From Aphrocallistes beatrix (Eukaryota; Porifera; Hexactinellida; Sceptrulophora; Aphrocallistidae), in the NCBI GenBank assembly GCA_963281255.1, contig OY725490.1, positions 6,262,001 to 6,326,000 on the forward strand: a stretch of 64,000 bases of DNA, written 5' to 3'. Below, one piece after another: positions 1 through 64,000 of the stretch; within the stretch, counting starts at the first letter, position 1, and each line of letters starts with the position of its first letter. Under the pieces are notes generated by a model. It did not search any database and was not told where the DNA came from. It saw nothing but the letters and a program-made list of their open reading frames with translations. The translations under genes and the position numbers were made by a program.

Positions 1-801
1 TAAAAGTGTTTGGTGCATTTGGGAACGGAAAAGGAGAGTTATCTGGTCCTAGAGGTGTTGTAATCGATAATGATAATCAAAGAATATTTATTGCTGACAA
101 GTATAATTCTCGTATTCAGGTTTGGAGTTTGGAAGGAGATTATTTGTCTGAGTTTGGAAGAGGTATTCTACAATCGCCATGGGGGATTGTAGAATTTTTG
201 TAAGATTGTAATTTTTGATAATTCTATTTACATTTCAGATTGCAGTGGACATTTCTTATCTAAATGGTGTTACAATGAATTTACTCTTGTAAATAAATCT
301 AAAACTTCTGAAGGATCTAAACCTGGTCAGTTGAATTATCCATCAGGTCTAGATATCGATGAAGAAGAGATATTTGTTGTTGAGTCTTCGAATCAACGTA
401 TTTCTGTTTTCGATTTAAATCTCAAATTCAAAAGAATTATGGCTTTTAACGCAATAGTTAATTCTTTTTGTTTGCGAGTGAGAAATAACACAATCTACAT
501 TGTAGAGATGACTGGTGTTATTAAACTATTTTCTAAAACTGATCAACTCCTGAAGACTATTCCAAAGCTTCTTGTCTTCTCTAATAATATTTATCATTTC
601 ACCTTTGATTCTCAATTGAACTTTCTTCTCACAGATTGGAGTAACAACTCTCTCTTCATCTTATCTCCAGAAGGAGATCTCATTCACTCAATCTCTTTTG
701 CTGAATTTAACCTAAAGAATCCATGTGGTATTGACATCAATAAAGATGGCTGTATAGTGCTATCCTTCCAGAAAGGTTCTAAAGCTTTTGCTATCTTTTG
801 A
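1..801 (+). pseudogene. NHL-repeat protein, 5'-truncated broken copy (copy A)
   Basis: This is the C-terminal NHL beta-propeller of the same family as the intact genes at 13178 and 15184. The window edge removes the coiled-coil half. The frame runs from base 1 to a stop at about 203, then resumes in another frame and ends at 801. Against the intact copies there is a 19-bp insertion near 188-206 that looks like a local duplication of the motif gattgta. The downstream half keeps every propeller blade and the family C terminus (GSKAFAIF). The inserted bases contain gtaag, and tttcag follows 40 bp later, so a tiny intron is conceivable, but the intact copies carry that tttcag as coding sequence. 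A frameshifted pseudogene is the simpler reading. Confidence 0.8.
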
Positions 802-1293
802 TCGTATTTCATTCCAAAACCTTTGTTACTAACTTTTGAATCCATTAACTATCTTAGTAAGCTTCTTAGTATTTTTGTAGTAGTGTGCTTTATATTATGT
901 ATATTTACTCTGATTTGGTGTACTATAATAGGGTCGCTCTCAAACCCTAATCTAGGCAATATATAATTAAGGACGACATACACAGTTAATGTTGATGAGG
1001 AGACAAGACATAAAAATGTCCAAAATGATCGGGCTAAGAAAAGATCGCGATCTTCCATTCGATCGTTCAACAAACAAAAGATCGCTGATCCTAATGCCCT
1101 ATTTTCATGATATGTCTCAGGCTGAGGAGTTCCACTTCTCTATTCTCCTGTTCCTCCTCCATATGATTAGTCCGATTATAACAACAGAGGAGTTTGATAA
1201 CATGGACATAGTAAACTCTGGATCTGTGATTGGTGGTAGGACTAATCCAGTCAGATACTTAACTGATAACTCATTCAACGTGAATCTTTTGAC
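802..1293. other. Intergenic, no supported gene
   Basis: The 3' flank of NHL copy A. Its first 60 bases resemble the flank after the broken copy at 19956. Overlapping ORFs of 74 and 106 codons on opposite strands show no recognisable domain and are probably chance. Confidence 0.5.
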
Positions 1294-1376
1294 GGGGACG
1301 CTGCATTAGTTCGAATCTCAGGGTTGTCACTAGTTCGAATATCATAGGTTGTCATTAGTTCGACTCGGTTTTTGTT
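1294..1376. repeat. Left terminal inverted repeat of the MULE
   Basis: Contains three spaced copies of the core tagttcga(a/c)t(c/a), separated by ggttgtca. The reverse complement of 3950-4023 matches nearly base for base. Confidence 0.8.
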
Positions 1377-1951
1377 AATTGATTTATGAGAATACGAGTG
1401 TGTAAATATTCCATATCATTTCAATATGCATGGCCGTAGACAAGGTGGGGCTTGAGGGGCTCAGCTCAAGTCAGTGATGTTTTTGCAAATCTTTGAAGTG
1501 GGGGAACGGTCAACTTTTCAAGTATCTGATTTATTGATTTTTGAAGCGAAATTTTGGGTTATTGACGCAATCAGATAGGTATTTATAATATTAAATATCA
1601 ATTTGTGTCTGACTTTGTCACTCTTTAAGAGTGCACTTCCCAAGAATCGATGATACAATGACAACAAAACAATAGTACATCAAAAGAATACCCGAGATCG
1701 GACGTGAAGCGTTCGCAACTGCGTAGCGCGAGCAAGCGAAGCGCGCTAGTGCGTACAAAATAATTTACAGGGACAACAGGATAAATAATATGCGTAATAA
1801 TTTGACAGGGACAACAAGATACATATTAAATAATATGCGTAATAATTTGATAGGGGACAACATGGTGTTCACTATGCGTTACATAAATAACTAACAAGTG
1901 AATAAATTTAATTAACTTTAAGGGTAGGTGAAGTATCAATCACTCGTAGCA

Positions 1952-2353
1952 TTAAGATGTATATATTTGGAAACTGTTTTCAATTGGGGTACGACACACC
2001 GGGCAAGGTAGCCCTAGTTCCTCGATTTGCTTGCTACATCCAGTACAACAATTTGCATGTCTGCAAGGTAAGAAAATCCAAGTTTCTACTCGATGATTCA
2101 GACAAACAGCACATGTATTCGTATTATTAGGCAATAATTCTTCCTCTACTTCTGACGCTTCTGAAACATCTGAATATTCTATGTCTACTGAATTTATATT
2201 TCCTATTGTGTCACTCATCGCTCTCAGGTATTCCAAAGGTGTATATATGCCCGTTGTTAACTTATGTTTACAAACTGCGCGACGCTCATCATTGATAATG
2301 TTTTTTTCTTTTTCTTGGACGGCTGATTTCCATTCCACGACAAACCCTCTCAA
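1952..2353 (-). CDS. C3HC4 RING-finger protein encoded in the MULE
   Basis: The C-terminal half is a RING finger of the IAP/MULAN-like type: Cys-x2-Cys (CAVC), a CRHAxCC core with Cys and His ligands, Cys-x2-Cys (CTGC), then Cys-x2-Cys (CPVC). RINGs of this type act as E3 ubiquitin ligases. The open frame starts with TTG, not ATG, and overlaps the 3' end of the transposase frame by 65 bp. It therefore reads more naturally as the C-terminal domain of one transposase-RING protein split by a one-base frameshift. The transposase frame drifts into basic residues and stops, while this frame continues with a sensible helix (about residues 2-40). The likely slip is in a GGG run near 2345-2347. It could instead use an unseen intron. 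Confidence 0.65.
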   Translation of the reverse strand: MRGFVVEWKSAVQEKEKNIINDERRAVCKHKLTTGIYTPLEYLRAMSDTIGNINSVDIEYSDVSEASEVEEELLPNNTNTCAVCLNHRVETWIFLPCRHANCCTGCSKQIEELGLPCPVCRTPIENSFQIYTS

Positions 2354-3542
2354 TCTCGTTATCTGTATCAGCGATTATTTCGTTTAAAATTGCCATGAAG
2401 TTCCATATTCTTGGATGGCTACAAATAATTCTCGCTTTGAGCTTAGCGTGGTAGCTTTCGGCTCCATTATTAGTTGTAATATCTGAATCAAATATCGATA
2501 GTTCTTCTGCACTTATTTGACCGAGCCACCTTTTTCTAAAGTATTTCTTTAGACTTTGTAATCGCAAGTTATCAGAGAGATCAGGAGACTGTAAGAGGTT
2601 ATAAGTCTGCTCTATAGCATTAGCTGGCAGAAAGGGGATAGCCATTAAACAGCGTACATATGTTGCAAAGTCGTGATTTTCATAATACGTCTGTGCGAGA
2701 CCGATCTTCTGAGTTTTTTGCCAAATACGCTTAGTAAAATGAAACCAGCAGCCAAAATTTCTTACATTTGGATAAGCTTCTTTGAATGCATTCCTTGGAG
2801 CTGCTTCCCAGTCTGACATCGATACTAGAGGCTGAAAATGGGGTACAAGGGTGCGGATCTCATGTAATACTGCCTTATATAGTTCTTGGTCTTTATTTGT
2901 CATCAGACAATGTATACCAGGTAAAGAATAACGACCAACAGTTATAAAAATCGTCCACAGCTGATAAAATTGGACAGGTACCGTATAAAAAGTCCCATCA
3001 AATTGAATGCTACTTATTTGTGGTAAGGAATCTTTCAGTTTATTTGAGAAGAAAATTATTGCAGTATGGTTATTCACAGACACACTGCTTCTACAAAACT
3101 GCCCAAACGTCGTAGTCGGTAGCATCTCTGAAAATTCGGTAGCATTTGCTGGAATCTTAGGCTGTAACATTATTCTGGAGCGATACATGGAAGATTCACA
3201 TTCGCTAAATGAGACACTTGATCCAGCCGAATCTTCTCTTGTCATGTCATCAAAAATCTTGCGTAAGCTATCTTGCGAATTTCGAGCCTTAATTTTGCAT
3301 TTCGATTTTAATTCATAAGATGCACTTTTGTATTCTACTAATCCGTGGTTATGTGAGGCAATCGGAGAAATCAAGTTTGTATCCATATCCAACTTCGCCG
3401 TCGCTTTACAACCATCCCTGAAGGGAACGCATTTCAAATAAGTTTTGTTTTCTTTTACTTTGCATTTCAGATATTTGTGCTCATCTGTTGTTGTAAAGAC
3501 TCGCCCAATGTGACGTCGATAATAGCCAATTGTGTATTCCAT
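2289..3542 (-). CDS. MULE transposase with N-terminal FLYWCH zinc finger
   Basis: The 417-codon ORF starts at ATG 3542. Residues 1-67 form a FLYWCH-type DNA-binding zinc finger (Cys38, Cys45, His64, His66). Residues 175-370 form the RNase-H-fold MULE core: first Asp in QFDGTF (D182), second Asp in MSDWEAA (D244), the MULE-typical Cys-x2-His insertion (C265, H268), and the catalytic Glu in NNGAESYH (E362). All key residues are present. The protein is expected to bind the element ends and catalyse cut-and-paste transposition. It ends shortly before the overlapping RING frame, with which it was probably once fused. Confidence 0.85.
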   Translation of the reverse strand: MEYTIGYYRRHIGRVFTTTDEHKYLKCKVKENKTYLKCVPFRDGCKATAKLDMDTNLISPIASHNHGLVEYKSASYELKSKCKIKARNSQDSLRKIFDDMTREDSAGSSVSFSECESSMYRSRIMLQPKIPANATEFSEMLPTTTFGQFCRSSVSVNNHTAIIFFSNKLKDSLPQISSIQFDGTFYTVPVQFYQLWTIFITVGRYSLPGIHCLMTNKDQELYKAVLHEIRTLVPHFQPLVSMSDWEAAPRNAFKEAYPNVRNFGCWFHFTKRIWQKTQKIGLAQTYYENHDFATYVRCLMAIPFLPANAIEQTYNLLQSPDLSDNLRLQSLKKYFRKRWLGQISAEELSIFDSDITTNNGAESYHAKLKARIICSHPRIWNFMAILNEIIADTDNEIERVCRGMEISRPRKRKKHYQ

Positions 3543-3689
3543 AAAAAAATTAGTAGAAATTAATACTTTGGAGATGTTACAAAAATATTATATAGTGAAT
3601 TTATGTTGCTATTGTTCTCACTATTCTTGATGAGAGACATAACAAAATCCAAACTCATCACCGTAAGGTTTCAATACTATAGAATGTGA

Positions 3690-3975
3690 AACCTACAAAA
3701 CCGAGTCGAACTAATGACAACCTTAGTAAAATCGAGTCGAACTAATGACAACCTTAGTAAAATCGAGTCGAACTAATGACAACCTTAGCAAAACCGAGTC
3801 GAACTAATGACTACCTTAGTAAAACCGAGTCGAACTAATGACTACCTTAGTAAAATCGAGTCGAACTAATGACTACCTTAGTAAAACCGAGTCGAACTAA
3901 TGACAACCTTAGCAAAACCGAGTCGAACTAATGACTACCTTAGTAAAACCGAGTCGAACTAATGACAACCTATGA
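3690..3975. repeat. 31-bp tandem array (about nine units) inside the MULE right end
   Basis: The unit is ttagtaaaa(c/t)cgagtcgaa followed by ctaatgac(a/t)acc, repeated about nine times with a few two-state sites. The core cgaactaatga matches the inverted-repeat core, so the array is an amplification of the terminal motif, plausibly a set of transposase-binding sites. Confidence 0.85.
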
Positions 3976-4198
3976 TATTCGGACTAGTGACAACCCTGAG
4001 ATTCGAACTAATGCATGCACCCCATCAAGTATTGACTTGATTTATGCTATTATATTACATTAGTGTATTATACAATTGTGGGCGGAGTAATTATGTCTCC
4101 CGCGCAACAGTGCCATCACGGGACCACCCAACACAAGTAATTCCTGTTATAAAATATAAAATACACGAATAAGAACAGTTAAAAGATAAATTTTAGAA

Positions 4199-5725
4199 AT
4201 GAACACCGTTGATAAGTTTATTGGGATACGTTATCCAATTGAATTTTTAGATAAAGTACTAGCAGTACTAAAATTTCCTGGAAAATACAAACAGTTCCTT
4301 TACAAGGTGTTAGCATGGATGCTGACATACTACTTCTACTTCGCTCTTTATTACTGCTACACTCTGCTCGGTTCTGTCAAAGGAACTCTCAATCCGCCAT
4401 GCATTTTCTAAAATGAAACAAAAGACCCGTCCATTGCAAACTCAACTCAGAATAAAAACTGCTCGGCCTGGGAACCATTCGTTGGAGACCATGGGAATAC
4501 TCTGCTGGGTGCGCTTGATTTTGTTGCTTTATTCTCGTTTGCAAGCCTAAATTTAATAATGGGAAATCTCGCGGATCATTTTGACTACCGCTACAACATC
4601 TGCTTTACTGAGTTGGCTCTGTTCCTCTATTCCACTCTATTTGGATCTGGCTATTATTTCGGAATCCATTCTTTCCCCTACTACGTGTTCGTACAAATTT
4701 TGCTAGGACTTGGTGGCTGTGGGATGTGTGGGTGTCTGGGGGTTCTTGGAAAGTGGTTTGATGGAAAGAGAAGTGGCATTATCATTGGCATATGGTCCAC
4801 TTCGGCTCCAGTAGCCCGAATTATTGGTAGGCCTCTTTCCAGTATCTGGTCGGATTACGCGTAGGGTGCTTCTTTCTACTCTGCATCAATAATTACTGCC
4901 ACTGCTACCATTCTTGCATTTCTATTTCTAGTCCCTGGTCCGAAATACCTCCATCACAATGAGAAAGAATCCATACTCACTCCAACTCCAAAAATGAATA
5001 GAAACAGAAAACAAAAACCTAAAGAGAGAGGGATCTTCATCTGGAAAGCCCTTCGTATCCCAGGGGTTGTGGAATATACTACAATCGCGCATTTTTTCAT
5101 TTATAGTGCCTTCTATTGTTCATTTTTCTGGTTTCCGTATATCATCAAACATTCGGAGATAGAAGGAGTTTCTTATGCAACCTCGATTTCTTCCATCTTT
5201 TCGATTGTCTTTGACTTAGGTGCCATGGCAGGGGTAGCTACAGGAGGGGGGCTGTCCTGCTTACTGGCATCCCACTCAATCGTCATTACACTCTACTCAT
5301 ACCTCTCCATCCTGTTGCTCTTCTGCTACTACCTCCTCTACACGGTTAAGCTAGTCTACAACCTGGTGATACTCTTCTCTATAGGATTCACTTTGGGAGG
5401 AGCTTTCGCGATCATGGCTCTCTCAATCCCAGTAGCTCTGAGCAACCAAAAGTCCTTGAAAGGTAATCCCAACTCGGTTGGTACTATTGTAGGTATCATT
5501 ACTTTTTTCATTGGGGGTGGATTCGGAGGCTTCCTACCGGGCTATCTAATACAATTCGGGATTCCAGCAGTTCTTTTCTTCATCATGATGAATGCCCTGT
5601 TCTCTGGTATCTTCATAACCAAGATTACCTTCATAGATTGCTGCAAGCTAGTGAAGAATATCTACTCTTGTCTGATGTGTAACCGTCATGTTTATGTCCT
5701 ACACACAGACAGTATTGATGTGTAG
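4199..5725 (+). pseudogene. SLC37-like sugar-phosphate transporter (MFS), two in-frame stops
   Basis: One continuous frame of 509 codons runs from ATG 4199 to the stop at 5723-5725, interrupted only by TAA at 4409-4411 and TAG at 4862-4864. The translation has the hydrophobic segments of a 12-TM major-facilitator protein. It carries SLC37-like features: ADHFDYRY after an early helix, a GNWFDGKR-like loop (KWFDGKRSG), IIIGIWSTSAP, and a C-terminal GGFGGFLPGYL. Family members exchange glucose-6-phosphate or related sugar phosphates for phosphate across ER membranes. The second stop stands where relatives have Trp (TGG to TAG). With no indels, the inactivation looks recent. Stop recoding is unlikely because neighbouring genes use both codons as ordinary stops. 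Confidence 0.75.
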
Positions 5726-8359
5726 TTTGTCGTAGTTTGTTGTAGATTGATAAATATCTAGGACTGCTATTTTAGAGTTGTTAGACTATTAGTATACTTC
5801 TTGTCCCTAGATTTTACAACTTGTGATATGTTTTGTGCTAAAAATAAAAAGACATACAATATAGAGATACAATATTGATATAATGGCATATAGTACTATA
5901 TTTCACTAATCAATTATTAGACTTCTCAAATCTAGTATATTATTCAATGCGAAATTTTTTTCTTTAAAGAATTCGATAAAATAAAATAATTTAACAGAAT
6001 TTTCGATTTAACTATCAACTACTTGTTTATAATATTACAGAAGGCAATATCATTAAGTCCGGCCTGGTTCATACTATTGTGCAGATAAGTGTCTCAAGTC
6101 TCCATAACTTGATTAGGATCGCTCAGCTTTACATGTGGTGCCTGGGGAGTAAGGTAAATGCAGTCAAAGATTGAAAAAATCATTATTATTCTCAACATAT
6201 CATTCCCATTTAGTGGCTTTATGAAATCTTCCACATATTTTAAAGTAATTTGTTTTGTTTCAGCAAAGTTGTACATATGATCAGTAGCGGCTCTACGGGG
6301 GGGGCCTGGGGGGTCATGCCCCCCCCCCCAAATAAAGTTATAGAGTTGCTTTCTACCTTTTGTCTTGATTTAATGCATCAAAATTAATGAATAATAAGAT
6401 AAATTAGGCAAATTATTGCTCCTTAGATGGTTTGAAAATTTCCTGGGTTGCAACTTGCAAGCCCCCACAGAACCCTTATTTGCTCGCTTCGCTCGCTCAT
6501 GATTCCTCCAAACCAAAATCCTGGCTACTGGCTACTCCTACATTAACACTGGTTTTCTCATTCTAGGATAGTCGAATTTAAGTTGGCCCCCTACTAAAAG
6601 CTCTGGTTCCGCCATTCCTTTGACCAATTTCAGATGCAATACCACAATTACTAATGTCCTCGACATAGTATTCGCATACATATGTCCAATTTAGTCTTGC
6701 CGCCTTTCCATTTTTTTCTGCGAAACTTTTGAGAATCAATTAAAGCTCGATTCAAATTCATATTTTCATAAAGCCCTGTTGCATGGTATTCTGAGGTAAC
6801 ACTAACCCTGTGATCATGATGCGATCATTTACATAGTTCTAATTTTAAAGTGTCCGGACAAAAGTATTCGACCCCCACGAAAACTTCCATACAAATAGTA
6901 TTAAAGTGAGTCTATTCATAAAGGAATATGCACTCAAACAGTAATAAATACTCTATTGTGTGTTTCAACTTCGTAATCTACACATTCTAATTACTCATAA
7001 TCGTGAGCTTCAACAATTCTAACTCCCAAGTTTTAAAATATTTATCCTTGACCTGATGCTACTTGTCCCTAGTCACGGCCATTATATTTTATGGTTATTA
7101 GTGACACAAAGTGGCACAGGTTCATAATTTTGTACATGTGAAGATTGATAAAGGTGGAGGCAGATGTTTATTCATCAATAGAACCCAATATATACATATA
7201 ACAGGATTGAATATCTAAAGTTCTATAAACGGTTTCCTTGAAAAATATCAGATGCATAAATAATTGAATTATAACATGTTTAAAAAATATTCCTAACCAA
7301 TTAAAACGTAGTTACAATTATTAGACTTCGAAAGTCACCACACACAGCTAAGGTTCTCCTTTGTAATTACTTCTGCAATTGGGTACAGATTACAAAACAG
7401 GTGTTGCGCATCTTTGGGCAATGAAATGTGCGTATATATGAATTGAAATTAGCTAATAAATAAAGTTAACCCAGTAAATAGGGCATACAAAAACAGCTTA
7501 CGACCAACAGGATACAAACTACTATACGTATAAAATAAGATGGACTATAATATTTCAATCGAAAGATTAAAAGAAACACGAAAGATATCTTGGCGTTTAT
7601 ACTACTCTATCCAATACCCGCTATACTTATCCAATTCCTACGGTATATTGATTTAATTTCACCACTGAAAATTATTTAGGATCAATTTTATGAAGTTCAG
7701 ATTTAATAACGCTACAATCTCAAACTTTATTCGATTGTGACCAATTTATGTTCTCTATCATGATCCAACTCATACCTGAATTCGTGTTTTTATAAAATCC
7801 TTTCCTTCTTGATTTCTTTTCGCCAAGATAGTTAGTTAGTCGCAAAACCTGACTCCATAACCATTTTAATATTTAAATTGTTAATGTAAAATCTTATGAC
7901 AATGTTAGGAAATTTAATCTTTTTACTGTAGGCAGAATGAATATGTATAAGAGTTTGTATTAGAGATGAATTTGAATCGATCTCGTATCTAATCATTTCA
8001 TCTCATATCGTACAACCTAACACAAGTGCAATTTACACGAATCTATTCGAAACTATCCCTATCTCCTCATGTGAGTTGAATTCGTTCATATTAATTGATT
8101 ACGTATTAACACTAACAGGTTTACTAGTGCTCGACAAAATCATAATTTGGTTGTGGTTATCCTAGCCACCATTTTATTTTTTCTGGAACCACCAAATTCT
8201 AAAAAGGCTTCTATGTATGGGTACTCCTTAGTTCCTGGAGATTTGTTAAGCGATTTTTCCTATTAACTGTTATCCTAATTAAGCGGAGTAACTGTACTAC
8301 ATCTAGTCTTGTTTTTCAAACTTTTGATTTTATACTCCCCCTTTTTAGAGTCTAAAGAA
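5726..8359. other. Intergenic, mostly unassigned AT-rich DNA
   Basis: No supported gene in 2.6 kb. A 60-codon minus ORF at 6094-6276 has no recognised domain. A MITE-like repeat lies at 6282-6617. The rest is AT-rich with no clear structure. Confidence 0.5.
6282..6617. repeat. hAT-MITE-like dispersed repeat
   Basis: It starts cagtagcggctctac followed by long G and C runs, and ends with the inverted partner gttccgccatt. This is the cag(t)ggcgg... terminus seen in the better preserved element at 56128. The target-site duplication is no longer recognisable. Confidence 0.45.
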
Positions 8360-11300
8360 ATGGCAAAAACTCTTGAAGAATTATCAGAGCTTGTCGAAGT
8401 AAGCGATCAGTTGTCACCTGATAATGTCCAGAAGTTGACAGCATTACTGAAAATACCATCCGCATTCGTTGACAAAGTTACAGATGGTACAACGCTTCTA
8501 TCTGCATTGCAAGACTGGGGTGAACATGATCCATCTCTGTTCTACGAAGGCCTGAAAGCAATAGGAAGATCCGACCTGTTGGAAAGAGCCCAGAAGTATC
8601 CATGGTTAGTTTCAGGAACTTCCATTGAACGAGAAAAGGAAATTTCTGTCCAAAGTCTCATATCAGTTTTGAGAAACGAACTCACTGACAGAGATTGGCA
8701 TCGAATCAAATTACTCCGTCCCACTATTAATGTGTCCATGCCATTTGATGCCAAGTTGAAATTTCTCCTTCAGAACGATTATATCGCCGCTGACCTAGCT
8801 CCATTAACTAATCTAATGTCAGCTATTAAACGTGAAGATGTTGCAAATAATGTTGAGAAACATCAGCAGTTTTTTTCTCAGAATCCTACCTTGGTGTCAA
8901 ATTTCGCAAAACTTCTCAACGCTGTCGAGAAAGATATTACTAAATGGAATGTTTCCCTCATGAAATACCTGGAGATTCAGAATTTAAAAGTGCAGCAAAT
9001 GCTTGATGACGAAGAAAAGGTAGACCTCGAATCCGTTTTCGTACCTCTGACGATTATCAAAGAGAAACCCAGATTAGTAATTCCAGAGGACGAGACTACC
9101 TATAATGAAATTGCATTTATGGGTAAAATCGCCAGGAAAGAAATCGACATCACACCTGTCGATTTCGACAATGAGTTAAAGGAGTATTTTCCCTCAAATC
9201 CGGAAATATGGTGCCTCATCGGAAATCCTGGCTGTGGCAAGACGTTTCTTTGTTATAGGATAGGCCTTCGTTTCGGTCAAAGCAAACTTCCAAAATTCTC
9301 CTTCGCTGTTTCCATTCCGTGTCGAAATGCAGAATGGCACCAAATGGAACAAAGCAAAAAAGTGTCTGTCGGCATAAATGAGGATTTTATTCAAAACTGG
9401 CTATGCTTATCCATGCCAGTCGATGCCAGCTGGCGTTCAGACCTTTCGAGACATCTCATCGATTCAGACGGTGAAGGACTTCTGATTATCATCGACAGTA
9501 TTGACGAGTACACCAAAGAAGTCCCCTTCGATCAGACACTCCTCTACCTTCTCCTCACGAGAAAAGTCCTAAAATCCTCCACTATCCTCGTGACGAGCCG
9601 TCCAGGTGCTTATACAACAATTTCCTCCAACTTCCAACTCAGCATCGACCGCTTTTATCAGATCCTCGGATTCTCTCCTGAGAACCGAGACCTCTACTTC
9701 CGCATCCAACTGCCAGAAAAGAGGAAATTGGATCAGTTGAAGAGTTTAATCCACCTCCACGATGATATGAACCCGCTCTCTCTCGTGCCAGTAAACGCGT
9801 CACTATTCGCAGCCCTCGTTCGCGAAAATGATGATGTGAGCGCGTTCACCCTCACACTCCTGTATACTGAGTTGATCAGTTACCTCATCAGGCGACAACT
9901 CTCACGTATGCACTTGAAGTACCTTGCCAAGAAACAATTGTTTCCTCAAATGCATCCAGATGTAGTGGATTGTTTGCATCGCATCGGCGAGGTAGCCTAT
10001 CTCGGAGTGTCCAGTCGAGAACTGACCTCCACGAAGGACATCCTCCTTAAAGTGGACGGTGTAGATCAGGCGTGCCAGTGCTTGGGCCTGGCAGAAGAGC
10101 ACATTAAGAAGCTCCCTCATGGCAAAGTGGTCCGTGTGTGGTGTTTTTCCCACCTGACCATTCAAGAGTATGTCGGTGCCAACTGGTTGCGCAATTGTTC
10201 ATGGGGGGACCAATGCCTAAGCACTCGCTACATTGTCAACTCCGATGACAACTTTTCAGTGTTTAAGATGGTGGTGAGGTTTGTGTGCGGTTTATTGTCC
10301 GACGATGCAGACTTGATTCTTTCCATCCTGTACAAATTCCTTCCAACGAATGCAGTTAACATGATTCAGATGCCAATGGTGTGGCAACTCAACTATAATT
10401 CCCAATTTTTCAAATATTCGGGCTGTAAGGAATTAACTCGAGATTTGCTAGTTTTGTCTGAAATGCTCTTTGAATGCGACTCCAAATCGGTTTTAAAATC
10501 ATTTCGGAAATTCCGTCGTTACCTTCCTCAGTCGCTATACTTCTATTTTGATGATTCCATATCTCCTAACGAGTGGAAGTGTTTCTTAAAGTCACTACAT
10601 CCACTCTGTTCCATACAACTAATACATTTCGATACGCGCTACTTCTCTTTGTCTCAGTTCAGATCATTACTGGAGCACCTGCATACTTGTTCTCTATTCT
10701 ACTTAGCAGTGATATTATATGACATAAAATTTTCTACTCTCTCTTCTTACAACGAAGTCCTCGAAGAGATTCAGCTACCTCCTGGAACTAAGCTTAGTTT
10801 GGAACTTAAGTTTTGTGAACTCACAGACAGTGACTCAGCTGTTCATGTGTCCTATCCTCAAATTCTCAAAATATCCACGAGTTTGCATTTATATCATACA
10901 CAATTCCCGCCTAAATTTCTTCTGCAAATAGGGAATCAATTGAATTCCACTGATAACTTGCACTTTTGTCCCAGAGTCCCCGAAGAATACCGAACTTTGA
11001 TTCCACTTCTCTGCCCTGTGCAGGAACAACCGAAGAATATATTTCAAAAACTTATAAATTGGTCCAGCCGTACCAGTTCCATCGGCCCTGCTGCCACACA
11101 GCTGACTGGTCTCCATCTCTATAAGATCAGAATATGTGAACAGCAAATACAAACGCTGCTCCCTCTACTCTCCAATCTACAGGAGATATCATTGGACGGA
11201 ATAGATACATGCTTACTACTACCTCACCTCTGCAATTTATCCGGACTCACATACATACATCTATATTATCCCTACTTTGCACCTAAGGCCAACGCACATA

Positions 11301-11785
11301 AAGATATACTACGAGTCCTGAATACTAACAAACACACTCTGAGAGGATTGGAGTTGTCTTATTTAGGAAGAGTTGGACTAACTCGTTGGGATGAATTCTT
11401 CAGCTCAATATGCACATGCACCAACTTAGTACTTCTTCAACTAAGCGACACTACACTACAACATGATGATGTCACTCTGCTCGGTACAGCAGTGAGTAGA
11501 CTCAGATCTTTACTCTATTTAGAACTATATAGAGTCCGACTAGGTGAAATTGTGTTGCTGCATATGTGTAGAGGACTCATCTACCATCCTACTATCCAGT
11601 ACTTAGGACTAAGGTGGTGTAACCTCAATTCCAACTGTTTTGTGGCTCTCAAACAGCTCATACCGACTCTACTACAGCTGAAGACACTAGACCTGTTATA
11701 TTCTAACCTTTCTAAACCAAATCCTGAAACCGTCCTACTTCTTGAACAAACAGCAAAGCTCTATTCTGTAACTCTTACTCTGTAA
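8360..11785 (+). CDS. NLR: tandem DED-like - NACHT - LRR receptor
   Basis: A single-exon protein of 1141 aa. I place the start at ATG 8360, because the frame only opens 17 codons earlier at a TTG. Residues 1-80 and 95-175 look like two death-effector-domain folds, each ending in the RxDL signature (GRSDLLERA; KREDVANNV). The NACHT ATPase follows: Walker A GNPGCGKT at 288-295, Walker B GLLIIIDSIDE at 373-383, and a TSRPG sensor near 411. The C-terminal 210 residues are leucine-rich repeats. Such receptors sense danger or microbial cues and recruit death-fold or caspase partners in the cytoplasm. The pairing of two DEDs with NACHT is unusual. The DED assignment rests on pattern, not on a profile search. 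Confidence 0.85.
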   Translation: MAKTLEELSELVEVSDQLSPDNVQKLTALLKIPSAFVDKVTDGTTLLSALQDWGEHDPSLFYEGLKAIGRSDLLERAQKYPWLVSGTSIEREKEISVQSLISVLRNELTDRDWHRIKLLRPTINVSMPFDAKLKFLLQNDYIAADLAPLTNLMSAIKREDVANNVEKHQQFFSQNPTLVSNFAKLLNAVEKDITKWNVSLMKYLEIQNLKVQQMLDDEEKVDLESVFVPLTIIKEKPRLVIPEDETTYNEIAFMGKIARKEIDITPVDFDNELKEYFPSNPEIWCLIGNPGCGKTFLCYRIGLRFGQSKLPKFSFAVSIPCRNAEWHQMEQSKKVSVGINEDFIQNWLCLSMPVDASWRSDLSRHLIDSDGEGLLIIIDSIDEYTKEVPFDQTLLYLLLTRKVLKSSTILVTSRPGAYTTISSNFQLSIDRFYQILGFSPENRDLYFRIQLPEKRKLDQLKSLIHLHDDMNPLSLVPVNASLFAALVRENDDVSAFTLTLLYTELISYLIRRQLSRMHLKYLAKKQLFPQMHPDVVDCLHRIGEVAYLGVSSRELTSTKDILLKVDGVDQACQCLGLAEEHIKKLPHGKVVRVWCFSHLTIQEYVGANWLRNCSWGDQCLSTRYIVNSDDNFSVFKMVVRFVCGLLSDDADLILSILYKFLPTNAVNMIQMPMVWQLNYNSQFFKYSGCKELTRDLLVLSEMLFECDSKSVLKSFRKFRRYLPQSLYFYFDDSISPNEWKCFLKSLHPLCSIQLIHFDTRYFSLSQFRSLLEHLHTCSLFYLAVILYDIKFSTLSSYNEVLEEIQLPPGTKLSLELKFCELTDSDSAVHVSYPQILKISTSLHLYHTQFPPKFLLQIGNQLNSTDNLHFCPRVPEEYRTLIPLLCPVQEQPKNIFQKLINWSSRTSSIGPAATQLTGLHLYKIRICEQQIQTLLPLLSNLQEISLDGIDTCLLLPHLCNLSGLTYIHLYYPYFAPKANAHKDILRVLNTNKHTLRGLELSYLGRVGLTRWDEFFSSICTCTNLVLLQLSDTTLQHDDVTLLGTAVSRLRSLLYLELYRVRLGEIVLLHMCRGLIYHPTIQYLGLRWCNLNSNCFVALKQLIPTLLQLKTLDLLYSNLSKPNPETVLLLEQTAKLYSVTLTL

Positions 11786-11887
11786 CTGTCACGCCTGGGA
11801 GCATATGCATCGTGATTGATTTAGTTGTTTATTTGATTTCTGAATATTATTTACTTCCCTGTTCCCTTGTTTACTTCGTTGTTAGTA

Positions 11888-12058
11888 CAGTAGAACTCGG
11901 ATAAGATATACCCCTCCGGGAATCCGCTGGTCTAGTGAAACCAGTTGTTATCCTATTGAAATAGATACAGTAGGACCTCCATAAGTGGGGGTAAAAACTG
12001 ATCCGGCCCGAACTAGTTATAACCAGGACCAGTTAAGACCCACTTAGAGATTCTACTG
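11888..12058. mobile_element. pogo/Tigger-type MITE, possibly two nested or fused copies
   Basis: The segment begins TA|cagtagaactcgg and ends ttctactg|TA, with TA duplicates at both sides. A second cag(t)aggacctccataa terminus inside at 11969 pairs well with the right end (agattctactg), giving a 90-bp inner unit. Confidence 0.6.
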
Positions 12059-13177
12059 TATGTCATAAATACCCTTGTGACTTTTCTGATTTGAATACTA
12101 CATTGGTTTCAGCTCCTTACCTTGCTGAAGGATTCCAAATATAATTTCAAACCCTTCATTTAATTTGAACAACAAAATGTACTGATTAGAGATTTATCTT
12201 CAAAGTAAAGAAAACATTTTCATAAAACTTAAAAAATTTGTCACTATAAATTTTAACATCGTCAAGAACTACAGTGCCAATCTGGGCCGCTTATTTACAC
12301 AATTTATAAGCGGACCATTAAAATTTGGATAACAGCTTATAATTTTTAAAAAGTTTATTGGATTTTTATTCGAATCATTTTCATAGTCAACAAGTTTCAC
12401 TGTTTACCAATCATAACATGACGAGTGACATCTACATCCTATCAAGGAGGGGCAAGCGTCTAAAACATTGGAAGCATTTGACAATTTTATTATTTAAAAT
12501 CTAAAGAAATCATATTAGGTACAACCCAAATATTTAGATTGAAAGGATCAATTACGATCAAATTCAGTTTTTCATTTATGGAAGTTAGTGACTGGAAGGT
12601 TGGGAAGGGGCCGCAATTTCCATTTGTGCCACGGCCGTTTTGAGCCCTCACTGTCCCGTATTTAAACAGAATTTCTTCATTATGTCACGCTTTTTTTGAG
12701 TCCATGTATAAACTTTTCTAGTGTGTCCCGCCATGTCTCGCGAAATTCAACGCCGCGTCCCGCTTTAATGATGGCTCAAGTTGGCATGTATGCTATCGCG
12801 AGCCTTGAATCTACACCACCATTAGCAGGGCGTAGCTCGTGATGAAGGTTCGTAGGGCATTTTGAACAAATCGTATTATGGCTAGGGCATTAGCAGGCCT
12901 CTCAATTCTCAAGATCTCGTCGTGTGTTACACGATTTCGGGTAAAATGTCACGATCTCACGATTTATCTCAAAATATCACGACGCTTCTATCAAATCTCA
13001 CGATTTGCGAATTCTCTCAGGTTGAGGCCCTGATCTGATACAATGGTGCCTTGTATTACAAAGAATAATTTATATAGTATAATCTGTCAGTATAATCCAA
13101 TTTTATAAATATTTATTCAAGAAATTTAGCAATCTTTTATTCCAATTCTAATCGAGAGATTAAGGTCTAAATTCCAG
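12059..13177. other. Intergenic, no supported gene
   Basis: AT-rich. A stretch at 12910-13015 repeats tctcacgatt imperfectly several times. The final bases before 13178 (aattccag) form a splice-acceptor-like context also found before the other NHL copies, so a non-coding 5' exon may lie upstream. Confidence 0.4.
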
Positions 13178-14410
13178 ATGGCTACGCGTTGGGTTGAACG
13201 TCCTGATCCCGATAGAGAGAATGTGTTCCAGAGAGTGAGGAGAGAAATAGAAGAGCTATTCCATTCTCTGATAGAGAAGGTGAATGAGAGGAGAGAAGTT
13301 CTTCTAACACAGCTGAACCAATGGGAAGAAGAGTTCAACATAACACGAGCTAACTGTTTCCAATCTTTAGAAGAGATTAAGAGAGAACGAACTGAGATGG
13401 AACAGTTCCTAGCTACATTGAAATTAAATAAAGCTAGAACCTCAATGGAAAAAGGAATTCTTGATCTAAGTAACGAGATTAGTGAGAAAGAACTGAAACT
13501 CCAATATCCACAAGTTCGATTTGTTTGTGATAGAAATGATTTGAGTTCAAAAATTTCCAAATTCGGATCTTTGGGTAAAGAGACTGACAATGTGTTAGTC
13601 AGGAATTATACTCAACTCTCTAAACCTGTGAAAGTATTTGGTGCATTTGGGAACGGAAAAGGAGAGTTCTCTAATCCTAGTGGAGTTGTAATCGATAATG
13701 ATAATCAAAGAATATTTATTGCTGACAAGTATAATTCTCGTATTCAGGTTTGGAGTTTGGAAGGAGATTATTTGTCTGAGTTTGGTAAAGACATTTTACA
13801 ATGGCCATGGGAAATTGTCATTTTTGATAATTCTGTTTACATTTCAGATTGCAGTGGACAGTTCTTATCTAAATGGTGTTACAATGAATTTACTCTTTTA
13901 AACAAATCTAAAACTTCTGAAGGATCTAAACCTGGTCAGTTGAATTATCCATCAGGTCTAGATATCGATGAAGAAGAGATATTCGTTGTTGAGTATGGAA
14001 ATAAACGTATTTCTGTTTTTGATTTGAATCTTAAATTCAAAAGAATTATGGCGAATAACGCAATAGTTAATTCTTATTGTTTGCGAGTGAGAAATAACAC
14101 AATCTACATTGTAGAGGTTACTGGTGTCATTAAACTATTCTCTAAAGCGAATCGACTCCTGAAGACTATTCCAAAGCTTCCAGTCTTCTCTGATTTTATT
14201 TATCATTTCAACTTTGATTTTCAATTAAATTTTCTCATCACAGATCGTAGTAACAACTCTCTCTTCATCTTATCTCCAGAAGGAACTCTCATTCACTCAA
14301 TCTCTTTTGCTGAATTGGACTTAAAGAGTCCATGTGGTATTGGCATCAACAAGTACGGATGTATAGTGCTATCCTTCCAGATTGGTTCTAAAGCTGTTGC
14401 TATCTTTTGA
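13178..14410 (+). CDS. Coiled-coil NHL-repeat protein, intact copy B
   Basis: A 410-aa single-exon protein from ATG 13178. Residues 1-110 are charged and heptad-rich (coiled coil: REIEELFHSLIEKVNERREVL). Residues 150-410 form an NHL-type beta-propeller whose blades begin with patterns such as GAFGNGKGEFSNPSGVVI, IFIADKYNSRIQVW and IFVVEYGNKRISVFD. This is the layout of TRIM-NHL proteins without RING and B-box, so a scaffold or ligand/RNA-binding role is more likely than direct ligase activity. No signal peptide or membrane segment. It belongs to a local family with copies at 1, 15184, 19285 and 28595. The ATG directly follows ttccag, suggesting a 5'-UTR intron. Its biological role is unknown. 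Confidence 0.88.
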   Translation: MATRWVERPDPDRENVFQRVRREIEELFHSLIEKVNERREVLLTQLNQWEEEFNITRANCFQSLEEIKRERTEMEQFLATLKLNKARTSMEKGILDLSNEISEKELKLQYPQVRFVCDRNDLSSKISKFGSLGKETDNVLVRNYTQLSKPVKVFGAFGNGKGEFSNPSGVVIDNDNQRIFIADKYNSRIQVWSLEGDYLSEFGKDILQWPWEIVIFDNSVYISDCSGQFLSKWCYNEFTLLNKSKTSEGSKPGQLNYPSGLDIDEEEIFVVEYGNKRISVFDLNLKFKRIMANNAIVNSYCLRVRNNTIYIVEVTGVIKLFSKANRLLKTIPKLPVFSDFIYHFNFDFQLNFLITDRSNNSLFILSPEGTLIHSISFAELDLKSPCGIGINKYGCIVLSFQIGSKAVAIF

Positions 14411-15183
14411 TTTTTTTCATTACGAACCTTCGTTGCTAACTTAGCATTGATTTAGTTTATTAGTAAGCATTATATGTATGTGCTTCGCTTACTTTCGCTG
14501 CGCGGCTTGCGGGTACTGTATGTCCTTGCGGGTGCCTAAAGATATCAAATAACAGTTGATTGCTTTCTAATTCTCTACTAGAAACAGAAAACTCATTTAT
14601 CTAAGGTAAATCATGAATTCAGAACTGCAGGTAAAAATTTATGTCCTGATCAAAGGGATTTGAAATCTTCACCCATAAAACCGCCATGTCAACTGTTAAA
14701 AGTTAGTCTCTAGCCTATTTTTGGAATTTGTTTACTTTATGTAACCATTGTAAACGAAATTAAACAAAAAATGTATCATATAGATTCGAAATCTTCGAAA
14801 TCTACACATAACCTTTTTTTATTGCGATACACTATCAAATTGCAAATCGCTTTACTATCATTGACTTATATTTGAGTTGTCAGTTGTTCTAATCCACTTT
14901 TCGAGGAGATACGTGTTAGTTGTTTGAATCTATTTTAGTGGAGTTTCGGTGGTCCACTTATGACAACCGGCAATTTTTAGCCAGAATATTAAAAATATTT
15001 CATTTTAGATTGAGCATATTTTCGCCTAATTTCGCTATTGTTGGTAATTAATGTATTTTTTTATCTTTCCGGATTATATTTCCAAAGATTAATTACAGTT
15101 ATACAATCTATGCATACAAAAAATTTCTGTAACGATTTAGCTTTCATTTATTCAAATTCTAATCGAGAAATTCTGAATTCCAG
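14411..15183. other. Intergenic between NHL copies B and C
   Basis: No supported gene. At 14480-14540 there is the dispersed GC-rich motif (gcttcgcttactttcgctgcgcggcttgcg) found elsewhere in the window. The last 100 bases resemble the promoter-proximal flank of copies D and E. Confidence 0.45.
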
Positions 15184-16416
15184 ATGGCTACACGTTGGGT
15201 GGAACTTCCTGATCTCGATAGACGGAATGTGTTCCAGAGAGTGAGGAGAGAAATAGAAGAGCTATTCCATTCTCTGATAGAGAAGGTGAATGAGAGGAGA
15301 GAAGTTCTCCTGATACAGCTGAACCAATGGGAAGAAGAGTTCAACAGAATACGAGCAAGCTGTAACCAATCCTTAGAAGAGATTAAGAGAGAAAGAGCTG
15401 AGATGGAAGATTTGCTATCTAAATTGAAGATAAATAAAGCTAGAACTTCAATGGAAAAGGGAATCACTGATCTTAGTAACGAGATTATTGAGAAAGAACA
15501 GAAACTCCATTATCCACAAGTTCGATTTGTTTGTGACATAAATGATTTGAATTCAAAGATTTCCAAATTCGGATCTTTAAGTAAAGAGATTGACAATGTG
15601 TTAGTCAGGAATTACACTCAACTCTCTAAACCTGTGAAAGTGTTTGGTACATTTGGGAAAGGAAAAGGAGAGTTCTCTAATCCTAGAGGTGTTGTAATTG
15701 ATAATGGAAATCAAAAAATATTTATTGCTGACATGTCTAATTCTCGTATTCAGGTTTGGAGTATGGAAGGAGATTATTTGTCTGAGTTTGGAAGAGGTAT
15801 TCTACAATGGCCATGGGAAATTGTCATTTTTGATCATTCTATTTACATTTCAGATCTCAAAGGGCAGTTCTTATCTAAATGGTGTTACAATGAATTTACT
15901 CTTGTAAATAAATCTAAAACTTCTGCAGGATCTAAACCTGGTCAGTTGAATCGTCCATCAGGTCTAGATATCGATGAAGAAGAGATATTTGTTGTTGAGT
16001 TTGGAAATAATCGTATTTCTGTGTTTGATTTGAATCTTAAATTTAAAAGAATTATGGCGAATAAAGCAATAGTTAATTCTAATTGCTTGCGAGTGAGAAA
16101 TAATACAATCTACATTGTAGAAAAGACTGGTATTATTAAACTATTCTCTAAAACAGATCAACTCCTGAAGACTATTCCAAAGCTTCCAGTCTTCTCTAAT
16201 GATATTTATCATTTCAATTTTGATTCTCAATTGAACTTTCTCATCACAGATTTTAGTAACAACTCTCTCTTCATCTTATCTCCAGAAGGAGATCTCATTC
16301 ACTCAATCTCTTTTACTGAATTTGACCTGAAATATCCATTTGGTATTGACATCAATAGGGACGGATGTATAGTGCTATCCTTCCAGATTGGTTCTAAAGC
16401 TATTGCTATCTTTTGA
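15184..16416 (+). CDS. Coiled-coil NHL-repeat protein, intact copy C
   Basis: A 410-aa single-exon paralogue of copy B of identical length, starting at ATG 15184 in the same aattccag|ATG context. The N-terminal coiled coil (about 1-110) is nearly identical to B. Differences concentrate in the propeller, for example at blade-edge positions (DMSNSRIQVW against DKYNSRIQVW; VEFGNNRISVF against VEYGNKRISVF). That could reflect selection on a binding surface or simply drift. The 3' flank carries a ttatagatt microsatellite and begins a duplicated segment also found after broken copy E. Confidence 0.88.
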   Translation: MATRWVELPDLDRRNVFQRVRREIEELFHSLIEKVNERREVLLIQLNQWEEEFNRIRASCNQSLEEIKRERAEMEDLLSKLKINKARTSMEKGITDLSNEIIEKEQKLHYPQVRFVCDINDLNSKISKFGSLSKEIDNVLVRNYTQLSKPVKVFGTFGKGKGEFSNPRGVVIDNGNQKIFIADMSNSRIQVWSMEGDYLSEFGRGILQWPWEIVIFDHSIYISDLKGQFLSKWCYNEFTLVNKSKTSAGSKPGQLNRPSGLDIDEEEIFVVEFGNNRISVFDLNLKFKRIMANKAIVNSNCLRVRNNTIYIVEKTGIIKLFSKTDQLLKTIPKLPVFSNDIYHFNFDSQLNFLITDFSNNSLFILSPEGDLIHSISFTEFDLKYPFGIDINRDGCIVLSFQIGSKAIAIF

Positions 16417-16461
16417 TTGTATTTCATCACATAATCTTTTTTGCTAACTTCAATAATTAAC

Positions 16462-16506
16462 TTTTATAGATTTATAGATTTATAGATTTATAGATTTATA
16501 GATTGA
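16462..16506. repeat. 9-bp microsatellite tttatagat
   Basis: About five tandem units in the 3' flank of copy C. The same array follows copy E at 29874-29914, so it predates the duplication. Confidence 0.9.
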
Positions 16507-17724
16507 GATAACTATCTTAGTAAGCATTCTGTTGGTTTTTTTATTTGTAGTCCAATCCTTTATAGCAATGGTCTTCAACCATTCGGGTATGGAGAATTGA
16601 AAATTCGATCTCAGTTTTGTGTGAGTTTGGCAGAGACACTTTATTGAGGCCATGGGAGAGTGTCTGTATAATCTAGAGTCAATATCCGGTAACTCGAACC
16701 CTCAGGGGAAATCAAAATCTGTTCGAAATAATTGAGGGCGGTTAAATTTTTTAATTAAAATAATTATAAACATTCCGTTATTAGATTGTGGAGAGCTTTT
16801 CTTTTGAGAACAGTGTTACAACGAATTTACTTTTCATTTAAAAATGATCAGATTCCAGGTACATTTTGTGACTAAACTTTTAAATTATTGTTCTTATCGA
16901 TGATTACCGACATTGTAACAGAATATTCGAAGTTATAAATACGTATTCAGGAGGAAACAGTAATTTTCGAACTTCGCACCTTTAAAATCCACATTTTGCC
17001 GTCTCTGGTACATATTTTTCCTATCAGCTGGGAAGAAAAAAAAGGTGTTGGATATTTCAAAGGTGCATGCAGCTTAGCACCCGATGAAGTAATTTAGATT
17101 CTTTAGAGAGAGGAAAGTTAGATCCATGTATTTTTTCTAAACGGAGTTTGAAGATGTACTCTAGAGTCTATGGGGAATATCGAAAACTCATCATCACGAG
17201 TGCCTAACTCTATTTTATTTGCTCCGTTACCACGAAAATATTTTCCAAATCATTGGGAGGATTGGAAGTTAGGGAGTCATTGTGAGTATTTTTTGGAGTA
17301 AGGAATGTATCTATTTCTTGACAAGGAATCGAGACGCTCTCTGTCATGCGCTCTTTGAGGACTAAATCAAACAAGTTCGGTTCATTGACCTTATTTGTTT
17401 AATAATATGACTTCATGGACTATACACATTGTCTCGGAAACCACACACCCCGTCTCGTCTTACTAGCGTAAAATTCATGTTTATTTTCTACTTTCAACCT
17501 GACACTTCTAAATCTCCCTTATATCCTAATCTAGTCTACACTTATGAACTTTTCTTCAAGAACTGCTGTTCTGATTTTGTTAAATTACAGGGACACACTC
17601 TTGAGCGAGAATTAGACAAAGTTTCCAGCGCATTTTTCAATCGAAATTCTAAAAAGCTTATTTAACATGAACAAGTTTAGGTTGTGAATTTCTTAACGTT
17701 TCTGTACTTGTATAGTCATGGAAA

Positions 17725-17975
17725 CACTCAGTTCTCTTCTACAGTGTCTAAGTGATCAGGTTGTCCGCTGAGTGATACAACTCAGATGGCAACCCGATCA
17801 CTTTGACACGCGGCGTCCCCTTTGCGACACAGCGGCACACGCACTCCATCTCTAAGTGGTCGGGTTGACCCCTGAGGTTATCACCAACCTCAAACGGCAA
17901 CCCGATCACTTTGAGTTGAGCGTGGAACAAGTGGAGACTTGATTCTGTTGAGTTTCTGCTCCTTTTATAGTTGTC
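17725..17975 (-). ncRNA. Candidate structured RNA with TATA box and two tandem hairpins (copy 1)
   Basis: On the minus strand a TATA element (tataaaagg, about 17962-17970) is followed about 50 bases later by two imperfect hairpins, at 17855-17911 and 17751-17802. Both share the arm agtgatcgggttgcc pairing with caacc(c/t)ga(t/c)cact, and each has an inner 6-bp stem (gaggtt/aacctc; ctgagt/actcag). A short acact...agtgt stem follows. Copies lie at 32160-32410 (minus) and 34731-34980 (plus). A 60-codon frame runs through all three, but it lacks a suitable ATG. Transcription is inferred only from the TATA spacing. Confidence 0.45.
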
Positions 17976-18805
17976 ATTCTGAGTGCGAAGCCTAATTATA
18001 TTCTGATTCTGGATATCTTACAACAGAGATAACAATAAGTATCCATGACAATGGATAAGTATAGAAGGAATGGTGTCCATATGGCATTCACAATCGAGCA
18101 TGTCTAGTTTCTGTGAAGTTAAAAAAACTATGTAATGTGGTTAGTATTCTGACGTTTATATGTGTATCGAATAATATACGTTTTCAATTCCATTCGATGT
18201 TTAATTGTAAAATTTACATACCTATTTAATAAAGTAGTTGTCATGCATTATTAATAAACTATTATGTAGCATTGTTTCATTGCACCCATCTAGTTACATT
18301 CCATTACTTTTATATGTAACTATGGAATTTCAACCCTGCATATTTGCTAATTTTTTCATGTTAGCTATTTGGTATCTTATCTGCCTTTATTAATTTGTTG
18401 TAATATCTGAGTGTGGCTGCTGATTTATAGAATTAATTAACCTGGATGTACTACAAAACTGTAAAGATAAATATAAAATAACTTTGCAATCAGTTGCCTT
18501 TGCTTCTTACAAAGGAGTTATGGCTGCATCTGTCGGATGCAGTCCAAATGGGTAAGGAATGCTTGCATCTTACCTTTATGAACTACTTCATCAGCTCCTG
18601 GTTGATCTCAACGGATTCATCCCAGAGGTGTGTCGTAGGAAAGCAGTTTGATGCTCGGCAGGTGCCGCACCACTATTCGGCAGGTGGAGTGCAGTGTAAC
18701 ACAGGACCGTCACACCAATAAATATTTGCTTCCTACAACACTGCACTGTGGCGAATTCGTCTAAGCGACTAATAACATTCCAAGTATGAAATTTGACACA
18801 GAACA

Positions 18806-19284
18806 GAATTAACCGTATTTTCAACGAAATTTCTGCCATTGATCTAAAATACTGATTAATCCAATTAAATTGGAAATAATAACTTCAAAAATAGAGTCGA
18901 ACCTCTGACATCATCAGATAATTGAACAATTGACAGTGTCAAATTCTTACACATGCATGCGATAGTAATGGATATGGCTTTAGTAACCCTTTACTCAAAG
19001 TTTCTGGGTTTCATGCCATTTGCTCATCTTAAATTAGCTTTACAATCTATCTTGCACTAGTTATCCGAATCCAAGCATCTCCAAAGCTCTGGCTATGCCA
19101 CTGGTACTTCTGGAGTTGCACTATCAGCCCACTGATCGACATTCTAACTTAATGCTATTGAGTGGATTATATTCCCAAAGATTAATTACAGTTGTACAAT
19201 CTATGCATACAATCTTGTAAATAATTTCTGAAACGATTTAGCTTTCATTTATTCAAATTCTAATCGAGAGATTCTGAATTCCAG
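18806..19284. repeat. Duplicated 5' flank of NHL copy D
   Basis: Matches 28080-28594 upstream of copy E over its whole length, with a 30-bp indel. It probably carries the promoter of these NHL genes and ends in the same gaattccag|ATG junction. Confidence 0.8.
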
Positions 19285-19955
19285 ATGGCTACGCGTTGGG
19301 GCGAACTTCCTGATCTCGATAGAGAGAATGTGTTCCAGGGAGTGAGGAGAGAAATAGAAGAGCTATTCCATTCTCTGATAGAGAAGGTGAATGAGAGGAG
19401 AGAAGTTCTCCTGACACAGCTGAATCAATGGGAAGAAGAGTTCAACGGAACACGAGCTAGCTGTATCCAATATTTAGAAGAAATTAAGAGAGAACGAACT
19501 GAAATGGAAGAATGTCTTTCTAAATTGAAGATAAATAAAGCTAGAACTTCAATGGAAAAGGGAATCACTGATCCAAGTAACGAGATTAGTGAGAAAGAAC
19601 AGAAACTCCATTATCCACAAGTTCGATTTGTTTGTGACAGAAATGATTTGAATTCAAAGAGATTACTGGTGTTATTAAACTGTTCTCTAAAACAGATCAA
19701 CTCCTGAAGACTATTCCAAAGCTTCCAGTCTTCTCTAATTTTATTTTTCATTTCAACATTGATTCTCAATTGAACTTTCTCATCACAGATCGTAGTAACA
19801 ACTCTCTCTTCATCTTATCTCCAGAAAGAGATCTCATTCACTCAATCTCTTTTACTGAATTTGACCTAAAGAATCCATTTGGTATTGACATCAATAGGGA
19901 CGGATGTATAGTGCTATCCTTCCAGATTGGTTCTAAAGCTATTTCTATATTTTGA
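19285..19955 (+). pseudogene. NHL-repeat gene with internal deletion (copy D)
   Basis: The first 125 codons match copies B and C (coiled coil). A deletion of about 560 bp then joins the sequence aattcaaaga to ttactggtgt of a late propeller blade, with a few bases of microhomology (aga). The join shifts the frame, which stops at 19707. The remaining 3' part (LLKTIPKLPVF to the terminus) is still recognisable in another frame up to 19955. It could at most make a 140-aa coiled-coil fragment. Confidence 0.85.
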
Positions 19956-21247
19956 TCATATTTCATTTCAGAACCTTTCTTGCTAACTTTTTGCATCCAT
20001 GAACTATCTTTGTATTCTGTGTATTTACTCCAATCATTTCTAGTATATTTGTATCATAGAATAAGAGCTCTAATTTGAGAATTTTGATTTTGATTTGCCT
20101 GTTCTATGAAGGACTCTCAGAAAGTTTCTGGCTTCAACCTTTACCATCGCATATATACTTCACACGTATTTTGGAGTGAATTACAATTAATATAGTTCCA
20201 TACTTGCATACTTTCAATGAGAAATGAGAATTAGTAATCGAGAATCGCTCAGCTTATAGTACAAGGTTAAGGTCACCGCATCCTGCCAATAAAATTAAGC
20301 GATTTTCCCACCCTCCGATGTACTGTGATATCCTTCAGCAGATATCCACCATGAAGCAGGCGTTAGAAACTAAAAGAAACGCCTCTGATCGGAATCGACT
20401 GGAACTAGTTGCATCTATATGCGAGAGTAACCTACGAGCAGATTGAAGGATTATTTCCAGGCCAGGAACTTTCTGAATGAACCTCGTATTATGTTATCGA
20501 TGAACCCTTTTATACTTGTTTGTATTTTTTCTACTATTACTCAGGGTGTTCAATTAGTTCCTAACCCTGTCCAAATTGAAACTTATCGAGTAGTCAAAAT
20601 ATTTTTGACACTTTATATAAATTCTTCATCATCTCCCGATTCAAATAATGCATGGAGTTACCATTTTATGGTAGATAGTGAGAATTAATCCTTTTTCGAA
20701 AGTACCCTGTCTGGAGCGCAGTGATTGGGGGCATTTGTTTCTACCTTACATCATAATTCGGAATTCCACAATGACTACATCAAATCTGACCTTTCAATGA
20801 ATTTAACACACGACCCCCCTTACCGTCGCTCGCTCTTGCCCCCCCAGGTTTTATTTTATTGTCCAAAACTTGCCTATGGGTACAGATACACAATACATTT
20901 TCATTGACTTAGATTTGAAGAATCATGAGTACTATTGAGCCCTTGTTACTAGCACCTATCCCATGTGGCATTCCCTTGTCTCACACAGATAAGAACGAAA
21001 ATAAAAAAGTCCACAGACGGGATGGGAGTGTGCTCCAACTTATTGAGAGAATACACATGTGAAAGGTTATATTATTGAGTCACTGTACCCGACTTTATAT
21101 TTTTGTTGAAGGTTATGCGCAAATATACATTTAATGTCTCATTTTCACAAAAATTTCAAATCATTATCTTTTAGAGTGTGGCTGGGGAAGTTGATACGGC
21201 CAGACACCCGCACTCACTTTGTAACTGTGCACCTACAATATTATATA
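19956..21247. other. Intergenic, no supported gene
   Basis: The first 80 bases resemble the flank after copy A. An 81-codon ORF at 20443 has no recognised features. The rest is unassigned. Confidence 0.4.
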
Positions 21248-21256
21248 GAATCATAG

Positions 21257-22035
21257 ATGGATGTGAAGTTAGCAGCGCGAAAAGTGAGCACGACATAACT
21301 GGTTATAACTTTTCACTTAGGCTGAACATCCAGTTCAAATTTGTATCACAGCATTATGAGAGAGGTAGTTTTGTATAATTCCAATTTTTTGTCCCTCTCT
21401 TCAAAAACCACTTCACATTGACTTTGCAAAAATTCCCGATTTTCACTATACAAATTCATATTCGATTTGACTGAGCACGACATAACTGGTTATAACTTTT
21501 CGCTTAGGCTGAATATCCAGTTCAAATTTGTAACACAGCATTATGAGAGAGGTAGTTTTGTATAATTCCAATTTTTTGTCCCTCTCTTCAAAAACCACTT
21601 CACATTGACTTTGCAAAAATTCCCGATTTTCACTATACAAATTCATATTCGATTTGACTGAGCACGACATAACTGGTTATAACTTTTCGCTTAGGCTGAA
21701 TATCCAGTTCAAATTTGTAACACAGCATTATGAGCGAGGTAGTTTTGTATCATTCCAATTTTTTGTCCCTCTCTTAAAAAACCACTTCACAGTGACTTTG
21801 CAAAAATTCCCGATTTTCACTATACAAATTCATATACGATTTGACTAAGCACGACATAACTGGTTATAACTTTTCGCTTAGGCTGAATATCCAGTTCAAA
21901 ATTGTATCACAGCATTATGAGCGAGGTAGTTTTGTATTTTTCCAATTTTTTGTCCCTTTCTTCAAAAACCACTTCACAGTGACTTTGCAAAAATTCCCGA
22001 TTTTCACTATACAAATTCATGTACGATTTGAGTTG
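21257..22035 (+). repeat. Left foldback arm: about four 187-bp units
   Basis: Units begin (a/g)agcacgacataactggtta at about 21287, 21474, 21661 and 21848. The array is the reverse complement of the right arm. The 64-74-codon ORFs on both strands are a by-product of a repeat length not divisible by three and are not genes. Confidence 0.92.
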
Positions 22036-22288
22036 CATATTTGTAGTACACAGTGGAGTTAGGTACAAAATGCTATTGTCATGGATTGTTAATTATCGTC
22101 ATTTGTAGTTAATTTTGGACGAGTGTTTTGACGTATTCATTCTTTTGGCTTCTGTGACTATAGCATAATATTCTGATAAATACAAATAAATATAGTTAAT
22201 AGTTAATACGATTATTCTTTGGTTATTGGATAATATTGATAACTTATTCGAATTTCACGCCTATAACATTTCAGTTTTGCATTTACTA

Positions 22289-25200
22289 ATGGGGGTTGAT
22301 CTTTGTACATGGCGCAACCACATTGGCATATTCAATTCACGGAAATCTGCAAAATCAAGATGCTGCAAAATGATAGATATTCCTGGATTTGTTACATGCA
22401 ACATTTTGATCTCCATCTTAACAATTCTATCTCTATTCCTTATTATTTGCGGAGATGTAGAAGTGAACCCAGGACCAAGATATAATGGTTAGTTATTTTA
22501 CATATACTACATAGTACGTATTATTATTGATGTTTCTAATAATAAACAATGATATATTTGATTCAGAGAATTTATTATAGAAACTGATGATGTCAAGCAA
22601 GGTAACGAGATTGTCTCAAAGATGACCGATGCCTTATCCAAGTTAACTGGACATGGTTCATTAATTCTGAACAATCTCGAATTGCTTAAAACACGAAATT
22701 GGCGGGATGCCTCTTCTATCTGGGGTAAGCTGGCAAAATATGTTTATAGAAGAAATCGCTTGCAACTACGGGCGAAACTTATGAACATCTGGCGAAACAA
22801 CAACTGGAATATCAAATCTCAGGTAACACAAGCATTGACACTACCTAAAGATAAATTTACTCTACCTATCAGTATCAACATTTCTGAATTACCAGATATT
22901 CGTAATCATAACGTGCTTTTCTCCCATTCTGATAATTCACTAGAATCAGACATAAGTTCAATTATTAGCATTGAATCCACTGATCAGGTATCTAGTAAAA
23001 TGCACATAGTTCAGTCGACAAATCGAGGTGAATTTGGATTGACAGGCCAAGAATGGTTCAGAATTTTTCCAAATTTTTCAGAAAGTGCTCTAAAGTCAGA
23101 ATGGACAACCTTATTTAATGAGAAAATTTCCGTTTACTACCCGTTTTGTGTTCTAAAATTTTTATACCATCGAATTAACAAAAGCTATTCAAGACGTGGA
23201 AGTGCATTTCTTATTGCAGCAGCAGTTTGCAAGTTTAGTAATTGTTTCACCTTCAAATTTGAAATGGAAACACCGCAAACAAACGCAAGCAATCTTTATC
23301 TCGTTAATTATACTGCTACTGGATCAATCTCTGAAGAACATTCATCTAATTTAATTTCGCACAGCCGACATTTATCTGGAGACAGAAGAGAAGCCACTGC
23401 GAAACAGCTTGAACTTTCCAGTCCTTCTAATCTTCATTATTCCCTCTTTGTTGATTCACAAAATTTATCCGTTGCCAAAAAAGGAAACTTCAATTATTTA
23501 CACTCAACCGATGTCATTAGAAAGGTCAAGTCACAGCACTTTGAAAAATCCCGATTTAATAATGATATGTGGCAGGACATCATTAGCACCCAAATGTCAT
23601 ATATGAGCACAATCATTGGGAATACTCTTAACGGCTACATTCATTTCATAAGTTATTCCCCATTCATCATTCACTTGTATAGTGAAGAACAGATAATGTT
23701 GTTAAAAAAATTGGAAAAAGAATCTTTTGCATTGCATTTAGATGCCACTGGTTCGGTTATCAGGAAATTAGATCATTTGGGAAAAAGAATCCTCTATTAC
23801 GCTATCTCAGTAAAGCATCCTCTATCACATGTAAGCCCAATTCCACTTGCTGAGATGGTATCTAGCGAGCAGACAAACATTGAAATTTCACATTTGCTTA
23901 ACCGATGGTTATATGACGTAAAGAAGGTGACGAGTAGCGAGATATTACCAAATAAAGTTGAAGTAGACTTTAGTTGGGCCATGCTACATGGTGTCTGCAA
24001 TGCCTTTAACAAACAAAACTTAGAATGGTATTTAAATAAATGTTGGGAAACTATTCACAAGAGCAATTCTACTAATTCAATAAAAGTAATAATACACATA
24101 TGCTCGGCACACATAATGAATCGGTTTAGCTATAAACTAAGTTCTAAGTTCAGGATGGATAAACAGAGGAAACAAAAGATCATGTTCATAATGGCTCGAA
24201 TGACGAGTTGTACAACGATGGATGAAATGAATCAGTTATTTGGCGCATTGAGTATGGTATGTTTATCAAAAAAGATCTATCCAAAAATTGAAGAATCTTT
24301 TGATAAACTTAACAGCTCTATTTGTCTTGATAAGGAGTTCGATTTTGATCTCGAAAATATCACAGAACTAGATGAATCATTACCCAATGAAATGGGAGAT
24401 AGCAAAACATACAAATCAAGATCTCCATTTGGTATACATTTTCAGAATGAATTAATGAACTGCAAGACGCTTGTTGGCATATTTGAAATGGAAGAACAGA
24501 ATGAAAGCACTCCTAAAAACAACTACTACTTTCCAGATTTACCATCATTTCTTGTAACTCATTACATGCCAGTTTGTCCCCTCTGGTCAGGTCTTATACT
24601 AGGCCCATCCTTGCACCCAGGTCAATATCACGTGACATCCACGAATGCAATTGCAGAAAACTGGATGAGAATTGTAAAGATAACAATTTTACAGAAACAA
24701 TGCAAACTAAGACCGGGAGATTTCATTCGCAAATTAAGGGAAGGTATTGTTGGTAGAATAAAGGCATTCGAATTTGCATTCAATCCATTGAGCCTTAAAG
24801 TTCTCAAGAGACAAAAAACACAACAACCAAAAGATTATGATCAAATTGATGAAATGTGGAAGAAGAAGAAACCAAGACAGACATACTTCAAACCAGGAAA
24901 GCCAATGAACTCTAACAAACAAGCTTCACTTAAAAAGTTCAAGAATCCAAGACACGGAAAACTTAATCATTTGCCTTCCATAATGGTCACTAGCCCTCAG
25001 GTCAACTCAAAGGCAGTAACATTGTGCAGTGATTTGTCTAATGACGATTCTATTCCAGATGAAACTCTCTATATAGTAGATGTAAAATCCTATTATCATG
25101 GAGAATTCAAGACTGTAACTCCGAGTTGGCAAAGGGAAAAGTGCAAGGTGATAAGACTAACATTTACAACAGGAATACTATATGAAAATGAAGCCGCTGA

Positions 25201-25696
25201 TAAATCTCTTGAGATTCGACAATTAATTCCTACAAAAGAAAAAAGGATTTCACCTGATGGGAATTGCTTGTTTCGCTCTTTATCATACATAATTACTGGA
25301 ACAGATTACAATCATAAAGAAATACGGGAGTTAATAATTGATAAAATGAAGGGCGAATATAGAAAATTAGCCACCAATTACGTTCAAGCTCGAAAAGATT
25401 TATTGCCAGAGGAACGTTGCAATTCGATTGAAGATTATCTGAAAGCGAGCAAAATGGACCGAGTAGGATCTTGGGGTACAGACCTAGAAATATTTTTAGC
25501 AGCTATCATCCTGAGAACAGATATCTTTGTCTACAATGATGAGGAACAATCTTGGTTGAAATTCTCAGGACATGGCTTCATTGATGCTAAATCTACACAT
25601 GATTTAACAGAACGCAGAGTTTATTTGAGATTAAACATGAGCCACTTTCAGCCTGTCATCAAGGTTAACACCAGAACTCAAAGGCTTCCAAAATAA
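22289..25696 (+). CDS. Transposon polyprotein: 2A leader, MULE-like DDE transposase, OTU protease
   Basis: The leader frame opens at ATG 22289 and gives about 66 residues: a hydrophobic helix (ILISILTILSLFLI) ending in a 2A ribosome-skipping motif, GDVEVNPGP. It stops at 22492. The main frame (22622-25696, 1024 codons) has a DDE core with D374 (HLDATGS), D449 (VDFSWAM), the MULE-type C494-x2-H497 and E679 (AIAENWM), followed by a C-terminal OTU cysteine protease (DGNCLFRSL, Cys882; WGTDLEIFLAA; terminal His in MSHFQPVI). A stop at 22604-22606 separates the frames. Splicing 22487 to 22611 (donor g|gttagt, weak acceptor gag) would join them in frame into about 1094 aa, but separate initiation at ATG 22622 is equally possible. 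The OTU domain may strip ubiquitin from transposition factors; this is inference. Confidence 0.8.
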
Positions 25697-25814
25697 GAAG
25701 TTTAGTTCCATAGTAAATATACTATGAAGTTAGTCACATAGAAATTTAGAACTAGTACACAATTAGATTGCAATTCTGATTTAGCGCGTCAAGAATAGAA
25801 ATATTAGCATATTA

Positions 25815-27513
25815 ATAAATTTGTATAGTGAAAATCGGGAATTTTTGCAAAGTCACTGTGAAGTGGTTTTTGAAGAGAGGGACAAAAAATTGGAATTATA
25901 CAAAACTACCTCTCTCATAATGCTGTGATACAAATTTGAACTGAATGTTCAGCCTAAGTGAAAAGTTATAACCAGTTATGTCGTGCTCAGTCAAATCGTA
26001 TATGAATTTGTATAGTGAAAATCGGGAATTTTTGCAAAGTCACTGTGAAGTGGTTTTTGAAGAAAGGGACAAAAAATTGGAATGATACAAAACTACCTCT
26101 CTCATAATGCTGTGATACAAATTTGAACTGGATATTCAGCCTAAGCGAAAAGTTATAACCAGTTATGTCGTGCTCAGTCAAATCGAATATGAATTTGTAT
26201 AGTGAAAATCGGGAATTTTTGCAAAGTCACTGTGAAGTGGTTTTTGAAGAGAGGGACAAAAAATTGGAATTATACAAAACTACCTCTCTCATAATGCTGT
26301 GATACAAATTTGAACTGAATGTTCAGCCTAAGTGAAAAGTTATAACCAGTTATGTCGTGCTCAGTCAAATCGTATATGAATTTGTATAGTGAAAATCGGG
26401 AATTTTTGCAAAGTCACTGTGAAGTGGTTTTTGAAGAAAGGGACAAAAAATTGGAATGATACAAAACTACCTCTCTCATAATGCTGTGATACAAATTTGA
26501 ACTGGATATTCAGCCTAAGCGAAAAGTTATAACCAGTTATGTCGTGCTCAGTCAAATCGAATATGAATTTGTATAGTGAAAATCGGGAATTTTTGCAAAG
26601 TCACTGTGAAGTGGTTTTTGAAGAAAGGGACAAAAAATTGGAAAAATACAAAACTACCTCGCTCATAATGCTGTGTTACAAATTTGAACTGGATATTCAG
26701 CCTAAGCAAAAAGTTATAACCAGTTATGTCGTGCTCAGTCAAATCGAATATGAATTTGTATAGTGAAAATCGGGAATTTTTGCAAAGTCACTGTGAAGTG
26801 GTTTTTGAAGAAAGGGACAAAAAATTGGAAAAATACAAAACTACCTCGCTCATAATGCTGTGTTACAAATTTGAACTGGATATTCAGCCTAAGCGAAAAG
26901 TTATAACCAGTTATGTCGTGCTCAGTCAAATCGAATATGAATTTGTATAGTGAAAATCGGGAATTTTTGCAAAGTCACTGTGAAGTGGTTTTTGAAGAAA
27001 GGGACAAAAAATTGGAATGATACAAAACTACCTCTCTCATAATGCTGTGATACAAATTTGAACCGGATGTTCAGCCTAAGTGAAAAATTATAACCAGTTA
27101 TGTCGTGCTGAGTCAAATCGAATATGAATTTGTATAGTGAAAATCGGGAATTTTTGCAAAGTCACTGTGAAGTGGTTTTTGAAGAGAGGGACAAAAAATT
27201 GGAATTATACAAAACTACCTCTCTCATAATGCTGTGATACAAATTTGAACTGGATGTTCAGCCTAAGTGAAAAATTATAACCAGTTATGTCGTGCTCAGT
27301 CAAATCGAATATGAATTTGTATAGTGAAAATCGGGAATTTTTGCAAAGTCACTGTGAAGTGGTTTTTGAAGAAAGGGACAAAAAATTGGAATGATACAAA
27401 ACTACCTCTCTCATAATGCTGTGATACAAATTTGAACTGGATATTCAGCCTAAGTGAAAAGTTATAACCAGTTATGTCGTGCTCACTTTTCGCGCTGCTA
27501 ACTTCACATCCAT
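25815..27513 (-). repeat. Right foldback arm: about nine 187-bp units with dimeric order
   Basis: Units differ at two diagnostic places (gagaggg or gaaaggg; gaattatac, gaatgatac or gaaaaatac). Units 1-2 and 3-4 are nearly identical pairs, indicating a recent duplication of a 374-bp dimer. Units 5 and 6 form another near-identical pair. Confidence 0.9.
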
Positions 27514-27522
27514 GAATCATAG

Positions 27523-28079
27523 AGCCTATATAATAATATAGGAAGCACACTAAAAGTAATAACCTCAATCAAACAATGGGATGTGCTCTCACTAATCACA
27601 ATCCACGTTTTGATCCGATAAAACGAAACAATAGCAAATACAAGACATGGAGTCAAGGCTTAAGTCCCCGTTCAAATTCTTTACGAAGGACCAATGTAAT
27701 GTCTGCTCAAATACAGAACATTGGCTCTTCCTAAAGAACTTGGATAGGGACCTAAGCCGTGACTTAATGTCTCGTATTTACTATTTTTTGTTTAATTATA
27801 AAGAGACATTATCTTAATTTCAACCCCATGAATTTCCATTTGTCTGAATAGACAAATAACATTGTGTTATAGGGTATATTTTCAATATATTTCGCTCCTA
27901 ATCACTTTTGAGCTTAAAATAATACGCTTAAAGGGGCCTCTCGCGTTCCTACACAATTCCTTGAAAAGACTTAAGTCCTCTAAAAATGCACTTAATTTCA
28001 AAAAGGCTAAAACACTTTCTCAATAAATTTTCGAAGAGTTCACTTCATCTGAAAGGGTGAGAAGAATTAATTTATTGAC
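27523..28079. other. Intergenic, nothing recognised
   Basis: Right flank of the foldback element. Contains ggaagcacactaaaagtaat, also seen near 37295, but no gene. Confidence 0.4.
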
Positions 28080-28594
28080 CGAACAGTATTAACCGTATTT
28101 TCAACGAAATTTCTGCGTTCGTCTAAAATAAGACCCACAACAGATCGAGTCGACTAACTGATTAATCCAATTAAATTGGAGCCGAATAATAATAATAACT
28201 TCAAAAATAGAGTCGAACCTCTGGCATCATCAGATAATTGAACAATTGACAACGTCAAATTCTTACACATGCATGCGATAGTGATGGATATGGCTTTAGT
28301 AACCTTTTACTCAAAGTTTCTGGGTTTCATGCAATTTGCTCATCTTAAATTAGCTTTGCAATTATCTTGAACTAGTTATCCAAATCCAAGCATCTCCAAA
28401 GCTCTGGCTACGCCACTGGTACTCCTGGAGTTGCACTATCAGCCCACTGATCGACATTCTAACTTAATGCTATTGAGTGGATTATATTCCCAAAGATTAA
28501 TACAGTTATACAATCTATAAAATCTTATAAATAATACTATAACAAATTTAGCTTTCATTTATTCAAATTCTAATCGAGAGATTCTGAATTCCAG
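28080..28594. repeat. Duplicated 5' flank of NHL copy E
   Basis: Second copy of 18806-19284. It presumably held the promoter of copy E and ends gaattccag|ATG. Confidence 0.8.
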
Positions 28595-29826
28595 ATGGCT
28601 ATGCGTTGGGTCGTACTTCCTGATCTCGATAGACGGAATGTGTTCCAGAGAGTGAGGAGAGAAATAGAAGAGCTATTCCATTCTCTGATAGAGAAGGTGA
28701 ATGAGAGGAGAGAAGTTCTCCTGACACAGCTGAACCAATGGGAAGAAGAGTTCAACAGAACACGAGCAAGCTGTTTCCAATCTTTAGAAGAGATTAAGAG
28801 AGAACGAACTGAAATGGAAGAATTGTTAGCTAAGTTGAAGATAAATAAAGCTAGAACCTCGATGGAAAAGGGAATCACTGATCTAAGTAACGAGATTAGT
28901 GAGAAAGAACAGAAACTCCATTATCCACAAGTTCGATTTGTTTATGACAAATGATTTGAATTCAAAGATTTCCAAATTCGGATCTTTAAGTAAAGAGACT
29001 GACAATGTGTTAGTCAGGAATTACACTCAACTCTCTAAACCTGTGAAAGTGTTTGGTACATTTGGGAAAGGACAAGGAGAGTTCTCTGATCCTAAAGGTG
29101 TTGTAATCGATAATGATAATCAAAGAATATTTATTGCTGACATGCTTAATTCTCGTATTCAGGTTTGGAGTTTGGAAGGAGATTATTTGTCTGAGTTTGG
29201 TAGAGACATTCTACAATGGCCATGGGAAATTTGTCATTTTTGATCATTCTATTTACATTTCAGATTTCAAGGGACGTTTCTTATCTAAATGGTGTTACAA
29301 TGAATTTACTCTTGTAAAGAAATCTAAAACTTCTGAAGGATCTAAACCTGGTCAGTTGAATTATCCATCAGGTCTAGATATCGATGAAGAAGAGATATTT
29401 GTTGTTGAGTATGGAAATAACCGTATTTCTGTTTTTGATTTGAATCTTAAATTTCTAAGAATTATAGCGAATAACTCAATAGCTCATTCTTATTGTTTGC
29501 GAGTGAGAAATAACACAATCTACATTGTAGAGAGGACTGGTGTTATTAAACTATTCTCTAAAACAGATCAACTCCTGAAGACTATTCCAAAGCTTCCAGT
29601 CTTCTCTAATTTTATTTTTCATTTCAACATTGATTCTCAATTGAACTTTCTCATCACAGATCGTAGTAACAACTCTCTCTTCATCTTATCTCCAGAAGGA
29701 GATCTCATTCACTCAATCTCTTTTACTGAATTTGACCTAAAGAATCCACATGGTATTGACATCAATAGGGACGGATGTATAGTGCTATCCTTCCAGATTG
29801 GTTCTAAAGCTATTGCTATCTTTTGA
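28595..29826 (+). pseudogene. NHL-repeat gene with two frameshifts (copy E)
   Basis: Full-length relative of copies B and C: coiled coil, six-blade propeller, C terminus GSKAIAIF. A 2-bp loss near 28947 (gacaaatg where others have gacagaaatg) and a 1-bp gain near 29231 (gaaatttgtc against gaaattgtc) place it in three frames. No other lesion is visible and divergence from C is low, so the damage is recent. A coiled-coil-only product of 119 aa could still be made. Confidence 0.85.
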
Positions 29827-30569
29827 TTGTATTTCATCACATAATCTTTTTTGCTAACTTCAATAATTAACTTTTATAGATTTATAGATTTATAGATTTA
29901 TAGATTTATAGATTGAGATAACTATCTTAGTAAGCATTCTGTTGGGTTTTTATTTGTAGTCCAATCCTTTATAGCAATGGTCTTCAACCATTCGGGTATG
30001 GAGAATTGAAAATTCGATCTCAGTTTTGTGTGAGTTTGGCAGAGACACTTTATTGAGGCCATGGGAGAGTGTCTGTATAATCTAGAGTCAATATCCGGTA
30101 ACTCGAACCCTCAGGGGAAATCAAAATCTGTTCGAGTTAATGGATGACCTACATTTAATGTAACAAAATATTTCACTAAATTCATGGAAGCTGAGCAAAA
30201 ACATATGTCATAGCATATTATGTTTTTTTCTATGCAATTCATCCGCGTTATTCTATGAAGTTTCAAGTAACTTTATTGACATTTTGCAGAGACAGTTAAC
30301 AGTTAATAAATAATTAATGATTAGCAGCAGTAAGTAAAAGCAAATATATATTACTGACAGAAATGTTGTGATGTTGCGTGCTGAAAATGATGTAGCTATA
30401 TATTAACCAGAGTTGCGTGTGGTAGGCCAAGTGTTCATAGCTGCCGGTTCAGGTTTTTCAGATCGGACTCTAGGACTACAGCAATGTTAGAAATAATTGA
30501 GGGCAGTGGTTAATTTTTGAAGTAAAATATTTCTAAACATTCCAGATTGTGGAGAGCATTTCTTTTGAG

Positions 30570-31342
30570 GATTGGCGGACATTTCGTATACGGACAATTC
30601 GTATACGGACATTTCGTATAACGGACATTTCGTATAATGGACATTTCGTATACGGAAATTTCGTACAGTGGACAATTAGTCTAAATAGAATCGACTTTCG
30701 TTAACATATACCGTATTCCCTTGAATAGCAGCTTCCCTTGAATAATCGCGCCCTTGAATAAACGAGCTGAGCCTGGCACAGGGGTGGCGAGGGTGGCTTC
30801 CATCCCACTCAGGGGAGTTGCCATAATAAGTTTCTAAGTCTTAAATGAGAAAAAAATGTGGTATTTCATTTACTTTATCCCCACCTCGAATAATTGCCCC
30901 CCACCCTAGAGGGGGCTTGAAATAAATAACACAGGTCAACAACATTTTTTCATCACAGATGTTATACTTTTTTAAAGTCATTTTTCGTGCTGATTCCAAA
31001 TCTGCAATCAGATTTCTTCTATACGTCCAGATTTTCAGTTTTTTGGCTGGAAATTCTAAATTTCTATAAATTTTCAAAATTTCGAGATAAACAATAAAGA
31101 AATCTGGACCTCTGAGAGAAAATCCGATTCCAGATTTGAAATCAGCACGAAAAATAAGCTTAGAAAAGTATTATTTCATTCATGATGAGATTGACAAGTG
31201 AAAATTTGGTGACCTGTCTAATCGCCGCGGCTATTATTCAAGGAAATACGGAATGTCCATTATACGAAATGTCCATTATACAAAATGTCCGTATACGAAA
31301 TGTCCATATACGAAATGTCCGTATACGAAGTGTCCGATTACC
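30570..31342. mobile_element. hAT-like MITE with TSD cttttgag and subterminal repeats
   Basis: Absent from the paralogous site near 16800, which gives the empty site. An 8-bp duplication cttttgag flanks it (30562-30569, 31343-31350). The ends pair as gattggcggacatttcg and the complement of cgaagtgtccgattacc. Both subterminal zones repeat ggacatttcgtatac several times in opposite orientation. No coding capacity. The 8-bp TSD points to hAT. Confidence 0.85.
30711..31251. mobile_element. MITE nested in the hAT-like MITE
   Basis: 541 bp with inverted ends ccgtattcccttgaata / tattcaaggaaatacgg, and a second internal copy of cccttgaataatcgcg. The superfamily was not determined and no TSD is visible. 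The small minus ORF inside is not convincing. Confidence 0.65.
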
Positions 31343-32159
31343 CTTTTGAGAACAGTGTTACAACGTTTACTTTCATAAAAAAACCCTCAGATTCCAGGTA
31401 CATTTTGTGACTAAACTTTTAAATTATTGTTCGTATCGATGATTACCGACATTGTAGCAGAATATTCGTTGTTATAAATACGTATTCAGGAGGAAACAGT
31501 AATTTTCGAACTTCGCACATTTGGATATTCACCCGATGAAGTAATTCAGATTATTTATAGAGAGGAAAGTTAGGTCCATGTATTTTTTCCAAACGGAGTT
31601 TGAAGATGTACTCTAGAGTTCATGGGAATATCAAAAACTCATCATCACGAGTATCTCACTCTATTTTATTTGCTCCATTACCACGAAAAGATTTTCCAAA
31701 TCATTGGGAGGATTGGAAGTTAGGGAGTCATGGTGAAACTTTTTGGAGTAAGAAATGTATCTATTTCTTAACAAGGAGTCGAGACGCTCTCTGTCATGCG
31801 CTCTTTGAGGACTAAATCAAACAAGTTCGGTTAATTGGCCTTATTTGTTAAATGACATGGACTATATACATTGTCTCGAAAACGCACGAACCCCGTCTCA
31901 TCTTACTAGCGTAAAATTCATGTTTATTTCTACTTTCAAACTGACATTTTCTAAATCTCCCTTGTATCCTAATCCAGTCTGCACTTCTAAACTTTTCTTC
32001 ACGGACTGCTGTTCTGATTTTTTAAATTACAGGAACACCATTTTTGAGCGAGAATTAGACGAAGTTACCAGCGCATTTTTCAGTCGAAATTCTAAAAAGC
32101 TTATTTAACATGAACAAATTTAGGTTGAAATTTCTTAACGTTTATGTTCTTTTATTTGG

Positions 32160-32410
32160 AAACACTCAGTTCTCTTCTACAGTGTCTAAGTGATCAGGTT
32201 GTCCGCTGAGTTAAGCAACTCAGATGGCAACCCGATCACTTTGACAAGCCGCGTCCCCTTTGTGACACAGCGGCACACGCGATCCATCTCTAAGTGGTCG
32301 GGTTGACCCCTGAGGTTATCACCAACCTCAAACGGCAACCCGATCACTTTGAGTTGAGCGTGGAACAAGTGGAGACTTGATTCTGTCCAGTTGCTGCTCC
32401 TTTTATAGTT
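32160..32410 (-). ncRNA. Candidate structured RNA with TATA box and two tandem hairpins (copy 2)
   Basis: Same layout as 17725-17975: TATA near 32400, hairpin 1 at about 32293-32349, hairpin 2 at about 32189-32241. Substitutions relative to copy 1 fall mostly in loops and the spacer between hairpins, while the paired arms are unchanged. Confidence 0.45.
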
Positions 32411-33327
32411 GTCATTCTGAGTGCGAAGCCTAATTATATTCTGATTCTGGATACCTTACAACCTTACAATAATTAACCATGACAATGGATGAGTATAGAA
32501 GGAATGGTATCCATATGGCATTCACAATCGAGCATGTCTAGTTTCTGTAAAGTTAAAAAACTATGTAATGTGGTTAGTATGTCTGACTTTTATATGTGTA
32601 TCGAATAATATCGGTTTTCAATTACATTCGACGTTTAATTGTCAAATTTACATACCTATTTAATAAAGTAGTTGTCATGCATTATTACTAAACTATTATG
32701 TAGCATTGTTTCATTGTACCCCTATCTAGTTACATTCCATTACTTTCATATGTAACTATGGAATTTCAACCCTGCATATTTGCTAATTTTTTTAGCTATT
32801 TGGTATCTTATCTGCCTTTATTAATTTGTTGTAATATCTGAGTGTGATATCTGAGTGTGCTGAGTGGATGTACTACAAAACTGTAAAGATAAATATAAAA
32901 TAACATTGCAATCAGTTGCACTGAACTAGTGACGCTAGTGGGTTGCAGGTGAGGTTAGCTTTGCTGTTCTTACAATGGAGTTATGCCTGCATCTGTCGGA
33001 TGCAGTCCAAATGGGTAAGGAATGCTTGCAGCTTACCTTTATTGAACTACTTCATCAGCTCCTGGTTGATCTCAACGGATTCATCTCGGAGGTGTGTCGT
33101 AGGAAAGCAGTTTGATGCTCGGCAGGTGCCGCACCACTATTCGGCAGGTGGGATGCAGTGTAACACAGGACCGCCACATCGCCGCACCAATAAATATTTG
33201 CTTCCTACAACACTGCTTTGTGGCGAATTCGTCTAAGCGACTAATAGCAATCCGACTAGTAATAAACGTGATCTTATTTGCGAGTCAACAATCATTGAAA
33301 TTACTTTAATTATATACTAGCATAATT

Positions 33328-34161
33328 ATGCTGGGATATTCCAATAAAGAAATCATAACTCAAAATAAGATGCTCTTCTCTTTCGGGAAGAAACAGAAGG
33401 TCACAGCACGCAGCATCGTAATGCATCCAGATCTAGATCTCATGTTTGTCTCTGACATGAAGAGCAGGGCTATCCAGGTATACACACAGTCTGGCGACCA
33501 TGTAACCACACACACGCATAGTCCATCCGAATATTTCGCACCTTGGGGAATGACCTACAAGAACGGAACTCTCTACGTTGTTTCATCGAATCGAATCCTG
33601 AGCTTTAATGATTTCACAGTTTGGGCTCATGACAGATGGGGAGATCGCCAGGTGATTCTCAGTACTCCACGAGGTCTGTCTTGCGATGAACAGTCCAACT
33701 TGTACGTAGCAGATAAAGGCAACGATCGCATTTGTGTATTCGACAAAGAGTTGAAGTTACTTAGGACCCTAGCCCAGAGAGAAATCGCGAAACCGCGAGA
33801 TGTACAAGTGGTTGGAGAGGAGCTGGCCGTGCTGACAGAAGAAGCGCCCTTCTTGATCGTGTTCTCATTGAAAGGGGAAGTGTTAAGAACTTTAAATGCG
33901 CTTGAACAGTTTTGCATTGAACCCTGGTTCTTCTTTATTGATGAAGAGTGGAACATTTTAATCAGTGATTACGACCTCTATTGCTGCTCATCTTTCAAGA
34001 AAACAGGAGAGTTAAAAGAAAGACTCTTCAAACCTCAGTTTGACTTGAATCACAGCACACAACTTGTGTCGGTATTTGGCATAAGTTTGACAGCGGAGAA
34101 GAAAATTATTATTTGTACATCCAGCCGCGAACATCCGTTCTGCATCTTCCTTAATTCATAG
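33328..34161 (+). CDS. NHL-repeat protein without coiled coil
   Basis: A 277-aa single-exon protein from ATG 33328. It is a stand-alone propeller: blades such as LMFVSDMKSRAIQVYTQSG, LYVADKGNDRICVFDKELK and ILISDYDLYCCSSFKKTG. It lacks the N-terminal coiled coil of the 410-aa family and is only distantly related in sequence. Its upstream region is the end of the duplicated segment (33240), so the duplication or insertion may have removed or replaced a 5' part. Base composition is more balanced than in the recent copies. Role unknown; probably a binding scaffold. Confidence 0.8.
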   Translation: MLGYSNKEIITQNKMLFSFGKKQKVTARSIVMHPDLDLMFVSDMKSRAIQVYTQSGDHVTTHTHSPSEYFAPWGMTYKNGTLYVVSSNRILSFNDFTVWAHDRWGDRQVILSTPRGLSCDEQSNLYVADKGNDRICVFDKELKLLRTLAQREIAKPRDVQVVGEELAVLTEEAPFLIVFSLKGEVLRTLNALEQFCIEPWFFFIDEEWNILISDYDLYCCSSFKKTGELKERLFKPQFDLNHSTQLVSVFGISLTAEKKIIICTSSREHPFCIFLNS

Positions 34162-34730
34162 CGTTAAAGTAAAACGATCTTAAAGTTTTGAATTCGTTGT
34201 TTGAATGTGGTTTGTGTGTTGATTATCTTAACTATTACTCGAGCACAAATTTTTAAAAATTTCAATACTTTTTGAGTTAAGAGGGTTTGAGATTAGGAAT
34301 TTGGTAAAAATTCACTCCAACGTTATTGAACCAGGTCGGCATTTTGGTAAAAAGCCCCCCCCCCCCCCCCCCAAGGGGTATTTTGATGCTTTTTGGTACA
34401 GATTTTCAAAAACATTTTCAAATTTTACCCCAGGCGTAATTTAAGCTATAATAGAATTGGAATCGATTCCCATGGAATGTACGTATAACTAAATAGCTAT
34501 AATTACAATTAGCACACAATATAAGATTGACAACCACTATATAGATTAGATATGCAAAATTGACGACTACAAGTTGATCAATGTAATCCCTAGCTACACG
34601 AATCATATAATTGATGATAAACCTCATAGAAACCAGATATGATACGTGTTGAATTGTGGGTTCCTTTCCATTAGCATTCCATTCATGTCAATTCCATTCC
34701 ATTGTCATTGTTAAATGATTTCCAGACAAC
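34162..34730. other. Intergenic with poly-C run
   Basis: A C run of about 17 bases lies at 34356-34373 in AT-rich sequence. No gene is seen. Confidence 0.5.
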
Positions 34731-34738
34731 TATAAAAG
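34731..34738 (+). promoter_or_regulatory. TATA box of hairpin unit copy 3
   Basis: tataaaag preceded by gacaac and followed by gagcag; conserved in all three copies at the same distance from hairpin 1. Confidence 0.6.
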
Positions 34739-34985
34739 GAGCAGGAACTCGACAGAATCAAGTTTCCACTTGTTCCACGCTCAACTCAAAGTGATCGGGT
34801 TGCCGTTTGAGGTTGGTGATAACTTCAGGGGTCAACCCGACCACTTAGAGATGGAGCGCGTGTGCCGCTGTGTCGCAAAGGGGACGCAGCGTGTCAAAGT
34901 GATCGGGTTGCCATCTGAGTTGTATCACTCAGCGGACAACCTGATCACTTAGACACTGTAGAAGAGAACTGAGTGTTTCTATAAG
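34739..34985 (+). ncRNA. Candidate structured RNA with two tandem hairpins (copy 3)
   Basis: Plus-strand copy of the unit at 17725 and 32160, outside the segmental duplication and in reverse orientation. Hairpin 1 lies at 34790-34845 and hairpin 2 at 34898-34949. Similarity covers the promoter, both hairpins and the short acactg...gagtgt stem, then fades about 30 bp past it. So the unit itself, not the whole neighbourhood, was copied. This supports an autonomous small gene or a small mobile unit. Confidence 0.45.
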
Positions 34986-35878
34986 ACATTATACCCTGGT
35001 TTATAGGACCAGTATTATATTCGTGGCCACCCACCTTGCCGGATGCCATCTTACCGAAATGCCAATTTACATACAGTAGAACTCGGATACGTAATACTTA
35101 GCCCTCCGGGAAGCGGGAAAAAGTACGTACTATCTGTAAGTACGTACTAACCGAGTTGATGTTACATAGGAATCTCTATATTAAATGAATTTTGTTTCAG
35201 AGAAATTAGTACGTAGTACGTACTAAGCCGAAGAGTTCGTCTCATCAAGAGGATTATTGTGATTGGTAGGTGCTTTCTCCAAGCAACCATTTGACTTGTT
35301 AGTAGGTATATACGAACATTGTGCAATCCTCTCTCGACGCATCACCAATATGTAACATTGCGATCGCGTCTTTATCTTTGACATATATACATCCATTATA
35401 GAGTATTTCTTTGCCCCTGAAAAGTATATTCCATAATCGTTGTTCTTAATACGGAAGTATACTACAAGATATTTATAAGACGCTTCAGTAAAGTTTGTGA
35501 ACATAATTTGTGAATATAAGAGTACCAAACATATCCAATTACAATTGACTTGTAACATATTTCGACATTTGTAGTATTTACAAACAACAATAATTTCAAC
35601 ACTCTATCCGCAAGATGCTATCCGGTAAGGTGGCAATTTGGCAAGATGGCATTCGACATGATGGATTTCAGAAAGATGTCCTAGCACCATATTATTATAG
35701 AATAAAAACAAACTGTTTGAAATACGTATTCTGATATTCCACTGTCACCAATAACACATAAAGACAATATTCTCCATTGTTGATTATTTGTAGTATCAAT
35801 GCTTAATGGACCTTCAATTGGAATGACTAATTTTATAGAAATAAGTTTAAATTATATTTTCTTCCTGCTAGTTTAAAA
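34986..35878. other. Intergenic with degraded MITE
   Basis: At about 35079-35240 a pogo-like start (ta|cagtagaactcggatac) is followed by several gtacgtacta palindromes. The right end is unclear. No gene. Confidence 0.4.
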
Positions 35879-37030
35879 ATGGCGGATATAGAATTCGATC
35901 TACCTCACCCCCTGGTAATGGATATGGGATCAGATTCAGTTAAATTGGGTTTCAGTGGAGACGATGCGCCTAGGTCAATAACAACGAATTTGGTATGCAA
36001 AAACAGCTCAGAAATTAATGTAATGGTTGGGATGGGTACTCAGACTTATTACAAGGGAGCTGAAGCTGAATGTAAAAGAGGATTATTCGAGTTACAGCGT
36101 CCAGTTGTGAACGGCGTAATCAGAGATTTGCACCTGATGGAAATGGTGTGGCATCACGCATTCTATAATGAACTGACAGTAGCACCTGAGGAACATCCAG
36201 TTTTATTCACAGAACACCCGCTCAATCCAATATGGAATAGAAAAGAAATGCTTACGTTAGCCATGGAGACATTCAACATTCCTGGAGTCTATTTCGCTAT
36301 CCCTGGTGTGCTTAACTATTACGCTACGGAGATTAGTACTCAGATAGCTGGCAACAAGTCTGGTGTTTTCGTAGACTGTGGTAGCGGAGTAACTTCGATT
36401 GTTCCTGTGCATCAAGGGAAGGTTGTAACTGATGCCATAATGAGGCAAGATTGGGCGGGAGATGTGTGTACTGACAGGCTGAGTCAGTTGCTGCAAGAAA
36501 GAGGACACGCCTCTTCAGTTAATTCTAGAGAAGTGGTGGAACAGATGAAACTGAGCACAGCCAATGTTTCCATTCAACCTGAACTGATGAAGAGTGATTT
36601 GGAAACAAAGTTTTGGGAGAATCCAGACGGAGAAAAATTTGACGTGAGTCGAGAGAGAGTCGAATGTATGGAGCCAATATTCTCCCCAGACATTCTGGAT
36701 TCCGATGCGTTGGGCATACACAAGCTAGCATTGGCGAGTATTGAGAAGTGCGAACAGCCCATTCAGAGAGAACTGTGCAACCGGATTGTGCTGTCAGGAG
36801 GTACAACAGTATGTCCAGGATTTGAATTAAGATTCAGGAGAGAGATGAGCAATATTTTAACGAATGAGTTGAGGGATGTGTTAGAGGTAATCGCCAACCC
36901 AGCGAGGCAATACACCACATGGATAGGAGGATCCTTTTTCGCGTCTCAACCACTATTTCATGAACTCCTTATCTCTAAGGCTGATTATGAAGAACACGGT
37001 CCAGACATAGCTTATAAAAAAATTGTTTAG
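35879..37030 (+). CDS. Divergent actin-related protein
   Basis: A 383-aa single-exon actin-fold protein from ATG 35879. Conserved features: phosphate loop 1 (MDMGSDSVKLGFSGDDAPR), a DNase-loop-like MVGMGTQ..YKG, FTEHPLNP, phosphate loop 2 (VDCGSGVTSIVP), adenosine motif (VLSGGTTVCPGF), and a C-terminal WIGGS. It differs at the ATP-hydrolysis sites of actin: Gln137 (actin AIQAVL) is Pro here (AIPGVL), Asp157 is Ser, and His161 is Ser. The C terminus KCF is replaced by KKIV. It probably binds nucleotide but hydrolyses it poorly, so it is an orphan ARP rather than a filament-forming actin. The lack of introns suggests a retrocopy origin. Which ARP class it belongs to is unclear. Confidence 0.88.
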   Translation: MADIEFDLPHPLVMDMGSDSVKLGFSGDDAPRSITTNLVCKNSSEINVMVGMGTQTYYKGAEAECKRGLFELQRPVVNGVIRDLHLMEMVWHHAFYNELTVAPEEHPVLFTEHPLNPIWNRKEMLTLAMETFNIPGVYFAIPGVLNYYATEISTQIAGNKSGVFVDCGSGVTSIVPVHQGKVVTDAIMRQDWAGDVCTDRLSQLLQERGHASSVNSREVVEQMKLSTANVSIQPELMKSDLETKFWENPDGEKFDVSRERVECMEPIFSPDILDSDALGIHKLALASIEKCEQPIQRELCNRIVLSGGTTVCPGFELRFRREMSNILTNELRDVLEVIANPARQYTTWIGGSFFASQPLFHELLISKADYEEHGPDIAYKKIV

Positions 37031-39155
37031 ATAAATATTTTATTAATACTCTACGTGTATTTTTATAGAGGTGTGAATATTTTGCCTATTATTAGAACAT
37101 ATTTGCATATTAAATATAAAATTTGAGGTTGATGACGGGTTAAAATTTTTAACCGCAAATAACTATGCCCGATTGAATTGCGACTGAATTGGGTTTTAGG
37201 TGAGGAACTATCTACCTTTGATATTAATATGGAGTTTCCACGTTGAATAGTAGCGGAATTAGTGTTGTAGCACTAACTACAAAAGTAATTGTATAAGAAG
37301 CACACTAAAACTTACTTTTTAGTACACACATTATTCTCATGACAAATACGTAAATAAATAGACGCAAATTGTCCTTACTTTTATTGCATCTTTATTTTCA
37401 AATCTAAATTCGTAAGTTTATTCTAGTTCATCTGAAGAAGAAGCATTGCTACTTAATAGGACGATTAACTTTTGAAGCTTTCCACTGAAGATTCTTTGTT
37501 GATGAATAGAAAATTTTCTCAAACACTAAATTAGTCTCCAATTGGTACCTACGAGTATATGCAATATGTTTGACTTCTAAATTTATCAATTATTTGCTAA
37601 TGTATGTATATACACTAATCACTTTCATTACTAAGTTCAACTAAATTTAAACTTAGTCGAGTGATTGAGTCTACTTAAGTATTAGCAATTATTAACAACG
37701 TAATATGATGTTCCAATAGAAATATGTTTATTTCTTAAATGTATATGCAAAAAATCTAATTGCACCTCCCACATGAAATTGAGCAATAGTTATTATTGGA
37801 TGTTATACAGGATGTTATTTTTGTTAATCTAAGAACTCTATATACACTGTGTATATGTTCCAATTAATTATCTAGAAAGTCTACTATCTTATGTTGCCAC
37901 TTTCAAGTCGAGAGGGAAACGTTTAGATTTACGCAAAAGTCCAAGTTTGTGAAGTCTAACAAATCAGATCTTCTGAATAATTCCTCAGTAAAAGTCCATG
38001 AAAAGCACTCAGCAAGTTAGACAATAAAATATACTTGTAAGGTGAGCATGCCTCGTAGGGGGAAGGTGTGGTTATTAATTGATATAATTGGATTTACTTT
38101 ATGTCGGCCACAATTAGAGTGTTGTAGTTTTTTGGATAATATAAATCAAATCTGGCCAATAATACAAATTCAAGCCGTTTTAAATATCGTCGATATATCG
38201 ATGGTCGTCATACGTATAAGTAATCCCTTTTAAATTTAGATACGTACATGTTCTAGGATGGTGAATAAGCAACTTACAGATAGAAGAGATACTAGGAGAG
38301 TTGAAATAATTCAATGAGAACACAGCAAGAGATATGAGGTTAGCTCCTGCATTCAGTCCAACCTGAACGAGTAAGTTGACGCAAAAGGATAAATAGATGC
38401 AAATTGTTCTTTGCACAAATTTTAAAAATGTTTTATGATTGCTTTTTAAAGAGATTTTTCAATAGTATATGAAAATTGAAAATATGTATAAAAGTATATA
38501 AGAAACACTTTGATTCAAAACGTTAGGTATGGGCATCGAATAAAAATCTCTCCATGATAGTAACCACCTGAACTCCCCGGCTAGCGTATTTTCTGTGTTC
38601 GGGTTGTAGCGGGTTCGAATTAAGGAGATTCGGAATGTGATGTTGTACTGTATTGCTTTGTATGCCAACCAGGAACTTTATTCAAGATAGTCTAAACATA
38701 TCTTAATTTGAACATGAGTGGCATAAAGTTGAAATAATATTATTAGCCACTTGTCCTCGTACAAATAATTTTTTAGTTTGTTTGTATTTGCGGATACATT
38801 TTAAATGTAAAATCTTGCAATCATTTTGCAATCAAAATTATTTTTTACTACTCACTCACTAATAAATACATTTTATAAACTGCTCAAAATACTTTTCTGT
38901 AGTTTCAAAACATATTTTGTTGATTCAAAAAGTACATAAAAAAGCTAATAGCTGAACCTACTACTACTTACTGCCTTGGTGTCATGTAGAAATATCCTGA
39001 GTATAACATATGTTCTAATACTGTGTATGTACAATGAAGCCTGTATAATGCAGTGAATGATATCAACGCGGCTATAAATAATGCATGAATGGCATTACGA
39101 GTATATATCTTAAAATATACAAGTAGTAGAATCAATTCATTAAGAGTGCTTTAGA
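37031..39155. other. Intergenic
   Basis: No supported gene. Contains one half of a direct repeat (37475-37650) matched at 40787-40962. Small ORFs have no recognisable domains. Confidence 0.45.
37475..37650. repeat. Direct repeat flanking the UBE2W region, copy 1
   Basis: Shares ccactgaagatt, gatgaatagaaaa, ccaattggtacctacg and tcaattatttgctaatgta with 40787-40962, in the same order and orientation. Confidence 0.75.
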
Positions 39156-40482
39156 ATGGCCGAAATCAGACTCCCATCTAGTGGATTGACAGGCGTCTCG
39201 AGGATTCAGCATGAACTCAAATACTTCATCGAGTCTTCACCAGAACACTTAGGCATATACTCTGTCGATGAATCGAATATCTACAAGTAATTAGAACCTG
39301 TATTAGAAAGGCTTACTTGTGTAAATTTTTAATATTTTCTTTGAATCTAGATGGATCGTGTCAATGAAAGGAGTTGAAGGTAAGTCAAAAGACTGTTATA
39401 CATATATATTCTAGCATAAAATAAGAATCTTACACAGTATATCTGTATAATAGGGACTGCGTATGAAGGCCAAGTTTTCAAGTTACAGTTAGAATTTACA
39501 GATGCATATCCGAACGAATCACCTATTGTAAGTTCTTGATACTTGTAGGTATATGCTACAGTTTAAAACGTCAAATCAGTTATAATGTAAATACCTGGAA
39601 AATTTTAGTTATTTTGTATAATACCAGAAAATTCCAGGCATTTTCCATCAGTTATTATGCATAATGCCTGAAATTTTCAGGTATTTTTCATGAATGGCGG
39701 AAAATCCGTCACAAGGAAAATTCGTCTCTATAATTTCTAATTCATAAATAAGAATATAACCATCCACTATATTTCCATTTTGGGATGTTTTCTAGTAATA
39801 GCGGTTAAAGTCAAGACATCTACAAACAGTACAAGCTTGTACATAAGCTACGGCTGTAGTGCAAAAGCCCATGATTACATTATCATGCGTCTAAAATGCC
39901 ATGATATCACGTGACGACTTTAATTCTCCACCTCAAAAGCCTCCTTGACACCTGGCTTCGAGCTCCATTCCTCCTTTCAAATGCAATTGGCCTTCGGCCC
40001 CCTCATAATATTTCCACAGATAAAAGCACCCACTTCCTCCATTATTACACATTGCATATACAACTTAGGTTTCTGGGGACAAAATAAAATGTATACGTAT
40101 ATATATATATATATATATATATATCAGCTGAATAACATATCTTATTCAAAAATATCCTAGGTTAAATTCGTGCTCGGGCATGTACCAGTGCATCCTCACA
40201 TCTACAGTAATGGGCACATATGCTTAGAGATTTTGTATCATGGCTATCAACCCGAGATGACCGTTGTCTACCTCTGTATCGGTGTGACACAGATGCTGAA
40301 TCACAATACGAAAATGTCAGCTCCTTATAACGACATAGCTTATAGTCTGGGTTATGCCAAAAATCGAAATCCCAAACTGTCAAACTGGGTTTATGAAGGT
40401 GAGTCGATATAAGAACATTTTATGCTATTCCAAACTGAATAAATAGTATTTACTTATTTTTCTATTTTTAGATACATATTGA
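39156..40482 (+). CDS. UBE2W: Ubiquitin-conjugating enzyme E2 W-like, five exons
   Basis: Exons 39156-39286, 39351-39379, 39454-39527, 40161-40398 and 40472-40482 join in frame to 160 aa, all with GT...AG introns (64, 74, 633 and 73 bp). The protein has an E2 fold: IYKWIVSMKGVEGTAYEG, FTDAYPNESPIV, then the active-site block HPHIYSNGHICLEIL with catalytic Cys99. The UBE2W hallmark HPH replaces the usual HPN, and the C terminus WVYEDTY corresponds to the WWYHDDTC end of the animal enzyme. UBE2W attaches ubiquitin to the alpha-amino group of substrates with disordered N termini. The third intron holds a short palindromic repeat and a TA microsatellite. Confidence 0.92.
40097..40124. repeat. (TA)n microsatellite in UBE2W intron 3
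   Basis: A run of about 13 TA units, 37 bp before exon 4. Confidence 0.95.
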
Positions 40483-41513
40483 AGGAGCTCTTCTCTTTGA
40501 AACCCCTCATTGACAATGACTTTTGCTTGCTCATTTCCGGTTAAGTCATTTTGGGCGGGGAAGCCATATAAATGTGAGGTCCAAGCTATAGATAGAATGG
40601 ACCCCAGGTCATTGATGGGTTTTAAAGAGTGAACACTGTGAACATTTATATTCTGTTAGTAGTCAACTAAATTCTATAACATTTTGGAATGTTGTACTTT
40701 GACACAATATTGAAATAATTGTAATTTGCTGTTTCAGTATTGAACATATAAGACACAAGTATCAGGATGAAATAAGTTAGGTTATGAAATTGTTCCACTG
40801 AAGATTTTCTGTCGATGAATAGAAAATGTTGTCAAACATGAATTAGTCCACAGTCACTATCCAATTGGTACCTACGTGTATATGTAATCTGTTTGACTCC
40901 TAAATGCATCAATTATTTGCTAATGTACATATAAACTAATCAATTTCATTACCTAAATATATGAAAATAAAATAGCACCTGAGGTTGGCGACTTATCAGT
41001 CTGTACAGCTAGATTCTACATACTCTCCCACTTTGGAAATTGTTTTTGACTTAAGATTATCTGTGGGTTCCATTTTCACCTCGACCCCATCAAATTAGTT
41101 ATTTCCCTCTGGTGCTGGTGGATCTGTTGATTCTTCATTTTCAAGTGTATCGAGTCGACTTCTCAATAAATATTCAAGTTTTCACTTTTCTTTCTAAATC
41201 CAAATCTTTCAATCAGTTCACCTCTCCTGAACCTTTTCGATTCGGTAATACTTATTTTCAATTCCTCAGAAATGACACTTCACATTCCAGAAGTTACCTC
41301 AATTTTATAACACGTCGCAATGTAATTAATGAAACGATGCCACTGAGCTTTCCAAAGTACTCTTCTGGATAAAGTACGTAACTATTTAGGTTTGCAATGG
41401 ATACTCTGTGCAGTCAGGATAAATTTAGATATCATTAAGTGGAATATTGAAATAAGATACAATTCAATAATGTGTACTAGTAAACCTTTTCTTTAATTCA
41501 ACGAAAACTATAA
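40483..41513. other. Intergenic with second half of direct repeat
   Basis: 40787-40962 repeats 37475-37650. An 86-codon ORF at 41112 has no recognisable domain. No gene. Confidence 0.5.
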
Positions 41514-42494
41514 ATGCTTGAAGGACTATACCTCCATTCAAATTATATCGAAAGAAGTGAAATGGAAATCAAAATTTCAGAAGACGAACCTATACCTATA
41601 ACATTTGAAAAATCTATTAAAATAAAAGAGATTCCGAAATATCAGTACCATCCAGTCTATTTGATGCCAAAAATTCCTGATTACGAAAACTTTCAACAAC
41701 TCCTATTTGTTAACAAGGCAAGAGAATGGGATGTTCAAAATTCACAAGGTATCGCAGTCCATGTATCTACAAATTCTATTTTTATCACCGATTACAACAA
41801 CAGTAACATTCATATATTAACTGAAGAAGGAGAATATCAAAGAAAACTAGAGAATCAAGCGCTAAGATATCCTTTTGGAATACTCACCTTTGAAAATAAT
41901 GTTTATGTCACTGACTATGGTTACCACGCCCTACTTAAGTTCACGCTTCCAGAGTTTGAGTTAGTAAAAAGGGTCGGGAATAAAGGATATGGTCGTGAAG
42001 AGTTCCAATACCCACGCAACATAGCTATCTCTCCAAACAACCTTATTTGTGTCGCAGATCATTATAACAACCGAATTCAGATATTGGATCTCGATCTTAT
42101 TTTCCAGGGAGCACTCCAACATAGAACTATGGTTTCTCCAGTTGATATTAAATTTTCAGCTACTCGTATGTATGTATTGAGTTCTAAGAACAACCCATGT
42201 GTACACATTTTCACACTTACAGGAGAGAAGATCGGCTCTATCGTTCGGAGAGGAGAGGGAATGCTGGAGGATGGAGCATACTTCTTCTGTCTAGATGCGG
42301 ATAGTAATATTGTTATCAGTGATCCGTCTGAAGATAACCTTAAAGTATTCTCCCCTGAAGGAGACTTCCTACAAACTGTAGGGATACGAGGGTATCTCCC
42401 TGGGATGTTTCTATCCCCCACTGGGATTGCTCTACTCAAGCAAACACAGTTAGTCTGTGTGTCTCGTAATTGTCTCCTTCAAATATTATCTTAA
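41514..42494 (+). CDS. NHL-repeat protein with short acidic N terminus
   Basis: A 326-aa single-exon protein from ATG 41514. Residues 1-65 are acidic and proline-containing with no coiled coil. From about residue 70 there are NHL blades: SIFITDYNNSNIHILTEEG, NVYVTDYGYHALLKF, GYGREEFQYPRNIAI, LICVADHYNNRIQILD, NIVISDPSEDNLKVFSPEG, and a closing GIRGYLPGMFLSPTGIALL blade. It is the third distinct NHL lineage in the window, besides the tandem 410-aa family and the minus-strand pair. Function unknown; the propeller suggests a binding role. Confidence 0.82.
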   Translation: MLEGLYLHSNYIERSEMEIKISEDEPIPITFEKSIKIKEIPKYQYHPVYLMPKIPDYENFQQLLFVNKAREWDVQNSQGIAVHVSTNSIFITDYNNSNIHILTEEGEYQRKLENQALRYPFGILTFENNVYVTDYGYHALLKFTLPEFELVKRVGNKGYGREEFQYPRNIAISPNNLICVADHYNNRIQILDLDLIFQGALQHRTMVSPVDIKFSATRMYVLSSKNNPCVHIFTLTGEKIGSIVRRGEGMLEDGAYFFCLDADSNIVISDPSEDNLKVFSPEGDFLQTVGIRGYLPGMFLSPTGIALLKQTQLVCVSRNCLLQILS

Positions 42495-43795
42495 CCAAGC
42501 TTAGGTATATGTCATTTTATATTATGTATATTTAATGATCGTGTAATCGTGTATTAGGATTTCCACATATTATTTTTGGCTCAATTAAATTACCAATTTT
42601 TTGGTGAGCCAGAAGTGAGAAGGACATCTAGAACAATGATAATCAGCTTCCAAATGTGTTGGTATGTAATGGTATATCACAGGTTTTTTTTAAAGGTTGA
42701 GACCTTGGTGTAACTCAGCTTAATCACAGTGTAACCACCGAAAAAATATTAACCAAATATTGCCCACGCTGCAGCGGCCGACCCAAATCGTGGTGTAACT
42801 CCCAAAATTCGTGGTGTAATTTTTACACCACGATCGCCCTTAAAAAAACCCCTGGTATATAATGTCCTAAACAAGTGACTAAAGACCAATTTTTTCGTTT
42901 TCTCTGGTAGTTAATGACTCCCTGAAATTCTAGAAATAGAATTTATCTCACAGATGTTGTAAACGAAAAAGTGAGCTTCATATACACTGCAGCAATAATA
43001 CATGCAAATGAAAAGCGAATTGAATAACAGCATAGTTATTTAAGTGTTTCAATGTATTCCTACTACCTCAAATTTACTATTTGCTTTAGTCTCAAATAGA
43101 AGCTTCTTGCTACTACAGTGGTGGCTCACATATATTTAAAATAGGGATTGACTATATATACTGCAGCTAATGTCTCGTAAGCAAATATGGGTCAGCTAGA
43201 ATTTGTATTGCCTAATAATTCAACCGAGAAATAATGTGATCTTGAAATAGGTACATCAGGGGTATCCCTAACATATTTTTTTATTCTCCAAAATTTGACA
43301 GGAAGTGTATGCCGAAATGAAATATTCGGAATCTCTACATATGTACATATTTCCTCGAAAAACCTGAGTCGTTGAAAAGCTAGAACTTAATAATGGCAGG
43401 AATACATACGTACTAATGTGCTATAACGATTCCAATTAATTCTCTGATAATTGCTATATTTCTTCTGGATATATATTTGTAAGAAGTAATGCTGTATGCC
43501 TAAATTTTCAATTTTCAATTGAGATCAGATGGCAATGGAGTCTCCAGCAGAGTATTTAGACGTCAATTATGCAATCAAGCTCTATTTTAAGTTTATCCCC
43601 ATCAATAATTCACAAATTGTTATTAATTAAGTTTCGGGATACTTCGTACATTGGCACCTACTCGAATATTGGATGGTTCTGGTATGTGGGGAGTTTTTTG
43701 AAAATTTAAGATAAATTGTAATAAAATACATTCGAAAACTAGGCCCAAAAATTAAAAAACTTTAAAATCATTTACATTATTTTAGAGTTGAAAAC
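42495..43795. other. Intergenic with one MITE
   Basis: No gene. The MITE at 42678-42852 is annotated separately. 43518-43560 is unassigned. Confidence 0.45.
42678..42852. mobile_element. 175-bp MITE with 8-bp TSD tggtatat
   Basis: Inverted ends ggttttttttaaagg / ccttaaaaaaacccc. The duplicate tggtatat lies at 42670-42677 and 42853-42860. Internal repeats of tggtgtaa(c/t) occur. An 8-bp TSD suggests hAT. Confidence 0.75.
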
Positions 43796-45328
43796 ATGTC
43801 CAACACCTATATTCGAGACATCCACCAGTATGTTAATCTCTACTCAGTGCTCACCGTTGTGTGCTTCTTATTCTGCATCTATATAACCAAAATATCCTAC
43901 AACTACGCTAAACTGTATCACTACGTAAGATGGAAGCTACCAGGACCAAAGCTTGACCATCCAATCCTAGGAATGAAAAACCAGAAGATAACTGATAGAG
44001 TTATCAGTGAGTGGGAGAATACACTGAAGATGCTTGATTCGAAAAAGATTGCTCGAGTTATTACAGGTCCTTTATTCAGCGTATCAGTGATGGATCCGGA
44101 AGTAGCGAAGATTGTCTACAATTCGTCGGCCCCTAAAAATCAGACGTTTAGTTACACGCTTGCGCCTTGGCTAGGAGAAGGTATACTTTTCGGCGAAGGG
44201 AGCCATTGGAAAAGAAATCGGAGACTTTTAACTCCAACGTTTCATTATCAGAGTTTAAGAAAATTCGTCAAAATAATGTGCAATTCAAGCGATAGACTCA
44301 TCCAACTGATTAAAAGAAGTAACACAGATGAACCAGTCGAGTTCACTCAGTTAGTACATAACATGACGCTCGAAGTGATACTTAACTGTATTTGTTCTAA
44401 AGATTCTGATTTGCAGCTTAAAATTGATCCGCAAAGCCAAGAATCCATCTATACTTTAGGACTTGAAAAGATTCGATCGGGATTCGTTGCTCGGTTTCAA
44501 GGATTACGAATGATATTCGACACGTATTACTATCATGTAGAGGCTGGCAAACTCTTCATTCAAGGAGTGAAGCTAACTCAAGAGTACCTCCTTTCTTTGA
44601 TACGGGAGAGGGAGTCTGAAACGAACCGAGACGGGAGTAGAGGAGAGACGAAAGATCGCTATGACATGCTCGATCTCTTGTTGAAATCACGTGATGAGGC
44701 TGGTAATGGATTATCACGGAAAGAAATAGTGGCTGAGCTTAACACCTTCGTATTTGCAGGACATGACACCACCGCAGCGGCTAGCTCATTCATTACGTAC
44801 TTCCTCGCTAAATACCCTGACCTGCAGCAACAGTGTAGAGAGGAGGTGTTGGGAATAATTGGAAATAGAAAAGAGATTGAATGGGAAGATATAAACAAAT
44901 TCAATTTCCTAACTTGTTTCATCAAGGAAAGTATGAGACTCTACTCCCCAGCAATCATGATTTCAAAAACACTCGACAAGTCAATCAAAGTTGATGACTA
45001 CATCATTCCAGCTGGAGTTAAAATGGATATTGTATTCGCATTGATACATCTAAACCCGAAATACTGGACAGATCCTCATAAATTCGACCCAACTAGATTC
45101 AATGATAAAAACTTAAGCAAACAACACCCATACGCGTTCATTCCTTTCTCAGCAGGCCCTAGGAACTGTATCGGTCAGAATTTCGCAATGGCAGAACTCA
45201 AAGTACTGACTGCGAAGTTAGTCAGCAACTTTACAGTATCAATTCCAGCTGATTACCAGCTGGAAACAGAGCTGACCGTAGTGCATGCACCGTCTGGGGG
45301 ACTGCCTATCAGATTCAAGCCACTATAA
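43796..45328 (+). CDS. Cytochrome P450, CYP4-clan-like
   Basis: A 510-aa single-exon microsomal P450 from ATG 43796. An N-terminal membrane anchor (VLTVVCFLFCIYI) is followed by a proline-rich hinge (KLPGPKLDHP). The I-helix oxygen-activation motif is AGHDTT (about 320-325), the K-helix ExxR is ESMR, and the haem-binding FSAGPRNCIG places the thiolate ligand at Cys458. The last motif, the WKRNRRLLTPTFH C-helix and overall length fit the CYP4 clan (fatty-acid omega-hydroxylases and relatives). The Glu that binds haem covalently in many CYP4s (EGHDTT) is Ala here. It acts on the ER surface with a P450 reductase. The substrate cannot be told from sequence. Confidence 0.93.
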   Translation: MSNTYIRDIHQYVNLYSVLTVVCFLFCIYITKISYNYAKLYHYVRWKLPGPKLDHPILGMKNQKITDRVISEWENTLKMLDSKKIARVITGPLFSVSVMDPEVAKIVYNSSAPKNQTFSYTLAPWLGEGILFGEGSHWKRNRRLLTPTFHYQSLRKFVKIMCNSSDRLIQLIKRSNTDEPVEFTQLVHNMTLEVILNCICSKDSDLQLKIDPQSQESIYTLGLEKIRSGFVARFQGLRMIFDTYYYHVEAGKLFIQGVKLTQEYLLSLIRERESETNRDGSRGETKDRYDMLDLLLKSRDEAGNGLSRKEIVAELNTFVFAGHDTTAAASSFITYFLAKYPDLQQQCREEVLGIIGNRKEIEWEDINKFNFLTCFIKESMRLYSPAIMISKTLDKSIKVDDYIIPAGVKMDIVFALIHLNPKYWTDPHKFDPTRFNDKNLSKQHPYAFIPFSAGPRNCIGQNFAMAELKVLTAKLVSNFTVSIPADYQLETELTVVHAPSGGLPIRFKPL

Positions 45329-46194
45329 TTAATTGACGATTCAAAATAATATTTCAAACTTTGATACGAAATATTATATGTAATGTGTGCTTGTTTATTA
45401 AATATTAATATTGACTATTCCTATTCTAGGCTAGCCATATTGTGCGAAAATCAGAGATTCTAGTTCTACTAGTGAAATACCATAACATACTTGTATTACT
45501 TGTAGCTGTTGAGACATCATTCATCTTTAAACGTGCTTTACAGTGAATGTGTTCAAATATACCATGCCCATAAAAAAATCAGAGTATCGGAGATGCATAC
45601 ATAGGTAGAGCACGGAAACAGAGATGCATTTGACAACCACGAAATATTCCATACAAATACTACTTAATAAAGCGTCATATTTTTTGGTATACTATTGAAG
45701 ATTATGTATTTAAAATGTAGATACACATTATTTATGCATTCAAAATTACTCCCAGACTCAGACTAATAATTCTTCAATTCCATGTGAATATAAACCTGTG
45801 CAATATAACATAGGTTGTCAGTAACAACCATCCTTAGATAGGATTTGAGTTGAAAGATCCAAACTGAGAAATTTCGATGTGTAACTAGCGAATTTGATAT
45901 CAAATATGAAATATCTTTACCCTTTGAGCAAAAAGTTTATCCTCAATACTCCTAGTAATCCCAACTGAATTGCAAATAAATACTTTACAATGTTTAATTC
46001 CTACTTGGCGCAGTGGATTTAAAAAAGTCATTCTGGTAGCCTTGACAAATATTTGTAAACTCGAAATATCGATCTTTCGCTCGTAATCGAAATACCTGCT
46101 TGTTATTGATATCTAACACAAATTTTAATATGCAACAACTCATATAATCATAGATATAATACAAAATACGTATAAACCAACAAAACAACATTTA
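45329..46194. other. Intergenic, nothing recognised
   Basis: AT-rich spacer between convergent P450 and NHL genes. No supported gene or repeat. Confidence 0.5.
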
Positions 46195-47427
46195 TTAAAA
46201 CAATTGCAAAGAATGATTATAATTATCAGACAATACAAACAAAATTCCGGAATTTGAAATTGCAATGCCAAATGGATACATTAATTCTCCTTTTCCGGTT
46301 CCTTTTCTTCCAATGGTGTGTAGTAGCTCACCGGAGTTAGAGAGTATCTTAATCACATGGTTCTTGCGGTCACTAATGAGGATATTTTGTTCACCGTCCA
46401 AACAGAAGAACCAAGGTGCATATACCAAATAGTAGTGTCTATCGCCCTGTGGCACGCAGGAGGAAAGGAGCTCTCCACTTCTGGAGAAGAAGTGGATGGC
46501 ATTGGTACTTTCGTCTAGTACCAACACTTTATCTGTCGTTAGTTTCAAGTCTCTAGGATAAAATAGCGATCCTTCTCCGAAAGTGCGTTTGTATTGAAGA
46601 AGATAAGAGAACACGGACACTCTGTTGTTCTTTGTTTCTGCTATGAACAAGTCTCCATTCCAGTCCACACTTAATCCCATTGGATATGCCAGCTGTCCTT
46701 CATACTTTCCCTTACCACCAGCTCTGTTGAGGAGTTTGTTGCTGTTCTTGCAGAACTGGTATAGCATGTGATTTTGATGGTCTGTAACAAATATGTTATC
46801 ATCAGTGAGTGCTATTCCACAAGGCCTGGATAATTCTTCTTCTCCAAAGTGAGATAGGAACTCTCCTTGGAAGGACAGTACCTGTATGCGACTGTTTGTA
46901 TAATCCGCTATGTAGACCTTCTCATCCACTTCGTCTAATGACAGTCCACGGCCATCAAGCTGTTTCTCACCTTTCCCTCTCGTCCCAGCCGTTAGGATGG
47001 GTTGTTGTTTCTGAGCATAACATGGTGCTTCTAGCTGGACTACCTCCCCGAACTGCTCTATCTGAGACTGAAGGAGGGAGAGGGTGGGACAGGAAAAGGA
47101 GAGGTTGGGGAGTGGGGTGGCAACACACAGCTGCTGCTTGGCCTGTTCGTACACGAATCCTGCTTGCTTGTGGGTGGGGACGTTAAGGTTACTTTTTGTC
47201 ATTTGTTTTAGTTGCTGCTGTGTCTGGTCTAACTCTTGGATAGCTGCCAAACGAGCAGATTCTTTGTCGTGAAAGTCATCGCGAAGTTCTGTGACTATTT
47301 GGCAGAGAACGTCCCTCCTCTTGATCAGCTGATTGACTAGGCGATTGAATGTTTTCTCGATTTGTGTGATTATACGATGGAAATGCGCCATTGTGTCGTA
47401 AGGGACGATTTCAATATTTGTCGCCAT
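46195..47427 (-). CDS. Coiled-coil NHL-repeat protein, minus-strand family
   Basis: A 410-aa single-exon protein from ATG 47427. Residues 15-100 form a coiled coil (FHRIITQIEKTFNRLVNQLIKRRDVL...LDQTQQQLKQM). Residues 150-410 form an NHL propeller (VYIADYTNSRIQVLSFQGEFLS; IFVTDHQNHMLYQF; LFIAETKNNRVSVFS; ILISDRKNHVIKILSNSGELL; GIAISNSGILFVLSD). It is clearly homologous to the gene interrupted at 51860-57045 and has the same architecture as the 410-aa plus-strand family, with much lower identity. GC content is higher than in the recent copies. No RING or B-box. Probably a cytoplasmic oligomeric scaffold; function unknown. Confidence 0.88.
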   Translation of the reverse strand: MATNIEIVPYDTMAHFHRIITQIEKTFNRLVNQLIKRRDVLCQIVTELRDDFHDKESARLAAIQELDQTQQQLKQMTKSNLNVPTHKQAGFVYEQAKQQLCVATPLPNLSFSCPTLSLLQSQIEQFGEVVQLEAPCYAQKQQPILTAGTRGKGEKQLDGRGLSLDEVDEKVYIADYTNSRIQVLSFQGEFLSHFGEEELSRPCGIALTDDNIFVTDHQNHMLYQFCKNSNKLLNRAGGKGKYEGQLAYPMGLSVDWNGDLFIAETKNNRVSVFSYLLQYKRTFGEGSLFYPRDLKLTTDKVLVLDESTNAIHFFSRSGELLSSCVPQGDRHYYLVYAPWFFCLDGEQNILISDRKNHVIKILSNSGELLHTIGRKGTGKGELMYPFGIAISNSGILFVLSDNYNHSLQLF

Positions 47428-49411
47428 TGCTCAGTATTTAGAAGATTTTTGTGCTAAATAGAAATAGTATACGACTTAGCTAAGACAGAAGAATCTGTAT
47501 TATATATAATGTCAGAATACCAACGTACGTCAATGGTTGCTATGGATACTACTGTAAATGCTAGGGAATTTAATATTGGATACACAAGATGGTGCGTAGC
47601 CATTATTAAATTTCTTATATGACCTAGCTTGTTTGTATCTTCATTTAAGAGTATTTTTAGAACCTGACACTATCCTGTCTCAATGAGTGTCGAATTTTTT
47701 TGTTATTTAAAAGAAATAATTTCATTATAATAATTAAATGAATGCGCAACCAGAGTTGTTTTGGCATACGTATATCTTGGAAAATATTCCTGGGTGATGA
47801 CGCATCACATGTACATTATCCCATGATGGAGGGACACAAGGTTGCATCTAAGGGTTAGCCCCCCCCCTAAATATATTTTAGATCCCCTTAACTGCCCTGA
47901 GATCCAACCCTGCAGTAGCCTCCCCCTCAAAAGATTTTAGACTCCTTGGCCTTCCCCGCCTGAGGTCCAGGGGTGGATCAAACCCTGAGCACACTCTCAT
48001 CCCGTATACGAGGGCCTTTTTCTACAATGAAAGCTAAGATTTGGATTTTAGCTGTTTGCTGTGTCAGCAGCTTAATATTGTAGATCACCCATCTTTTTAT
48101 CAATCATATGTAAACTTTCTTTTTGTACTAAAAGTCAACCTCAAATGTCAGTGAGATGATGTCATTCCCAATCGAATTGATGATGAAATAGTTTCAGAAA
48201 ACGTTGCATCTATCTATGTACATTGGTATAAGATATATGATGTACTGGTGCCTCAAACCAGTAATAAATATCACACTACAGTACACCCTCGCTAATCCGA
48301 ACAGCTCTGTTCCAATGTTCGAAAAAATCGTTCGGATTAGTGAATTTGTTCCGATTAGTGAAATAACACTAATTCAATAGGACATTAATTATAATAAATC
48401 TGTTCTGTTAGAATATTAAGGATAATATTTCGCTATGATTGCTTATTTAACGAGGTTTCTCAATCTTATTGATAGATTTAAGTTTATATACGTTTATTCA
48501 AAGCATAGAGGCAAATAAAATTATATTTTGGGTGTTCGGATTGGCGAGGTTCGGACTATCGAGGGTGTATTGTATTTCATTTTGTAATGAAAAGCTATTT
48601 CTAACAAAAAGTGAGCTTCATATTGACTACTGCTTTGAGGACAAAGTCCTACTCAAGCGCGATTACCCTACTCGAACTGTGCAGCGACGCAACAGTGAGT
48701 ACTTTCGCAGGCATTTGAGTGAAGTCAGTATATCGAGCGTAGTACGCGATAACTAGCTTACCCATTGACACAATACATTAGAATTAGATCAGTGACATCC
48801 TGTGAATTCAAAATGTAGTTCAGTTTCCAGTTTTTACAACATCAAAATCGCTACCTGCTTTTGGCTCAGATAGTAAGCAGCAGTTGTGGCTCACTAATAT
48901 TATATCATATAGACCAACTATTTATAGTATTATAAATTAGAAGTAAACGAATGTGGGTTCTTATTAATCTACATCAAAACGATGATTCCCAAACTTTTAT
49001 AAGACCAGAAAATCTTAATGGAACCTTGGTAGTTTAGAAATAGCTATTCAATACGTTCATGAATAAGAACTAAGCTCGTTATTTCTCTACACTAAACGAA
49101 TGCTAGAAGTTAATCAATAGCTTGAAATTCGATTTTAATCCCGAAAGTGTTTAGGAGCGTGAAAATTTAGAATATTATCCAATTTACCTTATATCATAAT
49201 GTTATTTATTGATTTAGGCGATATGAAAATTTATGAGTTTGAGACTAGGAGCGTATCTCTGGAGGGCTGTACTATCATACCCTGGTACATATACTCGTAC
49301 TACTATACACTAGTTTTGCTGTGTCAGTTTCATATAACTCACAAATACATTAATAAAACACAAATAATGAATTTAAGTGAAGAAAAAAACTTTTAGTAAA
49401 TACAATCAATT
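47428..49411. other. Intergenic with pogo-type MITE
   Basis: Besides the MITE at 48279-48572, a C- and G-run-rich stretch at 47840-48010 looks like a degraded dispersed repeat. No supported gene. Confidence 0.45.
48279..48572. mobile_element. 294-bp pogo/Tigger-type MITE
   Basis: TA|cagtacaccctcgctaatcc at the left pairs with ggactatcgagggtgtattg|TA at the right. Internal copies of gttcggatt(a/g)g strengthen the hairpin. TA target duplication and CAGT-like ends fit pogo/Tigger. Confidence 0.8.
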
Positions 49412-51050
49412 TCAAATTGAATCTTGTTTCGTCTGGAAGGGATGGACCAATTTACAACAAACTCGCTTATGAATGCTCAAGTAGGAGATCATCGCTTTGA
49501 GCGAGGTGAACTGATAAAGAGATAACACGTACAACCAATCGAATGAGAGGTAGCTGATCTTGTACTGATGCACCTTTCCATTGTGAGACACAACTAAACG
49601 GTAATTCCCAGGACTTGTTATGCTAGGGCGGACAAGAAAAGTTCCATCCTCACTTCCTGCTAGTTTGGAATCTGCGGTTTTTCTATCCATTCCTTCAAAG
49701 TACCAGTCTTCCAGGCTCAGATTCTCATTCGGCTTAATTACATTCCTCGGAACGTATCCCATGTCTGGAACGGAGATCCTACGGATTAGCAACAAGTTCT
49801 TTCTGGCGTCCAAACTGTCCAGCAAGTGCACTCTGTCCCCAGGCTTCAGTCTAGCTGGAACATCCTTGGTCACGTCTATGAAGGTGGTAGTGCTGATGGC
49901 CACACACGTGGTCGGATCGCTTTCTCTAGACGGGAGGCTGTCCCTGATGGAGCGGTAGCTGAGGGTGAGGGAGCTGATGCTATCCATCGAGCGCTCCTCC
50001 TCGGCCTCTTGGTCGACTGCTTCCTCGAGCGATAGCCGGGATGGTGAGATGGCTTTAGGACTAGATGGAGATTAGAGATATAATTGAGAATCTGTATACA
50101 CCGATGAGTACCTTACTTGTATCTACTTCAGATTATTAAACTAGACAAATATATTACCTTTTCAAACAAATCTGTCGTTTGAGGGTAGACATCCAGACAC
50201 AGCACTCAGCTACCATCCTTGCTTCCTTCTCACAGAACCGAGTTGTCCTCTCGATCAGTTTCTGGTTCACCACAGGTAGTAGCAACTCCAAACTGTAGCC
50301 GAACTGGCAGTACTTCTCCATCACCTCGCACAGCACAGAGACGAACACGGAACCTTCTCTCACGTGACGTATCGACTGGTACCCGTCCACAGCAGACCAC
50401 ACCACTAGGAAGTCAGACCATTCAGTGCTGCTTGTGTGTGTGTCCCATGTTCCCGATTCTGTACCGTCATGCTCGTACACGTAGTGCCGCTCTTTCTCTC
50501 CACCTCTACAACCGTTCAAGAACAGCAGTTTAGGCTTGCCTTGCAGCAAGGGGCAGGAGTGGGAGTTGAATATGCTCTGTATCGTGTGGCTAGATATCAC
50601 GTCGTTCAGGCCTTCTATGCTGCGGCCTTCTGACAAGAGGTGGAGACGGTCTTCAATGTTTGTACCGAATAAACCTTCTTCATTTCCATGCGAACTAAAG
50701 TGAATAGGAATAATGATAAACAGTCTCTAATTCGTGATTGTACGAATAAAATCGATTAAAGAATTGTAAAACAACCTGATGGCGATGGCAATAGTGGAGT
50801 GAGATTTCAGTTCAGGGTCTCTAGTAGTCTTGAACAAAACTTCAAGAATCTCATGGCTGGTCAGTTCTTGGTAGATCCGAGTCTCCAGTCCTAATGAAGT
50901 GAATAGAGAGGAGAGGTTCTCTAGCTCTTTATCTGCACCACGTCTGTAATGAGAGGGAACATTCTGGAACTTGTTCACAATTATAATGCCCAATCCAAGG
51001 GGAGATCCGGTCAAGGGGTAGGTAGGGAGCTCAGGAGGAAAGGATGCCAT
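49412..51050 (-). CDS. Caspase fused to Src-type SH3 and SH2 domains
   Basis: Exons 51050-50776, 50694-50158 and 50060-49412 join in frame (GT...AG introns of 81 and 97 bp) to 486 aa. Residues 17-270 are a caspase: GLGIIIVNKF strand, substrate-pocket RRGADKELENL, catalytic His94 in SSHGNEEG, catalytic Cys154 in LFLNGCRGG, then a p10-like part (DFLVVWSAVDGYQSIR..GSVFVSVLCEVM). An acidic linker leads to an SH3 domain (about 323-385, ending GYVPRNVIKP) and an SH2 domain (390-476: DWYFEGM, phosphotyrosine-binding Arg415 in TFLVRPS). The SH3-SH2 spacing and sequence resemble Src, but there is no kinase. There is no CARD or DED prodomain. Phosphotyrosine-guided proteolysis is a plausible inference. 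Confidence 0.9.
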
Positions 51051-51859
51051 TTATGATAGCGAATAAACTTGATGATTTTGAAATATGTAAGTTAAGAAAG
51101 TTTTGACTTGATGGCCAAATGAATTTCATGTCTTCTCTGTTAAGTTGTTTTTATACCATCAAAATGTATAGTAACTTCGACATTGATGGATAAGGATTTA
51201 AATCTACGTCAATACTAATGGAAGGTGTAATCAGATGAAAAACATAAATAATTCTGATCTAACCTTCCGCAATAGCTACATACGTACTTAAACATATGTC
51301 GTGTCATGCTCACGTTGCGAATGATGTGACAAATTAATATAGAAATTACTATCTTAGTATTTGACAACTTTGCCCTAATAATTGTGCTAATTTTAGAAAT
51401 TTTCTATTGATAATTGAATGATTGTTTAAAAAAATAGCAGCTGGTGGTCGTATTGTAGAAAATTTTTCTTTCTAAAAATAATATTTCTGAAAATAAAAAA
51501 CCCGAATCTCATTAAATGCGCGCATCTAATCCATTAAATAATTATGTACGTCAAATTTGGTAGAAATTATACTGTCAGGATTCGATGATTGAAAAGGAAT
51601 TATTGAATAAACATTGAAACGTAGAATTAAACCAGAATTAATTAGATATTACGGACGTTCTTTATAATTCTACTAAGCAAAATTAAGTGCGAGAGTTGTT
51701 TGGCAATTCTTCAATCATGTTAGAGTAAATTAATTGTCCATCTTTAATTTGTACTGACTGGCTCACCCAGTCAAATTTGAAATGAATCAGGTATCTAACG
51801 TAAATAATCTGAGTTTATTCAAAATATACAAAATACAGTAACGAAGTAAAGAATCCTAT
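51051..51859. other. Intergenic, nothing recognised
   Basis: Holds the upstream region of the caspase gene (minus strand) and the 3' flank of the interrupted NHL gene. No clear TATA box or repeat. Confidence 0.5.
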
Positions 51860-53029
51860 CTAGAAACATTGCAGCGAATAATTAGTGTTATTCGAGAGTA
51901 CAAATAAAATGCCTGAATTGGATATAGCAATTCCGCATGGTTTAATAAAGTCTCCTTTCCCGCCACCTTTCCCTCCAATGATATGGATCAGATCCCCGGA
52001 CTTTGAGAAAATATTCACAGTCTGATTTCCCTTGTCACCAATGATGATATTTTGCTCTGTGTCCAGACAGAAGAAAAAACATATTTGTATCGAGCAATTT
52101 CCTTGCCCTTGAGTCACGCACGATGAAAGGAATTCTCCACTTCTGGAGAAGAAGTGGATGCATTTGGGACCCCTGTCGAGTACTATAACTTCTTCCGAAG
52201 TCAGTTTGACATCACGCGGATTGTGGAGATACTTTTCTCCTACAATAGAATTGAATTGGAGCTGCTCTGAGAATATGGACACTCTGTGGTTTCCATCCAC
52301 GATATAAATATCTCCATTCGTGTCTATAGCTAACATATGAGGTTGCATCAAGTGGCCTTCATCTTTCCCCTTACCACTAACTCTGTCGAGGAGTTTATGA
52401 CTGTCTTTACAGAACTGGAGAAGTGTGTGTAGATGAAAGTCTGCAACAAATATATGACAATCAGTTACCCCAATGCCACAAGGACCCTGTAGCACTTCAC
52501 TCCCGAACTGAGAGAGAAACTCTCCTTGGAAGGAGAGTACTTGTATCCGACTATTGTCGTAATCAGCAACATAGACAGTCTGACTGTCTTCATCCAGTGC
52601 CACTGCTCTGCCACTGAGCTCCTTGTCGCCACTTCCTCTCCTCCCGGCTGTCAGAATGGGCTGGACTTTCTCAGAGTAGTTGAGTGCTTCCACTACCACA
52701 CCGAACTCAGCTATCTCTGAGCAGAGCCGGGATAGGGTGGGATGGAAGAAAGTCAGTTTGCGGAGTCGAGTTGGAGTTGCGTGCTGGTGTTTAGCCTGCT
52801 CATACACTCGCCGTGCGTGGTCATGCACACCGATGTTAGCATTCACTTTGAGGTTCATCTCACGGAGGCGGGCTTGTGCTCTCTCTAGCTCTTCCATGGC
52901 AGCGAGGCGACTCGCCTCTTTGTTTACGAAATCCTCCTGGAGCTGGTGAACTTTTCGGAGGAGAGCCTCTTTTCTCGTTATCAGCTGACAGATTAGATCA
53001 TCAAATATTTGCTCGATTTGGGCGGTGAT

Positions 53030-53385
53030 CACAGTGTGCCAAATTAGTGAATTTTTGAATCTCTTGTCCCAGATGTGAAATCTATCTAATTTGTTTCTCT
53101 TATATGTGTATATTCATATGCTTAATTCCAAAAAATATATTATCTTGCAAAATCTTGATTTTCACACCCCATTGTCTGTATGACATAAATAAATTCAAAA
53201 AATTTTTTTGCTTTTTAACTTTTGCGTATGTTGTATTATACTTGTAAATTTATGACAAGGAATAGCGAAATCTACCTTATGCTGTCGTATTTATTCTTAA
53301 ATGATTCATTAATCAATATTAATGGATAATATGGCACCATCCGACCCAAATTTGGCGATTTCTCTCTTGGATCAGCTATATTGGG
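53030..53385. repeat. Left terminal inverted repeat of the Chapaev-like element
   Basis: Matches the reverse complement of 56497-56852, with scattered substitutions and small indels. Confidence 0.9.
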
Positions 53386-53547
53386 GAAGTATATGTAAAT
53401 ATACTTAGTTTATGTAATTTCTGGGGGTCCCAAGCCCTCTCTTAACTACAACCTTGCTAATATAAAGTATCATTCACTGTTTATTACTACCATTATCTAT
53501 TATAAAGTAAATAATACATACATATGATACAAGTATCAGAGATAATA

Positions 53548-55793
53548 TTAATACAATTTCAAACGCATAGAGTTATATTCACAACAAGCTTTCATTAAAT
53601 CACTTTCTTGCCCTTTAAATCTAGTGTATGTATCACGGAAGGCAGAATGAGAACTTTCACACGCAGTTTCAGACCATACCCCTAAACCCTCTCCTTCCTC
53701 CAGCATTTCAATCTTGTCCAATAAATGTGAAGTTATATAGTGTGATTTTAATGTTACTGGCCATCCTGTCAGAATCCAAGCAGTTTTAAATTCACAGACT
53801 GCATTGTGTGCAGCAATTTTATCTGGTTCATTAGAAGAAAAACATATTGCTACGATGGAATCTAACTTTACCAGTACGTCGATGGAAGAAGCGGGTGTTT
53901 GTTCAGGCCATGTAATGTCATTGGTAATTCTCAGAAGTTTTCTACAATCATTTCCTTCCAAGCTGATTCCATGGTATGATTGCCATTTTATACCATAGTC
54001 AGTGTGGAGTGACTTCTGGAATGTCTCAAAAATTGAAATACCTATATCAGATGATATTTTCTCAAGAATATTGTTTACCATCAAAAGAATGTGTAGGACT
54101 GGAAAACAGAAGAAGTGGAAAAAGTCTACTTCAAATAAGGGAAAATCTTCATAGCCTAAATGATGCATAGTACGTATTTGTTAAAGCAAAATTGGTAGTT
54201 ACACTCACTAGTGAAAAACATTTTCCTACCTTTGGAATTTGAATCGTTATTAGTGACAATCTCTACGGCCTGGTCATAATTCCGATATTCTGTAACTTCG
54301 TCTTCAAAACCTTTAGTTCTCGTCCAAGTACACATAGGACATGGTTGTGCAGCACTTGCTTGTTTTATACCTAAGAATTTAATAAATATACCGAGTGCAA
54401 GGGAACACATGTAGATAAAATGTATACTACCTGCTGCCATGGCTTGGACCTTGAGATCACATGATAAGAAAAATGTTGTGGAAGGAATGTCATTAAAGCA
54501 TTTGTTCGGAAAAACTTTCTGGAGAACCTTGAATAAATTGTTGTGTGTTTCTATGCATGGACTGGCAGCTAAAATCAAGGTTGTTTTTATTGAGTTATAT
54601 GCGATTTCCATATACTGAGCAGTGAGTTTAAGAAACCCTTGTCCTTTATCCAACCCTAATTTGCATCTAAGAGGATGGGAGCTGTCATAATCATTTACTT
54701 GCCTTACTAGTGAATCAATTTCAACAATAGATTTACAGTATGCAAGAGAATGTTCAACTTCAGATCGATTCTTTTTGGTACCTTCTTCGAATACTGCAAG
54801 CTCCCATGCAAATAACGGATCTATTATTTCCCTCCTACGAGTTTCTAAGCACCTTACATTAGGAACTGAAATATTACAATTCTTCAATTGTGAATATATC
54901 TCACGGAGGGATCTAATAGACTGCCCAGCTTTTCCACCGGTATTAGCCTAAACAATAACAAAATACAATTAAGCTGTATTAAAGTGTGGAGGTTTTATTG
55001 ATCGACTTTTATCGATGCGAGGACATTTTCGTCTATAATTATAGCAGATGTTACTGGAACCTCGTTTGTACGCATTCTTACTTCTTCGGCCAGAATATCA
55101 AACGCATCTGCCTCTTCAGCAATTTTGATCAGCATTCCTACCAGCTCTCTCTTCTGGGTACGGCTGATAAAATTATCAGTCGAAGATAGTGCAATTTTTG
55201 CAGATTGCTGTGCCAATCGACATCGATGAGGGAGCCCTTTTCCGATCTTTTGCAAGCACAAACCGCAGCGGTTAAATATTAGCCTTTTTGGTTTTGATTT
55301 ATCTGGAGTGTCGGGATTGTATCTTATTTCCTAGATACGTAAGTAATTATTGAGAATAAATTATTGAACAGAGTAGAAATATTTAATTATATTAATAACT
55401 TACTTGACCGATATGCCTTGCTGCCTCATAACATACTGGACAATTATCAGGAGTACAGATCTTTCCATTTCTAGGCCATTTTGTAAATCGGAATTGCTTG
55501 GAAAATGATTTTGGATTGGGTTGATTTGGATTATCAAATCGCTTGAGTTGTGTTCTGCACTTATCACATATAGCACGAGGATATCGCATTTGTTCTTGAA
55601 AATCGAAGACGATATTTGGATCCCAATGCTTTGAATACATTGAGATAACATCTGCAGTTAAGTTTCTGCCATGATTCTTACTTCTTGAGTCAGCTGCGAT
55701 GCATTTGATGCAACACCTTCTGCATACCCTCCCTAAATTTTCGTAATGTTCACGAGAACATTCTTGGACTTTTGAAGCTGTTTTGGACGCCAT
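53548..55793 (-). CDS. DDE transposase of the Chapaev-like element, five exons
   Basis: Exons 55793-55404, 55330-55007, 54947-54431, 54370-54209 and 54155-53548 give about 666 aa. The 60-bp third intron is a multiple of three and reads through in frame. The N terminus has zinc-binding clusters (CRRCCIKC; CDKC; CPVC; CGLC...HRC), likely DNA-binding. Candidate catalytic residues are D338 (LGLDKGQG), D402 (LSCDLKV) and a Glu in SETACESSH, with a Cys-x2-Cys (CPMC, C421/C424) between the second Asp and the Glu. This order, with zinc ligands inside the RNase-H fold, is shared by CMC and RAG1-type transposases; the class is inferred. The second donor (aaa|gtcgat) is weak, so that junction is the least certain. 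Confidence 0.7.
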
Positions 55794-56127
55794 GTAATAG
55801 TAGAAAGTAGATGTTATAATATTATATTAAGATTTACTCCACTACATAGTGCTATATATACTAGGTATACGTATTTACTATCTACTACGTAGTAATTAGT
55901 TGAATCCAATTACCCAGAAAACCACTACATATCTCATTTTACGGTTATAGATTATAAATGGAAAATACTATAAACAATTTGTCAACCGTTAATTAATTAC
56001 AACCAATCTGAAATGGTGGCTGCATATTGGATATTAATTGCCACGTTATTTTATAATTCTATTAATAATGGACCTCAAGAATCACGAAAATCGTAAACCA
56101 GTGCATTGAAATAATTATAACTACTAA

Positions 56128-56294
56128 CAGTGGCGGCGTTAGAGGGGGCGCAGGGGGCGCAGCTGCGACCCCTGATTCAATTCCTGCTGCCCCTGAAGGG
56201 GTGCATGGAACATAGCATAATAATTATTATATGAGATTTTCCTTATGCTGCGACCCATACACAACACATAATGATAAAGCTGGCGCCGCCCCTG
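56128..56294. mobile_element. 167-bp hAT-type MITE nested in the Chapaev-like element
   Basis: Ends cagtggcggcg / cgccgcccctg, with an exact 8-bp duplication actactaa at 56120-56127 and 56295-56302. Highly G- and C-tract rich. Related to the degraded copy at 6282. Confidence 0.9.
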
Positions 56295-56496
56295 ACTACT
56301 AATGTAGTAGTTCGTAAAACGAATTTTTTTAGAACAAATTATGATAAAAATCATTGGCCTCTCTGAACGACAGTAAACTTTTTCCTATAGTCTGACCTTA
56401 CCAAATGTTTCACAGTTGTTTCAAAGAGAAATAAGTGTCAATGGAAGGGAAATTGGCCGATTAAGTCAGAATATTAACTAGTGATGGGGTCTATCA

Positions 56497-56852
56497 GGAG
56501 AAATAGCTGATCCAAGAGGGAAATCGCCAAATTTGGGTCGGATGGTGCCATATTATCAATTAATATTGGTTATTGAATCATTTATGAATAAATACGACCA
56601 CATAAGGTAGATTTCTCTGTTCCTTGTCATAAATTTACGAGTCTAATACAACATACGCAAAGTTAAAAAGCAAAAAAACTTTTTTGAATTTTCTCATGTC
56701 ATACAGACAATGGGGTGTGAAAATCAAGATTTTGCAAGATAATATATTTTTTGGAATTAAGCATATGAATATACACATATAAGAGAAACAAATTACATAG
56801 GTTTCACATCTGGGACAAGAGATTGAAAAATTCACTAATTTGGCACGCTGTG
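56497..56852. repeat. Right terminal inverted repeat of the Chapaev-like element
   Basis: Partner of 53030-53385. A frame from the interrupted NHL gene runs into it from the right. Confidence 0.9.
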
Positions 56853-57488
56853 TGATGCGATTGAAATTTGCCTGTGTTCCATGTTTGTCGGGATCAAGAA
56901 TATTAGGTGCCATTTCTGGAATATTTTGAGGAATATCTGGAATAGCATTCACTGATATTGGTTGAATATCTGTCGCTGTCATTTCTGATGCATTTAGTGA
57001 TATTTCAGGATGAACTGCTTCTTCATTTGGGCTTTTCGTTGTCATTTATTACTGATTAATAAAATGTAAATTATAAGCCAATTTATTTCAAAAAGTTCGT
57101 CTGTGCTAAAAATCAGATATTCAGTTTCTTTTAAAGTTAATATCTTGTTCCATTGGAGTTATTGCATCAGTAAATAACGAGAATATTGAATATCAGAATA
57201 TCATGTTTCAAATGAAATTAAACTTCCATTCGTACGAGGGTCACTCAATTTGTTTTGAGCCTGGAGTAGTTGCTTCCGTTTGATTTTGTTGAAAATTTCT
57301 AGGATTATTCACCTACCTATTATTATCTTTGACTTTGAGTTTGATATCAATCGGACAAGTTTCTAAAATATTGTGATGAAGAAATTGTCTAAGATATTTT
57401 GTATTAACATATATGAAAACACAACCACAAGTGTTGAATTGGGATATCTTTGAACATTTCTTTATGTTTTGCAAACGAAATTTAAATA

Positions 57489-57634
57489 CAGTCGACTCCG
57501 CTTAATAGGGCCACTTTTGGCAGGACCGGAATAGCTCTCACACATAGAAGCTAATACAAAATATTTTCGGTCCTCCGCTTAATCGGGGCAAAATGTCCCC
57601 TGACCGATGTGGCCCTATTAAGCGGAGTCGACTG
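57489..57634. mobile_element. 146-bp pogo-type MITE with perfect inverted ends
   Basis: TA|cagtcgactccgcttaatag... and its exact reverse complement ending ...gtcgactg|TA. The inverted repeats are about 26 bp and perfect, so insertion is recent. Confidence 0.9.
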
Positions 57635-57839
57635 TATATGATAATCATAGAATCCCCCCGGATTGTGAATATATCGCATCATTGATAATATTGAATTATC
57701 AAAAGTTTGTTCCCAACTATCATTTTACCATAAAGAGAATAAATAAAATTCCATAGGAAATGGCTTGCAAATGTGTCGGAGTCCACAAGGACACTCCATT
57801 ATATGTGGCATAATATCATAAGCCATTTTAAGTGATAGA

Positions 57840-58130
57840 ATGCTGAAATTTTAATAGAATGCGTATATTAATATATCTCGCATTTGATACAACAATCATC
57901 CAAAAATGATGACTCATCACTCTGTTATGACATCATCATTACGAATCAAAATTTTAAAAATTAGCAAATTTGGTGATTTTTCGTGCGAAATCGGTTATAA
58001 CAGTAGGACAGACGTATTTAGAGATGTTATATCCGTTATAATTAATCAATATGACCCCAGGCGCTTCCGGCGGACACAGAGTGTCCGCCAGCCACGCAGC
58101 GCAAACAAGCGAAGCGCGTTCGTAGTGTAA
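57840..58130. repeat. Dispersed repeat with gcgaagcgcg motif, copy 1
   Basis: Reverse-complement relative of 61945-62230: shares the caaatttggtgatttttcgtg block, the atatgaccccaggcg block, the ggcggacaca...tgtccgcc palindrome and caagcgaagcgcg. Confidence 0.75.
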
Positions 58131-60184
58131 CAAATGTCTATCAGTGGATGCAATGCAGTTTCAATAACATTATAGGCCACTGGACTGGATATTTTACTGC
58201 AGTATGTAGGTACCGATGGACAGTAGCGCAGACAGGGGGCAAGAGGTTGCACGTGTCCCCCCGTCATGATTTAATGTAAGAAATTGTATGAGATATTTGA
58301 TATTTATTTTGTCATTCTCATGAGAAATCGGGACAATCGCCTAATCAGGAAAAGTCTCCAGGAACGGAATGTTTCCCTTGCATAGAAGCTAATACTAAAT
58401 TTCATCGGTTAATTGGGAACTCTGCTTAATCGGGACAAAATATCCGGGACCAAAGTGTCCCTGATTAATTAAGCGGAAAACATTCCGCTTAATTAATTTA
58501 TTAAAAGGAGTGCGCTCCTCAAAAATAAGAACGCCGCTCCGGCTTCCATTCCTGCGTTCCGAAAAGGAGCGCGCTCCTCTAATGCTCTGCTGAAATGTGA
58601 CAATATCAACAAACAAATTCATCAGCTGATATTTCTAAATCAAACAAAGATTGTTTAAGTAAAATGACAATTCTCTCTTTTAGATTAATATAAGCATTCA
58701 CTTCAAAATTAGCCGAGCGTTTTCGTTTAATTAAAGTGAAGAATATTAATAGAAGCGAGGCAAATGAGGATTTTCAAGCGGGGATTAATAAGTACCCATA
58801 TCCATGCTAGAGGTATCAACCCATCTCGAGTATAATCTGGTCTGAGAGGACAGTTGTCTCATCCGAGTTTGCCACTAGACCCATTTTAGGTGGACACTAC
58901 TCACGCTGGTTTAGTGAATGAGAACTTTTGAGTTTATAATACAGAGTATACCGAGCCAGACTTAATAAGCAATACGAAGCAAATAATATATCTCACCAAC
59001 CAATAGAAACTAATCTCGCCTATGGCCACAGTGGAACTAACAGCTGACCTTGTGTGTTTTGGATCCAGAGTTGGAATCGGGTTCCGATTTTGGTTGGACA
59101 TCATTCGGATAGGAAATGCAGACTTACTGTGCGTATATTTTAGTCACCAACAGTTCTATAATGAAGAACAATGCATATCTCTAGCTATGAACCGATATGT
59201 GTATAATATAGGGAACAGTCTGGTTTAAGCTCTTTAACAAATGAAAAATTCCGGTTCTGAAATGTCGATCCAATTCCAACTCTGCTCGGACCTAGGAAAA
59301 CGAGTTCGGACAGGAATTAGGCAAATTATTCACTTTTGTTGGGACCTCCAATCAGGGCCTAGGCATCGGCAGGGCTGCTAATCCTAAAATATATTTTGTA
59401 CTTTCAGACTGGTTTCAGCCTGATCACTTCAATTCCAATACTTCGAGGATAGATGGGAGCATATCCAGTAATAACATCTCTACATCTGTATATTATAGAC
59501 AGTGACGTAGATATGATATAACTAGTGCAGGTGGTGCATACACATCAAGGGGACACAATTATTTGAACACTAATTATTTCACATATAAATTGTACTAAAC
59601 TATATGTATCTCTTAGAATTTGAAGTCTTTCATGAAAAGATCCAAGAAATCTTTACTATTTGTATGGGAAAGTGTTCAAATACTTTTTTTCCGGTTGGTG
59701 TATAATTGAATGTGAGATCGTTAACAATCCTCTCGACTCTCTAATCTCGCCTTATCACACAGTAAGACATAATGTTATGTCTCATACATAACCCTTCAAT
59801 CCTAACGATTTGTTCACAAATTCGCAATGCATTTCAAAGGCTTATGTGTGTGCCACATTGGCTACGTCTCTGACTTTGAAAAGAAAAACATTCCCTAACT
59901 TTACAGGAGTTTTAAGGCACAATGAAGGATTATATTTCAAATAGAATATGTCTATAATGGTAGCCTGAGAATACCTTAGAATGCAGTGGTTGCTAGAGAA
60001 ACTACTAGAAATTTAGGGAATGTTATTCAGGTTTAGTATGATGGAATGTTGTACAAAATACTTATCTTAGAAAATTCACAAAGTTAGTTAGAACAAGCTG
60101 AGGGTAAGAAATACAGTTAATATAACGATGGCATATTCACAAATAATACTCTTATAACTTGACAACGGAAATGTCTCCAAGTAT

Positions 60185-60571
60185 TCACAACACATTCCAT
60201 TTACCCTTGTGCTGGTAGGAGGTGAACATCTTCCTCGCTTTCTTCTTCACATTCTTGTCCGGGTCATTGTACAACCTCTCCAACACCTCTAGTATCCTAA
60301 ACTCCAGAGACTTAGGAGACCCGTCCCCTAGGTTGTGCAGTGCCTGGTCTCTAACGATGGGATCCTCGTCCTCTGTCATCTCTATGATCCTGTCCCAGAG
60401 CATGTCCACTTCTGCCAGTGTCTGGCAGGGACACATCTCGTGGAGGGCTCGCCTCCTCTCCTTAGGGTCCGGGTGGTTGGTCAGGGCTAGGATCTCTTTC
60501 GGGTCTTTCAGACACTGGCTGGTGGGCAGGGGCGGAACCACGTGACGGGAAGCGCGCTTCTTAAATGCCAT
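60185..60571 (-). CDS. Small HEAT-repeat protein
   Basis: A 128-aa single-exon protein from ATG 60571. After a basic N terminus (MAFKKRASRHVVPPLP) it has three helical-pair repeats of HEAT type: HPDPKERRRALHEMC, DEDPIVRDQALHNLGDGSP, and DPDKNVKKKARKMFTSY. All show the conserved Asp-Pro turn and the Arg/Lys at the second helix. Such solenoids bind proteins or nucleic acid. The short length indicates a single-purpose adaptor. The GC-rich, codon-biased coding sequence contrasts with surrounding AT-rich DNA, supporting a real, expressed gene. I do not recognise a specific orthologue. Confidence 0.75.
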   Translation of the reverse strand: MAFKKRASRHVVPPLPTSQCLKDPKEILALTNHPDPKERRRALHEMCPCQTLAEVDMLWDRIIEMTEDEDPIVRDQALHNLGDGSPKSLEFRILEVLERLYNDPDKNVKKKARKMFTSYQHKGKWNVL

Positions 60572-60998
60572 TTCAACACCTTTCTAACTAAAAATAAATC
60601 TCTAATTGTACAAGGAAATTCCTCTTATATATATATATATATATAGCCATTTCTATTTTTAGATGCGATAGACTATATTTAGATTTCTTAAATTAGCTTA
60701 GATAGTGTATGCTCCAGTACGTTTCTATAATTAGAACTACGTCTAGACTCTAGATAATCTTATGTTAAGAATATTCAATTGAAATAGTCAATAAGTGCAA
60801 CATTAAACTTGTCAGATTTGAAAATAAATATGCTTACGTTTTAACGTAAATCTTTCGTCTTAAAAGTAGCTGACATAATTATAAGGTATATACCCAATTA
60901 AAGCGATGTGGATGGAATACTGTCGTACTCCACAATCAATGTTCGATGTATTCAGTTATTCCCAAATATCCTTCAATGCTAACTCTTCAGCATATCTC

Positions 60999-61262
60999 GG
61001 TGTAACAGCCCAGATTATACCCTCGTCCTCGAATATTTCCCGGGTATATTCTGTCCCAGATTATACCGGGGTATATTTTGTCCTAGCCTAGAGTATACCT
61101 CCGGGTATGAAGTGGGCTAGCCCAGAATATAACCCCCTAGCCCAGATTATACCCCTAAGGGAGCATAATCTGCGCTAGGACAGAATATACCCGGGTATAT
61201 TCTGTCCTAGCCTAGAGTATATTCCCGGATATAAAGTGGGCTAGCTCAGAATATTCTCCCTG
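60999..61262. repeat. Palindromic tatacccgggtata repeat cluster, copy 1
   Basis: Begins ggtgtaacagcccagatta. Contains several copies of (a/t)gcc(c/t)aga(a/t)tataccc in both orientations, able to fold into long stems. Confidence 0.75.
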
Positions 61263-61944
61263 TCTTTGTAATATCAATGTGGATCTTTTGCATGACCATA
61301 GGAAGCGGTGCGACTGGTAAGGCCATGGCCTTACCACTTTTTTTTATAAACTGTCTTAGTTCTATGGACGATGATGTGGATGACTCAGGATGAGCTTTAC
61401 CACAGATTAACACAGCGACAATGAGCTTCCGACGGCCCTGTTTGGTGTATCTATGTATGTTAACATTTTGTTGTAGGAGTTACAGACTGTCTTATAAATT
61501 GGAAAATTGCCTCAGAGAAGTAGAGTGATGGCAGCTACTCCTAATATTATCTTGACATTTATAGATAGACAGCAGGGACGGACCCAGGGGTGGCATGATA
61601 TCCAGGGTTTCGACCCTCCACTCAAAGAGAAAGTGCATTAGTCAAGTCTTAGCTAAGAATAATCTTAATACCACGGTTTGCCCTCTTTAATAAACCTTGA
61701 TTTGCCCCTGGACAGAGCTCAACAAAAGAATATCTATGTTTCTCCAATTATATTTCACTATAATAACAAGTACAAGTGTATAAATTATCAATTCCGTATA
61801 CGTAGCAGTACATCCTTGGTTAACAAACAGCATCCGTCTGCTACTTTAAAGATTTCTATTTGGAGAAGTGAAATTGTTCGGCTAATCGAAGGCTTACTGT
61901 ACTATGTTGAAACAAAAATGAACTACAGGATATTATAATATATA

Positions 61945-62230
61945 CAAGCGCGCTTCGCTTGCTTGCGCTACGCGGTTGGCGGACACTTTGTGTCAGCCGG
62001 AGGCTCCCTTCGGTCGCCTGGGGTCATATTGGTTAATTATAAGGGAGATAACATCTCTAAATACGTCTATGCTACTGTTGTAATCTATATCGCACGAAAA
62101 ATCACCAAATTTATCATTTTTTGATGAGTAATGATGAAGTCACTACAAAGTGATGAGTCATCACTTTTTGATGATAGTTGCATCATATGTGAGGTATGCT
62201 AGTATACAGATTCTATTAAAATTTGAGCCT
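61945..62230. repeat. Dispersed repeat with gcgcgcttcgcttgcttgcg motif, copy 2
   Basis: Inverted relative of 57840-58130, including the palindromic ggcggacactttgtgtcagcc stem. Confidence 0.75.
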
Positions 62231-62479
62231 TCTATCTCCTATAATGACTAAGTTATGCTCGAATAACTGTATTGCTTAACTTTTAAAAATGTGACAATGA
62301 CGTCATAATTCCATGATGAGTCGACATTTTCGTCTGAGCTCAGAACTTAGTGGAGCCATAGCCAAAAGACTCCCACATGCCAAAAATTAGCTTTCTGCAC
62401 CCGGCAGTTTCTTCAATCAATTCGTTACAGATATATATAGATATATACATATATACACATTAATCGAGTTTTAATAGTA

Positions 62480-62660
62480 AGGACAAGCGCGCTTCGCTTG
62501 CTTGCGCTGCGCGTCGAAAAATTTTATAATAAAAACACTTAGAAGTGCCCTTCAACGACCTCTGAAAATCACCAAATTTGTCACAAATATAACCTATTGC
62601 GCAACCATATGGTGACTAATCTAAATTTTAACAACGGATATGGGTACTTTGACACCATAT
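62480..62660. repeat. Dispersed repeat, inverted partner of 63590-63735
   Basis: Shares caagcgcgcttcgctt, cacttagaagtg, aaatttgtcacaaatataacc, ttgcgcaa and aacaacggatatgggta with the other copy in reverse complement. Confidence 0.75.
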
Positions 62661-63039
62661 TTATATATGCTGGTAATACATTCCTAAGCTCTATTGTGCT
62701 TTGTTAATGATTTAAGGCAGCTCATGTATTAGTTCAACCATCTTCTACCGCATCCTTAGTCCCAAATCCGCAAGTTACTCTGAGGCTTTATATACAGTAG
62801 GCTATGATGATACGTATATCACACTACAAAGACGATAATAATCCTAATACTATAAGTGAATTCCTCAAAAACCCCAAAGGCCTCCTTATCAGGTTTTGAA
62901 CACTTTGATGGGGACGAGTTGACTGGTTCCAGGTTTTCTATGTTGTTACAACAGTATTTCACGGTAATTGGTACGAGTTGATCAAGTGCTTTGGACGAGT
63001 TGGTAGTTGGTACGAGTTGACTGGTCCCCTTTCAGGGTT

Positions 63040-63233
63040 GGGGGTATAATCCGTCCTAGGACAGTTTATACAGGGTATATTATGGTTCTAGTCCAGAATG
63101 CACCCCCATGGGGGTGTATTCTAAACTAGGGGGTATATTCTGGGATAGTCCACTTCATACCCGGGTATAATCTAGCCTAGTCCATAATATACCCGGGTAT
63201 ATTTTAATGGGAGTATATTCTGGGCTGCTACAC
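63040..63233. repeat. Palindromic tatacccgggtata repeat cluster, copy 2 (inverted)
   Basis: Reverse-complement relative of 60999-61262, ending ctgggctgctacacc. The two copies could be termini of one 2.2-kb unit or independent palindromic MITEs. Confidence 0.7.
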
Positions 63234-63236
63234 CGG

Positions 63237-63615
63237 AATTCTTACACTCGGACCAAGGTCGAAATTTCGAATCGAATTTATTGAGGGAAACGTGCAAGTT
63301 GCTAGGAATTACAAAACACATACAACAGCATATCACCCTCAAGGCAACGCGTTGGTGGAACGTAGTAATCGCACACTCCTGCAAATGTTGAGGTGCTACA
63401 CCGAAAAGTCTTATGATTGGGAGAAGTACTTACCTTTGGTATTATACGCGAATCGGACAGCAAAGCACGCAGTTACGGGAATCTCTCCCTTCCAGCTCAT
63501 ACGAGTATACGCAAGAGCTACAACGAACAAAGAACATTTAGAACCTCCGATCGGTTACACTCCATCCTCGTATGAACGGTTTAAATACCCATATCCGTTG
63601 TTAAATTTAGATTAG
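63237..63615 (+). mobile_element. LTR-retrotransposon fossil: integrase fragment, Ty3/gypsy-like
   Basis: A partial integrase region (HPQGNALVERSNR block followed by a GISPFQL block) typical of Ty3/gypsy elements. No LTRs, reverse transcriptase or other parts are seen in the window. It is an incomplete, inactive remnant bounded by unrelated repeats on both sides. Confidence 0.8.
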
Positions 63616-63735
63616 CCATCATATGATTGCGCAATAGGTTATATTTGTGACAAATTTAGTGTTTCTCAGAGGCCTTTTAAGGACACTTCTAAGTGTTTTT
63701 AATATAACAAGCGCGCTTCGCTTACTTCAATGGCT
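63590..63735. repeat. Dispersed repeat, inverted partner of 62480-62660
   Basis: Runs from acccatatccgttgttaaa to caagcgcgcttcgctt. It overlaps the right edge of the integrase fossil, so it marks a boundary. Confidence 0.7.
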
Positions 63736-63931
63736 TTTTTTTACTCAATTACTACGAGTAGTAGCATTCTTGCATGAAATGGTTAAATAGATACTAGTAA
63801 TATAATTGGAATATAATTTTCAATTTTAACCCAATTAAATTTTTCTTTACTATTTCGTAGCTACAATATTTAGAAGCAGATTTTCGTTGTAAAAATATTT
63901 TAACGTTTTTCTCAAGTAAAATATCGAAAAT

Positions 63932-64000
63932 ATGTCACTATCATTTTGTTCTCCTGACGAGATCATTCCAAAACCGTCGAGTTTTTACTTGGTAACTGAA
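63932..64000 (+). other. Possible start of a gene cut by the window edge
   Basis: From ATG 63932 the frame stays open for 23 codons to the window end (MSLSFCSPDEIIPKPSS...). Too short to judge. Confidence 0.2.

Follow-up and report, generated by a model that had tools for sequence, protein, structure and literature searches.

A predicted caspase with a C-terminal Src-type SH3-like/SH2 module in a sponge

On balance, we favour the interpretation that one gene in the window (the whole 64-kb stretch of Aphrocallistes beatrix DNA that was analysed) encodes a prodomain-less, executioner-like caspase fused to a kinase-less Src-type SH3-like/SH2 module, and that the protein is docked by phosphotyrosine. 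It is likely that the caspase and SH3-SH2 parts share one transcript, by way of a predicted splice at intron 2. Activation of animal caspases is understood mainly in terms of death-fold adaptors and upstream caspases.

Gene structure

Three spliced exons on the minus strand give a single 486-aa frame that runs from 51050 to 49412, stop included. Exon 1 (50776–51050) holds the start codon and the N-terminal part of the caspase p20, that is, residues 1–91 and part of 92, including the pocket residue Arg36. It is separated by intron 1 (50695–50775; 81 nt, GT-AG, phase 2, 27% GC) from exon 2 (50158–50694), which encodes the remaining p20 with His94 and Cys154, the p20/p10 linker, and the complete p10 with Ser199 and Arg201. 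The predicted intron 2 (50061–50157; 97 nt, GT-AG, phase 2, 30% GC) is followed by exon 3 (49412–50060), which encodes an acidic linker, an apparently degenerate Src-type SH3-like domain, an SH2 domain, and a stop codon at 49414–49412. All of these features are on the minus strand. The same junctions, 50775–50695 and 50157–50061, and the same 486-aa frame had been proposed in an earlier, sequence-only reading of this DNA, and both GT-AG introns were reproduced in frame here.

Exon 1 itself cannot be extended upstream in frame because an in-frame stop abuts the ATG at 51050. GC content is 46–61% in the exon stretches and 27–30% in the introns and the 600-nt flanks. Exon 2 (50% GC) has one open frame with a positive codon score, and the codon score of intron 2 is negative in all three frames. 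A candidate polyadenylation signal, AATAAA at 49205–49210, lies ~200 nt past the final stop. It is the only AATAAA on the minus strand between 51500 and 48900, and one ATTAAA lies further on, at 49139. We found no second copy of the gene in the 64-kb window, where one further match reached only E 0.13. Scans of the window with Rfam and for tRNAs gave no hits.

The caspase part

The Pfam family Peptidase_C14 matches residues 22–242 (E 2.6e-30; 106.3 bits against a cut-off of 21.4), over profile positions 5–215 of 233. Intron 1 is forced by this homology, because the unspliced exon 1 ORF (E 1.1e-6, 28.9 bits, profile positions 5–72) and the exon 2 ORF alone (77.6 bits, positions 71–215) match adjoining parts of the profile, and joining them gives the full score and span. 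Residues 1–301 have 213 PDB matches, of which the top 60 are all caspase 3, 6 or 7. On the same grounds, identity as a metacaspase or paracaspase was set aside.

In alignments with caspase-3 chains, His94 (in SSHG) and Cys154 (in NGCRGG) fall on the catalytic pair, which bears out the earlier claim that both catalytic residues are present. The claim of a p10-like part also holds: at the level of sequence, p10 is colinear with caspase-3 chains almost to its C-terminal end. Arg36, Ser199 and Arg201 align with Asp-pocket residues of caspase-3, whose Asp-binding S1 pocket we take to be formed by Arg64, Gln161 and Arg207. Two of those three are kept, as Arg36 and Arg201; the third, Gln161, is replaced by Asn152, and QACRG reads NGCRG.

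The inter-subunit linker contains YVYEHD (residues 163–168; 50466–50483, minus strand), a candidate maturation site at which cleavage would follow Asp168. Two potentially phosphorylated residues, Tyr163 and Tyr165, are just upstream. Asp168 lies 14 residues past the catalytic Cys, and the corresponding distance in caspase-3 is 12 residues. An NCBIfam search of exons 2 and 3 returned nothing. Structure models of exon 3 and exon 2, made separately and with no relatives, had mean pLDDT values of 38.1 and 41.1, respectively, too poor for use.

The SH2 and SH3-like domains

The SH2 domain (residues 390–464; 49481–49705, minus strand) is matched by Pfam with E 3.9e-14 and 52.9 bits, against a cut-off of 21, and the phosphotyrosine Arg of FLVR is present as Arg415, as the sequence-only reading had stated. 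In the alignment, Gln stands in place of the Src His that adjoins Tyr in HYKI. The closest solved structures to exon 3 are those of Src (phmmer E 9.1e-17), followed by Fgr, Fyn, Abl and Hck, among the best 60 of 245 matches.

The adjacent SH3-like stretch (approximately residues 321–384; 49721–49912, minus strand) had been described as an SH3 domain. Pfam gives no SH3 match for the full protein, nor for the isolated stretch even at E 10. Hence, the Pfam search that had been proposed as a check returned Peptidase_C14 and SH2 but not SH3. A phmmer search of the isolated stretch against PDB gave 14 rows to E 10. Eleven were SH3 domains of Src or v-Src, the best at E 0.42, and the top row was an unrelated chloroplast protein (E 0.24). 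When the module is taken as a whole, the phmmer match to Src is colinear across SH3 and SH2 and scores 64.5 bits, whereas no Src SH2-only chain in the best 60 of 245 matches exceeds 44.5 bits. The pairwise local score against Src SH3 is 54, which was reached by none of 5000 shuffles (mean 19.6, maximum 40); 246 control windows from residues 1–315 had a maximum of 32. Two alignments to Src SH3 differ at the N-terminal end, with ALYD placed against AIST in one and ALYDY falling in a gap in the other. As judged from these comparisons, the stretch is homologous to the Src SH3 but degenerate.

The aromatic residues with which SH3 domains bind proline motifs are the Tyr pair of ALYDY, the first Trp and the final Tyr. 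Residues 321–384 include no Trp and a single Tyr, Tyr373 in GYVP, which makes recruitment through proline motifs unlikely. Thus, the earlier description stands as to Src SH3 homology, which the shuffle test upholds, but the domain has no Pfam match and most of its ligand aromatics are absent. It is probably an SH3 by descent that has lost proline-motif binding.

The module was also said to be kinase-less, and the protein to have no death-fold prodomain. Pfam searches to E 1 gave no match for five of the 11 listed minus-strand ORFs upstream of the gene (35–62 aa) or five of the eight listed downstream (42–71 aa). No CARD or DED death fold was detected by Pfam in the 486-aa protein or in these ten flanking ORFs, in agreement with the earlier claim. 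No tyrosine kinase domain follows the SH2: the frame ends at the stop at 49414–49412, and none was detected in the scanned downstream ORFs. The SH3-SH2 order with no kinase, in what was scanned, is therefore as described.

One transcript or two

The assignment of both parts to one transcript depends on intron 2, our call of which draws on frame, codon use, composition and the absence of a polyadenylation signal. The caspase runs right up to the last codons of exon 2, and its frame carries on into exon 3. The 24 exon 3 codons that precede the first in-frame ATG score 10.7 bits, or 0.44 per codon, and other coding segments score 0.26–0.32. Of 6785 overlapping windows taken from five stretches presumed to be noncoding, 1631 were open, and none of these matched this coding score; in this comparison the noncoding codon model was trained on the same five stretches that served as controls, and composition drives much of the score. 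With the contribution of composition reduced, the start of exon 3 scores +3.2, the other two frames score -7.3 and -9.1, and the coding windows of this gene have a mean of 3.1 (sd 2.5). Shuffled versions of the exon 3 start were open and scored as high in 21 of 5000 cases when mononucleotides were shuffled and in 177 of 5000 when dinucleotides were shuffled. The composition-reduced score was reached by 380 of 5956 intergenic windows, open or not.

The main alternative is that there are two genes or transcripts: a caspase that ends at the TAA at 50156–50154, and a separate kinase-less, SLAP-like SH3-SH2 adaptor whose start lies in exon 3 or shortly upstream of it. We consider this unlikely. If intron 2 were retained, translation would run to that TAA and the protein would end in ICLKR as a complete 271-aa caspase. 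This is what two genes would look like, and it also makes a caspase-only isoform plausible. However, the two parts are less than 100 nt apart, with neither AATAAA nor ATTAAA inside intron 2, and the frame leading up to the first ATG in exon 3 resembles coding sequence. Furthermore, the exon 3 ORF opens only 11 nt ahead of the exon, so a separate gene would need either an extra upstream exon or a start at Met296.

Evidence from the splice sites is less decisive. The ability to join in frame is weak evidence, since 45 donor-acceptor pairs near the junction do so; among them, only the chosen pair leaves the reading frame of exon 2 intact throughout. On an approximate matrix, the intron 2 donor ranks 11th among 145 sites and the acceptor 32nd among 182. 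By the same approximate measure, one other pair, 50324/50023, has a higher summed splice score, but splicing there would delete the greater part of p10; the strongest donor in the region is at 50116, inside intron 2. A strong donor-like site between the two parts, together with a mediocre acceptor, would suit two genes. Nonetheless, weak splice sites weigh little, because intron 1, which is forced by homology, has sites that are likewise unremarkable (ranks 36 and 21). A decaying or misassembled locus, with a caspase pseudogene beside an SH3-SH2 fragment, would fit the degenerate look of the SH3-like part and the lack of any relative in the viral and genome contig collections, but it is very unlikely given that each of the three exons is open, that their codon use resembles that of other ORFs in the window, and that the catalytic, Arg pocket and FLVR residues are all kept.

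Genomic neighbourhood

The caspase gene is flanked on the same strand by genes for NHL-repeat proteins at 46195–47430 and 51860–53113 (both minus strand). A second NHL subfamily, the copies of which are 85–86% identical, is present at 13130–14410, 15163–16416 and 29107–29826, and ORFs at 193–801, 19264–19955 and 28574–29243 look similar to it by eye. For the neighbouring NHL family, a search gave five loci in bacterial records and one in a viral contig, at 22–28% identity, which is uninformative as to origin. Downstream of the caspase gene, a stretch of ~300 nt at 48277–48574 looks like a small mobile element: it has 26-nt inverted repeats at its ends (TACAGTACACCCTCGCTAATCCGAAC; 88% complementary). 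Each outer end bears TA, and a further pair of repeats lies inside, at 48287–48303/48533–48549.

Elsewhere in the window, a 1168-aa NLR-like ORF (8279–11785, plus strand) has a NACHT match (E 6.1e-19), a C-terminus that looks leucine-rich by eye, and an N-terminal DED match that falls under the Pfam cut-off (28.5 versus 35.9 bits). Together with the NHL genes, the short introns and the AT-rich flanks of the caspase gene, this NACHT gene would by itself point to an early-branching animal, possibly a sponge. An ORF for a MULE transposase with a FLYWCH match (2289–3587, minus strand) is overlapped in another frame by a RING (C3HC4_3) ORF at 1952–2374; the locus at 1952–3587 (minus strand) may be a RING-bearing transposon. 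A 1044-aa ORF (22562–25696, plus strand) has an OTU-like cysteine protease domain (E 1.1e-9) towards its C-terminus and, by eye, may be a mobile-element protein. Finally, an ORF that looks transporter-like by eye (4412–5725, plus strand) is split by an in-frame stop at 4862–4864, with both halves in the same frame; a pseudogene, a tiny intron or a sequencing error are possible explanations.

Proposed function

What might a caspase do with an SH2 domain? We propose that the SH2 would dock the protease onto tyrosine-phosphorylated proteins, and that Asp-specific cleavage would then take place at active tyrosine-kinase complexes or in their vicinity. In this scheme, the SH3-like part would serve as a spacer, not as a reader of proline motifs, and the enzyme would mature through a cut in the p20/p10 linker, after Asp168. 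Under this proposal, the docking module would aim an executioner-like enzyme rather than switch it on. The rival readings considered below are compatible with this explanation, and our confidences in them overlap.

One alternative, to which we give a fairly low probability, is a phosphotyrosine latch. The SH2 would bind a phosphotyrosine of its own protein, in cis or on a partner copy, most simply Tyr165 (in VYEHD) or Tyr163. This would hold the zymogen closed or shield Asp168; a tyrosine kinase would set the latch and a phosphatase would release it. The Src SH2 binds the Src tail as a comparable latch. The positions are suitable: Tyr163 and Tyr165 are 5 and 3 residues ahead of Asp168, and the spacing of Asp168 from the catalytic Cys is close to that in caspase-3. 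However, there are 17 tyrosines in the fusion, so the presence of one in the linker is not striking. A parallel comes from human caspase-8, in which Tyr397/380 of the linker is phosphorylated by Src kinases and is reported to interact with the Src SH2 (PMC4839753).

It is less probable that the protein is initiator-like, with clustered phosphotyrosines gathering copies through the SH2 and proximity dimerising the caspase, in place of recruitment by DED or CARD. This would be consistent with the lack of a detected death-fold prodomain in the protein or scanned ORFs, and with an SH2 that, from its sequence, looks able to bind phosphotyrosine. It is harder to reconcile with a caspase part nearest to caspases 3, 6 and 7 (the best 60 of 213 matches) and an SH3-like part that is without most of the ligand aromatics. 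Executioner caspases are dimeric zymogens that are activated by linker cleavage, not normally by proximity. Since the caspase part resembles executioners, activation by recruitment is no more likely than targeting or a latch. The sequence-only reading had suggested that phosphotyrosine or proline motifs might replace DED/CARD recruitment. A domain with one Tyr and no Trp speaks against the proline half of that suggestion; the phosphotyrosine half may hold, although it suits an executioner-like domain less well.

We infer all three models, targeting, latch and proximity. More tentatively than for docking, we suggest a phosphotyrosine-governed caspase, that is, a zymogen that would be set, held or aimed by tyrosine kinases through its own SH2, bypassing death-fold adaptors. 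Through this SH2, the protein would bind either a phosphotyrosine in its own linker or a kinase scaffold.

Relatives and known systems

Searches of viral contigs gave 7 pattern matches for exon 3 and 12 for exon 2, and searches of genome contigs gave 50 for exon 3; none was confirmed as a homologue by tblastn. Neither collection is meant for animal genomes, and the absence of a homologous fusion from them therefore says little. The earlier statement that no caspase with an SH2 or SH3 domain has been described agrees with the open-licence literature, in which the portions of main text that were available, taken without supplementary tables, name no caspase-SH2 or caspase-SH3 protein. In particular, no such fusion is named in the accessible portions of PMC6040629, PMC3499355, PMC5793068 and PMC12909245. 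Provisionally, we regard the caspase-SH2 fusion as new.

Like the executioner caspases 3, 6 and 7, the protein has a complete p20/p10, the His/Cys pair, the Arg residues of the Asp pocket, no long prodomain, and a linker with a candidate Asp site. It differs from them in its added C-terminal SH3-like/SH2 module, in a loop ~18 residues longer before the helix aligned with ITNFF, and in having NGCRG where they have QACRG, the Gln of which (Asn here) is presumably an Asp-pocket residue. With Src-family kinases and SLAP it shares the SH3-SH2 order and the FLVR Arg; Src is colinear through both domains, and Src-like adapter 2 is among the PDB matches of exon 3. In contrast to these proteins, the module here lies behind a protease and has no kinase and no N-terminal Met-Gly, and its SH3-like part contains a single Tyr but lacks Trp.

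Comparable sets of domains have been described in other animals. In Amphimedon Death-fold/TRADD-N proteins, SH3, SH2, kinase and caspase domains are reported to be alternative C-terminal partners (PMC8195603). The toolbox of SH3, SH2 and caspase is the same, but those C-termini are alternatives, whereas here caspase, SH3-like and SH2 parts are in one chain with no death fold detected. In amphioxus, TNFR-caspase, LRR-caspase and death-caspase fusions are described, which the authors interpret as shortcuts (PMC2575513). These also join a caspase directly to a sensor or adaptor domain, but the partners named in the text consulted are receptor, LRR and death domains, not phosphotyrosine readers. 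In the reported case of Src kinase and caspase-8 (PMC4839753), a caspase likewise meets an SH2 through phosphorylation of a linker tyrosine, but the two are separate proteins and the SH2 is on the kinase.

Significance

If our reading is correct, tyrosine-kinase signalling and irreversible proteolysis would be linked within a single protein, a caspase that carries its own phosphotyrosine reader. The fusion would then be a natural form of the link reported in mammals between separate Src and caspase-8 proteins (PMC4839753). Its occurrence in a sponge would bear on the coupling of kinase signalling to cell death or immunity in early animals.
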